The notes beneath the pieces were generated by a model. It did no database searches, was not told where the DNA came from, and worked only from the letters and a program-made list of their open reading frames with translations. The translations under genes were made by a program, and so were the position numbers. From Bacteroidota bacterium (lineage in GTDB: Bacteria > Bacteroidota > Bacteroidia > Chitinophagales > LD1), in the NCBI GenBank assembly GCA_026391075.1, contig JAPLES010000031.1, forward strand, positions 1 through 45,592: DNA of 45,592 nucleotides, read 5' to 3'. The stretch's first letter is position 1, and every line of letters begins with the position of its first letter. Of the stretch, positions 1 through 45,592 are shown piece by piece.

Positions 1-2
1 AT

Positions 3-92
3 GTGATGAACTACCTCAGCAAAGAATTACTAGATACTACCCGCGAAACAAATTCGATAGAAGTAAAAGCGATACTGAAAAATTGTAAGTAG
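3..92 (+). CDS. 3' end of an unidentified gene (partial at left edge)
   Basis: One frame is open from the window edge to a TAG at 90-92 and encodes 29 residues of charged, helix-like composition ending in LKNCK. The other two forward frames look less protein-like: one hits a stop at once and the other gives an arginine-rich string. The stop lies 3 bases from the stop of the convergent lipoprotein gene on the other strand, which fits the tight packing of this genome. No family can be named from so short a piece. That it is coding at all is inferred from residue composition and position. Confidence 0.45.
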   Translation: MMNYLSKELLDTTRETNSIEVKAILKNCK

Positions 93-95
93 TTA

Positions 96-632
96 TCAGT
101 GGTAACGCACGTTTGTGAACAAACCGGATGTTGCAGTAGCAGCAGAGGAACCCGTAGTGCGTCTGGCGCTAAAACTAAAAGTGCCACTAATGATTTTTCG
201 CAAAGTATCGCGCGCAGTAATTATGACAGTTCCAGTGTCAGAAATTCCCGAACCGTTTACTCCCATAACGTATGACTCACCATTGTAAATAAAGCTGCCA
301 GTGGTCAATTGAGTTGCTACATTTATATCGTGAGGCAAAAACATAAAATTCAAATATCCACTTGCAGAACTGTATGAGTTTATACGAATACTACTGCCTA
401 AATATTCGCCATAAGTATTTGCGCTAATGCCAACAAAGGAGAATGCATTCAGATTGCAGGTGATAGCTGCAGCCTCGGGGCATGGCGAGCAAGAGCCTCC
501 ACAATCAATTTCGGTTTCATTACCATCTTTTACACTATTACTGCAAGTGGCTGGAATTCCGCTGGGTTTTGTGCATCCATAAAATGTTGTACACAAAAAA
601 ACGGTGATAAAAACAAGTAGGATATTTTTCAT
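96..632 (-). CDS. cysteine-rich putative lipoprotein, unknown function
   Basis: The protein has 178 aa when started at the ATG whose product begins MKNILLVF. The longer frame to 749 adds 39 residues ahead of an obvious signal peptide, so the internal start is preferred. The hydrophobic segment ends in FYGC, a plausible lipobox with Cys20 as the lipidated residue. A motif of the form CxN...D...E.DCGG.C..C follows at about residues 29-50; this small cysteine knot recurs in secreted Bacteroidota proteins. The rest is a beta-rich domain of about 120 aa with repeated Gly/Ser/Thr strands, resembling the DUF6252-type lipoproteins, though I cannot confirm the family. It probably sits on the outer membrane. 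It is convergent with the gene at the left edge and divergent from the oxidoreductase at 766. Confidence 0.7.
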   Translation of the reverse strand: MKNILLVFITVFLCTTFYGCTKPSGIPATCSNSVKDGNETEIDCGGSCSPCPEAAAITCNLNAFSFVGISANTYGEYLGSSIRINSYSSASGYLNFMFLPHDINVATQLTTGSFIYNGESYVMGVNGSGISDTGTVIITARDTLRKIISGTFSFSARRTTGSSAATATSGLFTNVRYH

Positions 633-765
633 AGGGTTCAATTTAATTTGTTTAAAAATAAGTTGAATTGCGAAACTGTAAAAAATATTTTCCTTTCTGC
701 ATTTAGCCATCATTCTCAATTCTCGCATTCGTTTATATTCGCCCCTCAATTATTTAAATTATACT

Positions 766-1851
766 ATGAGATTTCATAAACTTAAAGTGAGCGAAGTGAA
801 AAATGAAATTGCCGATGCCGTTTCGGTTTCATTTGAGGTGCCTGTAGAACTTAAACAAAATTTCAATTTTTTCCCCGGTCAATACACCACCCTCAAATTA
901 CTAATTGATGGTGAAAGCGTAAACCGTAGTTATTCATTTTGCAGTTCGCCTTATATGAACGAGCAGCTGACTATTGCGGTGAAAAGGGTAACGGGTGGTA
1001 AAGGCTCTAATTTTATCAATGATAATTTTAAGCCGGGTGTAGAAATTGAAGCTATGGAACCCATGGGCAATTTTCATTCTGCCATTTCTGAAAACAATGA
1101 AAAGCACTATATACTTTTTGGTGGTGGTTCAGGAATTACTCCGTTAATTTCAATTTTAAAATCGGTGTTAGCGAAAGAATTAAAAAGCAAAGTAACTTTG
1201 TTTTACGGCAACCGAAATTCAACCAGTATTATTTTTAAAGACAAATTGGAAGTTCTCGCTTCGCAGTTTGCTGAGCGATTGAAAATAGTGCACATACTCG
1301 ATATGCCCGAAGAGGGGTGGAGCGGTTACACCGGTTTTATTGTAAAAGATATGGCGTTGAAATTGCTTCGCGAAAACACGAACCTTAATTTTCAACATGC
1401 CGAGTTTTTTATTTGCGGACCTACACCTATGATGAAAAGTGTGGAAGAAGCCTTGGGTGTTTTGCAAATTCCAAAGGAGAGAGTTCATATTGAATACTTC
1501 ACCGCTAAAGCCGATGAAGACAAAAAAGCCGCTGATGTAGGAACGAGTGTGGCGAGCGAAATTCCTTTTACCGGAAAAACAAAAGTGAAAATTATTTACG
1601 ATGGTAACGAGCGCGAATTTGAAGTAAGCGAGAAGGAAACTATTCTGGAAGCAGCTTTGGATGCCGGTTACGACCCGCCTTATAGCTGCATGGTAGCGGC
1701 TTGCTGTACCTGTCGCGCAAAATTGCTTTCAGGTAAAGTAGAAATGGATGACCGCGAAAGTTTGACCGATGCAGAGATTTCGAGAGGTTATGTATTGACT
1801 TGTCAAAGCCACCCGAAGAGCCACGGTATTGTGTTGAACTATGATGCGTAA
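766..1851 (+). CDS. ferredoxin-NADP reductase-type flavoprotein with C-terminal 2Fe-2S domain (PaaE-like)
   Basis: This 361-aa protein has the three-part layout of phenylacetyl-CoA epoxidase reductase PaaE and related reductases. An FAD-binding barrel covers about residues 5-105, with the RSYSFCSSP flavin motif at 55-63. An NAD(P)H-binding Rossmann part covers about 110-240, with GGGSGITPL and, later, FFICGPTPMM. A plant-type 2Fe-2S ferredoxin covers about 270-361. The cluster ligands are the cysteines of CMVAACCTC plus the Cys in VLTCQSHP; an extra Cys replaces the usual Gly after the second ligand. It passes electrons from NAD(P)H via FAD to an iron-sulfur partner oxygenase or desaturase. 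No paaABCD genes are nearby, so the partner is unknown and phenylacetate degradation cannot be claimed. The ATG is 133 bp from the divergent lipoprotein start. Confidence 0.88.
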   Translation: MRFHKLKVSEVKNEIADAVSVSFEVPVELKQNFNFFPGQYTTLKLLIDGESVNRSYSFCSSPYMNEQLTIAVKRVTGGKGSNFINDNFKPGVEIEAMEPMGNFHSAISENNEKHYILFGGGSGITPLISILKSVLAKELKSKVTLFYGNRNSTSIIFKDKLEVLASQFAERLKIVHILDMPEEGWSGYTGFIVKDMALKLLRENTNLNFQHAEFFICGPTPMMKSVEEALGVLQIPKERVHIEYFTAKADEDKKAADVGTSVASEIPFTGKTKVKIIYDGNEREFEVSEKETILEAALDAGYDPPYSCMVAACCTCRAKLLSGKVEMDDRESLTDAEISRGYVLTCQSHPKSHGIVLNYDA

Positions 1852-1894
1852 ACAGGAGTTGCAATTTCTCATTTAGAGAATTTGCTGAAAGAAA

Positions 1895-1902
1895 TATATT
1901 TG
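1895..1902 (+). promoter_or_regulatory. candidate -7 promoter element for tRNA-Met
   Basis: TATATTTG matches the Bacteroidota sigma-A -7 consensus TAnnTTTG. It ends 10 bp before the first tRNA base, a normal distance for a short tRNA leader. I cannot see a good TTG -33 element at the usual spacing, so only the -7 half is supported. Confidence 0.45.
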
Positions 1903-1912
1903 CGCGCCTTTT

Positions 1913-1986
<74 letters not shown>

Positions 1987-1988
1987 CA

Positions 1989-2020
1989 AAAGCCCTGAAG
2001 AAATTCGGGGCTTTGTTTTT
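1989..2020 (+). terminator. intrinsic terminator of the tRNA
   Basis: A 7-bp stem, AAAGCCC (1989-1995) with GGGCTTT (2008-2014), is followed by GTTTTT. It starts 3 bases after the tRNA discriminator and ends 7 bases before the ATG of the next gene. Confidence 0.8.
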
Positions 2021-2027
2021 TATAACT

Positions 2028-2618
2028 ATGAAATTCATTTTTGCCTCTTTCTTTTTTCTGCTAGCTGCATCCTCATCGGCTGTTGACATCATCAACTTCG
2101 ATATGTTTTTGTTTGGCGATAAAATTGGTGTAATGACCGTTACGCACGAAATAAAACCTGACGGCACTGAGGTTTATTCGCTCGAGTCTAATTCAAAAGC
2201 AAAGTTTCTTTGGCTCAATTATGTAAACTACACGCGCTATGATGTGGCGTATAAGGATGGCAAACTCTTTTCTTCTGTACATAAAGATACAGAGAACGGT
2301 AAAACTAAACGCTGGACAAATATTACCTGGGATGGTATCAAATACTCGGTAGATAGCTACAAAGGCAAACGCAGTTTTTTGCAGCAGCCCGATTATTCTA
2401 TTGTCACTATCTATTTCAAAGACATTAAAAATGTAAAGAAAATATTTTACGAAGCTGAAGCCGATTTCAACGAAATGAAAAAAGCTGACGACCCCGAAAC
2501 CTGGGAGTTTAAAAGCAGTGATGGTAACCGAAATATTTACCATTTCAGCAATGGTAAAATTAAGGCTATGGAATTTCATGTAACGTTGGCTACTATAAAA
2601 ATGGTGAGGTCGAATTGA
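2028..2618 (+). CDS. DUF6134 family secreted protein, first tandem copy
   Basis: The product has 196 aa from the ATG at 2028; a TTG at 2013 would lie inside the tRNA terminator and is rejected. An N-terminal signal peptide (about residues 1-19, MKFIFASFF... ending in SSSA) precedes a beta-rich domain. Its order of motifs, FGDKIG near the start, KPDG, a central W-rich strand, a KSSDG turn and a final NGKI, fits the DUF6134 family of periplasmic Bacteroidota proteins of unknown function. It is roughly half identical to the next gene, whose ATG overlaps this TGA (TGATG), so the two form a translationally coupled pair that arose by tandem duplication. No catalytic motif is visible. Confidence 0.8.
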   Translation: MKFIFASFFFLLAASSSAVDIINFDMFLFGDKIGVMTVTHEIKPDGTEVYSLESNSKAKFLWLNYVNYTRYDVAYKDGKLFSSVHKDTENGKTKRWTNITWDGIKYSVDSYKGKRSFLQQPDYSIVTIYFKDIKNVKKIFYEAEADFNEMKKADDPETWEFKSSDGNRNIYHFSNGKIKAMEFHVTLATIKMVRSN

Positions 2619-3253
2619 TGATAAATAATTGTTGCACTCGCTTTAATAAGCTGGATAGGATTCGATTGAAAACAAATTGCATCCTTGTATTTTTTCTACT
2701 CGGTAGCGCGGTTCTTTCTGCACAAATTGAGCATTTCGATATCATCCTTTTTGGCGATAAAATTGGCGAAATGACCGTGAGCCGCGAAGCCAAGCCCGAT
2801 GGCAGCCAATTCTATATAATTGAAAGTAAATCGAAAGCAAAAATACTTTGGATAAGCCGCGATAATTATTCGCACTACGAAACCGTTTATAAAAACGGAA
2901 AGTTTTTTTCAAGCATTTATAAGGAAATAGAAAATGACAAAGTGAACCGATGGGGAAATACGCAATGGGATGGTTCAAAATATGTGGTTGAAAATTACCA
3001 CGGCAAAAAGAGCTTTACCGAAACACCCGCCTTTACTATCGTTAACCTTTATTTTGATGAGGTTAAAAAAATGAACCGAGTGTTTTACGACACCGAAGCA
3101 GAATTTGTAAGCGTAGAACATACCGATGAAAATACACTGGAGTTTAAAACCAGTGATGGACATCGAAACGTTTATCATTTTGTGAACGGCAAAATTCAAC
3201 AGGTAGATGTACACGTATCGTTTGCTACGGTAAAGATAGTGCGGGTGAATTGA
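2618..3253 (+). CDS. DUF6134 family secreted protein, second tandem copy
   Basis: The product has 211 aa from the ATG that overlaps the stop of the upstream paralog. About 17 polar residues precede a hydrophobic segment (LVFFLLGSAVLSAQ), so this is a signal peptide with a long n-region. The mature domain matches its neighbour along its whole length: FGDKIG, KPDG, ESxSKAK, RWxN, WDG.KY, a KTSDG turn and VNGKI. The two copies probably act together or on related substrates in the periplasm, but no function is known for the family. No promoter is seen between the copies. Confidence 0.8.
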   Translation: MINNCCTRFNKLDRIRLKTNCILVFFLLGSAVLSAQIEHFDIILFGDKIGEMTVSREAKPDGSQFYIIESKSKAKILWISRDNYSHYETVYKNGKFFSSIYKEIENDKVNRWGNTQWDGSKYVVENYHGKKSFTETPAFTIVNLYFDEVKKMNRVFYDTEAEFVSVEHTDENTLEFKTSDGHRNVYHFVNGKIQQVDVHVSFATVKIVRVN

Positions 3254-3289
3254 TGGTGAATTCTATTTTCGTTTCATAAATCAAAAACC

Positions 3290-3736
3290 ATGAGCGACTA
3301 TCAAAAAAAATTAGAAGAAATGCGGTTAAAACAAGAGCAGGCAAAGCAGGCTCTTGTAGAAGAGTTTAAAACTTTTGTGCAAAAAACTTATCCCAATGCA
3401 ATAGCTACTGAATCGGGTTTGCATTATCTCATTACCGAAGAAGGCAAGGGCGCTAAACCCAACAAACACAACAACGTTACCGTGCATTACTCGGGTGCGC
3501 TGCCAAACGGAAAAGTTTTCGACTCCTCTTACAAGCGCAACAAACCTTTTACTTTCAAATTAGGTTTAGGCAATGTGATTAAAGGATGGGATGAAGGCAT
3601 TGCGCTGTTGAACGTAGGCAGCAAAGCCAAATTGATTATTCCTTTTTTCCTCGGTTATGGCGAGCAGGGCAGCCCGCCTGTTATTCCCGCGCGCGCCACT
3701 TTAATTTTCGATGTGGAGTTGGTAGAGGCGAAATAG
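3290..3736 (+). CDS. FKBP-type peptidyl-prolyl cis-trans isomerase
   Basis: A single FKBP domain occupies about residues 45-147 of 148. It catalyses cis-trans isomerisation of X-Pro bonds during folding. Family signatures are visible in order: [18 protein letters not shown] with the pocket Tyr and Asp, [15 protein letters not shown] with the floor Trp, then the [16 protein letters not shown] flap and the final LIFDVELV strand. The first 40 residues are a charged helix ([12 protein letters not shown]), and there is no signal peptide or lipobox. The enzyme should therefore be cytosolic, unlike many FKBPs of this phylum that are exported. It follows the DUF6134 pair by 36 bp and may share their transcript. 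Confidence 0.92.
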
Positions 3737-3769
3737 AAGGAGTTTTGTAAGGTTTGCGTTTGTCTCTTA

Positions 3770-3817
3770 CCCTTCGACAGGCTCAGGGTGACAATGTCAG
3801 GCTGAGCTTGTCGAAGC
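3770..3817. repeat. REP-like inverted repeat (copy A)
   Basis: CTTCGACAGGCTCAG (3772-3786) and CTGAGCTTGTCGAAG (3802-3816) are reverse complements at 14 of 15 positions. They enclose a second small palindrome, TGACA-A-TGTCA (3789-3799). The same CTTCGACA.GCTCAGGGTGACA half-unit recurs at 12781-12802. It lies between two co-oriented genes and could form a strong hairpin in their transcript. Confidence 0.75.
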
Positions 3818-3896
3818 CTCTCAAGAAAAACAAATCATTGCCAACAAACTTTAAACTTCAAACTTTAAACCATAAACTTGTGCTAACGAAAATTCA

Positions 3897-5912
3897 TTGA
3901 AAGCCATTACCAAATATTTCGCTCTCCTCTTTCTTTTTATTGCGTCTTGCAAAACCGTTCCGTTTCAAATTAAGGATGGCAAAACCGCGCGCGAATTTTT
4001 GGTCTATAACCAAAGCGTGGAGTTTTTGCTCAAAGAATACAATGCCGAGCGCGACCCTGTTAAGCAACAGCAAAAAGCATTTCAGTTAGCCGAATCATAC
4101 AAACAATTCAACGATTACGCCAATGCTGAAAAATGGTATAAGCAATCGATTGATTTAAATGGCGGTGAAAAATCGTTGATGCAGTTGGGGCTTATGCAAA
4201 AGCAGCAGGAGAAATACGAAGAGGCTTATAAAACTTTTGATGAGTATCAGCGCATTTCATCGGGTGGTTTTGAAGGGCGCAGACAAGCCAATCAATGTAA
4301 AGATGCCATAGAGTGGAAAAAATCGTTTACTAAAATTCAGGTCAATAATCTTTCTTCACTCAACACACCTTCTTCCGATTACGGCTTAGAGCCTTTTAAG
4401 AACAATCAGTATGTGCTCACATCTTCGCGCAATGAAGCTATGGGAACCGAACACGATGGATGGACAGGAGAGAAGTTCAGCGATTTATTTGAAACCGAGA
4501 AAACAGGAAATGGTTTTTCTTCTCCCGTTGCGTTTCCTGCTCCGTTAAATTCAACGGCACACGAAAGCTCGGTTACGTTCAGCAAAGATTTTAAGGAAAT
4601 TTATTTTGTGCGGTGCAAAGCCGAACCGCAAAAAGAAAATCAGTTCTGCCATCTTTATTATTCGGCACTGAACAACGAGCATTGGAGCGAGCCGGTGAAA
4701 ATGGATTTGTTTCCCGATAGTGTAAATGTGTATGACCCATATTTATCGAAGGATGGAAAACTTCTTTTAGCCGCTGCCGATGGTATGGGTTTTGGTGCCA
4801 CCGATATTTTTCTTTTCACCAAAGCCGATTCAGGTTGGAACGCTCCGCAAAATTTAGGCGGCAGTTTAAACACTCCGGGCAGCGAACGCTTTCCATGGTT
4901 AGATGAACGTGGTAATCTTTATTTTTCTTCCAACGGCTTGCCGGGTATGGGCGGCTTAGATATTTTTAGAGCAGCACATGCTAAAAATGGTTTTAAAGAA
5001 CCGTTGAATTTAAGGGCACCAATCAACAGCGGTGCCGATGATTTTGCATATCGTATTGAAAAATATAAACCGCTGAATGCCGATGACACTGTTTTGTTTG
5101 CGGGTTATTTATCATCGAACCGCAAAGGCGGAAAAGGCAGCGATGATATTTATCGCTTCGAAGAAAAGTGGCGCAACTTTTTTGTGCTGAAAGGAATTGC
5201 TTATGAAAACGTGTACGAAAATCCTGCTGATGGTGATTCAAAAATTATAGCAGTAAAACCGTTGAGCCGTGTAAAAGTTGAGTTGAAGAAAACTGATGGC
5301 TCGGTGCTGGGCACTACTTCTTCCGATACTGCGGGGCATTTTCAGTTTCGCATTGAAGGCGAAACTGAGTATAAATATCTGGCTTCTAAAAATGGGTACT
5401 TCAGCGCTTCGAATACGGTAGCAGCTTTGCACAAGAATCAGGATTCAACTTTAATCGTTGCTTATACGAAAGTTACGCTCAACAAAATATTTCCGCAGAA
5501 GATGCTTGTGATTCCGAACATCTATTACGATTACGACAAAGCCACTCTTCGCCCCGAATCGAAATTAGTGTTGGATTCAATTATGATTTTCTTTAAAGAA
5601 AATCCTGACTTAACTATTGAGTTGGGTTCACATACCGATAGTCGCGGTAGCGATGCTTACAATCTTAAACTTTCGCAAGCGCGTGCACAAAGTGCAGTAG
5701 ATTATTTAATAAGCAAAGGAATACCAACCGAACGCTTGCAAGCAAAAGGTTATGGCGAAACCAAACTGGTAAACAATTGTGGCAACGGTGCTAAGTGCAC
5801 TGAAGAAGAACATCAAAAAAACAGAAGAACTACTTTCCGAGTAGCTTCCGAAAAACTGAATCTGGAATCCATAGAGCCTGAAAATATAATTGTTGACCCT
5901 AAAAAAGAGTAA
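3897..5912 (+). CDS. PorE-like OmpA-family lipoprotein (TPR, beta-propeller, CRD, OmpA)
   Basis: The 671-aa product starts at a TTG; no ATG or GTG is available in frame before the signal peptide. The peptide ends FLFIASC, so Cys18 should be lipidated. TPR-like helices follow at about residues 30-135, then a PD40/WD40-like propeller at 150-435 with several GxxDI blades (GATDIFLF, GGLDIFRA, GSDDIYRF). Next come a carboxypeptidase-regulatory-like domain at about 440-525 and an OmpA C-terminal peptidoglycan-binding domain at about 540-655 (YYDYDKATLRP, HTDSRG, NRRTTF). This order is that of PorE, the T9SS component that ties the PorK/PorN ring to peptidoglycan. Related OmpA lipoproteins share the layout, so PorE itself is probable, not certain. 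The fluoride-channel gene starts 3 bases downstream. Confidence 0.85.
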   Translation: MKAITKYFALLFLFIASCKTVPFQIKDGKTAREFLVYNQSVEFLLKEYNAERDPVKQQQKAFQLAESYKQFNDYANAEKWYKQSIDLNGGEKSLMQLGLMQKQQEKYEEAYKTFDEYQRISSGGFEGRRQANQCKDAIEWKKSFTKIQVNNLSSLNTPSSDYGLEPFKNNQYVLTSSRNEAMGTEHDGWTGEKFSDLFETEKTGNGFSSPVAFPAPLNSTAHESSVTFSKDFKEIYFVRCKAEPQKENQFCHLYYSALNNEHWSEPVKMDLFPDSVNVYDPYLSKDGKLLLAAADGMGFGATDIFLFTKADSGWNAPQNLGGSLNTPGSERFPWLDERGNLYFSSNGLPGMGGLDIFRAAHAKNGFKEPLNLRAPINSGADDFAYRIEKYKPLNADDTVLFAGYLSSNRKGGKGSDDIYRFEEKWRNFFVLKGIAYENVYENPADGDSKIIAVKPLSRVKVELKKTDGSVLGTTSSDTAGHFQFRIEGETEYKYLASKNGYFSASNTVAALHKNQDSTLIVAYTKVTLNKIFPQKMLVIPNIYYDYDKATLRPESKLVLDSIMIFFKENPDLTIELGSHTDSRGSDAYNLKLSQARAQSAVDYLISKGIPTERLQAKGYGETKLVNNCGNGAKCTEEEHQKNRRTTFRVASEKLNLESIEPENIIVDPKKE

Positions 5913-5914
5913 CA

Positions 5915-6280
5915 ATGAAAATACTTTTAGCCATTGGCGCGGGAAGTTTTGTCGGAGGCGTTAGCCGCTTTCTGCTTTCGCAATTTATACAAACCAAATT
6001 TCCTTCTTCATTTCCCTTCGGAACTTTTGCGGTGAATATTATTGGCTGTTTGCTTATCGGTGCTGTGTATGGTCTGTTTCTTAAAAACAGTTTAAGTAAT
6101 GAGTGGCGTTTATTTTTAGCTACCGGCATTTTAGGAGGTTTCACAACCTTTTCTGCTTTCTCTTATGAAACACTTGAACTTATTAAAAGCGGAAGAATGA
6201 ATTACGCCCTGCTTTATATCAGCGCAAGTATTTTAGTGGGACTTGCAGCCACATTCATTGGCTGGCAGGTAACGAAGTAA
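5915..6280 (+). CDS. crcB: Fluc fluoride ion channel CrcB
   Basis: The 121-aa protein has four hydrophobic segments, the normal size for one subunit of the dual-topology dimer that exports fluoride across the inner membrane. Signatures are GGVSRF near the N terminus, GTFAVNIIGC with the conserved Asn41, and GGFTTFSAFSYE at 74-85 with the phenylalanine/threonine track lining the pore. The ATG lies 3 bases after the preceding stop, so it is probably co-transcribed with the OmpA lipoprotein gene. I see no fluoride riboswitch. Only one crcB copy is present, so the channel would be a homodimer. Confidence 0.93.
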   Translation: MKILLAIGAGSFVGGVSRFLLSQFIQTKFPSSFPFGTFAVNIIGCLLIGAVYGLFLKNSLSNEWRLFLATGILGGFTTFSAFSYETLELIKSGRMNYALLYISASILVGLAATFIGWQVTK

Positions 6281-6372
6281 TTTTTACTTCTTACACGCAT
6301 GTGAATAACAAACTGCGCTATTAGTAAACCACTATCTCGCTTTTTCTAATTTCAACTTCTGTAACACACTAC

Positions 6373-8916
6373 ATGAAGTTATCTTTCATTCAGAAACTAA
6401 GCCTGTTTTTTATTGCCGCGCTGGCAGGTGTTTTGTTTATGTGTGTGGTGGCTTACCAAAGCAATAGGGCATTCAGGCATTCAGTAGCCAATGAAGGACA
6501 AGCGCGCGAAATTATTCATCAGTCCGAAAAAATTCTTTCAGCCGTTAAGGATATTGAATCGGGAACACGTGGATATGTACTTGCGAGAGACACTTCCTAT
6601 CTCCGTCCCCTCAATCAGGTTCAACAAAATATTTTTTCGCGAATTGAACTTCTCGATTCGCTGTTTCATCAAGATGTTTCCCAGAAGAAGCAGATTGACT
6701 CCCTTCGGTTCTACGTAAACAAGTGTTTATCGCTAGCTAAAAAAACAATAAGTACAAGAGACCGTGATGGATTAGCTGCTTCTATTACGTTGATAGCTGA
6801 TAAAACACGAAGGGAAACGAAGAATAAAATTAAAACCATTACCACCGATATACAAGCCGTTGAGGAGATGCAGTTGCACGAACGGCAAAGTGAAAAGGAT
6901 AAAACTTTACGTGCGCTGAATGTGCGTGTAGTTTTTCTTTTTCTGTTGCTCACTTCTATACTTGGTATTGGTTTTTACGGAGTTAATCTTTACTACACGG
7001 CACGGCAAAAATCTTTAGCAGAAATACGTTCACTTTACGATGATGCTCCCTGTGGTTATCACTCATTGGATAAAAACGGAGTGTTTACGCAAATGAATTC
7101 TACTGAATTGGCGTGGCTTGGATATACACGCAAAGAAGTGGTTGGTAAAATGAACATCAGCAATTTGCTTACACATGAAAGCGCTCAAAAATTCGAAGAG
7201 CTTTTTAAACGTTTTAAAAAGGAAGGAATTATTAAGGACGAAGAATTGGAGTTTGTGAGAAAAGGCGGCACCAGTTTTCCTGTGTTAACTAATGCTACCT
7301 CAGTTAAAGATGTTCACGGAAATTTTCTGTCTTGCCGTGCTACGGTTTTTGACATTACCGATCGCAAAAAATTTGAAAGTGAAGTAAAAGATATTAACGC
7401 ATCACTTGAATACAAAATTTCTGAGCGCACCAGGGAATTGCAAAGAAACACCCAACGGTTTAAATCGCTTATCGAAAACATTAACGATGCAATTCTTTTG
7501 ATTGACGATAGAGGAATACTAGTTTATCAAAGTCCTGCAATGGAAAGGATTGGGGGATATTCCAAAGAAGAAACATTTGGTAAACAAGTAGGTCAGCTTA
7601 TACATCCCGATGATGTAGAAGATTTGCGAAATACTCTTGCGTATCTAGTTGATAAACCAAATCTGCCTGTAATTAAGCAATACAGAAAAAAACACAAGAA
7701 GGGCCACTACATATGGATTGAAGGAACGATTAATAATAAACTGGGTGATGAAAATATTAAAGGGTTCATTGCTAATTATCGAGATATTACTGAACGCAAA
7801 GAGGCGGAGGAAAATCTTAACCGAAGCCAGAAAATTTATAGCACCATAGCGTGTAATATTCCTAATTCGGCAATACTAATGATTGACAAAGAAGAGCGCT
7901 ATCTGTTTGTGGATGGTGAGGTGATGAAAACTTTAGGCTATGTGAAACAAGACATGGAAGGAAAATTAGCAAAGGATGTTCTTTCTACCCGTGCTTATGA
8001 AGTTATGCATCCAATGTACGCGCAAGCGCTCTCAGGCAAAAAATATACACAACAACTTACCATTCCCGGCAATCACGATTTTCTGTTTCAGTTTGCCCCA
8101 CTGTCTGATGAGAGCGGTGCCATTTATGCGGCTATAATTATTGCGGTGGATATAACTGAAATAAATGAAGCGCAGTGGCAAATTCAAAAACTGAATGAAG
8201 AGTTGGAAGAACGGGTGAAGCAACGAACAGAGCAGTTGGAAATTGCCAAAAAAGATTTGGAAGCATTTAGTTATTCGGTATCACACGATTTGCGTTCTCC
8301 GCTTCGCGTTATTGATGGTTTTGCAGCAGTACTCAACGAAGACTATGCACAAATGCTGGATGATGAAGGACGAAAAACAATCAATGTAATTCGCAGTAAT
8401 GCTGGGTATATGGGTAGGTTGATTGATAACTTACTTGACCTCTCAAGAATGGGACGACAAGCCTTGAATTTATCGCAAACTAATATGTACGAACTGGCAA
8501 ACGATGTAATGGCTGAAATGAATTTGAGCGAATCCTTTAAAGGGGAAATATCTATTGCCAATTTACCAGTGGCTTTGTGCGACCATGAATTGATGAAACA
8601 GGTTTGGATAAATTTAATTTCAAACGCTGTAAAATATTCAAGCAAAGTTTTACTCCCTGTTATTGAAATAGGTTTTACAGAGGAAGAAGGCAACACCATC
8701 TATTTTGTAAAAGATAATGGCGCTGGATTTGATATGCAGTTTGCTACCAAATTATTTGGTGTGTTTCAACGCATGCATCGGGTTACAGAATTTGAAGGTA
8801 CCGGGGTAGGGCTTGCACTTGTTCATCAAATTATTTCGCGCCATGGCGGTAAAATTTGGGTCAATGCAAAAATTGACCAAGGCGCAACTTTCTTTTTTAC
8901 ACTCACTAAACAATAA
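6373..8916 (+). CDS. CHASE3-PAS sensor histidine kinase
   Basis: This is an 847-aa membrane sensor kinase. A first transmembrane helix at about 8-28 and a second at about 182-202 flank an extracytoplasmic CHASE3-type helical domain with the ESGTRGYVLA motif. Three PAS segments follow (about 215-335, 360-475, 485-600), the first two ending in D(I)T(D/E)RK linkers, then a coiled coil and a bacteriophytochrome-like kinase core. The phosphoacceptor is His638 in SVSHDLRSPL. The ATPase has an N box (WINLISNAVKYS), G1 (KDNGAGFDM) and G2 (GTGVGLALV). No receiver or DNA-binding domain is attached and no response regulator lies nearby. The very similar kinase downstream is a paralog. The signal sensed is unknown. 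Confidence 0.92.
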   Translation: MKLSFIQKLSLFFIAALAGVLFMCVVAYQSNRAFRHSVANEGQAREIIHQSEKILSAVKDIESGTRGYVLARDTSYLRPLNQVQQNIFSRIELLDSLFHQDVSQKKQIDSLRFYVNKCLSLAKKTISTRDRDGLAASITLIADKTRRETKNKIKTITTDIQAVEEMQLHERQSEKDKTLRALNVRVVFLFLLLTSILGIGFYGVNLYYTARQKSLAEIRSLYDDAPCGYHSLDKNGVFTQMNSTELAWLGYTRKEVVGKMNISNLLTHESAQKFEELFKRFKKEGIIKDEELEFVRKGGTSFPVLTNATSVKDVHGNFLSCRATVFDITDRKKFESEVKDINASLEYKISERTRELQRNTQRFKSLIENINDAILLIDDRGILVYQSPAMERIGGYSKEETFGKQVGQLIHPDDVEDLRNTLAYLVDKPNLPVIKQYRKKHKKGHYIWIEGTINNKLGDENIKGFIANYRDITERKEAEENLNRSQKIYSTIACNIPNSAILMIDKEERYLFVDGEVMKTLGYVKQDMEGKLAKDVLSTRAYEVMHPMYAQALSGKKYTQQLTIPGNHDFLFQFAPLSDESGAIYAAIIIAVDITEINEAQWQIQKLNEELEERVKQRTEQLEIAKKDLEAFSYSVSHDLRSPLRVIDGFAAVLNEDYAQMLDDEGRKTINVIRSNAGYMGRLIDNLLDLSRMGRQALNLSQTNMYELANDVMAEMNLSESFKGEISIANLPVALCDHELMKQVWINLISNAVKYSSKVLLPVIEIGFTEEEGNTIYFVKDNGAGFDMQFATKLFGVFQRMHRVTEFEGTGVGLALVHQIISRHGGKIWVNAKIDQGATFFFTLTKQ

Positions 8917-8938
8917 ATCACAAAAAATAGCGGTTATA

Positions 8939-10846
8939 ATGACTACTGAAGAAAACGAAATAATGCTTTCATCACCCGAACAAATTTTGTTAGCCGTAAT
9001 CGAAAACTTTGACGGAGTAATTTATACGCTCGACCATAATTTTTGCCTTACCGCCTTCAATTCAGAATTTAGGAAAGAGATACAAAATATTTTTGGTCAA
9101 CAAATAGAAATTGGAGACTCGGTTTTGCAACCACTGCTTGAAAAACATGAAGCCGATGTGCCGCGCTGGAAAGAATTTTATGGACGCGGGCTTAAAGGAG
9201 AACGGTTTCGGTTCGAAAGAAAAATTGAATACATTTCACCGGCTTCGTACTGGGATTTTTCGTTTACTCCCATTATGTTTCAGGAACAAATTTTAGGTGT
9301 TGCCTGCCATGTGCGCAATATTACGGAAGAGCGCAAAAAAGAATTGGAACACAAACAAGCACAGGAATTGTTCAAGTTAATTGCCGAAAATCCGCTATTG
9401 GGAATTGTGTGGGCTACACCCGAAGGGAACATGATTAACGCAAACGATACTTTTTGTAAAATTCTTGAATCAACAATTGAAGACTTACGCGAAATTTATT
9501 ACGGTGATTATACTTTTGCTGAAGATTTGTAAATAGAAAAACCTTTGTTCGAAAAACTTAAGCAGGGCATTATTGACAACTATGTTTTAGAAAAAAGATA
9601 TGTAACTCTCAAAGGCAATATAAAATGGGTGAAGGTGAATCTCTCCATTACCAAAGACAAGGCCAATCAAATTCAGTATATCACTTGCGTAGTGCAGGAA
9701 ATTGGCGAAAGAAAAATTGCCCAAACACGATTAGCGCAATCGGAAAGTAGTCTTCGCGCCATTTTAGATAATGCCAATTCTGCCTACTTGTTATTGGATA
9801 GTAACTTATATACCGTAACGTATAATAAACTTGCTGAAAAATGGATGACAACTTATTTGCAGGGAACGTTTCCGGTAGGCGAATCTGTTTTGCAGTTTAT
9901 TCCTAACCAATATCAAAGTTTTGCAGAACGGGTTTTAGATGTAGCTTTTAATGGTACACCTTATCGTTTTACCGGTAAATACAAACTGCCAGATGATACG
10001 CTCAATCATTACGATGTTCAAATAGCGCCTGCGTTTACAATTGAAAATACGATTAGCGGAATAGTGGTAAAAGTAAGTGATATTACGCAGCAAGTAAACA
10101 CACAGGTAGAAATAAAAACCTTAAACCAAAACCTGGAAGAAAAAGTGAAGGCACGCACTGCACAACTGGAAACCAGTAACAAAGAGTTGGAAGCATTTAC
10201 CTATTCTATTTCACACGATTTGCGAGCACCACTCCGTAACATCAATGGCTTTGCCGAAATTATGATTGAAGACAATGCTGATTTATTAACGGTGGAGATG
10301 AAAAAAAATCTAGGCATTATTAAATCGAATGCTATTCGCATGGGTTTATTAGTTGACAGCTTGTTAGAAATTTCGAGACTGGGTAGAAGCGCACTGACTA
10401 TAAAAGAAGTGAACATGCTTAGGCTTGTGGAAGAAGTAGTGGAGGATTTAAAATTGAACAACACTAATTTTAATACAGAAATTATTATTGGCAATTTACC
10501 CTCCATTAAAGGTGATGCTTCCTTGCTTAGACAGGTTTGGCAAAATCTAATTTCAAATGCAGTGAAATATTCGTCTCTAAAACAAAATGCGCGTATAGAA
10601 ATTGCTGCTACACAAGGTGATGATAAAGTTCATTATACTGTTAAGGATAACGGTGTGGGTTTCGATATGCAGTTTGCACATAAACTCTTTGGTGTGTTTC
10701 AACGCCTTCATCGCGATACTGAATTTGCAGGAACTGGAGTTGGTTTAGCTATAGTAAAACGAATAGTGCAAAGGCACAACGGCAACGTAGGTGTTCAAAG
10801 TGCGCCTAACATAGGGACCACTTTTTATTTCAGTTTACCGAAGTAA
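8939..10846 (+). pseudogene. PAS histidine kinase gene interrupted by an in-frame TAA
   Basis: One continuous frame runs from the ATG at 8939 to the stop at 10846 but carries TAA at 9530-9532, codon 198. Both sides are coding: the upstream part holds a PAS domain and half of a second, and the downstream part (usable TTG at 9545) finishes that PAS with the KRYVTLKGNIKW strand. A third PAS and a kinase core follow, with phosphoacceptor His426 in SISHDLRAPL, an N box and GTGVGLAIV. The kinase core is close to that of the gene 22 bp upstream. No transmembrane helix is seen, so it would be soluble. As read, no full-length kinase is made unless the stop is read through. A single-base error or a recent nonsense mutation would explain it equally well. 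Confidence 0.85.
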
Positions 10847-10859
10847 ACAGCATTTGTTT

Positions 10860-11432
10860 TCACACTACTTTATAAGCAGGTCCCATTTCTTTAATAATGG
10901 TTTCAATCATCTTTTCTTTCTGTGGGTCGTATTGTTCTTTCAAATCGTAGCCCCAGTGCTTACCTACCAACTGATAAAACCAGGCAGTCACACCACCTTT
11001 CAATTCTTTGATAATGTTGTAAGCGTTGTTTCCTGTTTCGCGGTTTATTAATTTAAAAAGCATTTCACCTTGACCCACGGTTAAATCTTTCAACTCCTTT
11101 TCAAATTTTTCGCGCATTTCTTTTTCTACATCTTTTCGGTAATGGCGATACACTCTTCGTTTGTCTGTTTCTTTTTCCTCTTTCAGTTCAGCATATAATT
11201 GATTAGCAATTTTTACATAAGGCATAACTTTTTCAATTCGGCTTTTGTATTTGTAATACAACATCCACTCTTCTGAACTTTTGAAATACACAATGTTTAC
11301 TTCGTGCATGTACACCGTAGGAATGGTATCAAGTTTAGGTATAGCATTAATCTTTGTGGTGTCGTTTGCGTTTTGCGCAAACGCACTAACACTAAAAAAG
11401 CTAAACAGGATTATGGCGTTGATGGTTTTCAT
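10860..11432 (-). CDS. DUF4294 family protein
   Basis: The 190-aa product has an N-terminal signal peptide (about 1-19, ending FAQ). A charged helical domain follows, ending in the family's most conserved stretch, GEMLFKLINRETGNNAYNII, at about residues 127-146. DUF4294 is a Bacteroidota family of exported proteins of unknown function. The mature protein is very rich in Lys/Glu/Arg. It is convergent with the interrupted kinase gene, 13 bp apart, with no terminator visible between them. Confidence 0.87.
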   Translation of the reverse strand: MKTINAIILFSFFSVSAFAQNANDTTKINAIPKLDTIPTVYMHEVNIVYFKSSEEWMLYYKYKSRIEKVMPYVKIANQLYAELKEEKETDKRRVYRHYRKDVEKEMREKFEKELKDLTVGQGEMLFKLINRETGNNAYNIIKELKGGVTAWFYQLVGKHWGYDLKEQYDPQKEKMIETIIKEMGPAYKVV

Positions 11433-11533
11433 AAAATCGTTTCGGCTTTACTATTCAAAGCCCGTACCAAAGGTATAACGGAATTCGGTTGCAAATGATA
11501 TTTAGCGGTATTAGATTTTTTAAGGAATAGCAA

Positions 11534-12679
11534 CTACAAATTCCCCGCAATGATATTTTTTTGAATAGCCGTAGTGCCACTGTAAATAAGCGAAGCAAAC
11601 ATGTCGCGGTATTCGCGCTCAATTTCTGTTTCTGTTAAGTAGCCCGCACCGCCATAAAGCAGCTGCAGTTTCTTTACGCTCTCCACTCCGTTTTCAGAAA
11701 CAAAGGATTTAGCCATAGCTGATTTAACTACACGGTCGCGCGTGTTTTTATCAATAGAAAGTGCGGCATCATACACTAAGTTTTTTCCTGCATGAATAAT
11801 GGTTTGCACTTCGGCAAGAGTGTGTGCAATGTTGGTGAGCGCAATCAGCTTTTTGCCACTGATGGTTTTTTGTTTGCAAAACAAAACCGCGTTATCGAAA
11901 ACCCTTTCAAGTTGACCAATGAGCATGGCGCTTAACACTGTTCGCTCCCAAACCATGCTCTCATTAAAAATAGATGCGCCTGCGCCTTCTTCGCCTAAAA
12001 GTTGTGAGGCATTCACTTTTACATTGGTAAAATTGCCAAAACCCATTTGCGCGGTGCGCAATCCCATTTTGTCTTTTGATTTAGAAATGGAAATACCTTT
12101 TGTTTTTGCAGGAACAAGAAAAGCAGAAACACCGCCAAAGAAGCCTTTCTTCTTGTCGGTCATTACATAGACCAGAAACAAATCAGCAATAGGAGCATTG
12201 GTGATATAAAGCTTGTTGCAGTTGATGATGTATTCCTTTCCTTTTTTTTCGGCAAAGCCATCCATATTGAAAACATCGGAGCCCGAATTTTTTTCGGTAA
12301 TGGCGTTAGCCGCAATTTTATTTCCGTTCACCAGCGATGGCAAAAACTCTTTTTGCTGCGCTTTGTTTCCATGAACGTAAACGGGCAAAACAGAAGCAAG
12401 CAAATGTGCACCAATGGCAAAATTTAATCCGTTATCTTTTGAACCTTTACCTAATGCTTCGAAAGCGCAACAGGTTTCAAGTGCAGAAAAATCTTTACCG
12501 CCAAACTTTTTTGAAACAGGCAAACCGTGAAAAACATTCTTGCCAGCTTTGTTCCATGCGGCTTTATTAAACAAACCTTCTTTATCGGCTTGGGTTAAAT
12601 CTACAGCAGAAAGTTCCTGCGCATATTGAAAATGCTGTGCATAAATTTTTTGATAAGCAGGGAGAATTTGTTGAATCAT
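11534..12679 (-). CDS. divergent acyl-CoA dehydrogenase family protein
   Basis: The 381-aa product starts at the ATG giving MIQQILPAYQ. The longer frame to 12775 runs through a REP-like repeat and is rejected. The family fold is clear: an N-terminal helical domain, the beta domain with AITEKNSGSD at 126-135, and the C-terminal helical domain with GGAGYLTETEIEREYRD at 343-359. Two features are unusual. The position that holds the catalytic glutamate in medium-chain enzymes (IYEGT) is Ser367 here (IYSGT). Glu245 in the stretch VWERTVL matches the alternative glutamate position of isovaleryl-CoA and long-chain dehydrogenases. The arginine-QFG flavin motif is also altered (KQKTISG). It likely oxidises a branched or carrier-bound acyl substrate. 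No beta-oxidation genes are adjacent. Confidence 0.82.
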   Translation of the reverse strand: MIQQILPAYQKIYAQHFQYAQELSAVDLTQADKEGLFNKAAWNKAGKNVFHGLPVSKKFGGKDFSALETCCAFEALGKGSKDNGLNFAIGAHLLASVLPVYVHGNKAQQKEFLPSLVNGNKIAANAITEKNSGSDVFNMDGFAEKKGKEYIINCNKLYITNAPIADLFLVYVMTDKKKGFFGGVSAFLVPAKTKGISISKSKDKMGLRTAQMGFGNFTNVKVNASQLLGEEGAGASIFNESMVWERTVLSAMLIGQLERVFDNAVLFCKQKTISGKKLIALTNIAHTLAEVQTIIHAGKNLVYDAALSIDKNTRDRVVKSAMAKSFVSENGVESVKKLQLLYGGAGYLTETEIEREYRDMFASLIYSGTTAIQKNIIAGNL

Positions 12680-12730
12680 GTTTACTAAGATGAGTAAAAA
12701 AAGTGAAGATAAAAGAGTTATATCATGGTG

Positions 12731-12802
12731 AGCCTGTCCCCGCCTGACCGGACGGGCAGGGAACCATATTTGCACGAACCCTTCGACAAGCTCAGGGTGA
12801 CA
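12731..12802. repeat. REP-like repeat (copy B)
   Basis: A GC-rich imperfect hairpin (arms CCTGTCCCCG and GACGGGCAGG, about 12733-12760) is followed by CTTCGACAAGCTCAGGGTGACA at 12781-12802. The latter repeats the half-unit of copy A with one change. It lies upstream of the acyl-CoA dehydrogenase start, within the gap to the TPR gene. Confidence 0.7.
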
Positions 12803-12809
12803 TAGCTTT

Positions 12810-13460
12810 TCATTTGCGATTTACGGAAGATTTAACCAGTTGTTGGGCATAGCTTAATTTGTTGACTTTGCTCTGTGCCCACACTACTATATCGAGTGTG
12901 TGAAAATAACTGTGAAAATTTTTCAACTCTGTTTCATTCATTTCATTGCCTACTTCAATTATTTTTTTGAAATGTTTCTCTTTTTCTTTTTCGGAACTGA
13001 GTGAAGTAAGTTTTGAAATAAGCAAGGCTACATTTTTGAGATAAGGCGTGTGGAAATTATTTTTTTTCATAAAATAGTTCATGTTTTGCAGTGAACTTTC
13101 CAAGATCGAAAAATTGTTTTGCTCGTAGTGAATTAAGGCAGCCACAATACGGCAATAGGCCTGTATATTAATGTAGGTCGTGTTCTCGTGCGCAATTGTT
13201 TTTTGAATCCAAGGCAAGGCTTTGTCAAATTCACCATTGCCAAAATTCAGAATACCCAAATAATAAGTTGAAAACAAATTGTTATTACCCGAAAGCTCAA
13301 TCGTAGATTGCAGATAATGTTTTTCGGCTTCTACAATTTCCTTCTTCAAAAGGTAGTAATGGCTTTTTTCAAACAAGAAAAAGATGAAATTTTTAGAGAA
13401 CAAAGTTTTGCGATGCTCTTCTAACCGTTTGTCTTTGTAGCGGTAAAGGCGGTAATTCAA
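12810..13460 (-). CDS. TPR-like protein, apparently missing its 5' end
   Basis: The open frame gives 216 aa rich in paired helices: YLLKKEIVEAEKHYL, YLGILNFGNGEFDKAL and others spaced as in TPR units. The C terminus looks natural (SSVNRK). The only start is a TTG directly after an in-frame TAA, and the first residues (NYRLYRYKDKRLEEH) read like the inside of a longer helical protein. A fibronectin-III gene begins on the opposite strand within about 20 bp, also without a proper start. Both look cut at the same point. Function unknown; the TPR assignment comes from helix pattern only. Confidence 0.55.
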   Translation of the reverse strand: MNYRLYRYKDKRLEEHRKTLFSKNFIFFLFEKSHYYLLKKEIVEAEKHYLQSTIELSGNNNLFSTYYLGILNFGNGEFDKALPWIQKTIAHENTTYINIQAYCRIVAALIHYEQNNFSILESSLQNMNYFMKKNNFHTPYLKNVALLISKLTSLSSEKEKEKHFKKIIEVGNEMNETELKNFHSYFHTLDIVVWAQSKVNKLSYAQQLVKSSVNRK

Positions 13461-13522
13461 TTAGTTCGAAAGTTACTGCTCCAGCATCATATCCCGATGC
13501 AATTGTTTTCAAATCGCAACCG

Positions 13523-14995
13523 TTGGCGCAACGTATTGAAGGCAATAATTATTCGGTAAAAATTGAATGGCGCATGGCAGCTACTAAGCGGCCGGCTCTT
13601 TTTAAAGTGTACAAGCGCAATGGCTCGATGGGAGCTTTTGAAGTAACCGAAAATCAATTTGATATTTCGCGTAACCGAAGTGGCGATAGCATAGTTCTGT
13701 CTTTTATAGATAAAGCTATTGGCGAAAACCAGGTTTACTTTTATTACGCAGTGGCTGTTGATGTTTATGGAAACACCAGTTTGACTTCAGATACAGCAGT
13801 GGCTAAAACGTATAACACCATTGATATTTTATTGCCGCAATATTTTACCGCAAAATCTTTGTCAAAAACAAAAGCATTACAATTAACGTGGAAAGTAGTG
13901 AGCGAACAATCGATTGCAGGCATCGAAGTTTTCAGAGGCGAAAAGTATGATGGCGAGTACACTTCGCTTGGATTTGTTTCGGGTCGCGATACCGTTTTTG
14001 TAGATGCCGGAGTAAAGCCTGCTACGGTTTATTATTACTATCTGCAAATCACCGATAAGTTTCAGCATAAATCTTTGAAAAGCGTTCGCGCCTTTGGTAT
14101 GCTCGAAGATTTAAATCCTCCCCGTCCGCCACGCTTTGTGCAGGCGGTATTGGAAAACGACAAAGTAAAAGTGACTTGGGTAACTGCCGATAAAAATATT
14201 GCAGGCTATTATGTGTATCGTTCTGTGGGTTTGGACACGAATTACCGAATGGTTTCTGGTTTTATTCCAGCTAAAGATTCGCTTACTACATTTATTGATG
14301 CCGATAATAATTTCAGTTCCCCTTATGGTTATAGCTATTCCGTAATTCAGGAAAATACAAGTCATGCTCAAAGTAAATTTTCGCAGTCATTTTATTTCAA
14401 GAGTGTAATGAAGGCAGATAATATTCCCAGCATTGTTCATTTACAAGGACAAAACGTAAATGGTTTGGCTCGTTTGTATTGGGAAAGTTTACAGAATGTA
14501 TCTGGTGTAACCGGTTACAATGTGTTACGCAGAAACAAAGGAATTGGTTATTTTGTAAAACTGAATGCTTATTCAATTAGCGCATCGCATAATTTCTACA
14601 CCGACTCAACCGTAAAAATGGGAACAGTGTATGAATATAAAGTGAACAGCGAAGTAATTTCAGGAAAAACTACTTCTCCTTCTGCGCCAGTAGAATTTGA
14701 TTTATCGAATCCCGCGCCACTTGCACCTTCTGGTTTTTCGCTCGCTAAAACAGAAACAGGAGTGGAGCTAAGTTGGGATTTAACGCACCGTGAAATTTTA
14801 AGAGAAGTAAATATTTATCGCGCTGAGCGTGGTGCAAAAGTAGCTACGAAAATTGGTTCTATAAATGCAGATAAAAATTCTTACACCGATTTAATTACCG
14901 AAAAAGGCAAATCGTATTTTTATTATCTAACAGCAACAAGTTTAGATGGAAAAGAAAGCGAGCAGAGCGTTGCGAAATTTATAACGATAGAGTAA
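13523..14995 (+). CDS. fibronectin type III repeat protein, 5'-truncated
   Basis: From the TTG at 13523 the product has 490 aa, but FnIII-like sequence (GNSISSKV..ASYPD) continues upstream in frame to at least 13448 and the frame is open to 13397. No start codon with a signal peptide exists. Four to five FnIII-like units of about 90-95 aa are recognisable by the repeated pattern of W or Y in strand B, a YxVYR/EVFRG strand, D(T/S)x.YxD and Y(Y/E)Y strands. Such proteins are normally secreted or surface bound, so a missing signal peptide is significant. It precedes the outer-membrane-like gene at 15067 by about 70 bp, and the two were probably one surface operon. Confidence 0.7.
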   Translation: MAQRIEGNNYSVKIEWRMAATKRPALFKVYKRNGSMGAFEVTENQFDISRNRSGDSIVLSFIDKAIGENQVYFYYAVAVDVYGNTSLTSDTAVAKTYNTIDILLPQYFTAKSLSKTKALQLTWKVVSEQSIAGIEVFRGEKYDGEYTSLGFVSGRDTVFVDAGVKPATVYYYYLQITDKFQHKSLKSVRAFGMLEDLNPPRPPRFVQAVLENDKVKVTWVTADKNIAGYYVYRSVGLDTNYRMVSGFIPAKDSLTTFIDADNNFSSPYGYSYSVIQENTSHAQSKFSQSFYFKSVMKADNIPSIVHLQGQNVNGLARLYWESLQNVSGVTGYNVLRRNKGIGYFVKLNAYSISASHNFYTDSTVKMGTVYEYKVNSEVISGKTTSPSAPVEFDLSNPAPLAPSGFSLAKTETGVELSWDLTHREILREVNIYRAERGAKVATKIGSINADKNSYTDLITEKGKSYFYYLTATSLDGKESEQSVAKFITIE

Positions 14996-15066
14996 AAGAA
15001 AATAGACAATAGATGTTAGACATTAGACAACAGCCAACAGGTCAAAAAACTTCAACCATTTCATTG

Positions 15067-16778
15067 ATGAAAGTGGTATTGTCTTTTGTATTTCTATTGT
15101 CTATCGTCTATCGTCCCAAGACTTAGGCAACATCAAAAACGAAAAGCCATTTGAAATTCACGGCACAGCCAGCACAAGCGTGGGTTATTATCAATCGAGT
15201 TCGTTCAATGGTACACGCAAACCTTATTCATATTCAATTATGCTGGCACCAACCATTTCGGTTTACGGAGTACAAATTCCTTTCAACTTTACTTTTACCG
15301 AAGGTTCAAAAAGTGCGAGCAATCCGTTTGCTCAGTTTGGAGTTAATCCATATTACAAATGGGCGAAGGGGTATTTCGGCTGGACAAATATGAGTTGGAG
15401 CCCGACTACATTAAATGGAAAAACATTTTTGGGTGCGGGAATTGAAATCAATCCTTCGTTATTTCGCTTTGGTGCTTTTTACGGAAGAATGAATCCTGCG
15501 GTGAAAGAAAATTTATTTGGTCCAAATCCTCAACAACCTATTTATAAACGCAGAGGCTGGGGCTTGAAAATAGGAGTTGGAAACGAAAACAACTATGTTG
15601 ATTTGATTTGGCTCCATGCAAAAGATGTAGCCAGTTCAATTCCAAAACCTAGCGATACATTGAACCAACTCAATAACACACCTGCCGAAAATGCTGTGTT
15701 CGGTATTAAGAGTCATCAGGCATTTATGAAGAAGAAAAATTTAGTGTGGGATTTAGATGGTGCAGCTAATGCTTACACACGCGATTTGAATTCGCAATTA
15801 ATAGATATTGGAACAGGCACAGGAACAAAGTTTTTAAAAATTGCTATTCCACCACATTTGTCTACCAGTTATGCATGGACAGTTCATAGCAGTATAGCTT
15901 ACAAAGCTGAAACGTATAATCTCGGTTTCGATTACAACCGAATTCAACCCGAGTATCAAAGTATGGGGGTAGATTATATTACAAATGACCAGGAAAAAGT
16001 AAATCTTACACAGGGTTGTGTAGCGGCTAAGAAAAAAATCAATCTCTCTTTCAGTGAATTTTATCAGCGCGATAATTTGAACAAACGGAAATTAGTGATG
16101 ACCAACCGCACCGGCTTAACAGGAATGTTGGCATTGAATCTGAATCAAAATTTTGGTTTTGCTTTTTCTTATAACAACTACATTACTTTTCAAACTGCGG
16201 GGTTGAAAGCATTGAACGACACTACCAAACTTTTGCAAATTCAACAAACAATTGTTTTCTCACCACACTATACTTTTATAGGAAAGAAAATGGTGAACAA
16301 TCTTTTTCTTTCCACTTCATACTCGCGCTTAGATGATCTCAATCAATTTACTTCCAAGTATTCGAAAAATTCTACAGTGAATATCAACCTTGGCCATTCA
16401 CTTTCGGTAACAGAAATTGCGTTTGGCTTTTCGCCCTCTATAAATTTCCTCTATTCGATAACTCCGGTGGTGAAAATTTTTACCGTAGGTCCTACAGTAG
16501 CATTCAATAAAAGTTTCTTGAAGAACAAAATTTCGGCCAGCACTTCTATCACCTTTGTGGCTACCATGCTTAATTCAATCTGGTCATCAAAAACAATTAC
16601 TAACAACATAGGCTTCAGTTACCGAGTTACAAAAAACCATGCGCTTAAGCTGAGTAACTCCGTTATGTATTCCATGAATATTGTCAATAACACCAGCGAG
16701 TACAAAGGTAGCATCACTTACACTTACACCTTCGATTACTCGGTAGATAAAGACCGTAAGCAAACTAAGTCGTTTTGA
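15067..16778 (+). CDS. outer-membrane beta-barrel-like protein with a frame break in its signal peptide
   Basis: The main frame (first usable start GTG at 15180) gives 532 aa of alternating aromatic/polar strands typical of a Bacteroidota outer-membrane barrel. It has many Tyr/Phe-rich segments (SYAWTVHSSIAY, GFAFSYNNYITF, SLSVTEIAFGF) and a final strand YTYTFDYSV. A signal peptide (MKVVLSFVFLLSIVYR) begins at the ATG 15067 in another frame and hits TAG after 20 codons. Between the two sits a 7-bp tandem repeat, TCTATCG twice (15100-15113). A third copy would join the signal peptide to the mature part in frame (…YRLSSQDLGN…). The mature sequence upstream of 15180 also reads well (GNIKNEKPFEIHGTASTS). 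No homologous function is recognised. Confidence 0.72.
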
Positions 16779-16803
16779 TTTTGCTGATTCTCCAATAAAT
16801 TTC
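16775..16803 (+). promoter_or_regulatory. candidate promoter of dihydrofolate reductase gene
   Basis: TTG at 16775-16777 is followed after 18 bp by TAAATTTC (16796-16803). The spacing matches Bacteroidota promoters and the -7 box has one mismatch to TAnnTTTG. It overlaps the stop of the upstream gene and lies 13 bp before the folA ATG. Confidence 0.4.
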
Positions 16804-16816
16804 ATCTTGCATCTAC

Positions 16817-17320
16817 ATGAAAATCTCCATTGTAGTTGCTATTTCTGAAAATAATGCCATTGGTAAAAATGGCGATTTGCTTTGGCGCTTACCTGCCGAT
16901 ATGAAACATTTCAAAGAAATTACTTACGGACATCATGTACTCATGGGTCGTAAAACATTTGAAAGTATTCCACCCAAATTTCGTCCGCTAAACGGAAGAG
17001 TGAATGTGATAGTAACGCGGCAAAAGGATTTTGTAGCAGAAGGATGCAAAGTAGTTTCGAGTGTAGAAGAAGGAATTCAATTTTCGAAAGACAATGGCGA
17101 GACCGAACTGATGATTATTGGCGGTGGTGAAATTTATAGTCGCAGTTTTCAGCAAACCGATAAAATATACCTCACCAAAGTGCTTGATACATTCCCCGAT
17201 GCCGATGCTTTTTTCCCCGCGATAAGCGACAGCGAATGGAAAGCGCTCAGCACCGAGAAATATTCAACGGATGAGAAACACACTTATAGTTTCGACTTTA
17301 TAGAGTTGGAGAGAAAATAA
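16817..17320 (+). CDS. folA: dihydrofolate reductase
   Basis: This 167-aa enzyme is the normal size for bacterial DHFR, which reduces dihydrofolate to tetrahydrofolate with NADPH in the cytosol. The signatures are in order: IVVAISENNAIGKNGDLLWRLPAD with the catalytic acid Asp28 in LPADMKHF, MGRKTFESI for cofactor phosphate binding, NVIVTRQ, and the IIGGGEIY loop. The C terminus (YSFDFIELER) is complete. thyA, often its neighbour, is not in the window. Confidence 0.96.
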   Translation: MKISIVVAISENNAIGKNGDLLWRLPADMKHFKEITYGHHVLMGRKTFESIPPKFRPLNGRVNVIVTRQKDFVAEGCKVVSSVEEGIQFSKDNGETELMIIGGGEIYSRSFQQTDKIYLTKVLDTFPDADAFFPAISDSEWKALSTEKYSTDEKHTYSFDFIELERK

Positions 17321-17323
17321 TGC

Positions 17324-17343
17324 AACACAGTTTATCCTGTGTT
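17324..17343 (+). terminator. hairpin after folA
   Basis: AACACAG (17324-17330) and CTGTGTT (17337-17343) form a perfect 7-bp stem with a 6-base loop, 3 bases after the folA stop. The following tract is only weakly T-rich, so termination strength is uncertain. Confidence 0.45.
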
Positions 17344-17415
17344 TAACTCCTTTATCAGAATCTTCCTTCACAGAACTCCATACCCTTTCTTGCGTATAAA
17401 TTCTCTGAACGAATT

Positions 17416-19725
17416 ATGATGAAGAAAATTCTCTTTCTCCACTGTATACTTATTGCTGCGCTGTGCAGTTTTGCGCAAAGCAATTATTCCTATTGGGAAA
17501 ATGTTTACACAGATGAAACGGTAACTGTCGAAGTTGCGTTTCAAATGTCTTCCAACTCGTGCACGGGTGCAAAAAACAAATTTGCTTATCGCATCAGCGG
17601 TTCGCTTTCCACTTCGCCTAAGTATGTAAACTGGAAAATGATTTTCCGCGATTGCAGTAACCACACCGTTTATTTGTTGAACTCGGTGAGCATTGGGCCT
17701 GATGGTGAGTTGAATAAAACAATCGAATCACCCGAGTATTCTTTCAGCGGCACATGGCTTGCCGATAAATTCAAAAACTTCAAACCTTCAGTTGCAGCAT
17801 ATCCTTTCGTGAACTCAACCCCGCAACCTTTGCCGCTCGATTGGGGTGTTGGAATCGTAATTGCATTAATCACCGGCCGTCAGAAAGTTTGCAGTGGCGA
17901 AAGCGTTTACCTGCTTTCAAAAGTAGTTGCTACTTCCACCGCGCTCTATCAATGGCAAACGAGTGCTGATGGAAAAATATGGAATAATCTCGCAGGTAAA
18001 ACTTCATCCGATTGCAGAACCGATGCTATTAATACCACGACTTACATCCGTTGCCATTGCAAAGATGAAGCCACAGGAATTGAGCAAACCACTAACGAGT
18101 TAATGATTGCGGTGGTTGAACCGGTGGTTACCGTTAGCGGAAATTCATCGGTATGCAATGGTGGAGTTGCAATTGTTGCCGCTTCATCAACCGATGGAGT
18201 TACAGGAGCTACTTACCACTGGCAAATAAGCAATGATGGTAAAGAATGGAAAGAAGCCGATGCAAATACTTCGGCAAGTTTTAAAACACCACCATTGCAA
18301 GCTGAAACTTTTCTGCGTTGTATTTACAAACCGGGTTCGGGCTTTTGTAAAGAAACCACTTCCGATATTTTTTCTGTGTCGGTTGGTCAGGGTTCAAGTG
18401 TAACGGCTGTAGGCAATACAACTATTTGCGCTGGTGGAATGGCAGAACTCACAAGTTCAGTCGCAGAAAAAAATGCAGCAGGAACTTATCAATGGCAATT
18501 ATCTGCCGATAATCAAAACTGGATGAATATTGCTTCGGGTGTTTCGCAAAATCATACTACCGAGCCGTTGTTTTCAACTACACATTTTCGTGTTTTGTTT
18601 TCGGCTCAAGTGGCGGGTTGCGCGGCAAATGCTTCAAACGATGTGCTCGTGAAAGTAATTGAGGTGCCGCGGGTTACAGCAAAAGGTGATGCCATCATTC
18701 ACATGGAAAAAACGGTTTCGCTTAAAGCAAAAGCTGTTTGGAGCGCAGGTGATGCTTCTTATCAATGGCAGGAGAGTAACAATCAAAAAACATGGAAAGA
18801 TGTTGTGGGTGCTATTGCATCGAGCATAAAATCTCCGCGCATTACTTCTACCACTTACTACCGTTGCAGTTACAAATCACCCATCAGTGGTTGCGAAGTC
18901 GTTTCGAATATTGTCAGTATCGCCATGCCTGAAAAACAGGAGAAGGTGCTTTACTCCGATGAAAAAATCTGGGTGTCGCGATTGCATAATCCTAAAAAGT
19001 TATTGCATCTAGGTATTGATGCTGGACTTGGTTTTCACTTTCAGCCGCTGAACGTTGCTTATCGGCAGTTCCCCGATTCTTCGGCTTCGCTTTCCGCAAA
19101 AGCATTGGGCATTCATGCAGGTTTTATTTTTCATCAGGTCATGAAAGATTTTGCAAGTCTTGGTTTTAGTTTGAGTGGCGATGTAGGCACCACACCGCTT
19201 TTGTTCACGGGTTTTAAAACCAACAAGAGCGGCAATGCCATTACCGAAAAATACCTCGCTTCAAAATTTAATTTCGGAACCGAAGCCGCTTTCGGTTATT
19301 GGGCGCTGAAAGTTTTGCTGAAGTATAACATCAGTATGCAGTCGCATAAATTTACGCGCACCGAAGATGATGGCGTAGCGGAAAATAATTTTATTGCCAG
19401 CGATAATTTCAGAAAGGAAACTATTGGTGTAGGTTTTCGCGTGGGACCTTACAGCGCGCGCAAACGCGCCAACATTCCTTACAACGTGGATTTCTTAGTA
19501 ACCCTAGCCAATGATTACAAATTCAATTGGGCGGGTCAGTGGACTTACCAAAGTATTTCGGGCTGGCAGGTGGGTATTGAAGCAGGAGTGTGGCTACAAA
19601 GTTATTTCAAACTTGGCTTTGGTGTAAACTTTTACGATGGCGGTAAGACTTATCTTTTTCCTGATACAAAAAATCATACCACTGCTTTTCTCAAGCTTAC
19701 TTACGCGAGAGATTGGTTTAAATAA
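17416..19725 (+). CDS. surface protein with Ig-like repeats and a C-terminal barrel-like domain
   Basis: The 769-aa product starts with a signal peptide (about 1-21, ending SFAQ). Residues 22-140 form a unique beta domain. About four Ig-like repeats of roughly 90 aa follow (about 145-505), each marked by CxGG/CSGE near its start and a YQWQ or YHWQ core strand, with a Cys later that can pair within the domain. The last 250 residues (about 520-769) change character: glycine/aromatic alternating strands such as LGIDAGLGFHF, GVGFRVGPY and WQVGIEAGVW, and a terminal strand ending DWFK, as in outer-membrane beta barrels. There is no T9SS sorting domain. The layout suggests a self-anchored surface or adhesion protein, but this is inference. 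An ATG at 17419 is an equal start. Confidence 0.72.
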   Translation: MMKKILFLHCILIAALCSFAQSNYSYWENVYTDETVTVEVAFQMSSNSCTGAKNKFAYRISGSLSTSPKYVNWKMIFRDCSNHTVYLLNSVSIGPDGELNKTIESPEYSFSGTWLADKFKNFKPSVAAYPFVNSTPQPLPLDWGVGIVIALITGRQKVCSGESVYLLSKVVATSTALYQWQTSADGKIWNNLAGKTSSDCRTDAINTTTYIRCHCKDEATGIEQTTNELMIAVVEPVVTVSGNSSVCNGGVAIVAASSTDGVTGATYHWQISNDGKEWKEADANTSASFKTPPLQAETFLRCIYKPGSGFCKETTSDIFSVSVGQGSSVTAVGNTTICAGGMAELTSSVAEKNAAGTYQWQLSADNQNWMNIASGVSQNHTTEPLFSTTHFRVLFSAQVAGCAANASNDVLVKVIEVPRVTAKGDAIIHMEKTVSLKAKAVWSAGDASYQWQESNNQKTWKDVVGAIASSIKSPRITSTTYYRCSYKSPISGCEVVSNIVSIAMPEKQEKVLYSDEKIWVSRLHNPKKLLHLGIDAGLGFHFQPLNVAYRQFPDSSASLSAKALGIHAGFIFHQVMKDFASLGFSLSGDVGTTPLLFTGFKTNKSGNAITEKYLASKFNFGTEAAFGYWALKVLLKYNISMQSHKFTRTEDDGVAENNFIASDNFRKETIGVGFRVGPYSARKRANIPYNVDFLVTLANDYKFNWAGQWTYQSISGWQVGIEAGVWLQSYFKLGFGVNFYDGGKTYLFPDTKNHTTAFLKLTYARDWFK

Positions 19726-20070
19726 AACAGCAAGTACCGTTTATTCTTCCCTTAGTTGACTCGATTTGTTTTTCTTAACGTTTACTTTGGCGCATTTCAC
19801 ATCCCGAATTTATAGGATTGCTAACAGTTTTACCACAACCAAAAGCATTTCAAAAAGCATTACAGAATAAAAACGTTACTCCAAAGCTTTGCCAAGTTTC
19901 ATGGTTAATGGTTAAGGTAGTTCAATTTGGCTGATAAGAAGACACCCGCCCCTGATGTGTGAATCATGCAACTCACACCTGTAATTGTGTAACACTCAGC
20001 CCGTCAAAGCGGTCACCTTTGCACCTGATAAATTAGTACACAAAATTCACCTTTATTAAAACCTTAAACA
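19726..20070. other. 345-bp intergenic region without a gene
   Basis: No convincing short gene is found on either strand. It holds a dyad GTGTGA (19957-19962) and TCACAC (19973-19978) with a 10-bp spacer, which could be an operator or a small hairpin. A CTTTGG/CCAAAG inverted pair with nearby AACGTT motifs lies around 19776-19890. No good TTG-N18-TAnnTTTG promoter was found, although the long leader before the OmpA/TSP3 gene suggests regulation there. Confidence 0.4.
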
Positions 20071-21151
20071 ATGAAAACAAAAGTTCTGGCGGTAAAACCG
20101 CTCGTAATCATTTTAGTGGCTCTTCTATTTTGCAGCGCTGCTACACCGGTGGGTGCCAAAAGCCATGCCCCCGGCAACACCCGCAACGATGCCGATGCTG
20201 ATGGAGTAAAAGATAAAAAAGATAAATGCCCTGCCACACCCAAAGGTGTAGCGGTGAGTGCAGATGGTTGCCCCCTAGACACCGATAAAGATGGTGTGCC
20301 CGATTATCTGGATAAGTGTCCGCGCCTGGTGGGAACCCTTCCACATGAACGGCTGCCCTGATAAAGATAAAGACGGAGTGTCGGACTATGATGATGCTTG
20401 CCCCGATGTGCCGGGTCTTGCCCGTTTCAAAGGTTGCCCCGACAGCGATGGAGATGGCATTGAAGATGCGTTAGATAAATGTCCTAATGCCAAAGGTACA
20501 GATATGTTTCACGGTTGCCCCGATACCGATGGTGATGGGGTAGAAGATGCACTTGACAAATGCCCTAACTCTGAAAAGGGAGTTAAAGTAGATGCTACAG
20601 GCTGTACTTACGACAGCGATCGCGATGGAGTGGTGGATGCTGAAGATAAATGTCCGGATACTGAAAAGGGAACCAAAGTAGATGCAAAAGGTTGCCCGGC
20701 TGATACTGATGGAGACGGCATTATTGATTCAAAAGATAAATGTCCTACTATGCCTGCTCCCGGTAGTGCCACAGGTTGCCCCGAAGTTAAAGTTATCGTT
20801 ATTAAACGTCTGCAAACAATTGCCAGTGCTATTACTTTCGAAACCGGCAAAGCAAACCTGTTGTCTACTTCTTATCCTAAGCTCGATGAGTTATCAAACA
20901 TTCTGAAAGAATATGCCGACTACGATTTAAGAATGGGTGGACATACCGATGATGTGGGAGAAGACAATGCTAACTTTCTGCTTTCGCAGGCACGTATGGA
21001 TGCTGTAAAGAGTTATCTTGCTACTAAGGGAATACTTGTAGCTAGAATAGAAGCAACGGGTTACGGTGAAACAAAGCCTGTGGCTTCCAATAAAACACCT
21101 GAAGGCAGAGCACAAAACAGGAGAGTAGAACTGCAAATGTTTTTGAAATAA
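20071..21151 (+). pseudogene. OmpA-family protein with thrombospondin type 3 repeats, frameshifted
   Basis: The ATG at 20071 gives a signal peptide (about 1-29, ending VGAK) and calcium-binding TSP3 repeats (DxDxDGVxDxxDxCP). That frame ends at 20361. The second frame (20291-21151) resumes with further TSP3 repeats and an OmpA C-terminal domain (TFETGKANL, GGHTDDVGEDNAN, NRRVELQM) that binds peptidoglycan. Removing one base at CCC 20336-20338 joins both into a 359-aa protein with regular repeat spacing, so this is one gene with a +1 frameshift. Intact, it would be a major outer-membrane-associated, Ca-binding spacer protein. The homopolymer context makes a consensus error plausible. Confidence 0.88.
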
Positions 21152-21176
21152 AGTTTTAAAAACTATTGATTGATAG

Positions 21177-21207
21177 AAAAAGGTATCCAGAAATGGATGC
21201 CTTTTTT
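21177..21207. terminator. bidirectional intrinsic terminator
   Basis: AAAAAGGTATCC (21177-21188) pairs with GGATGCCTTTTT (21195-21206) around AGAAAT, with one G-U pair and runs of A and T at each side. It lies between the convergent OmpA/TSP3 and lysozyme genes and can serve both. Confidence 0.85.
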
Positions 21208-21231
21208 CTTGCTTGTAGTTTCAGCCCTTCA

Positions 21232-24021
21232 CTACCTCACCACCAACTTTTTATTGTAAGCTTGCTTATCTATAAGTAGTTGCAGATTGTAAATACCTGC
21301 GGCAAGATTCTTTACCTTAATCTCTTCGCTTATTGTTTCGCCTTTCAACAAAATATTTTTGGAGTAAACAATTTGCCCCAGCGCGTTATAAAGAGTTACC
21401 AATAACTGCTTTGCATTTTTTGCTTCACCGCTAAGCACGAATGTTCCTTCAGTAGGGTTTGGATAAACATTCAAATTCGAAATACTGCTTTCTTCTATAG
21501 CAGTGAAACAGGTCAGATAGTGGTCGCTGCTTTGATATACACAACCACCTACAGCTATGCCTACTCGGTAATAACCATTTTGATTGGCGGTGTAATACTG
21601 CGAAGTAGCAAAAGGAATTGCCGTTCCGTTTCTATACCACTGATATGTTGCCCCCGCAATACTTGCTGCCGCTAAATCGCAACCGCCATTCACCTGCACC
21701 GAAGTATCAACCGCTGCACAAGGCAACGCGCCTGCTTTTCCATATTGCGTAATGGTGATGGAATCGCCCTCAACAATCAGCGTGCATTGTTTTGTAAATG
21801 TATCGTTGGTGGCAGAAATAGAAACAACAAAACTATCGGTGCCAACACCGCTCGCTGGAAGAACAGTCAACCACGAACAGTTGCCAGAGTTTACATTCCA
21901 ATTACAAAACGCAGGGCATAAAACAGAAACAGAACTTACCAATCCGCTGCTATCGGCAATAATTATAGAAGCACTCAACTGATAAGCACAGGCAATAGGT
22001 GAAATAATTACGCTGTCACTCGCTGTGCAATTATTGTTGTCGGTAACAACAACAGTGTAAGTAGTGGTATCAACCGCATTTGAAAACGGATTAGCAACAG
22101 CCGAACTATCAAGCGTGCTAATCGGATTCCACGAATATGTATAAGGTATTTGTCCGCCACCGGCAGTTGGATTTCCTCCTATGGTTACTCCCGCGCCTGT
22201 ATTAGTTTGGTCAGCACCTGCATTGGCAATTGGAGTATTGTAAATAGTAACGTTTGCAGTGGCAGTTGCTGTGCAGTTGTTTAAAGAAACAGTTACGGTA
22301 TAGCTTATATTGGTTGATGGACTAACAGAAATTGCTGATGTGATTTCGTTCGTACTCCACGCATAAGTTCCGCCACCGCTTGCAGTAAGTGTAGTGCTTG
22401 CTCCGTTGCAAATAGAAATAGAAGCCGGAGAAATAGTTGCCGTTGGAATTTGATTCACAGTAACCGATTGCGAATTGCCCGCAGTGCAGGTATTAGCATC
22501 TGTAACGGTTACCGAATATGTTCCTGTTGCTATTCCCGAAATTGTTGCGCCACTGTTTATTCCCACTGGCGTATTCCAACTATAAGCACAACTGCTGCAA
22601 CCAATGCTGTTGGCCGAAACCGAAACAGGATTGCAAGTACCCGCAGTAGATATTATAGGAGCATTGGGAGCCGATAAAGTTGAAATACTTACGGTAGCTG
22701 AAGCACTTCCACCGCAATTGCTGGTAGCAGTAACCGTGTAAGAACCAGGAGAAAGGTTTTTAGAAGAACCGCTTCCTAATCCACCACTCCATTGAAAAGC
22801 ACAGCCTGTGCAATTAAATGCCGATACAGAAACTGCCGTTGTTCCACTACTGCATGCAGCTAGCGTTCCTGAGAAAGAAATGTTGGTTGGAGGCGAACAA
22901 ACTGTATGCGTTACACAAATATCAAACGTTGGCGAAGTAGGAATAGAGCCGCTGTAATTGTATTCAAACACGCGTATGTAATAGGTATTGCCAATCGTCA
23001 GGTTGTTCCATGTATTGCTCACCGAAGTTGGTGAGCCCACAGGGTCGTAACAACCCAGCGCGGTATTAAACGCACAAGCAGTCCGCAACTCCATTACGGC
23101 ATCAAAATTTGCAGCGTAATTGCTTAGGGTTACCGTTTCACTGGTGGCGGCTGCGGTAAAAGAATAATACACATCCTTATCATCGGGCGAAGTGCAAGTG
23201 CATCCCGTGCACTGATTTGCTCCGTAAGAACCCGTGGCGCATGAAACAGTTCCGGTTAAACAATTTCCGTTTGAAGTAATCGAAATTCCAGGGCAATTAT
23301 CGTTGGCGGGTGCAGTGCAGGGAGCAGTTCCTATCAAAATATTAAAGTCGGTGGTTGTGCCGTTGTAAACATTCAAATCCACCGATCCGGTAATTCCCGA
23401 AACTGTTCCTGTCCAGGAATATTGCTTAAACATCCAGGTATTCCATACACCAATATTAGCAGGCGGTGTGGTGGAACTTGTTCCGGGGTTTGCAATCCAT
23501 AAGCCATAAGTATTCAGTGAACTGTTTAAGTAAGCAGCAATAGATGCACTCGTATAAATTACAGGAGTTATTCCCGTTGCATTTTGCACGGTGGTGAGCC
23601 ATGTTTGCGCCCATGCCGTTAAGGCGGCACTGGTAAAATAACTGGTGAGGGCAGGACCTGTTGGAGGGTCTTCTAAATCTAAAGCAGGCGGTAAAAATCC
23701 AACACCAATGGATGAACTCGACATAGCTAAAAAATGATTGGCTTCATCCACTGCGGTATTGCTTTCGGGTCGCGCAAAATGATACACGCCCATAACAACG
23801 CCCGCACTTGTTCCTCCGCTCATGTAAGTGGTATAGTTAGGGTCGTTGTAAGTAACCCCTTCGGTTGATTTAACCCATGCAAAAACTTTTCCCGATGCAG
23901 CTACCTGAGTCCAGTTGATGCTTCCCTGATAGTGAGAAACATCAATGCCCAGAATGGTTTGCGCAAGCAATTGATGGCTGAGAGTAAGGAATAAACCGAT
24001 AAAGAGTAAATGCTTTTTCAT
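21232..24021 (-). CDS. secreted GH25 lysozyme with Ig/PKD-like and BACON domains and T9SS sorting domain
   Basis: A 929-aa exported, multidomain protein. After the signal peptide (1-21), a GH25 muramidase spans about 22-230 with Asp27 in GIDVSHYQG and the acid pair Asp115/Glu117 in ALDLEDP; it cleaves the MurNAc-GlcNAc bond of peptidoglycan. A cysteine-rich domain (about 235-380) and several Ig/SprB-like repeats with CxxCxYxW patterns follow to about 690. A BACON-like module (about 690-785) ends in SITITQYG, then comes another Ig-like unit with YQWYRNG. The last 75 residues are a type A T9SS sorting domain (YPNPTEGTF to KKLVVR). It should be exported through the outer membrane and released or anchored, to attack walls of other bacteria or phage-like prey. 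Its ATG follows directly on the stop of the upstream gene. Confidence 0.92.
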   Translation of the reverse strand: MKKHLLFIGLFLTLSHQLLAQTILGIDVSHYQGSINWTQVAASGKVFAWVKSTEGVTYNDPNYTTYMSGGTSAGVVMGVYHFARPESNTAVDEANHFLAMSSSSIGVGFLPPALDLEDPPTGPALTSYFTSAALTAWAQTWLTTVQNATGITPVIYTSASIAAYLNSSLNTYGLWIANPGTSSTTPPANIGVWNTWMFKQYSWTGTVSGITGSVDLNVYNGTTTDFNILIGTAPCTAPANDNCPGISITSNGNCLTGTVSCATGSYGANQCTGCTCTSPDDKDVYYSFTAAATSETVTLSNYAANFDAVMELRTACAFNTALGCYDPVGSPTSVSNTWNNLTIGNTYYIRVFEYNYSGSIPTSPTFDICVTHTVCSPPTNISFSGTLAACSSGTTAVSVSAFNCTGCAFQWSGGLGSGSSKNLSPGSYTVTATSNCGGSASATVSISTLSAPNAPIISTAGTCNPVSVSANSIGCSSCAYSWNTPVGINSGATISGIATGTYSVTVTDANTCTAGNSQSVTVNQIPTATISPASISICNGASTTLTASGGGTYAWSTNEITSAISVSPSTNISYTVTVSLNNCTATATANVTIYNTPIANAGADQTNTGAGVTIGGNPTAGGGQIPYTYSWNPISTLDSSAVANPFSNAVDTTTYTVVVTDNNNCTASDSVIISPIACAYQLSASIIIADSSGLVSSVSVLCPAFCNWNVNSGNCSWLTVLPASGVGTDSFVVSISATNDTFTKQCTLIVEGDSITITQYGKAGALPCAAVDTSVQVNGGCDLAAASIAGATYQWYRNGTAIPFATSQYYTANQNGYYRVGIAVGGCVYQSSDHYLTCFTAIEESSISNLNVYPNPTEGTFVLSGEAKNAKQLLVTLYNALGQIVYSKNILLKGETISEEIKVKNLAAGIYNLQLLIDKQAYNKKLVVR

Positions 24022-24699
24022 TTAGTCGTTAAACTTAAAACTTGACAAAAGACGATTAAACTCTGCTATTCCTTTTTCTGTATTAGCAACAGGCGTTTTA
24101 AACTGCAATTGAATTTCACCTGTTTGTTTTTTATCCAACAAATCAACCACTATCAATTTCATGGGCGTATTCAATTGGTTTCCTTTGCCATCGGTGCTTG
24201 AAAGCAAATTTGCCTCTATAGCTTTCTTGCCCGCTACTTCAATTTGCTTGGCATCTTTTGCATACCAACCTTGCTTAGATTTAAACTGCGAAACAGCGTA
24301 TTGATACAACTCGCTTCCTTTAGTAAATCGACAAGCCAACGCAAGCGTAGTTTGCGACTTCGTATCATTAAAATTAATTTCTACCGAAGTTACTGCACCC
24401 GAAAGATTAACCACCTCGGCATCTTTCACTTCTTTACTCCATTCAGCAGGGTAGTGAAAACTGAAACCCAAATTTGTGTTCGAATACGTTTTAGTGCTGG
24501 AAGGAATAATTTTTTTGTCTTGTGTTACAAGCGCGGTTGTATCAACTGCAACATTCACCTCTTTATTTTGTGTCGAATCTGTTTTTTGCTCCGATGGAAT
24601 GGTTGCCGCTTTCTGCTTCAATTTCTCTTGCCAAATAAAAAAAGCAGAAGCCCCTAAAACAGCAATCAATAAAAACACAAGCAGAATTTTCTTGTTCAT
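24022..24699 (-). CDS. membrane-anchored PsbP-like protein
   Basis: The 225-aa protein has one N-terminal transmembrane or signal segment (about 5-22), a Lys/Thr/Gln-rich linker to about residue 70, then a PsbP/MOG1-like alpha-beta domain. Its marks are SNTNLGFSFHYPAEWSK early and a final helix EFNRLLSSFKF. Such domains occur in many secreted proteins without known activity. The gene ends exactly where the GH25 gene begins (TAAATG), so the two are translationally coupled. A role in export, immunity or control of the lysozyme is possible but not shown by sequence. Confidence 0.72.
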   Translation of the reverse strand: MNKKILLVFLLIAVLGASAFFIWQEKLKQKAATIPSEQKTDSTQNKEVNVAVDTTALVTQDKKIIPSSTKTYSNTNLGFSFHYPAEWSKEVKDAEVVNLSGAVTSVEINFNDTKSQTTLALACRFTKGSELYQYAVSQFKSKQGWYAKDAKQIEVAGKKAIEANLLSSTDGKGNQLNTPMKLIVVDLLDKKQTGEIQLQFKTPVANTEKGIAEFNRLLSSFKFND

Positions 24700-24816
24700 C
24701 TATAACATTTAAACGAAGTAAAGATAGAAGCCGTTTCGAGCCGAAAGAATTTATTGTCTGAAATGGCTGTAGTGAATCTTAGCTATAGTTTAAATTTTAA
24801 AAATGATTTCATCATT

Positions 24817-24845
24817 TTGTTTTAAGAAGTTCATGGTTAGTTTTG
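24817..24845 (+). promoter_or_regulatory. promoter of the WG-repeat gene
   Basis: TTTTG, with TTG at 24817-24819, is separated by 18 bp from TAGTTTTG (24838-24845), a full match to the Bacteroidota -7 consensus TAnnTTTG. The ATG lies 19 bp beyond. This is the clearest sigma-A promoter in the window. Confidence 0.65.
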
Positions 24846-24864
24846 ACTCACAAAAATAATAACC

Positions 24865-25332
24865 ATGAAAAATTTATTAAGCCTCATTTTAATTTTGCTC
24901 ACAGCATCGCTTTTTGCTCAAGAAGTAACCAATCAGTATGATAAAATTGACAAGTTCGATCAGGGAGTTGCCATTATGTGGAAATTGGGTAAGTGCGGTT
25001 TAGTATCGCAAGACGGTAAGGAAATTATTAAACCTCAGTTCGAAAAAATTTCTCGTTTTGGTAGAGATGGAATTGCTTACACCACTAAAAAAGGATTGAT
25101 TGGCCTTATTACTATGACCGGAAAAGTTATCGTTGAAAATATCTATGGTTCAATTAGTCCGTTCAACGGCTTTTATGCGATTACGCGTAAAAATGGTTTA
25201 GCAGAAATGATTAACAAGCAAGGCAAAGTTCTAATTGAAAATCAATACGAAAGTATTCGTGTAGAAAAAGGCGGAATTATTCGCGCGGTAATTGGCGGAA
25301 AGGAAGTAATACTGAATTTGAAGGACGAGTGA
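24865..25332 (+). CDS. WG-repeat secreted protein
   Basis: The 155-aa product has a signal peptide (1-19, ending LFAQ) and about five short WG/KWG-type beta repeats. Each is built as (W/G)xxGLxxxxGKxIIxPxYxxI: KLGKCGLVSQDGKEIIKPQFEKI, KKGLIGLITMTGKVIVENIY, and later KNGLAEMINKQGKVLIENQYESI, here shown only as signatures. The repeats probably form a small propeller-like or solenoid surface for binding. No enzyme motif is present. It has its own promoter and terminator, so it is a single-gene unit. Confidence 0.85.
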   Translation: MKNLLSLILILLTASLFAQEVTNQYDKIDKFDQGVAIMWKLGKCGLVSQDGKEIIKPQFEKISRFGRDGIAYTTKKGLIGLITMTGKVIVENIYGSISPFNGFYAITRKNGLAEMINKQGKVLIENQYESIRVEKGGIIRAVIGGKEVILNLKDE

Positions 25333-25352
25333 TTTGTATCCTCAAAAAATTT

Positions 25353-25387
25353 AAAAGCCGTTGCGAATATTCGTAGCGGCTTTTTTT
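25353..25387. terminator. bidirectional intrinsic terminator
   Basis: AAAAGCCGTTGCGAA (25353-25367) pairs with TTCGTAGCGGCTTTT (25370-25384) with two G-U pairs, followed by TTT and preceded by an A-rich run. It ends the WG-repeat gene and also the minus-strand glycosyltransferase operon, whose stop overlaps the T run. Confidence 0.88.
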
Positions 25388-26567
25388 ATGCTTTCGCTTT
25401 TTTGTAAACGTGCACCAGAACATAAGTAACTATCCAGGTTAGCAAAGCAACGATTGCTGCCAGTGTAAAACTTCCCACCACATACTGCAAAAAGTTTTTG
25501 CCGATCAATTCGGGTTTCAGATGTTCACTGAAATTAAAACTCATGGCATGCTTCCCAAACCATACTCCACCTGCCTGATAACTGGCAACTACAATAAACG
25601 GAATCATGGGAGGCACGCTGATGTTTGATGCAATAATGGAAAGCCCTTTGTTTAGTTTAAACAACCAGGCAAAAAGAATAACGAACCATATTTGAAAACC
25701 CCAGAAAGGAGTAATTCCAAAAAAAACACCCAACGACATTGACCACGCTTTTATATTCGGTGTTTCATGAGAGCGTATTAAATGTTCTTCAAGCAGTTTT
25801 CGCCAATCATTTTTTTTTATGTGGCGAAAAAAATCGCGCGGTTTTATCCAAGCAAAAGTCCAGAATACTAAAATGGTATTCAACACACTGATGCGCGAAA
25901 AATCTTTGAATGGACGGAAGTGCGAAATGCGCTCTTCGGCAGGTGGGTAGTATACTTTTACAGGAACTGCAAGTACATCTAAACCGCTCCATGCCCCGCG
26001 AACAATTACTTCAATTTCAAATTCATATTTGTAAGTAAAAAACCGAATGCCCTCCAATGCTTTCACCGGATACAAACGATAACCCGATTGTGTATCAGGA
26101 ACAGAAATTCCTGTTTCGAGCGTAAACCAAAACGTAGAAAACTTATTTCCGAAACTGCTTTTACCCGGCACCGAACTTTGATTCATGTTGCGCGCACCAA
26201 TTACTATTGTGTGGTTATTTTTCTCTAAAGAATCTAACATTGTTGGCAAGTCATCAGCAAAATGTTGTCCGTCTGAATCGAGAGTTATTACATAATCATA
26301 TCCATTCTTTATAGCGAACTTAAAACCCTCACGTAAAGCCCAACCTTTACCCGCGTTCTTTGGATAAGTATGCAATTTGATTTGCGGAAACTGAGAAAGA
26401 ATTTCAAGTGTGTTATCAGTGGAGCCATCGTTCACTACACATATATCATCACTGTATTCCAACACATCTTTTATTACCTGCGCAATCGTAGTGCTGTTGT
26501 TATAGGTAGGAATGAGAACACAGCAACGCAGTTCTCTGAACTTCTGTTTGTAGTTACTCTTCTCCAT
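25386..26567 (-). CDS. family 2 glycosyltransferase fused to a DUF2062 membrane domain
   Basis: In this 393-aa protein residues 15-235 form a GT2 domain of the dolichol-phosphate-mannose-synthase type: VLIPTYNN, VVNDGSTDNT, and the metal-binding DxD at Asp97/Asp99 (TLDSDGQH). Residues about 255-385 are a DUF2062 domain with three hydrophobic helices (GVFFGITPFWGFQ) that would place the enzyme at the inner membrane. It is the last gene of the lipid-like operon; its ATG overlaps the dehydratase stop (TAATG). It likely glycosylates a lipid or carrier-linked product of the cluster. The GT2-DUF2062 fusion is seen in other Bacteroidota polyene-type loci; the substrate is unknown. Confidence 0.88.
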   Translation of the reverse strand: MEKSNYKQKFRELRCCVLIPTYNNSTTIAQVIKDVLEYSDDICVVNDGSTDNTLEILSQFPQIKLHTYPKNAGKGWALREGFKFAIKNGYDYVITLDSDGQHFADDLPTMLDSLEKNNHTIVIGARNMNQSSVPGKSSFGNKFSTFWFTLETGISVPDTQSGYRLYPVKALEGIRFFTYKYEFEIEVIVRGAWSGLDVLAVPVKVYYPPAEERISHFRPFKDFSRISVLNTILVFWTFAWIKPRDFFRHIKKNDWRKLLEEHLIRSHETPNIKAWSMSLGVFFGITPFWGFQIWFVILFAWLFKLNKGLSIIASNISVPPMIPFIVVASYQAGGVWFGKHAMSFNFSEHLKPELIGKNFLQYVVGSFTLAAIVALLTWIVTYVLVHVYKKAKA

Positions 26568-26929
26568 TAATACAATTCGCCTTTAAATCTGAAAAACATT
26601 TCCTCGGGAGTAGAATAAACAGCATTCACCCATAAGTTTTCGCCTTCTTCTTTTTCAATTTTAAATTCCATGTTCAGTTCGCGGTTTTTTTCAGGGTTCA
26701 ACAACGCGAGAAATTTAATATGATGCGCCAGTTTCAATTCAAGCGGGCGGTTCATCAATTGGCTAAGTGTCTCCAGTAACATTTGTGTTTGGCAAACACC
26801 GGGCACCACAGGCAAATCTGGAAAATGCCCTTTGAATATTTCGTGTGCGGGATTAAACTGCACTTTAGCGCGATACGTTTGTCCCTCCTTACTTGAGTCA
26901 ATAATGTTGTAGAAACTTCCTAAAAGCAT
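26567..26929 (-). CDS. 3-hydroxyacyl-ACP dehydratase-like hotdog protein
   Basis: This 120-aa single hotdog domain is of the FabZ/ApeI type, which removes water from 3-hydroxyacyl-ACP. The motif HEIFKGHFPDLPVVPGVCQ at 29-47 holds the catalytic His35. The acidic residue that FabZ carries four positions after PGV is Gln49 here, with Glu53 four residues later. The product is short compared with FabZ (about 150 aa) but the usual size for these cluster-associated forms. It lies between the LolA-like gene (92-bp gap) and the glycosyltransferase (1-bp overlap). Confidence 0.82.
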   Translation of the reverse strand: MLLGSFYNIIDSSKEGQTYRAKVQFNPAHEIFKGHFPDLPVVPGVCQTQMLLETLSQLMNRPLELKLAHHIKFLALLNPEKNRELNMEFKIEKEEGENLWVNAVYSTPEEMFFRFKGELY

Positions 26930-27021
26930 TTGTAAAAGTTAATAGTGAATGGTAAATAGTTAATAGGAAATGCAACTACAAGTGTGGCGAAAAATAAATA
27001 AGTACACAATAAACTTGAAAA

Positions 27022-27654
27022 CTATTTGATTGCAAACAAAGCATCGTCCACCGAGCCGTTTATTTCTTTGCTGGTAAAGGAGAGAATAGTGTTATCGCCC
27101 GATGCTTCGTTCATTTCAATGCGCGTAGCAGTAAAATCTTTTTTGTCGAGCACCAATACAATCGTGCTCAAAAAGTTCTTGAGCATTTTTGAAATAGGTT
27201 TCAGTTCTACTTTCACCAGCGAATTACTTTCCGAAAGACTCACCGTAAAATCTTTGCCGTTGAATAAACTGCCATTGATAGAACCCACAATAATATTGTT
27301 GAGTTGCTGAAATACTTTGCTGCGGTGCATATCCATTTGCGAAGTCTTCTTATCGTCCTTCATTAGCATCTTTCCGCTGTTCATTACAATCAGGTTCTTT
27401 AACGGCACTAAATATTCTAAACGTACTTTACTTTCTTTTTTGAAGTAGAACTTGCCTTTTGAAACCGCTTTCTCCGAAAGCATACTCATGTTTTTCTCCT
27501 GTATAAAATCGCATTGAATCGTAGATATTTTAGTTGATGCTTCTACAATTTTCTTTTGAAGGGCCGCTGCATCCTTTGAAGCAGTAAAAGTTTGCGCCTG
27601 CACAAAATGAATACTGCACAGCAATAAAAAGAAAGTGAAAAATTTGAATTTCAT
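27022..27654 (-). CDS. LolA-like periplasmic lipoprotein carrier
   Basis: The 210-aa product has a signal peptide (about 1-20, ending VQAQ) and a LolA/LolB-like domain: a first helix with LQKKIVEAS, then the FIQEKNMSMLSEKAVSKG strand and KFYFKKESKVRLEYL. An unclosed beta barrel of this kind shields acyl chains. Divergent LolA proteins are standard in aryl polyene and flexirubin clusters, where they are thought to carry the product to the outer membrane. That role fits the neighbours here. It is separated from the deacetylase gene by 109 bp holding a palindromic repeat, so it may have its own promoter. Confidence 0.83.
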   Translation of the reverse strand: MKFKFFTFFLLLCSIHFVQAQTFTASKDAAALQKKIVEASTKISTIQCDFIQEKNMSMLSEKAVSKGKFYFKKESKVRLEYLVPLKNLIVMNSGKMLMKDDKKTSQMDMHRSKVFQQLNNIIVGSINGSLFNGKDFTVSLSESNSLVKVELKPISKMLKNFLSTIVLVLDKKDFTATRIEMNEASGDNTILSFTSKEINGSVDDALFAIK

Positions 27655-27674
27655 AAGTATAAATCAAAAATATA

Positions 27675-27754
27675 GAACGCTTATTATCATTATTAAACTG
27701 ATGAAAGTGATTTTGAAATCATTTTAATAATGATAATCATAACAATCAGCGTTC
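27675..27754. repeat. 80-bp imperfect palindrome (copy 1)
   Basis: The ends GAACGC and GCGTTC are inverted, and the arms TTATTATCATTATTAAA and TTTTAATAATGATAAT pair over most of their length, with a 10-base insertion on the right arm. The reverse complement of this unit aligns with 37030-37110 with only scattered differences. It lies between the deacetylase and LolA-like genes. Confidence 0.8.
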
Positions 27755-27763
27755 TATTGAATT

Positions 27764-28537
27764 TCAATAATAAGCTTTGGTTTTAAGTAATTCGTCTACA
27801 CCCACAATTTCAAAACCACGCGCACGCACTTCTTTAATGAAGTCAGAAAGGATGCCAATTGTAAATTTGCCCCAGTCATGAAACAGAATAATGTCTCCGT
27901 TGCTTAAGTTTTTAAGAGATTTTTGGAGAACCTGCACTGCACTCTTTGCATTTGTATCATACGTGCGAATGCTCCAGCCAACGCAATCATAGTTTCCTTT
28001 TTCAATTGCCTTCTTCACCATCGGGTTAATTACGCCATAAGGCGGACGAAAGAATTTTGGTTTCCTTCCTGTTGCACGAAAGATTTCTTCATCACACTTC
28101 TTCATGTCGTTGTACATTGCTTCACTTTTGTTCAGCGAAAACCAATAGGTATGCGAATAACTGTGATTGCCGATAACATGTCCTTCATCCATCATTCGTT
28201 TCACTACCGCTTCGTTTCCTTCTATGTTTTTTCCGATTAGGAAAAATGCCGCGGGAACTTTTTCGCTTTTCAGTAAATCAAGCAAACGCGAAGTGAACTC
28301 TTTCATTGGTCCATCATCGAAAGTAATGGCTATTTCTTTGCGGTCTTTACTTCCTTTCCATAACGAGCGAAGAAAAAAATCGGATTGAATGAAGTATGAA
28401 CCGTAAACAAGCAATGAGACGTAAGCAAGAATTACGACCAGATAATAAACTATCAGGCTATTTACTCCCCAACTTGTTAGCAATGGAACAGCAAGCAGTA
28501 GCACAAAAATTAATCGGGTGTAGCGCGCGTTTAACAT
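27764..28537 (-). CDS. membrane-anchored polysaccharide deacetylase (NodB family)
   Basis: In this 257-aa protein residues 1-52 contain two hydrophobic helices that anchor it in the inner membrane. A NodB-type CE4 domain follows with all motifs intact: TFDDG (Asp74/Asp75), HSYSH (metal-binding His125 and His129), RPPYG, and LFHDW near the C terminus. CE4 enzymes remove N- or O-acetyl groups from glycans or glycolipids using a divalent metal. The ATG overlaps the upstream chain-length-factor-like gene by 7 bp, so it is translationally coupled to the ketosynthase genes. The substrate may be the sugar part of the cluster's lipid. Confidence 0.9.
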   Translation of the reverse strand: MLNARYTRLIFVLLLAVPLLTSWGVNSLIVYYLVVILAYVSLLVYGSYFIQSDFFLRSLWKGSKDRKEIAITFDDGPMKEFTSRLLDLLKSEKVPAAFFLIGKNIEGNEAVVKRMMDEGHVIGNHSYSHTYWFSLNKSEAMYNDMKKCDEEIFRATGRKPKFFRPPYGVINPMVKKAIEKGNYDCVGWSIRTYDTNAKSAVQVLQKSLKNLSNGDIILFHDWGKFTIGILSDFIKEVRARGFEIVGVDELLKTKAYY

Positions 28538-29586
28538 GCTTTAAAAAGCATGAGCGAATGGTTGTGCTTATGCGAGTTGTAAAGTAAAATATTTTTCGGT
28601 GAACGGTTTTTGTTCTCCAGAATAACTGCATCAGGAATCTGTTGTGCCTTCATCATCTTGCTCGCTAACCAGAACGCAAAAGCAGAAGAAGTCATGTATT
28701 CGCCACACAGATGTTTGTAAGCAACAATAGTTTGTGTAGCGAAAAGATTTTTGTTTAAATCAATTCTTATCGCATCTGTTTCTTTTGCTCCGCTAATGCC
28801 AGATATTACCACATCAATATCTTCAAGAGATGAGTTGTTTGTTTTCAGAAACGAAAGAATATGATTCCTCATTTCTTCAGTGCTTTCTGGTTTATAGAAT
28901 GCTTTGTTGCTGACAAACATTCCATACGTATTTTCTGTTTTCTCTTTAGCTAAAACAAAAAACGCTGCACCTTCTCCCGCAATTACTCCGTTGCCTTTTT
29001 CTCCGTAAACATCTAAGTTGCTGGAAGGTTCACTGCGTAACTCTTTTGTTTTCTTCATAGCCGCATACTTGTAATCGCTTACTTCATCATAAGCGCCTAC
29101 GAGTATGTTGTCCATGTTTTCAAGCACCAATAACTGCGCATCGGTCAATGCACTTTCAAACGAAAAACCTTTATGCGAAAAAGTATTGTTGTGCGAAAAA
29201 CATTTGCAAAGCAATGCAATATTTGAACTGACGGTGTTATGTGTCGATTGAATAAAAGTTGTCGGGCTCACAATCGTTTCATCTACTTCAATCAGGCTCT
29301 TTAAAAAGCGTTGCGAAACTTCGGGTAATCCAAGTGCTGTGCCTGTAGAAATTGCACCCGGAACTTCTATTCCCGCATCACGAATAGCAATCATGCCTGC
29401 GGCAGTTCCGTATTTCATCAACCGACCCATTCTTCGAATAGAACCTGCATCAAAAAACTTCGTGTAATCAGCATCAACACAAGTCAAACGATTGGTGGAA
29501 TACTCCTTTACTTCAGCTAGAAACTCTGAGTTATCAAAAGTGCGCTGAGGTGAAATACAACCAATCCCATTTATGAAGAGTGCCAT
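28531..29586 (-). CDS. ketosynthase-like chain-length-factor protein without catalytic residues
   Basis: The 351-aa product starts at the ATG overlapping the ketosynthase stop (TGATG); the longer frame to 29619 adds residues inside that gene. The thiolase-fold core is recognisable from INGIGCISP, SPTTFIQSTHNTVSSNIA and GEGAAFFVLAKE. The three ketosynthase catalytic positions are changed: the nucleophile region reads SHKGFSF (Gly140 for Cys), the first His loop reads ISGISG, and the second reads KHLCGEYM (Glu296 for His). This fits a non-catalytic partner that sets chain length as a heterodimer with the intact synthase upstream. Confidence 0.85.
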   Translation of the reverse strand: MALFINGIGCISPQRTFDNSEFLAEVKEYSTNRLTCVDADYTKFFDAGSIRRMGRLMKYGTAAGMIAIRDAGIEVPGAISTGTALGLPEVSQRFLKSLIEVDETIVSPTTFIQSTHNTVSSNIALLCKCFSHNNTFSHKGFSFESALTDAQLLVLENMDNILVGAYDEVSDYKYAAMKKTKELRSEPSSNLDVYGEKGNGVIAGEGAAFFVLAKEKTENTYGMFVSNKAFYKPESTEEMRNHILSFLKTNNSSLEDIDVVISGISGAKETDAIRIDLNKNLFATQTIVAYKHLCGEYMTSSAFAFWLASKMMKAQQIPDAVILENKNRSPKNILLYNSHKHNHSLMLFKAC

Positions 29587-30779
29587 CAGTTTGCTTTTGA
29601 AAAAATTACCGATGAACAATTACCACCAAAGCCAAATGAATTACTCATCACATGCTTTACTTCCATATTCTCTAACAACTCAGTTACAGGAACAAAATCG
29701 AGTTCTTTCATTTTTGTTTGAAACCGAAGATTAGGGAAGATGATTCCGTTCTCAATAGAGAGAATAGAATACACCGCTTCAATTCCTGCGCATGCACCAA
29801 GCGTATGACCTGTATAGGGTTTCGTAGAACTCACCTTCGGCACATCTCCAAATATTCTTTGAATGGCAATGCCTTCCGATAAATCATTATTCGAAGTTCC
29901 TGTGCCGTGCAAATTGATGTAGTCAATATCTTTAGTTGAAAGCCCACTCATTTCTAACGCGCCTTGCATAGCCATAAAGTTCCCTTTGCCTTCGGGCGAT
30001 GAAGCTGTTTGATGGAAAGCATCATTCGCGTTTGCATAACCAGCAAGTATTGTGGTTGGTTTCTTTGCAAGTGTTGCAGCAACTTCTTCTGAAACTAAAA
30101 CAACATAACCTGCACCTTCACCAAGATTCAACCCTTTACGGTTTTCATCGTAAGGTGTGCATGGATTCGTATCTAAAATCATCAGCGAATTAAAACCGTT
30201 CAAGGTAAACTTGCTCATGGCATCGCAGCCACCTGCCACCACAATATCAAGTTGATTGGCTTTTATCAAACGCGCGCCATAAGCCATGGCGTTTGTTGAT
30301 GAAGAACAAGCGGTGCTGATGGTAGTGATATGGTCATTAATGCCGAGTTGATTCGCTACAAGTTCAGTTACATAGCCCTCATCATAAGGGTCTTCTTCAA
30401 TCAGTTTATCGGTGTTATCATCTTCGAGATAGTATTTGTAAATGGTTTCGGTTTTGTCCATAGCACCAACGGTGTTTGCAGAAATAAAACCGGTCCTCCA
30501 TTTCTTAAAATCAGGAATGTTGGCATCAGCAACGGCTTCTTTTGCAGCAATGGAACTTAGAAAAGCAGTGCGGGGTTCGCTGCTGTTTAATCCGCAACGT
30601 TGCGCCAGTTCTTCGTTCGAAAGTTTTACCTCAGCAGCAGGAAGTGTTTCGGCATAGCGCGTTGGAAGCACAGTAATTTTAGAAACGCCCGTTTGCAAAT
30701 TTCTAAGTGATGCGAAGTTCTCCGCTACATTATTTCCTATGGCAGAAATGACACCCTTCCCCGCAATGAACACCTTCAT
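29586..30779 (-). CDS. beta-ketoacyl-ACP synthase (FabF-like)
   Basis: This 397-aa ketosynthase is full length. It has Cys158 in TISTACSSS, His291 in INLHGTGTSNND, Lys320/His325 in STKPYTGHTLGAC, and GEGAGYVVLV. It catalyses decarboxylative condensation of malonyl-ACP with an acyl-ACP. It sits between the ACP (12-bp gap) and the inactive homolog (1-bp overlap), the pairing found in aryl polyene, flexirubin and type II polyketide systems rather than in housekeeping fatty-acid loci. Confidence 0.93.
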   Translation of the reverse strand: MKVFIAGKGVISAIGNNVAENFASLRNLQTGVSKITVLPTRYAETLPAAEVKLSNEELAQRCGLNSSEPRTAFLSSIAAKEAVADANIPDFKKWRTGFISANTVGAMDKTETIYKYYLEDDNTDKLIEEDPYDEGYVTELVANQLGINDHITTISTACSSSTNAMAYGARLIKANQLDIVVAGGCDAMSKFTLNGFNSLMILDTNPCTPYDENRKGLNLGEGAGYVVLVSEEVAATLAKKPTTILAGYANANDAFHQTASSPEGKGNFMAMQGALEMSGLSTKDIDYINLHGTGTSNNDLSEGIAIQRIFGDVPKVSSTKPYTGHTLGACAGIEAVYSILSIENGIIFPNLRFQTKMKELDFVPVTELLENMEVKHVMSNSFGFGGNCSSVIFSKAN

Positions 30780-30791
30780 AAAGGAGAGAGA

Positions 30792-31046
30792 TTATTTTTT
30801 GTGAGCCGTAATATAATCGGCAATTGTGCGTACAGTTTTGAAAACCGTAGGACCATCTTGCGGATTGGCAAGTTTGATTCCATATCGCTGTTGCAGTAAC
30901 ACAATGAGTTCAAGCGCATCAATCGAATCAAGCCCAAGACCTTCTACAAACAACGGCTGGTCGTCACCAATGTCTTCCGGTTTCAGGTGTTGTAAATTCA
31001 GTTGCTCAATAATTTGCACTTTAAGCGTTGCGATGAGTTCACTCAT
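30792..31046 (-). CDS. acyl carrier protein
   Basis: The 84-aa ACP has the four-helix pattern and the phosphopantetheine site Ser41 in GLGLDSIDALEL. It carries the growing acyl chain of the cluster. Compared with housekeeping AcpP it is slightly longer and has a different helix I (LKVQIIEQLNLQHLKPEDI). The ATG overlaps the stop of the upstream gene (ATGA). Confidence 0.93.
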   Translation of the reverse strand: MSELIATLKVQIIEQLNLQHLKPEDIGDDQPLFVEGLGLDSIDALELIVLLQQRYGIKLANPQDGPTVFKTVRTIADYITAHKK

Positions 31047-31660
31047 ATTCCTTGAAAAATTTTATTGACGTTTAATGAATTATGGATGTCTGAATTTTCT
31101 TTTCCTGTTTCTGCTAAATAAAAAAATGCTTCCGCTTTGCCGTTATAATAATCTGCCCAACCACTGATACACGTTTTTACTTTCTCTGTTTCAAAAAGCG
31201 AATTCAAATAATCAGTTTGAAAGATTGCGTCAAATATATCAAAAACGAAACATGCTGCTTCGCCCTTAATACGATGGCGAATACAGATTTCGCCAATGAG
31301 AACATTAGGAAGTGTGTAAACAAAAAGCGATGGGCTTGGAGCGGTGGCAATACTTGCTTCGTATTTAATGTCGGTATCTAAACTTGAATTGGCATTGGAG
31401 AAAACGATTCCGATTTCTTCAGGTTGAAATTTCTCATTAAGTTTTTGATTGCGTAAAAGAAGTTCTGCCACAAGGAACCCTGTTTTGCAGAGGTTATCCA
31501 TTTTAAAAAACTTCGGATAGTTGATTTGAAAATGGTCGTAAGCAGCTTGTAGAAAATCTGTCGAACTTAAATCCTTGTTTTCGAAAACCTTTTGACCGTC
31601 AACTACTATTTGATTATTGCGAAGCAGTAAATAAGAGGAAATAGAAACCTGCTTACTCAT
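31043..31660 (-). CDS. half-size ketosynthase-like protein
   Basis: The 205-aa product starts at the ATG overlapping the zinc-ribbon stop (ATGA). It resembles only the N-terminal half of a ketosynthase: GIVFSNANSSLDTD and a stretch SPSLFVYTLPNVLIGEI like the substrate-channel region, then HRIKGEAACF where the nucleophile loop would be. No second half, no His loops and no clear active Cys are present. Similar short 'beta-ketoacyl synthase, chain length factor' proteins (Ketoacyl-synt_2 type) occur in aryl polyene clusters. Its role there is unknown; an interaction or regulatory partner for the synthase is likely. Confidence 0.68.
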   Translation of the reverse strand: MSKQVSISSYLLLRNNQIVVDGQKVFENKDLSSTDFLQAAYDHFQINYPKFFKMDNLCKTGFLVAELLLRNQKLNEKFQPEEIGIVFSNANSSLDTDIKYEASIATAPSPSLFVYTLPNVLIGEICIRHRIKGEAACFVFDIFDAIFQTDYLNSLFETEKVKTCISGWADYYNGKAEAFFYLAETGKENSDIHNSLNVNKIFQGI

Positions 31661-31860
31661 TTTACCGCAGCGGTTAAAATGTAACGATTGCAATTGGTGC
31701 AATAAAATTTTTTGTTCGCAGCATTGCCAAAAGAAATAGCGGCTACTATTCGTTCAAAACGCGTGCGTTTTACCCGGAACATTTTTTTCTTTCTACAATC
31801 GGGACAGACGAATAAATCCTTTTCGCCATCGCCTAAAATATTGTTTGCATCGCTTGCCAT
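31657..31860 (-). CDS. small zinc-ribbon protein
   Basis: This 67-aa protein has two knuckles, CPDC at about residues 19-22 and CTNC at about 54-57, spaced to bind one zinc. Between them is a basic stretch (RKKKMFRVKRTRFERI) that could contact nucleic acid or membrane. It lies in the minus-strand operon, 19 bp after the unknown 261-aa gene and overlapping the next start. The tight packing and conserved Cys pairs argue it is real. Function unknown. Confidence 0.72.
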   Translation of the reverse strand: MASDANNILGDGEKDLFVCPDCRKKKMFRVKRTRFERIVAAISFGNAANKKFYCTNCNRYILTAAVK

Positions 31861-31879
31861 AGAATTTTCTGCTACTTTT

Positions 31880-32665
31880 TTATTCGTATAAACTATCTAA
31901 AAACGCTTTTTCATTATTGGTCACAAAATCAAGAATTGCCTGTTTGGTTTCATCATCATAATTAATAAAAAGCTCCAAACCTTTCTGCATAATATCAATA
32001 CCCAACTCAATAGCTTCTACCTCGCTTGGTCCGTAGATATCGCTTTTGCTTTTCATTTTCGCCACCACATCATTCATAATTGAAATGGTTTTCTCCAGCA
32101 ATTCTGTATTGGTGAAGGAAGCAAAAAGCTGTTCCAATTCGCTGATAAATTTTTCTAAATCTGCTTTTGGTATAGCCACTAAACAAGCATAGAATTGTTC
32201 ATCGGTCAATGGAATTGTAAATCCTTTATCTAATGCTGCGTGCGTTAAAGTATTTTCAAAATGTTTTGCCGAAGTGTAAGCTTCCATAGAAACAATTCCT
32301 GCCTTTACAGCCGCAGGAAACTGAAAGCCAAAACGAAAAACTGCACTCGTGATATTGCCTAGCAGGTTCCAGATTTTGGAAGGATGCACCATATAGTTTT
32401 CCAATTCAGAAAAGGCGGCATCTAATTTTTCGCGCTGTGCCGATTCAGGATAAAGATTGGTGAGAAAATAATTGCGCAGTGAGTTTATCATGCTGCTCGT
32501 AATTCCTTTTGGAATTTTTACAGTTTTCTTTATCTCTTTAAAATCGTAACGCGCTGCTACCACTCCGCGGTATTTATTAATGAGATGATGCTTCATAGCC
32601 ACATCATCATTTGCGGAGTGCGTCTTTGAGCTTTTAGTTTTAGCTACTTGTTTCTTCTCCATCAT
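31880..32665 (-). CDS. unknown 261-aa helical protein downstream of cphB
   Basis: I do not recognise the family. The N terminus is a polar, lysine-rich tail (about 1-30). The rest is predicted largely helical, with long amphipathic stretches (SELENYMVHPSKIWNLL, PKADLEKFISELEQLF) and one moderately hydrophobic helix around AVFRFGFQFPAAVKAGIV. The C terminus is acidic (NNEKAFLDSLYE). There is no signal peptide or enzyme motif. It starts 7 bp after the cyanophycinase stop, so the two are almost certainly co-transcribed. It could relate to cyanophycin granules or to the lipid cluster; the sequence does not say which. Confidence 0.75.
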   Translation of the reverse strand: MMEKKQVAKTKSSKTHSANDDVAMKHHLINKYRGVVAARYDFKEIKKTVKIPKGITSSMINSLRNYFLTNLYPESAQREKLDAAFSELENYMVHPSKIWNLLGNITSAVFRFGFQFPAAVKAGIVSMEAYTSAKHFENTLTHAALDKGFTIPLTDEQFYACLVAIPKADLEKFISELEQLFASFTNTELLEKTISIMNDVVAKMKSKSDIYGPSEVEAIELGIDIMQKGLELFINYDDETKQAILDFVTNNEKAFLDSLYE

Positions 32666-32672
32666 CTGTGGT

Positions 32673-33521
32673 TTAGTTTTTCATAAACTTTCGTTCAGCT
32701 ATCTGGTAACGGTTTCCTTTTTCAAGTATATGAACATTCAAATTTTCCATTGAAATAGTTTCTCCGTCATTTATTTGAGGCACATTATTATGTCCAACAT
32801 TTTTGCCATCGATAATGAAAACGATTCCACTTCCAATAACTTCTATTTCATTTCCATGGGTAATTACTACGCCCGTATCTTCACCTAACCCAACTCCAAG
32901 TTGTAATGTACTCAACGCAATTGCTTTCGACATACGAATAAATCGTCCGCGTTTATTTACGTGCGAGTCAATGATAACGCCATCAATAAACCACAGACCT
33001 GTTGTAATTTTTACTACGCCTTTCAAGTGTGCATGAGCCGCTTGTCCATCGGCAATCATAATTTTACTCATAGCCATTGCACCTGCACTGGTTCCTGCTA
33101 TAATGAAATTTTCTTTGGTGTAACGTTCTTTTAAAATCTCCAGAAACTGAGTGCCGCCAAAAACAGAAGTGAGCTTGCTTTGATTGCCGCCACTGAACAT
33201 TACCGCATTGCAAACTTTCAGGCGTTCTATTAGCTCTTCGTTTTCGGCATCTTTTGTTTTGCGAATGCGCATGTGGTTAACGTTACTGCAACCCGCTTTT
33301 GTAAACGCACTTAAATAATTACGTCCCACTTCACCGGGTATCATACTGGCTGTAGTAATCACTTCGATATGCGCGCGCGCGCCACCTGCTTCGGCTATAA
33401 TGCGTTTCAGTATTCCAAGCTCGATGTAGTTCGGATTGTTTTTATTGATAGCAAACAAATCTTTGTCTGTTCCTTTATCTTCCGCTCCGCCTATGGCTAT
33501 CAGTTTTCCTTTGGGTGTCAT
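32673..33521 (-). CDS. cphB: cyanophycinase
   Basis: The 282-aa product matches the peptidase S51-type exopeptidase that releases beta-Asp-Arg dipeptides from cyanophycin. It shows LIAIGGAEDK at the start, the oxyanion segment FSGGNQSKL at 109-117, the nucleophile Ser145 in GTSAGAMAMS, and DSHVNKRGRFIRM at 185-197 with conserved His and Arg residues. There is no signal peptide, so it acts on intracellular granules. It is divergent from cphA with 146 bp between starts, the expected pairing of synthesis and breakdown. Confidence 0.94.
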   Translation of the reverse strand: MTPKGKLIAIGGAEDKGTDKDLFAINKNNPNYIELGILKRIIAEAGGARAHIEVITTASMIPGEVGRNYLSAFTKAGCSNVNHMRIRKTKDAENEELIERLKVCNAVMFSGGNQSKLTSVFGGTQFLEILKERYTKENFIIAGTSAGAMAMSKIMIADGQAAHAHLKGVVKITTGLWFIDGVIIDSHVNKRGRFIRMSKAIALSTLQLGVGLGEDTGVVITHGNEIEVIGSGIVFIIDGKNVGHNNVPQINDGETISMENLNVHILEKGNRYQIAERKFMKN

Positions 33522-33667
33522 TCAATTTATTGGCTGCCGAAAATCAATAATTGATTAGGATTACAAAAAATAATTTTCAACAATTGCGAAAAGCAACTCG
33601 CTCAATAAAAATTCTAAATTGCATTTACTGTATTCATTTATCAATCATCATTTATCAATAATCAATT

Positions 33668-36325
33668 ATGAAGATTCTCGACATCAAAGTAATGAAGGGT
33701 CCAAACTACTGGAGTAACAAACGCCATAAACTCGTGGTCATGCGATTGGATTTAGAAGACATGGAACAAAAACCTACCAATAAGATTCCGGGTTTTGGTG
33801 AGCGTTTACAAAAAATGTTTCCGAGCATGATGGAGCATCGTTGCAGCGAAGGAATGGAAGGAGGTTTTTTTTCTCGTGTGAAAGATGGCACCTGGATGGG
33901 ACATGTGATTGAACACATTGCTCTTGAAATTCAAACATTGGCAGGAATGGACTGTGGTTTTGGTCGCACGAGGGAAACTTCTAACAAGGGAGTTTATCAC
34001 GTAGTGTTCTCCTACTTCGAAGAGAACGCAGGAATATTTGCAGCCAAAAGTGCAGTGCGCATTGCTGAAGCATTGATTGCAGGAACTGAATATGATTTGC
34101 CAAAAGACATTCAAGAATTGCGCGAGATTCGGGAGGCAGAAAGATTAGGACCATCCACCGGTTCTATTGTAGATGAAGCAGTGAAAAGAAAAATTCCATG
34201 GATTCGTTTGAACAGACGTTCATTAGTTCAGCTTGGTTACGGAAAAAATCAAAGACGTATTCAGGCAACAGTAGCAAGCACTACTTCAAACATTGCAGTT
34301 GAAATTGCGTGCGATAAAGAAGATACCAAGAACTTATTGGATGCCGCGCAAATTCCAGTGCCGAAGGGGTATGTAGTTTATGATGAAGTTGATTTGAAAA
34401 ACACGATTGAAAAAATCGGTTACCCTGTTATTACCAAACCGCTCGATGGAAATCACGGCAAAGGAGTTACTACTAATTTGCGCAATTGGGAAGATTCAGT
34501 AATTGGAATGAACGCAGCCAAAAAATATTCACGAGCTGTTATTTGCGAGAAATATATTACCGGTCGCGACCATCGAGTGTTGGTCATCAATTACAAATTT
34601 GTGGCGGCAGCATTGCGCACTCCTGCATCGGTAATTGGCGATGGCAAAAGTTCTATTCAGCAATTGATAGATAAAGTAAACAGCGACCCGCGAAGAGGTT
34701 ATGGTCACGAAAAAGTTTTGACAGCCATAAAAGTAGATGACCAAACCGAAAATATTTTAGTGAAGTTGGATTACACTCTTGAAACTGTTTTAAAGAAAGA
34801 GGAAGAGTTGTGGTTGAAACCAACAGCTAACCTTTCTACCGGAGGAACAGCTACTGATATTACGGATTTGGTTCACCCAACCAATGTATTTATGTGCGAG
34901 CGCATTGCACGAATCATTGGCTTAGATATTTGCGGCATTGATATTATGGCCGATGATTTAACCAATCCAATTACAGAAAATGGTGGAGCAATTCTAGAAG
35001 TAAACGCAGCTCCGGGTTTTAGAATGCACCTTGACCCTACTGAAGGAATTGGAAGAAATGTAGCCGAGCCGGTGATTGATATGTTGTATCCACCGGGGGT
35101 AAGTGCGCGCATTCCTATCGTTGCTGTTTCGGGAACAAACGGAAAAACAACCACTACTCGTTTGATTGCACACATTGTAAAACAAATGGGAATTAAAGTT
35201 GGGTTCACCACTACCGAAGGTGTTTACATTCAAAACCAAATGATGATGCAAGGCGATTGCACAGGACCGGTGAGTGCAGAGTTTGTGTTGAAAGACCCCA
35301 CTGTTGAATTTGCGGTGTTAGAATGTGCACGCGGAGGAATTTTGCGCGCAGGTTTAGGTTTTCATAATTGCGACATGGCAGTGGTAACGAACATTGCTCC
35401 TGACCATCTCGGCTTGCAAGGCATTGATACACTCGAACAATTAGCACGTGCAAAAGCGGTAGTGGCTAAATCGGTTTTTGCCGAAGGATATGTAATTCTG
35501 AATGCCGATGATGATTTGGTTTACAAAATGCGCGAAGAAGTAGATTGCAAAGTGGCGCTGTTTAGTATGGATGAAAATAATCCACGCATAAAAGAACACG
35601 CTGCCAATCATGGAATTTCGTGCGTTTACGAAAATGGTTTCTTCACTATCTTAAAAGGCAACTGGAAAATTCGTGTAGATAAAGTAACCAATGCGCCTAT
35701 TACTTTTGGAGGTAAAGCAGAGTTTAATATTCAGAATGCGCTTGGAGCTATTCTAGCTGCATACCTGCGCGATTTTAAAATTGAAGACATCAAACTTGCA
35801 CTCGAAACGTTTGTGCCATCGCCTGCACAAACTCCAGGTCGCATGAACATTTTCAACTTCAAAAACTTTACCGTAATGGCAGATTATGCGCACAACGCAC
35901 ACGGTATGCGCGCTATAGGAAAGTTTGTGACTAAGGTGGAAGCTACTGTGAAAGTTGGAGTGATAGCTGGCGTGGGTGACCGAAGAGATGAAGACACTAT
36001 TGAGTTAGCCGAAGAAGCTGCAAAAGTTTTTGATGAAATAATTATTCGTCAGGACAGACATTTACGCGGCAAACCGGAAGATGATATTATTGCGCTGCTT
36101 AGGAAGGGAATTCAAAACATAGATAAGAACAAGAAAATTACAGTCATTAAAAAAGAAAGCGAAGCCATTGAATATGCTGTTCGCAATGCCGTGAAGGGTT
36201 CTTTTATTGTGGTGATTAACGATGTGGTGCTTGCTGCGCTCGACCAATTGCAAAAACTAAAAGAGGAAGAAGAAGAAAGTGATGCGAAAGTGCGAATAGA
36301 TAGTCCGCTGAATATAGTGAATTGA
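33668..36325 (+). CDS. cphA: cyanophycin synthetase
   Basis: This 885-aa protein is the normal length for CphA1, which polymerises Asp and Arg into multi-L-arginyl-poly-L-aspartate using ATP. An N-terminal domain (about 1-160) is followed by an ATP-grasp domain (about 210-475; PVITKPLDGNHGKGVTTNL, EVNAAPGFRMHLDP) that adds arginine or aspartate. A Mur-ligase-like domain (about 480-875) has the P-loop GTNGKTTTTR around residues 489-498 and the MADYAHNAHG motif. All key motifs look intact. The upstream AT-rich gap holds TTTATCAAT direct repeats but no clear promoter. Cyanophycin would act as a nitrogen and carbon store in the cytoplasm. Confidence 0.96.
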   Translation: MKILDIKVMKGPNYWSNKRHKLVVMRLDLEDMEQKPTNKIPGFGERLQKMFPSMMEHRCSEGMEGGFFSRVKDGTWMGHVIEHIALEIQTLAGMDCGFGRTRETSNKGVYHVVFSYFEENAGIFAAKSAVRIAEALIAGTEYDLPKDIQELREIREAERLGPSTGSIVDEAVKRKIPWIRLNRRSLVQLGYGKNQRRIQATVASTTSNIAVEIACDKEDTKNLLDAAQIPVPKGYVVYDEVDLKNTIEKIGYPVITKPLDGNHGKGVTTNLRNWEDSVIGMNAAKKYSRAVICEKYITGRDHRVLVINYKFVAAALRTPASVIGDGKSSIQQLIDKVNSDPRRGYGHEKVLTAIKVDDQTENILVKLDYTLETVLKKEEELWLKPTANLSTGGTATDITDLVHPTNVFMCERIARIIGLDICGIDIMADDLTNPITENGGAILEVNAAPGFRMHLDPTEGIGRNVAEPVIDMLYPPGVSARIPIVAVSGTNGKTTTTRLIAHIVKQMGIKVGFTTTEGVYIQNQMMMQGDCTGPVSAEFVLKDPTVEFAVLECARGGILRAGLGFHNCDMAVVTNIAPDHLGLQGIDTLEQLARAKAVVAKSVFAEGYVILNADDDLVYKMREEVDCKVALFSMDENNPRIKEHAANHGISCVYENGFFTILKGNWKIRVDKVTNAPITFGGKAEFNIQNALGAILAAYLRDFKIEDIKLALETFVPSPAQTPGRMNIFNFKNFTVMADYAHNAHGMRAIGKFVTKVEATVKVGVIAGVGDRRDEDTIELAEEAAKVFDEIIIRQDRHLRGKPEDDIIALLRKGIQNIDKNKKITVIKKESEAIEYAVRNAVKGSFIVVINDVVLAALDQLQKLKEEEEESDAKVRIDSPLNIVN

Positions 36326-36341
36326 GAAATATGGAGCGTTA

Positions 36342-36459
36342 TGTCATCCCGAACCTGCCTACCGGCAGGCATGCGAAAGTTTGCGAAGTGAGGGAACTTG
36401 TATTTTGTTGTTATTGAATACAAGATGTTTCGCCTCGCAGAGCTCAGCTCAACATGACA
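36342..36459. repeat. REP-like repeat (copy C)
   Basis: TGTCATCCCGAACC leads into the GC-rich near-palindrome TGCCTACCGGCAGGCA (36356-36371). A later segment TCGCAGAGCTCAGCTCAACATGACA closes the unit, so TGTCAT and ATGACA form outer inverted ends. It lies between cphA and cdd. Style and sequence resemble copies A and B though the internal part differs. Confidence 0.6.
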
Positions 36460-36499
36460 GGCACTTCTTGGTTTTAGGTATGACTAAAAACAAACTTCT

Positions 36500-36982
36500 A
36501 TGAAAGAACTGGAACTGAAATTTACACTTCATGTTTTTGAGAACGCTAACGAACTTTCAAAACCAGATGCTGAATTACTGGAAGCAGCAAAGAACGCCAT
36601 GAAAGATTCGTACTCGCCTTATTCTGGTTTTAAAGTAGCTGCTGCAGTATTGCTTGCCAATGGAAAAACAGTTACAGGAACTAATCAGGAAAATGCAGCC
36701 TATCCTGTTTGTCTTTGTGCCGAAGCAACTGCATTGAGTGCTTGCTCGGCTTTGTATCCCGATGTAGCGATAAACAAAATAGCCATTACCGTAAAAAGTA
36801 AATCGCACGTGGTCAATCACCCTGTTGCACCTTGCGGTGTTTGTCGTCAACGCATTTCGGAATACGAAAACCGATTCAACAACAACATTGAAATAATTTT
36901 GATGGGAGAAGAAGGGCAGGTTTATTCAGTGAATACAGTGAAGGATATTTTGCCACTAACGTTTACAAAAGCAGATTTATGA
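36500..36982 (+). CDS. cdd: cytidine deaminase
   Basis: The 160-aa protein has the zinc site of the family: Cys73 with catalytic Glu75 in LCAEATAL, and Cys112/Cys115 in PCGVCRQ. The substrate motif QENAAYP is at 63-69. It converts cytidine and deoxycytidine to uridine and deoxyuridine in pyrimidine salvage; the tetrameric small form is about 130-160 aa. The ATG at 36500 is the only start that keeps the charged N-terminal extension. Confidence 0.95.
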   Translation: MKELELKFTLHVFENANELSKPDAELLEAAKNAMKDSYSPYSGFKVAAAVLLANGKTVTGTNQENAAYPVCLCAEATALSACSALYPDVAINKIAITVKSKSHVVNHPVAPCGVCRQRISEYENRFNNNIEIILMGEEGQVYSVNTVKDILPLTFTKADL

Positions 36983-37029
36983 AATGCCGCTATCAAACGA
37001 GCTCCGGTAGAAATCGCAGCAATGAAATG

Positions 37030-37110
37030 GAACGCTTATTTTCATGATTATCATTATAGAAAACCTGATTTAAATCATTTTCATCAGCATCATAATGATG
37101 ATAAGTGTTC
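37030..37110. repeat. 81-bp imperfect palindrome (copy 2)
   Basis: It begins GAACGCTTATT and ends ATAAGTGTTC. Its left arm TGATTATCATTAT and right arm ATAATGATGATAA pair around a central GATTTAAATC palindrome. It is the same element as 27675-27754 in inverted orientation, and lies between cdd and the DUF1003 gene. Confidence 0.8.
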
Positions 37111-37170
37111 TATTTTCTGTTTTTTATAAAATGATACTGGTGCTAATCCTAAAAATAAAATTATAGCTAC

Positions 37171-37680
37171 ATGAAAAAGGCAAAGTTTCACGATTTCATA
37201 GCCAAGAATGAAAAAGATTTCGGACGTATCAACGATTTCTTTTCCGATAATATAAGTGATGATGAACTGCTCACTCAAATATTAATTGAAGGCGAAGACA
37301 AACCTATGACCTTTGGTCAAAAGATGGCAGATAAAGTTGCCAGTTTTGGCGGAAGCTGGACTTTCATTGGTGCTTTTGCTTTGGTAATGTTGATTTGGAT
37401 TCTTACCAATACTTACATTTTAGTCACTCATCCTTTCGACCCTTATCCGTTTATTCTGCTCAATTTGGTTTTATCGATTCTGGCAGCGTTACAGGCACCT
37501 GTTATTATGATGAGCCAAAACCGACTGGAAGAAAAAGACCGCGAGCGCGCACAACACGATTACCTCATTAACCTGAAAGCCGAAATGGAAATTCGCAATC
37601 TTCAAACCAATATGAAGAACCTCTTCGAAATTCAAAAGAAGCAATTGGAAATGTTGGAGGAGCTGAAGGGGAAGAAGTAA
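37171..37680 (+). CDS. DUF1003 membrane protein
   Basis: In this 169-aa protein two hydrophobic helices (about 70-88 and 100-120) flank the family hallmark PFDPYPFILLNLVLSILAAL, then a charged helix (MMSQNRLEEKDRERAQHDY) and a coiled coil to the C terminus. DUF1003 proteins are small inner-membrane proteins of unknown function. The N-terminal 65 residues are acidic and cytosolic (DDELLTQILIEGEDKP). It is a single-gene unit between a repeat and the RNA-like region. Confidence 0.9.
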   Translation: MKKAKFHDFIAKNEKDFGRINDFFSDNISDDELLTQILIEGEDKPMTFGQKMADKVASFGGSWTFIGAFALVMLIWILTNTYILVTHPFDPYPFILLNLVLSILAALQAPVIMMSQNRLEEKDRERAQHDYLINLKAEMEIRNLQTNMKNLFEIQKKQLEMLEELKGKK

Positions 37681-37693
37681 GACTGCACAATTG

Positions 37694-37895
37694 CCTTCTC
37701 AACCCAACCCACTAACTCCCTTCCCGTTGAAACAGACGGGATGAAACAATAGGGAGAACCTGCCCAGGTCGCCACATATTGAAATATTCATTTGAGTGAA
37801 ACGGACTACGGCTCTGATGAGGAGCAACCGGAGAAGGGATAGTTCAGTCATATTAAAAAGGCTAACCGTGCTGCCACATGTAGCACGTTATTTTT
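37694..37895 (+). ncRNA. candidate structured RNA with its own terminator
   Basis: This 316-bp gap (37681-37996) has no plausible gene but folds strongly. A 5' arm CCTTCTC (37694-37700) can close with GAGAAGG (37831-37837). Inside are CTCCCT/AGGGAG around a nested hairpin CCCGT-TGAAACAG-ACGGG, then ACCT-GCCC-AGGT, then GCTC-TGATGAG-GAGC. An alternative long-range pairing, AACTCCCTTCCCG with CGGAGAAGGGATAGTT, is also possible. A strong terminator follows at 37867-37895. No known family (RNase P, tmRNA, SRP, 6S, cobalamin) is recognised by its core motifs. Strand is inferred from the terminator. Confidence 0.4.
37867..37895 (+). terminator. intrinsic terminator of the RNA-like region
   Basis: CGTGCTGC (37867-37874) pairs with GTAGCACG (37880-37887), one G-U, around CACAT, followed by TTATTTTT. 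No gene on the plus strand ends nearby: DUF1003 stops 187 bp earlier. This supports a separate transcript. Confidence 0.75.
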
Positions 37896-37996
37896 GATTG
37901 AGATTCTTTTTGTTGATGCCTCATAAAACCTGTTCTTCATTGTCTTTTTAAATTTGAAACAGTTTGTAATATGCCGTTTGGTAAAAGGAGATAGTT

Positions 37997-39898
37997 TTAA
38001 TTAATTATAGCTATCTTCTTTAAAAAAAATTTATGAGCGCTCATTACTTTCAGCAAATAAATTCCCGCTGAAAAATTACTGCTTGCTATTTCGCAAGGGG
38101 TGGTGCATTCGGTATGTTCAATCAATCTTCCGGTTATGTCGAACAGTTCGACTTTGAGGGGTTGTAAACTTCCGGTGTTAATGAATAAAGTGTTTCCGCT
38201 TTGGGTAATCATGATTTCATTTTCCAAATCATTAATTCCAGTAGTGCCTACATTTAAAGTAAGCGTGTCAACAGTTATGCAACCCAATTGATTTTCTACA
38301 CGCAGCACAATACTATAAGTGCCGTTTTGTGCGTATTGGTGAAACACATTTGGCGAAGCTACCGAAGCACTGTCGCCATCGCCAAAGTTCCAAAAGTAAG
38401 AGGTGGTGTTGGTAGCAGGAGAGTAGAAGAACGCGTTATGGTTCGTCAACTGAAAAGTAATATCTGCCACCGGGCAAGAATCAATCGTAATCGTGTTGTA
38501 GGCAGTATCGGCACAAAAATTATTGTCGGCAATTAAGGTGACGGTGAAAGTTCCTCCGCTGGTATAATTGTTGGTAGTGTTCAATGCAGTTGAAGTATTT
38601 CCATCACCAAAATTCCAGTGATAGTTTACAGCATTACCGCTCAAGTTTAAAAATGCAACATGAAGTTCAGTGGCATTATATCCAAAACCTGCATGAGGTT
38701 TCGGGGCAACATAAGTTTGAAAACTTTTCACTTCGCCTTCTGCCATAATCTGATTTAGTTCTTTCACGGTTACCGAAACAAAACCTGTATCGTTCCATTG
38801 CACTGCAATAGAATTTCCGTTGTTCGAAACAATGGTTCCGTTGCCGATGATGTTCCAGCAGTATTTACTTCCCGTTGTGTTTGCCACCAAGTAATGCGCG
38901 GTGCTGTGCTCGCACGCCATAGAATCGCCAACAATTTCACTCGTGTGCGGTTTCAGCAATTCAAACAAAAATGGTCGTGCGTAATTGTAAACGGTATCGT
39001 TCAGTTGCGGGTTCAGCAATTCAGGCTCGTGACCAAAGCCAACCAACGGATGCAACACATTGGTAATTCCTAAATTAGTTAAGCGTTCGTGAATAGGCAC
39101 GCTGCCATACACCTGCGGAAACACAGGTAACTGAAAAGGGTAGCCGTAAACATAAGGCACTGCATTATCCTGGTCGCCATGAAAAGAAATTACGGGCGTG
39201 TTTTCTGTTGCCTCGATAAACGAAGTATCCATAATAGCTCCCCATTGATTCACAATGGCTTTGATATGCGGAATATGAAAACCTAAATCGGTATTGCCCG
39301 AGCAATCCATACAACCCAAATCATTTGGCTCTAAAAAACTTCCGAAACTCGCGAGTGGTCGGTCGGCATCGTTTGTGAACGCATTAGCAAAAGCGCAAAA
39401 ACATCCCGCACTTGTTCCGGTGAGTATGATGAGCGAAGTATCGAATTTGTATTGCTGCGCATGCGCACATAAATAACGAATGACAGATCGCTCATCCTGC
39501 ACACCGCGATAATAAGCGCGCACCGTACTTGCAGTATCCAGCGGATTTAAACCAATACGGTAATCAATGCTTGCCACGGCATAACCGCATTTGGCAAAGT
39601 AATTACAGAAGGCAGGAATAGCGGGCTGGCTGCGCCAACCAATCGTAAAACCACCACCAAACTGAAACACAATCAACGGACGATGTGTGAGTGTATCGTT
39701 AGCAGGCTCATAAAAATCAAGCAGCAAATCCTGCGGCAAAGCCAAAGCACCAAAGGGAGTTGCCGTGCCGAAATAAATTCCATCGGTTTCAGTAACACTA
39801 TGGAATATGGTATCCTGATAACGCAACGAATTGCATTGTTGCGTTTGCCCAAAATGAAAACAACAGAATAAAAATGCGAAGAGTAGAATCTTCTTCAT
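37997..39898 (-). CDS. secreted alpha/beta hydrolase (esterase) with PKD domains and T9SS sorting domain
   Basis: The 633-aa product has a signal peptide (1-20) and a carboxylesterase-like alpha/beta hydrolase (about 25-320): an oxyanion GGGF at 81-84, nucleophile Ser163 in GTSAG, Asp242 or Asp244 in HGDQDNAVPY, and His290 in GFGHE. The usual HGGG is FGGG here. Two PKD-like domains follow with WNFGDG signatures (about 400-470 and 480-555). The last 75 residues are a T9SS type A sorting domain (KVELFDITGRLI to KKIAIIN). It should act at or outside the cell surface on acetylated polysaccharide, feruloyl or lipid esters; the substrate is not readable. Confidence 0.88.
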   Translation of the reverse strand: MKKILLFAFLFCCFHFGQTQQCNSLRYQDTIFHSVTETDGIYFGTATPFGALALPQDLLLDFYEPANDTLTHRPLIVFQFGGGFTIGWRSQPAIPAFCNYFAKCGYAVASIDYRIGLNPLDTASTVRAYYRGVQDERSVIRYLCAHAQQYKFDTSLIILTGTSAGCFCAFANAFTNDADRPLASFGSFLEPNDLGCMDCSGNTDLGFHIPHIKAIVNQWGAIMDTSFIEATENTPVISFHGDQDNAVPYVYGYPFQLPVFPQVYGSVPIHERLTNLGITNVLHPLVGFGHEPELLNPQLNDTVYNYARPFLFELLKPHTSEIVGDSMACEHSTAHYLVANTTGSKYCWNIIGNGTIVSNNGNSIAVQWNDTGFVSVTVKELNQIMAEGEVKSFQTYVAPKPHAGFGYNATELHVAFLNLSGNAVNYHWNFGDGNTSTALNTTNNYTSGGTFTVTLIADNNFCADTAYNTITIDSCPVADITFQLTNHNAFFYSPATNTTSYFWNFGDGDSASVASPNVFHQYAQNGTYSIVLRVENQLGCITVDTLTLNVGTTGINDLENEIMITQSGNTLFINTGSLQPLKVELFDITGRLIEHTECTTPCEIASSNFSAGIYLLKVMSAHKFFLKKIAIIN

Positions 39899-39978
39899 AA
39901 ACTGAAAGTAAGAGAATTGGTGAAAGAGTAGTGTTGGGTTGTGTTCAACTCTTCTTGTGGCTGTTTGCTATTGGATGT

Positions 39979-41802
39979 TCATTTACTCATTTTCTTTTCA
40001 ATCCACTCATTCACTAAGTCTTCAAGAGTAGAAAGCGAAACGGCACCATTGGTCAACACCACATCGTGAAACTGACGAATGTCGAACTTGTCACCCAATT
40101 CATTTTTAGCGTGTTCGCGCAGCGAAAGAATTTTAAGCATACCTACTTTATATCCGGTCGCCTGACCGGGCCACAAAAAGTAACGCTCAATTTCATGTTC
40201 AATATCACCTTTTGCATTGGCTGTGTTCCTTAAAAAATAATCAATCGCCTGTTCGCGCGTCCAATGCTTGGTGTGAATACCTGCATCAACCACTAAACGC
40301 GCAGCTCTGAAAATTTCCATACTCAATCTCCCGAAATCAGAATAAGGGTCTTGATACTTGCCAACGTCTTTTCCTAATTGCTCTGCATACAGGGCCCAAC
40401 CTTCTACATACGAAGTAAAAAATTCATGTCTTCTGAATTTCGGAACCCAAGTTAACTCTTGCGCAATCGCAATTTGCATATGATGCCCTGGTATTGCTTC
40501 GTGATAAGTCAATGCTTCCATCTGATACTTCGGTTCATCAGCCATGTTGAAAGTGTTCACGTAATATCTTCCGGGGCGTGAACCATCTTCAGCGGGGTCT
40601 TCATAAAAAGCACCACCGGCACTTTTCTCTCTGAACGCTTCCACCTTTTTTACCACTAACGATGCTTTAGGAAGCGTTGCAAATAACTCAGGCAACTTCA
40701 CACGCATACTGTCAATGTAATTGTTTGCATCGGCAAGTAATTGCTCTTTCCCTTTTGCATCGTTTGAATATTTAAACTGAGCATCGGTTCTAACAAAATC
40801 AAAAAACTCTTGTAGCGAATCACTTTTGAATTTCACCTGTTTCATAATCACGCGCATTTCATCTTGTATGCGTGCCACCTCTTTCAACCCTGTTTGGTAA
40901 ACTTCTTCGGGAGTCATATCAGTAGTAGTGTGATAGTGTAACTGACTGGCATAAAATTTATCACCATCGGGCAAATTCCAAACGCCGTTGCTGCCTTTCT
41001 CTTTTGCTTTTGGTTCAAGAGCAGTCCAATAATCAAGTAGTTTTTGGTAAGAAGACTTTACAGTTGTTTTTAAAAGCTCATCGGCTTCTAAAATTTGTTT
41101 TGCTTTTTCTGCTTTCTCAATTTTGAGTGCATTTACTTTAGAAGAAAAATCAGCAAGCAACACATTCGAAGCATCTTTTTTATCGAGTGTTGCAATGAAA
41201 TATTTCAAATCATCACTCACATAATGAAAGGTGAAGTAGGGCGGAATAACACCTTTAGCTTCGCTCTGTTTTAAATTGTCAACAGTCTGTTCGAACACTT
41301 TATCTAACTTTTTCAACCTAGTCAGATAAGCCAACGCATCGCTCAACGAATCCACACGATGAATATTAATTAAGAAAGCAGGTAAATCATTATGCACACC
41401 ACCCATCTGCGTAATCTCATAACCGTAATGTCGCCAATGTCGCCCTTCCTCATTGCGTTTAACATCCTCTTCCAACATGCGCACACTAAGCTTAGTTTGA
41501 TTATCGAGCGCCTCTAAATTGAATTTGCTGATTATTGAATTCACTATGGCTTTCTGAATGGCAAATTCCTTGTCACTGTTTTCATCGCTTCTATCGCTCC
41601 AACTGTCATAGCCAGTTTTCAATCCCATCGAAGAAGCTGTTTCAGGATTGCGAGCCACCGCTTCATCAAATTTCAAATCGAGAAACTCATTCACTTTCTT
41701 CGATTCAGCAATGGTTTCTTCTTTCGTATAAACGTTATGTTGCACTTTGCTTTTGCAAGCTGCAAGTGTTATAACCAAAACGAGGGCAAATACTTTTTTC
41801 AT
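39979..41802 (-). CDS. DUF885 family lipoprotein
   Basis: The 607-aa protein has a lipoprotein signal (VITLAAC, Cys16). It matches the DUF885 family throughout: NPETASSMGL early, and a metal-site-like motif YHEAIPGHHMQIA near residue 434, then EGWALYAEQLG and GQATGYKVGML. The HExxxGHH stretch resembles zinc metallopeptidases, and several DUF885 members are treated as peptidases, but no activity is established for most. It is probably on the outer membrane facing the periplasm. It is followed by the esterase gene on the same strand, 80 bp apart. Confidence 0.9.
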   Translation of the reverse strand: MKKVFALVLVITLAACKSKVQHNVYTKEETIAESKKVNEFLDLKFDEAVARNPETASSMGLKTGYDSWSDRSDENSDKEFAIQKAIVNSIISKFNLEALDNQTKLSVRMLEEDVKRNEEGRHWRHYGYEITQMGGVHNDLPAFLINIHRVDSLSDALAYLTRLKKLDKVFEQTVDNLKQSEAKGVIPPYFTFHYVSDDLKYFIATLDKKDASNVLLADFSSKVNALKIEKAEKAKQILEADELLKTTVKSSYQKLLDYWTALEPKAKEKGSNGVWNLPDGDKFYASQLHYHTTTDMTPEEVYQTGLKEVARIQDEMRVIMKQVKFKSDSLQEFFDFVRTDAQFKYSNDAKGKEQLLADANNYIDSMRVKLPELFATLPKASLVVKKVEAFREKSAGGAFYEDPAEDGSRPGRYYVNTFNMADEPKYQMEALTYHEAIPGHHMQIAIAQELTWVPKFRRHEFFTSYVEGWALYAEQLGKDVGKYQDPYSDFGRLSMEIFRAARLVVDAGIHTKHWTREQAIDYFLRNTANAKGDIEHEIERYFLWPGQATGYKVGMLKILSLREHAKNELGDKFDIRQFHDVVLTNGAVSLSTLEDLVNEWIEKKMSK

Positions 41803-41859
41803 AAGGAGAATTAATAAACGGTTTGATAAAATTTGTTTGCTGCTTTAATCCGAAATCTT

Positions 41860-42357
41860 TTAAACAGTATCAATGCCATGCAGTTTGCACAGCCAGCCTA
41901 AATGCCCCACATGAGTTCCTTCATGACGAATGGCGTGCATAACCATCATTCGGTTACTGTTGTCACCGCCAAAACCAAAGCCAACGGGGTTTGGTTGTTG
42001 CAAGGTTTCGTCATCCAGTGTAAGTAAGTGTTGCATCGCATTTTCATGCACGATTTTTAAAGCATCGAGAATAGATTTAAAATCTCCGCGACCTTCGTGC
42101 AAGGTTCCATCACTGCCTAGTTTATAATGTTCCAACCAGGGAATATCAACACCATTTCCTCCCGTGCCTTGCACCAATAAAAATTTTTCTGCCCAAACTA
42201 AATGTGCACTAATCCAGTAAATACTATTCAACTTTTTGTCTCCAATCTGTATTTCTTTTTCAGCGTCCACCGACTTCAATAAACTCAAATACCATTTGGT
42301 AAGGTCACGCGTACGTTGAAAGGTATCGGTAAATGTTTTTGCTTCGTAGTAAGTCAT
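41860..42357 (-). CDS. DinB-like metal-binding protein
   Basis: This 165-aa protein has a DinB/YfiT-type four-helix bundle. Putative metal ligands are His52 in SAHLVWAEKF and the C-terminal histidines His145, His149 and His152 in RHEGTHVGHLG. Family members act as metal-dependent thiol transferases or stress proteins; the substrate here is unknown. It has its own terminator on the side of the anti-sigma gene and precedes the DUF885 gene by 57 bp. Confidence 0.85.
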   Translation of the reverse strand: MTYYEAKTFTDTFQRTRDLTKWYLSLLKSVDAEKEIQIGDKKLNSIYWISAHLVWAEKFLLVQGTGGNGVDIPWLEHYKLGSDGTLHEGRGDFKSILDALKIVHENAMQHLLTLDDETLQQPNPVGFGFGGDNSNRMMVMHAIRHEGTHVGHLGWLCKLHGIDTV

Positions 42358-42405
42358 AGTTACAATTTTGAGCGAAGATGAAAATTGAATTCGCTTTCAG
42401 AAAAT

Positions 42406-42433
42406 AAAAAACCCGCTATTTCAGCGGGTTTTT
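42406..42433. terminator. intrinsic terminator between anti-sigma and DinB genes
   Basis: AAAAACCCGCT (42406-42416 region) and AGCGGGTTTTT (42423-42433) form an 11-bp perfect stem around a 5-6-base loop, flanked by A and T runs. It ends the sigma/anti-sigma operon on the minus strand. Confidence 0.92.
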
Positions 42434-42446
42434 ATGGAGTAGATTT

Positions 42447-43181
42447 TTAGTTCGTTTTATGTTTGTTCAAGCGGTTAAGTGAACCATAGGTAAATCCGCT
42501 TCTTCTGTGCTTCTTCAACTTAATACGTTTTTCGCTTGAAGAAGTAGCCGAAATTTTACCCTTCTTGTCACCTAATTTCTCTTCTTGTTTTGCTAACTGA
42601 TTGGCAGTCACCACTGCAATCTCTTCGGTGGTTTCCGTTGATTTAGTATTTACAATGTCAACCGGAGGGAAATAATAACTGCCAATTGTTTGATTTGAAG
42701 CAATTGCCTGATTAGGAACTGGTACATCAGTATTGTTTCCGAAACGATCATTGTTTGAAGGTTCAATAGCTGCGCGAGCTTCCTGTTGGGTCGTTTTAGA
42801 AGCAACTGTTTTAACTTTGGCAACTTGAATATGATTTGCCTTTTCAAGCACAACATTTGTAGTTGTTGAAGGAACAACTTTTGCAACTGACGGACTTGTT
42901 TCAGCAATTGAAGTAATTGGTTTACCCGTTTCAAGTTGTTTAGTAGAGTTGTTAACCACATAAGCAGTAATCAATGAAAGACCAATTACTGCAACACCTG
43001 CAATAAATCCAAACATAGCTCGTTTAGGTATAAGTGCTAAAGGTGCAGCGGCTGCAATTGGCAGTGCCTCCGATTCTAATTCCGATGAAATTCTGTTCCA
43101 CATTCCAAACGGTGGCGCTACAGAATTTTCGTTCATTATATGTTCTATCTTGCGATCAAAATTTTTAGTTTCCTTTTCCAT
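42447..43181 (-). CDS. putative anti-sigma factor with one transmembrane helix
   Basis: In this 244-aa protein the N-terminal 50 residues (KETKNFDRKIEHIMNENSVAPP and a W) resemble the cytosolic sigma-binding part of Bacteroidota anti-sigma proteins. A single transmembrane helix covers about 56-76, and the rest is a low-complexity Thr/Gln/Val periplasmic region ending in a basic tail (KLKKHRRSGFTYG). No FecR or zinc-finger domain is seen. It lies 43 bp downstream of the ECF sigma gene, the usual position for its regulator, so the role comes mainly from context. Confidence 0.7.
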   Translation of the reverse strand: MEKETKNFDRKIEHIMNENSVAPPFGMWNRISSELESEALPIAAAAPLALIPKRAMFGFIAGVAVIGLSLITAYVVNNSTKQLETGKPITSIAETSPSVAKVVPSTTTNVVLEKANHIQVAKVKTVASKTTQQEARAAIEPSNNDRFGNNTDVPVPNQAIASNQTIGSYYFPPVDIVNTKSTETTEEIAVVTANQLAKQEEKLGDKKGKISATSSSEKRIKLKKHRRSGFTYGSLNRLNKHKTN

Positions 43182-43224
43182 ATTGTGTCAATTTGTTTCT
43201 ATAATAGTTCACGTTTCGTTCTTC

Positions 43225-43800
43225 TTAAGCATTTTGGCTTTGCATGCCAACCCCTGCATTATCAGTAATCATTTTTTGCAATAAATATCGGGCTCTTGCC
43301 AACTGCGATTTTGAAGTTCCTTCCGAAATGCCCAGTAGCTCGCCAATTTCTTTGTGCGAATATCCTTCAATTACATACAAGTTAAAAACAGTTCTGTACC
43401 CATGGCTTAACTTCTGTATCATTTTCAGGATGTCTTCATATTTCAGCGTTTCGAGCGCATTGTCGTGGTAATCTTCATAAGCATTTTGTCCGGTATCGAG
43501 AAGCGCATAAAGATTTACCTGCTTACGATAATGTTCAATGGCAGTGTTTACAAAAATTCTGCGAACCCAACCTTCAAACGAACCTTCACCTCTAAACTTT
43601 TCGATGTTGCGATATACTTTTACGAAACCTTCCTGCAACAAATCCTGCGCTGTATTGTATTCGTTGGCGTATCGCAGGCAAACCGAAAACATTTTTGCCG
43701 ATAACGTGTTATACAGCATTTGCTGAAACTTGCGTTCACCATTTCTACAACCCTGAATAATTTCAGTTTCGTTGAATCCTTGAAAAATGATTGCTCCCAT
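43225..43800 (-). CDS. ECF RNA polymerase sigma factor
   Basis: This 191-aa sigma-70 family ECF protein has region 2 at about 25-95 (DLLQEGFVKVYRNIEKF, then SFEGWVRRIFVNTAIEHYR) and region 4 at about 125-180 (YSHKEIGELLGISEGTSKSQLARARYLL), whose helix-turn-helix reads the -35 element. It would direct RNA polymerase to stress or envelope promoters when released by the membrane protein encoded next. The promoters it uses cannot be told from this window. Confidence 0.94.
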   Translation of the reverse strand: MGAIIFQGFNETEIIQGCRNGERKFQQMLYNTLSAKMFSVCLRYANEYNTAQDLLQEGFVKVYRNIEKFRGEGSFEGWVRRIFVNTAIEHYRKQVNLYALLDTGQNAYEDYHDNALETLKYEDILKMIQKLSHGYRTVFNLYVIEGYSHKEIGELLGISEGTSKSQLARARYLLQKMITDNAGVGMQSQNA

Positions 43801-43856
43801 TTGGTTTGGCTTTAAGGGTTAATCTAAAATAAGTTTTTTACGCCAACCTACATATG

Positions 43857-44438
43857 TTAGACGGTAATAAGTTTCAAATGGTTGGCAAACAGGTCGAAAC
43901 TTTTTTTGCGGTGACTGAAAAGGTTTTTTTCGTCTAATGTCATCTGTGCGTAGGTTTTGGTAGAGCCATCAGGAATAAAGATGGGGTCGTAGCCAAAACC
44001 GTTGTCTCCAATGCGTTCAGTTGTTATAGCGCCTTCAGTTACACCTTCAAATTGAACGAAAGACTTGTACGAATAGTATGTAATCACTGTTTTAAATCTT
44101 GCTTTTCTATTTCCTTTGCCTTCCATTTTTTGCAAAACTTTATTTACGTTATCATCAAAACTTGCGTTTTCTCCGGCATATCTTGCCGAATAAACTCCCG
44201 GCTCACCGTTGATTGCATCTATGATTAATCCTGTGTCTTCAGCAAAACAAGCGGTGTTGGATTGATTTGAAAGATATTCTGCTTTTTCTAAAGAGTTCTC
44301 TTCAATGGTTTCGTGGGTTTCGGGCAGATCACCTTCAAATCCAATTTCTTTTAAACTGATTATTTCGAAACCTGCCGGTGCTGCAGATTTTACTTCTTTA
44401 AGTTTGTGTTGATTGGAAGTGGCAAAAATTATTTTCAT
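43857..44438 (-). CDS. rdgB: XTP/dITP diphosphatase (RdgB/HAM1)
   Basis: The 193-aa enzyme hydrolyses dITP and XTP to monophosphates, removing damaged purine nucleotides. Signatures: TSNQHKLKEV at the start, FAEDTGLIIDAINGEPGVYSARYAG, and GDNGFGYDPIFIP. The ATG at 44438 overlaps the stop of the upstream gene (ATGA) and begins MKIIFATSN, the natural start; the longer frame is rejected. Confidence 0.95.
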   Translation of the reverse strand: MKIIFATSNQHKLKEVKSAAPAGFEIISLKEIGFEGDLPETHETIEENSLEKAEYLSNQSNTACFAEDTGLIIDAINGEPGVYSARYAGENASFDDNVNKVLQKMEGKGNRKARFKTVITYYSYKSFVQFEGVTEGAITTERIGDNGFGYDPIFIPDGSTKTYAQMTLDEKNLFSHRKKSFDLFANHLKLITV

Positions 44439-44884
44439 GATTCTATTCCTAGCGTTTGTTTTAAAACTTCCCAAAGTTTTCCCTTTTCTCCTTTTATCCT
44501 TTCAAGATTTTCAAGTGATTCAGTTCGAATGATTTTTGTGCCGTTTAACTCGTAAGAAATATTTTTTTGAAGTTTAGTCATGTTTTTACTTCCCGTCATT
44601 TCACCAAAAAGTAAAATTAATTCAGGATTGAAACAACTTTGCAGTTGCCCTACCGAAACTTCGTTTGCTTTTATGTTTAGAAATGAAATTTCGTTGGTGT
44701 TGAATTTACAGGCGCTCATCAATTTATCGAGCATTTCCTGAAAGGTGGAAGGTAAATCGGTTGAAGCGTTATCATAAACCCCAACCGCCTTAATTTTTTC
44801 TTCATTATTCTTTTCCACATTTTTCGAAATTCGAAAAACCTTTTGTCCGCTGAACAGGGTAGTTGTTTGCTGAATTTGCAACAT
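44435..44884 (-). CDS. unknown 149-aa protein coupled to rdgB
   Basis: I do not recognise the family with certainty. The product is a small cytosolic alpha-beta protein: a middle stretch ELILLFGEMTGS, then KIIRTESLENLERIKGEKGKLWEVLKQ at the C-terminal end. The final pattern, a short hydrophobic strand, SLexL and KxxLWexLK, resembles the C terminus of DNA polymerase III psi subunits (HolD), which are very divergent; this is a weak hint only. It overlaps rdgB by 4 bp and is divergent from ilvE with 102 bp between starts. Confidence 0.75.
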   Translation of the reverse strand: MLQIQQTTTLFSGQKVFRISKNVEKNNEEKIKAVGVYDNASTDLPSTFQEMLDKLMSACKFNTNEISFLNIKANEVSVGQLQSCFNPELILLFGEMTGSKNMTKLQKNISYELNGTKIIRTESLENLERIKGEKGKLWEVLKQTLGIES

Positions 44885-44948
44885 CTTGAATTACTAATTT
44901 ATGTTCAAAAATAGGATTGCGGTTCAAAGCCGATGTAGAAAGTTATTC

Positions 44949-44956
44949 TATTTTTG
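44949..44956 (+). promoter_or_regulatory. candidate -7 element of ilvE
   Basis: TATTTTTG fits TAnnTTTG and lies 30 bp before the ilvE ATG. A -33 TTG at ideal spacing is not evident (the nearest is 29 bp upstream), so this is tentative. Confidence 0.35.
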
Positions 44957-44986
44957 TTCGCAACAGATTCACACTAAATACAAATT

Positions 44987-45592
44987 ATGGGGTACAAAAT
45001 AGCAGTTGAAAAAACGAAGTCTTCAGGTCTTAGCGATATTGATTTTAATGACCTTCCTTTTGGCAAACATTTTTCAGATCACATGTTTATAGCAGACTAT
45101 AGTGAAGGTGAATGGAAGGATTGCCGCATTGTTCCCTTTGGAGAATTCAGTATTCACCCAGCTCTTTCGGCACTGCATTACGGCCAATCTATTTTCGAAG
45201 GTATGAAGGCAGAAAAAGACCCCGAAGGCAACCCGATTATTTTCCGCCCTCTTAAAAATTTGAACCGTTTAAATATTTCTACCGATAGAATGGCGATGCC
45301 CGAAATACCGGAAGACTTGTTTATGAGTGCCATTGATAAGTTGGTTTCTATAGACAAAAACTGGATTCCAGATACACCACATTCATCGCTGTATATTCGA
45401 CCGTTTATGTTTGCTACCGAAGGATTTGTAGGAATAAAACCGGCTGAACATTTTCGCTTCGTAATTTTCACTTGCCCGGTGGGCGCTTATTATAACAAAG
45501 CTGTTAAGGTTTTTATTCACGATAAATATGTGCGAGCATTTCCGGGCGGTGTGTGCTATGCAAAATGTGCCGGCAACTATGGAGCGGTAATG
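44987..45592 (+). CDS. ilvE: branched-chain amino acid aminotransferase, 5' part (runs off right edge)
   Basis: The first 202 residues are present and the frame continues past the edge. The fold-type IV PLP aminotransferase signature is clear: FGEFSIHPALSALHYGQSIFEGMKA, FRPLKNLNRLNIS, YIRPFMFATEGFVGIKP, then YAKCAGNYGA, which belongs to the region carrying the PLP lysine (the lysine of AKCAGNY is a good candidate). It transfers amino groups between Leu/Ile/Val and 2-oxoglutarate. The long form (about 350 aa, class II BCAT) is expected. It is divergent from the unknown gene at 44435. Confidence 0.95.
   Translation, partial: MGYKIAVEKTKSSGLSDIDFNDLPFGKHFSDHMFIADYSEGEWKDCRIVPFGEFSIHPALSALHYGQSIFEGMKAEKDPEGNPIIFRPLKNLNRLNISTDRMAMPEIPEDLFMSAIDKLVSIDKNWIPDTPHSSLYIRPFMFATEGFVGIKPAEHFRFVIFTCPVGAYYNKAVKVFIHDKYVRAFPGGVCYAKCAGNYGAVM

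Follow-up and report, generated by a model that had tools for sequence, protein, structure and literature searches.

Gene content of the operon

Flexirubin is a yellow-orange pigment of the outer membrane. The window, a 45.6-kb contig (45,592 nucleotides) of a draft Bacteroidota genome, carries on its minus strand (31660-25386) a flexirubin-like type II synthase operon that appears incomplete. The question it raises is whether the rest of the pathway lies elsewhere or whether these genes make a different product. A sequence-only reading had listed eight genes, encoding a half-size ketosynthase (KS)-fold protein, an acyl carrier protein (ACP), a ketosynthase, a protein like a chain-length factor (CLF), a CE4 deacetylase, LolA, a dehydratase and a GT2 glycosyltransferase with DUF2062. 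Pfam and NCBIfam searches confirmed all eight in place with the domains expected, the half-size protein FlxL being the one without a domain match (Table 1). The reductase, ligase, ammonia lyase and MMPL exporter reported as missing are indeed absent from the operon, and no further flx-type genes were found across the contig. Gene letters follow the text of PMC3992019, matched by function and order. Judged by their places, LolA2 probably corresponds to flxQ and LolB2 to flxR; the thioesterase labelled G here may be flxH.

Table 1. Genes of the flx-type operon and the evidence for their assignment.
Product	Coordinates	Strand	Evidence
FlxL-like half-size KS-fold protein, 205 aa; candidate half-size CLF like ApeC	31043..31660	-	AlphaFold model, Foldseek, VIA
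FlxM-like acyl carrier protein	30792..31046	-	PF00550; NF006617, 75 bits (cut-off 70); GLDSID motif, residue 38
FlxN-like ketosynthase, Cys-His-His triad	29586..30779	-	PF00109/PF02801; TACSS, HGTGT, TGHTLG; alignment
FlxO-like chain-length factor	28531..29586	-	PF13723 (weak KS N-domain); alignment
FlxP-like CE4 polysaccharide deacetylase	27764..28537	-	PF01522, 126 bits; DDG, HSYSH, RPPY motifs
LolA2, flexirubin-specific periplasmic lipid carrier	27022..27654	-	NF053544 LolA2_flexi, 202 bits (cut-off 125)
FlxS-like hot-dog dehydratase	26567..26929	-	PF07977 (FabA), 23.4 bits (cut-off 23); PF22818 ApeI-like, sub-threshold; position
FlxT-like GT2 glycosyltransferase fused to DUF2062	25386..26567	-	PF00535 + PF09835

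Most neighbours overlap (by 4, 1, 7 and 1 bp) or are separated by a 12-bp gap. To call the operon tightly packed is nevertheless a slight overstatement, because gaps of 109 and 92 bp flank lolA. The extent proposed for it, 25386-31860, holds for the eight genes and not for the start at 31860, which takes in a 67-aa zinc-ribbon ORF. This ORF is probably not a member, since among eight relatives' loci with FlxL in view it adjoins FlxL in G017 only; the zinc-ribbon match in G014 is weak (44 bits) and lies about 9 kb past the operon. For two ORFs an ATG is preferred as the start over the listed TTG, at 31660 for FlxL (205 aa) and at 29586 for FlxO. Alignment indicates that FlxO has the KS fold and lacks the catalytic Cys as well as the first His. 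Solved relatives of FlxN include 6qsp_A and 7f28_B, which are entries for aryl polyene (APE) ketosynthases. The position of FlxS matches that in the Chitinophaga pinensis and Flavobacterium loci.

The operon as the middle block of the flexirubin pathway

The assignment to a flexirubin-like type II synthase family was right, as shown by the LolA2_flexi match and by a gene order like that of larger flx clusters. We are confident that these eight genes form the central block of the flexirubin (flx) pathway, split from the remainder of the cluster in this genus: the pathway is known and its arrangement unusual. The NF053544 model matches just one of 14 control genomes, that of Bacteroides ihuae. 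The order L-M-N-O-P-LolA2-(LolB2)-S-T recurs within more extensive flx clusters, among them those of C. pinensis YS-16, Flavobacterium, Winogradskyella and a Sphingobacterium MAG, and the C. pinensis flx cluster (flxA-flxY) has this order as far as it is described in PMC3992019. Among named loci, which are the best 80 of 477 relatives and biased to close FlxT relatives, the block is present in 45, too often for an arrangement by chance to be plausible. Of these 45 loci, 41 have 1.5 kb or more of DNA upstream of the block, and in 40 of the 41 additional flx genes (G, I or K) lie within 3 kb upstream. In this sample from outside the genus, therefore, the eight genes nearly always stand beside a fuller cluster; in the genome studied here they do not.

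The operon alone could instead make a glycosylated, deacetylated acyl lipid independent of the flexirubin pathway, as the sequence-only reading had suggested. Its isolation, both in the 45.6-kb contig and in several relatives, and the presence of a deacetylase and a glycosyltransferase are compatible with this. However, deacetylase, LolA and GT2-DUF2062 genes occur in the same order in flexirubin clusters and are standing parts of them, both in the clusters described in PMC3992019 and in the named loci analyzed here. LolA2 is of the flexirubin-specific type, and the operon itself lacks a ketoreductase. In genomes of the genus, LolA2 and FlxT were detected only where FlxA, FlxU and FlxY are present too: FlxA (at least 57% identity), FlxU, FlxY and FlxT (at least 47%) all occur in one set of 12 genomes out of 18, and the other six have none of them. 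On the basis of this co-occurrence and of gene order we rejected an independent acyl-lipid operon, which we regard as very improbable.

Further pathway genes in the same genome

The other alternative, that the rest is elsewhere, was supported when the missing parts were searched for, as most of them were located on other contigs of the draft genome (98% complete, 91 contigs, 1.3% contamination; foreign contigs may be present). Contig C51 carries the ammonia lyase FlxA (NF053541, 785 bits, cut-off 700), the reductase FlxB (NF053542, 366 bits, cut-off 340) and a FabB-like ketosynthase, FlxC, the last being cut by the contig end; ApeR of the APE clusters, as described in PMC8358021, is likewise FabB-like. 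The FlxU-type MMPL exporter with a fused acyltransferase domain is on C20, with both domains over cut-off and 90% identity to the G017 copy. The CoA ligase FlxY is on C6 with its three usual neighbours (NF053551, 637.5 bits, cut-off 520). On C19 we found DarB (604 bits, cut-off 550), DarG (190, cut-off 170) and DarH (448.5, cut-off 300). Near DarB there is a gene for a candidate DarA; it gave no NCBIfam or Pfam match at the limits used and is 45% identical to a gene beside a DarB-sized gene in locus L190.

Of FlxD, FlxE, FlxF, FlxG, FlxI and FlxK, the search in this genome covered three, namely the acyltransferase FlxE, the second ketosynthase FlxI and the FAD enzyme FlxK. None of the three turned up in the assembly, with FlxK represented by paralogues of 23-28% only. 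Their absence is likely to reflect an assembly gap, because C51 stops inside FlxC and it is after FlxC that the three genes follow in G017 and G015. A second ACP-KS-CLF-DH set, on C73, was considered as a missing flx part and rejected, relatives of its KS and CLF adjoining darB/G/H in G003.

The flx genes alone are no proof of an ester with dialkylresorcinol, since G001 and G009, whose flx genes form one cluster, lack a DarB above cut-off. The product in this genome might then stop at the aryl polyene acid or be an ester of another kind. This seems improbable to us, as DarB, DarG and DarH all exceed their curated cut-offs, a DarA candidate lies near DarB, and the dar-associated relatives of the C73 set point the same way.

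Dispersal of the cluster within the genus

Most of the parts absent from the operon are elsewhere because the genus has broken the flx cluster into several pieces. In the genome studied, flx genes are spread over four or more sites (C51, C7, C20 and C6) and so do not form one cluster; this bears on their arrangement and not on their membership of the pathway. All parts lie in one cluster in G001 and apparently also in G009, and the cluster is split in the nearer relatives of the window. Parsimony on the tree makes the linked cluster the ancestral state, with arrangement scored on 13 of 19 rows and some outgroup branches long. Among the relatives, G004 and G016 are partial. C. pinensis, according to PMC3992019, shares the block order and has orthologues of the FlxA, FlxB, FlxU and FlxY found here; it differs in that flxA-flxY stand together in a single cluster, separate from the dar genes.

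Since the draft is in 91 contigs and C51 terminates inside FlxC, the isolation of the block could be an artefact of assembly or binning, the block really adjoining the remainder of the cluster. Yet the operon is more than 13 kb from both contig ends and has ordinary flanking genes, and the genes upstream of it are in the same order in G017. In G003, G006 and G014, where the contigs are long, unrelated genes flank the blocks on either side. With long-contig relatives split likewise, we rejected this explanation as hardly credible.

Dispersal thus accounts for an apparently incomplete polyene operon. Mining for single clusters would find pieces and might overlook the pathway. The genus forms a graded series, from one cluster through a few blocks to scattered blocks, in which the boundaries of the blocks tell which flexirubin genes remain linked. 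Our literature searches, which do not prove that none exists, recognised no report of a dispersed flexirubin cluster.

FlxL and the proposed pathway

The description of FlxL as a half-KS is borne out by its predicted fold and not by its sequence, which gave no Pfam or NCBIfam match and did not align significantly with FlxN in an hhalign profile comparison (probability 2%, E 0.022). The AlphaFold model (pLDDT 91, 32 sequences) resembles ketosynthases and chain-length factors. The top Foldseek hits by E-value are the CLFs 6kxe_B, 6kxd_B and AntE. ApeC (6qsp_B) ranks eighth, with a TM of 0.52, and FabF entries match at least as well by VIA, where Z reaches 15.2 with FabF best and the best 6qsp chain is ApeO rather than ApeC. 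In the weak alignment with FlxN, Ile142 stands opposite the active-site Cys. Judged from sequence, FlxL is likely to be catalytically inactive; this is not certain because a Cys, found in three of the 32 rows (Phe in 29), occupies residue 137, five residues before Ile142.

From the gene identities, order, co-occurrence and locations observed directly, we infer the following chemistry, protein pairing and transport roles. FlxA, a tyrosine ammonia-lyase, would supply 4-coumarate, which FlxY, also encoded on another contig, would activate to the CoA thioester; both activities have been demonstrated in other groups' work on the C. pinensis enzymes. FlxN, presumably paired with inactive FlxO and perhaps with half-size FlxL, would extend the aryl primer by malonyl units, with FlxM as the ACP. 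Each unit would be reduced by the distant FlxB and dehydrated by FlxS to give the polyene, and FlxC may assist. The aryl polyene acid would then be esterified with dialkylresorcinol from the dar genes, which also lie on other contigs. The pigment may be moved to the outer membrane, or anchored in it, by LolA2, the deacetylase, the GT2-DUF2062 protein and the distant MMPL/acyltransferase exporter.

Proteobacterial APE clusters (ApeO-ApeC, ApeR), as described in PMC8358021, also combine a KS with an inactive partner, as proposed here for FlxN and FlxO, and the half-size build of FlxL is as reported there for ApeC, a likeness of size and predicted fold. In contrast to them, the system described here has two candidate inactive partners (FlxL and the longer FlxO) rather than one, a tyrosine ammonia-lyase start and a Bacteroidota gene content.

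LolA2 without LolB2

Besides dispersal into intact blocks, the variant is marked by a LolA2 without its usual neighbour. LolB2 was detected in 42 of the 45 named loci with the block (from the best 80 of 477 relatives). It is absent from the operon and was not found genome-wide, the A2 profile matching three of 18 genomes and not this one. Because three named loci with the block have no detected copy, we regard LolB2 as the usual companion of LolA2 and not as a defining part of the pathway. The Flavobacterium johnsoniae flexirubin locus, as described in PMC11885536, shares with ours a LolA2 dedicated to the operon and has the LolB2 that is missing here; Flavobacterium locus L162 has extra small genes around the dehydratase, absent here. 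Tentatively, the genus may run a complete flexirubin pathway from five or more loci, with outer-membrane delivery by LolA2 without LolB2. Its condensing enzyme would in that case combine the active ketosynthase FlxN with two partners that lack activity, the longer of them being FlxO and the other the half-size FlxL, which resembles ApeC. Genomes with LolA2 and no detected LolB2 make the putative role of LolB2 in pigment export testable.

Assignment of the operon to the flexirubin pathway

In order of transcription the operon encodes a half-size KS-fold protein (FlxL, 205 aa), ACP (FlxM), a ketosynthase retaining Cys-His-His (FlxN), its CLF-like partner, which has lost the Cys and the first His (FlxO), a CE4 deacetylase (FlxP), LolA, a hot-dog dehydratase (FlxS) and a GT2-DUF2062 protein (FlxT); letters were assigned by function and order against the C. 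pinensis flx cluster. All eight domains listed in the sequence-only reading were found in the window. Adjacent genes overlap or almost abut; only lolA is set off from its neighbours, by 109 and 92 bp. The LolA scored 202 bits against the flexirubin-specific NCBIfam model LolA2_flexi (cut-off 125). PMC3992019 describes the C. pinensis flexirubin cluster as running from flxA to flxY: C, I, L, N and O are ketosynthases, F and S are dehydratases, and flxP-flxU encode deacetylase, acyltransferase, LolA, glycosyltransferase and exporter. A C. pinensis strain locus (L117) has the same genes in the order of that cluster. The operon belongs to this known pathway, whose genes are here dispersed in an unusual way and among which LolB2 was not found.

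Other parts of the pathway

The 3.6 Mb genome (98% complete) is in 91 contigs, of which the window is one; no further flx genes were found on this contig beyond the operon. The end of contig C51 carries FlxA (ammonia lyase), FlxB (reductase), a CrtI-like FAD enzyme and a FabB-like ketosynthase truncated by the contig end. The exporter, on C20, is an MMPL protein of 1227 aa that also carries an acyltransferase domain and, barely above cut-off, a methyltransferase domain. FlxY (CoA ligase), a CrtI-like FAD enzyme, a C45 acyltransferase-like protein and an AcpS-like gene are on C6, and the dialkylresorcinol genes (DarB, DarG, DarH, a DarA candidate) with an ABC pair are on C19. Of the two explanations offered earlier, that the rest is elsewhere or that a different product is made, these contigs bear out the first, and the second is not supported. 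Searches of this assembly did not find FlxE, FlxI or FlxK; in the congeneric genomes G017 and G015 these three come after the counterpart of the ketosynthase truncated on C51. A second ACP-KS-CLF-DH set lies on C73, apart from the dar genes of C19; in G003, relatives of the KS and CLF of this set are next to darB/darG/darH.

Coordinates of the features discussed
Sequence	Position	Strand	Feature
Window	21232-24021	-	lysozyme-like protein, 929 aa (named from sequence alone)
Window	25386-31660	-	operon
Window	31657-31860	-	zinc-ribbon ORF, 67 aa, 4-bp overlap with FlxL start
Window	32673-36325	divergent	cyanophycinase-like and cyanophycin-synthetase-like genes (presumed)
C73 (L012)	3422-6712		second ACP-KS-CLF-DH set
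G019, C3 (L034)	45183-45362		partial LolA2 match, two in-frame stops
G027 (L047)	2736-3901		FlxT match, separate GT2 and DUF2062 ORFs
G029 (L048)	8142-9325		FlxT match, separate GT2 and DUF2062 ORFs

Co-occurrence in the genus

FlxA was present at 57% identity or more in 12 of 18 genomes (partial in G004 and G016), and the same 12 have FlxU (exporter), FlxY and FlxT (at least 47%). LolA2 was found in 11 of these (not G016), as were FlxI (at least 44%) and FlxE (at least 41%), neither of which was found in the genome studied here. In the remaining six none of these proteins was found, the matches being distant only: lyases at 32-33% identity in all six and GT2 proteins at 32 and 38% in two. DarB exceeded the cut-off in 10 of 18 genomes, all within the FlxA-positive set. 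It did not do so in G001 and G009, despite a flx cluster in one piece (apparently so in G009), and these two may produce an aryl polyene acid that is not esterified with a dialkylresorcinol.

Gene order and LolB2

G001 has FlxA through FlxY in a single run, as apparently does G009, whose contigs end within FlxT and FlxU. In G003 the genes from C to T form one block, A-B and U-Y lying elsewhere; in G011 K and L are separated by a 918-aa gene; in G014 C-K and L-T are ~90 kb apart on one contig. In G006 A, C-K, L-LolA2 and U-Y are on four contigs, T being ~106 kb from A, and in G017, where A-K is separate from L-T, the distance between T and the exporter is 5 kb. In a FlxL-M-N-O tree of 19 rows Chitinophaga, then G001/G009, branch outside; two K-L separations suffice, counted on 13 rows (G015 and five outgroup rows left out).

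Among the best 80 of 477 relatives, a sample biased to close FlxT relatives, 45 named loci have N-O-P-LolA2-T on one strand. In that sample I, K or G lies within 3 kb upstream of this block in 40 of 41 loci with at least 1.5 kb of upstream DNA, and the exporter within 3 kb downstream in 35 of 43 with at least 4 kb; six of the other eight are Chryseobacterium with a rearranged cluster. LolB2 was detected in 42 of those 45 loci, in most clusters between LolA2 and the dehydratase, where the window has 92 bp. According to PMC11885536, the species examined there always have lolA2 and lolB2 in flexirubin-type loci. Within the genus LolB2 was detected in only three of 18 genomes (G001, G004, G009); a genome-wide search did not find it in ours. 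The LolA2 match in G019 is possibly a pseudogene remnant.

In another genus of the family, L038, L039 and L050 (G023, G024, G026) have deacetylase-LolA2-LolB2-dehydratase-GT2-exporter. FlxL-O does not adjoin this run in L038 and L039, indicating a different break point; L050 stops at the deacetylase. The split FlxT ORFs of L047 and L048 adjoin the dehydratase and LolA2.

The half-size protein FlxL

The predicted FlxL model is confident (pLDDT 91). Foldseek placed chain-length factors and ketosynthases first among solved folds (TM to query 0.41-0.65 over 50 rows listed), with ApeC at rank 8, and VIA-align gave Z up to 15.2 at rmsd ~4, FabF entries first. Profile comparison of FlxL with FlxN gave no significant link. 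By description FlxL shares the build of ApeC, about half its ketosynthase's size with one thiolase domain (PMC8358021). Cys137, present in 3 of 32 rows, is close to, not at, the weak-alignment position of the active-site Cys. FlxL is probably inactive and may pair with FlxN.

Flanking genes

Among eight relatives' loci with FlxL in view, the zinc-ribbon ORF was matched beside FlxL in G017 only. The adjoining pair that we take to be cyanophycinase-like and cyanophycin-synthetase-like has the same order in G017. A protein of the same length as the lysozyme-like one (929 aa), and with a similar start, lies between FlxT and FlxU in G017 and beside FlxU in G015, which marks a rearrangement.
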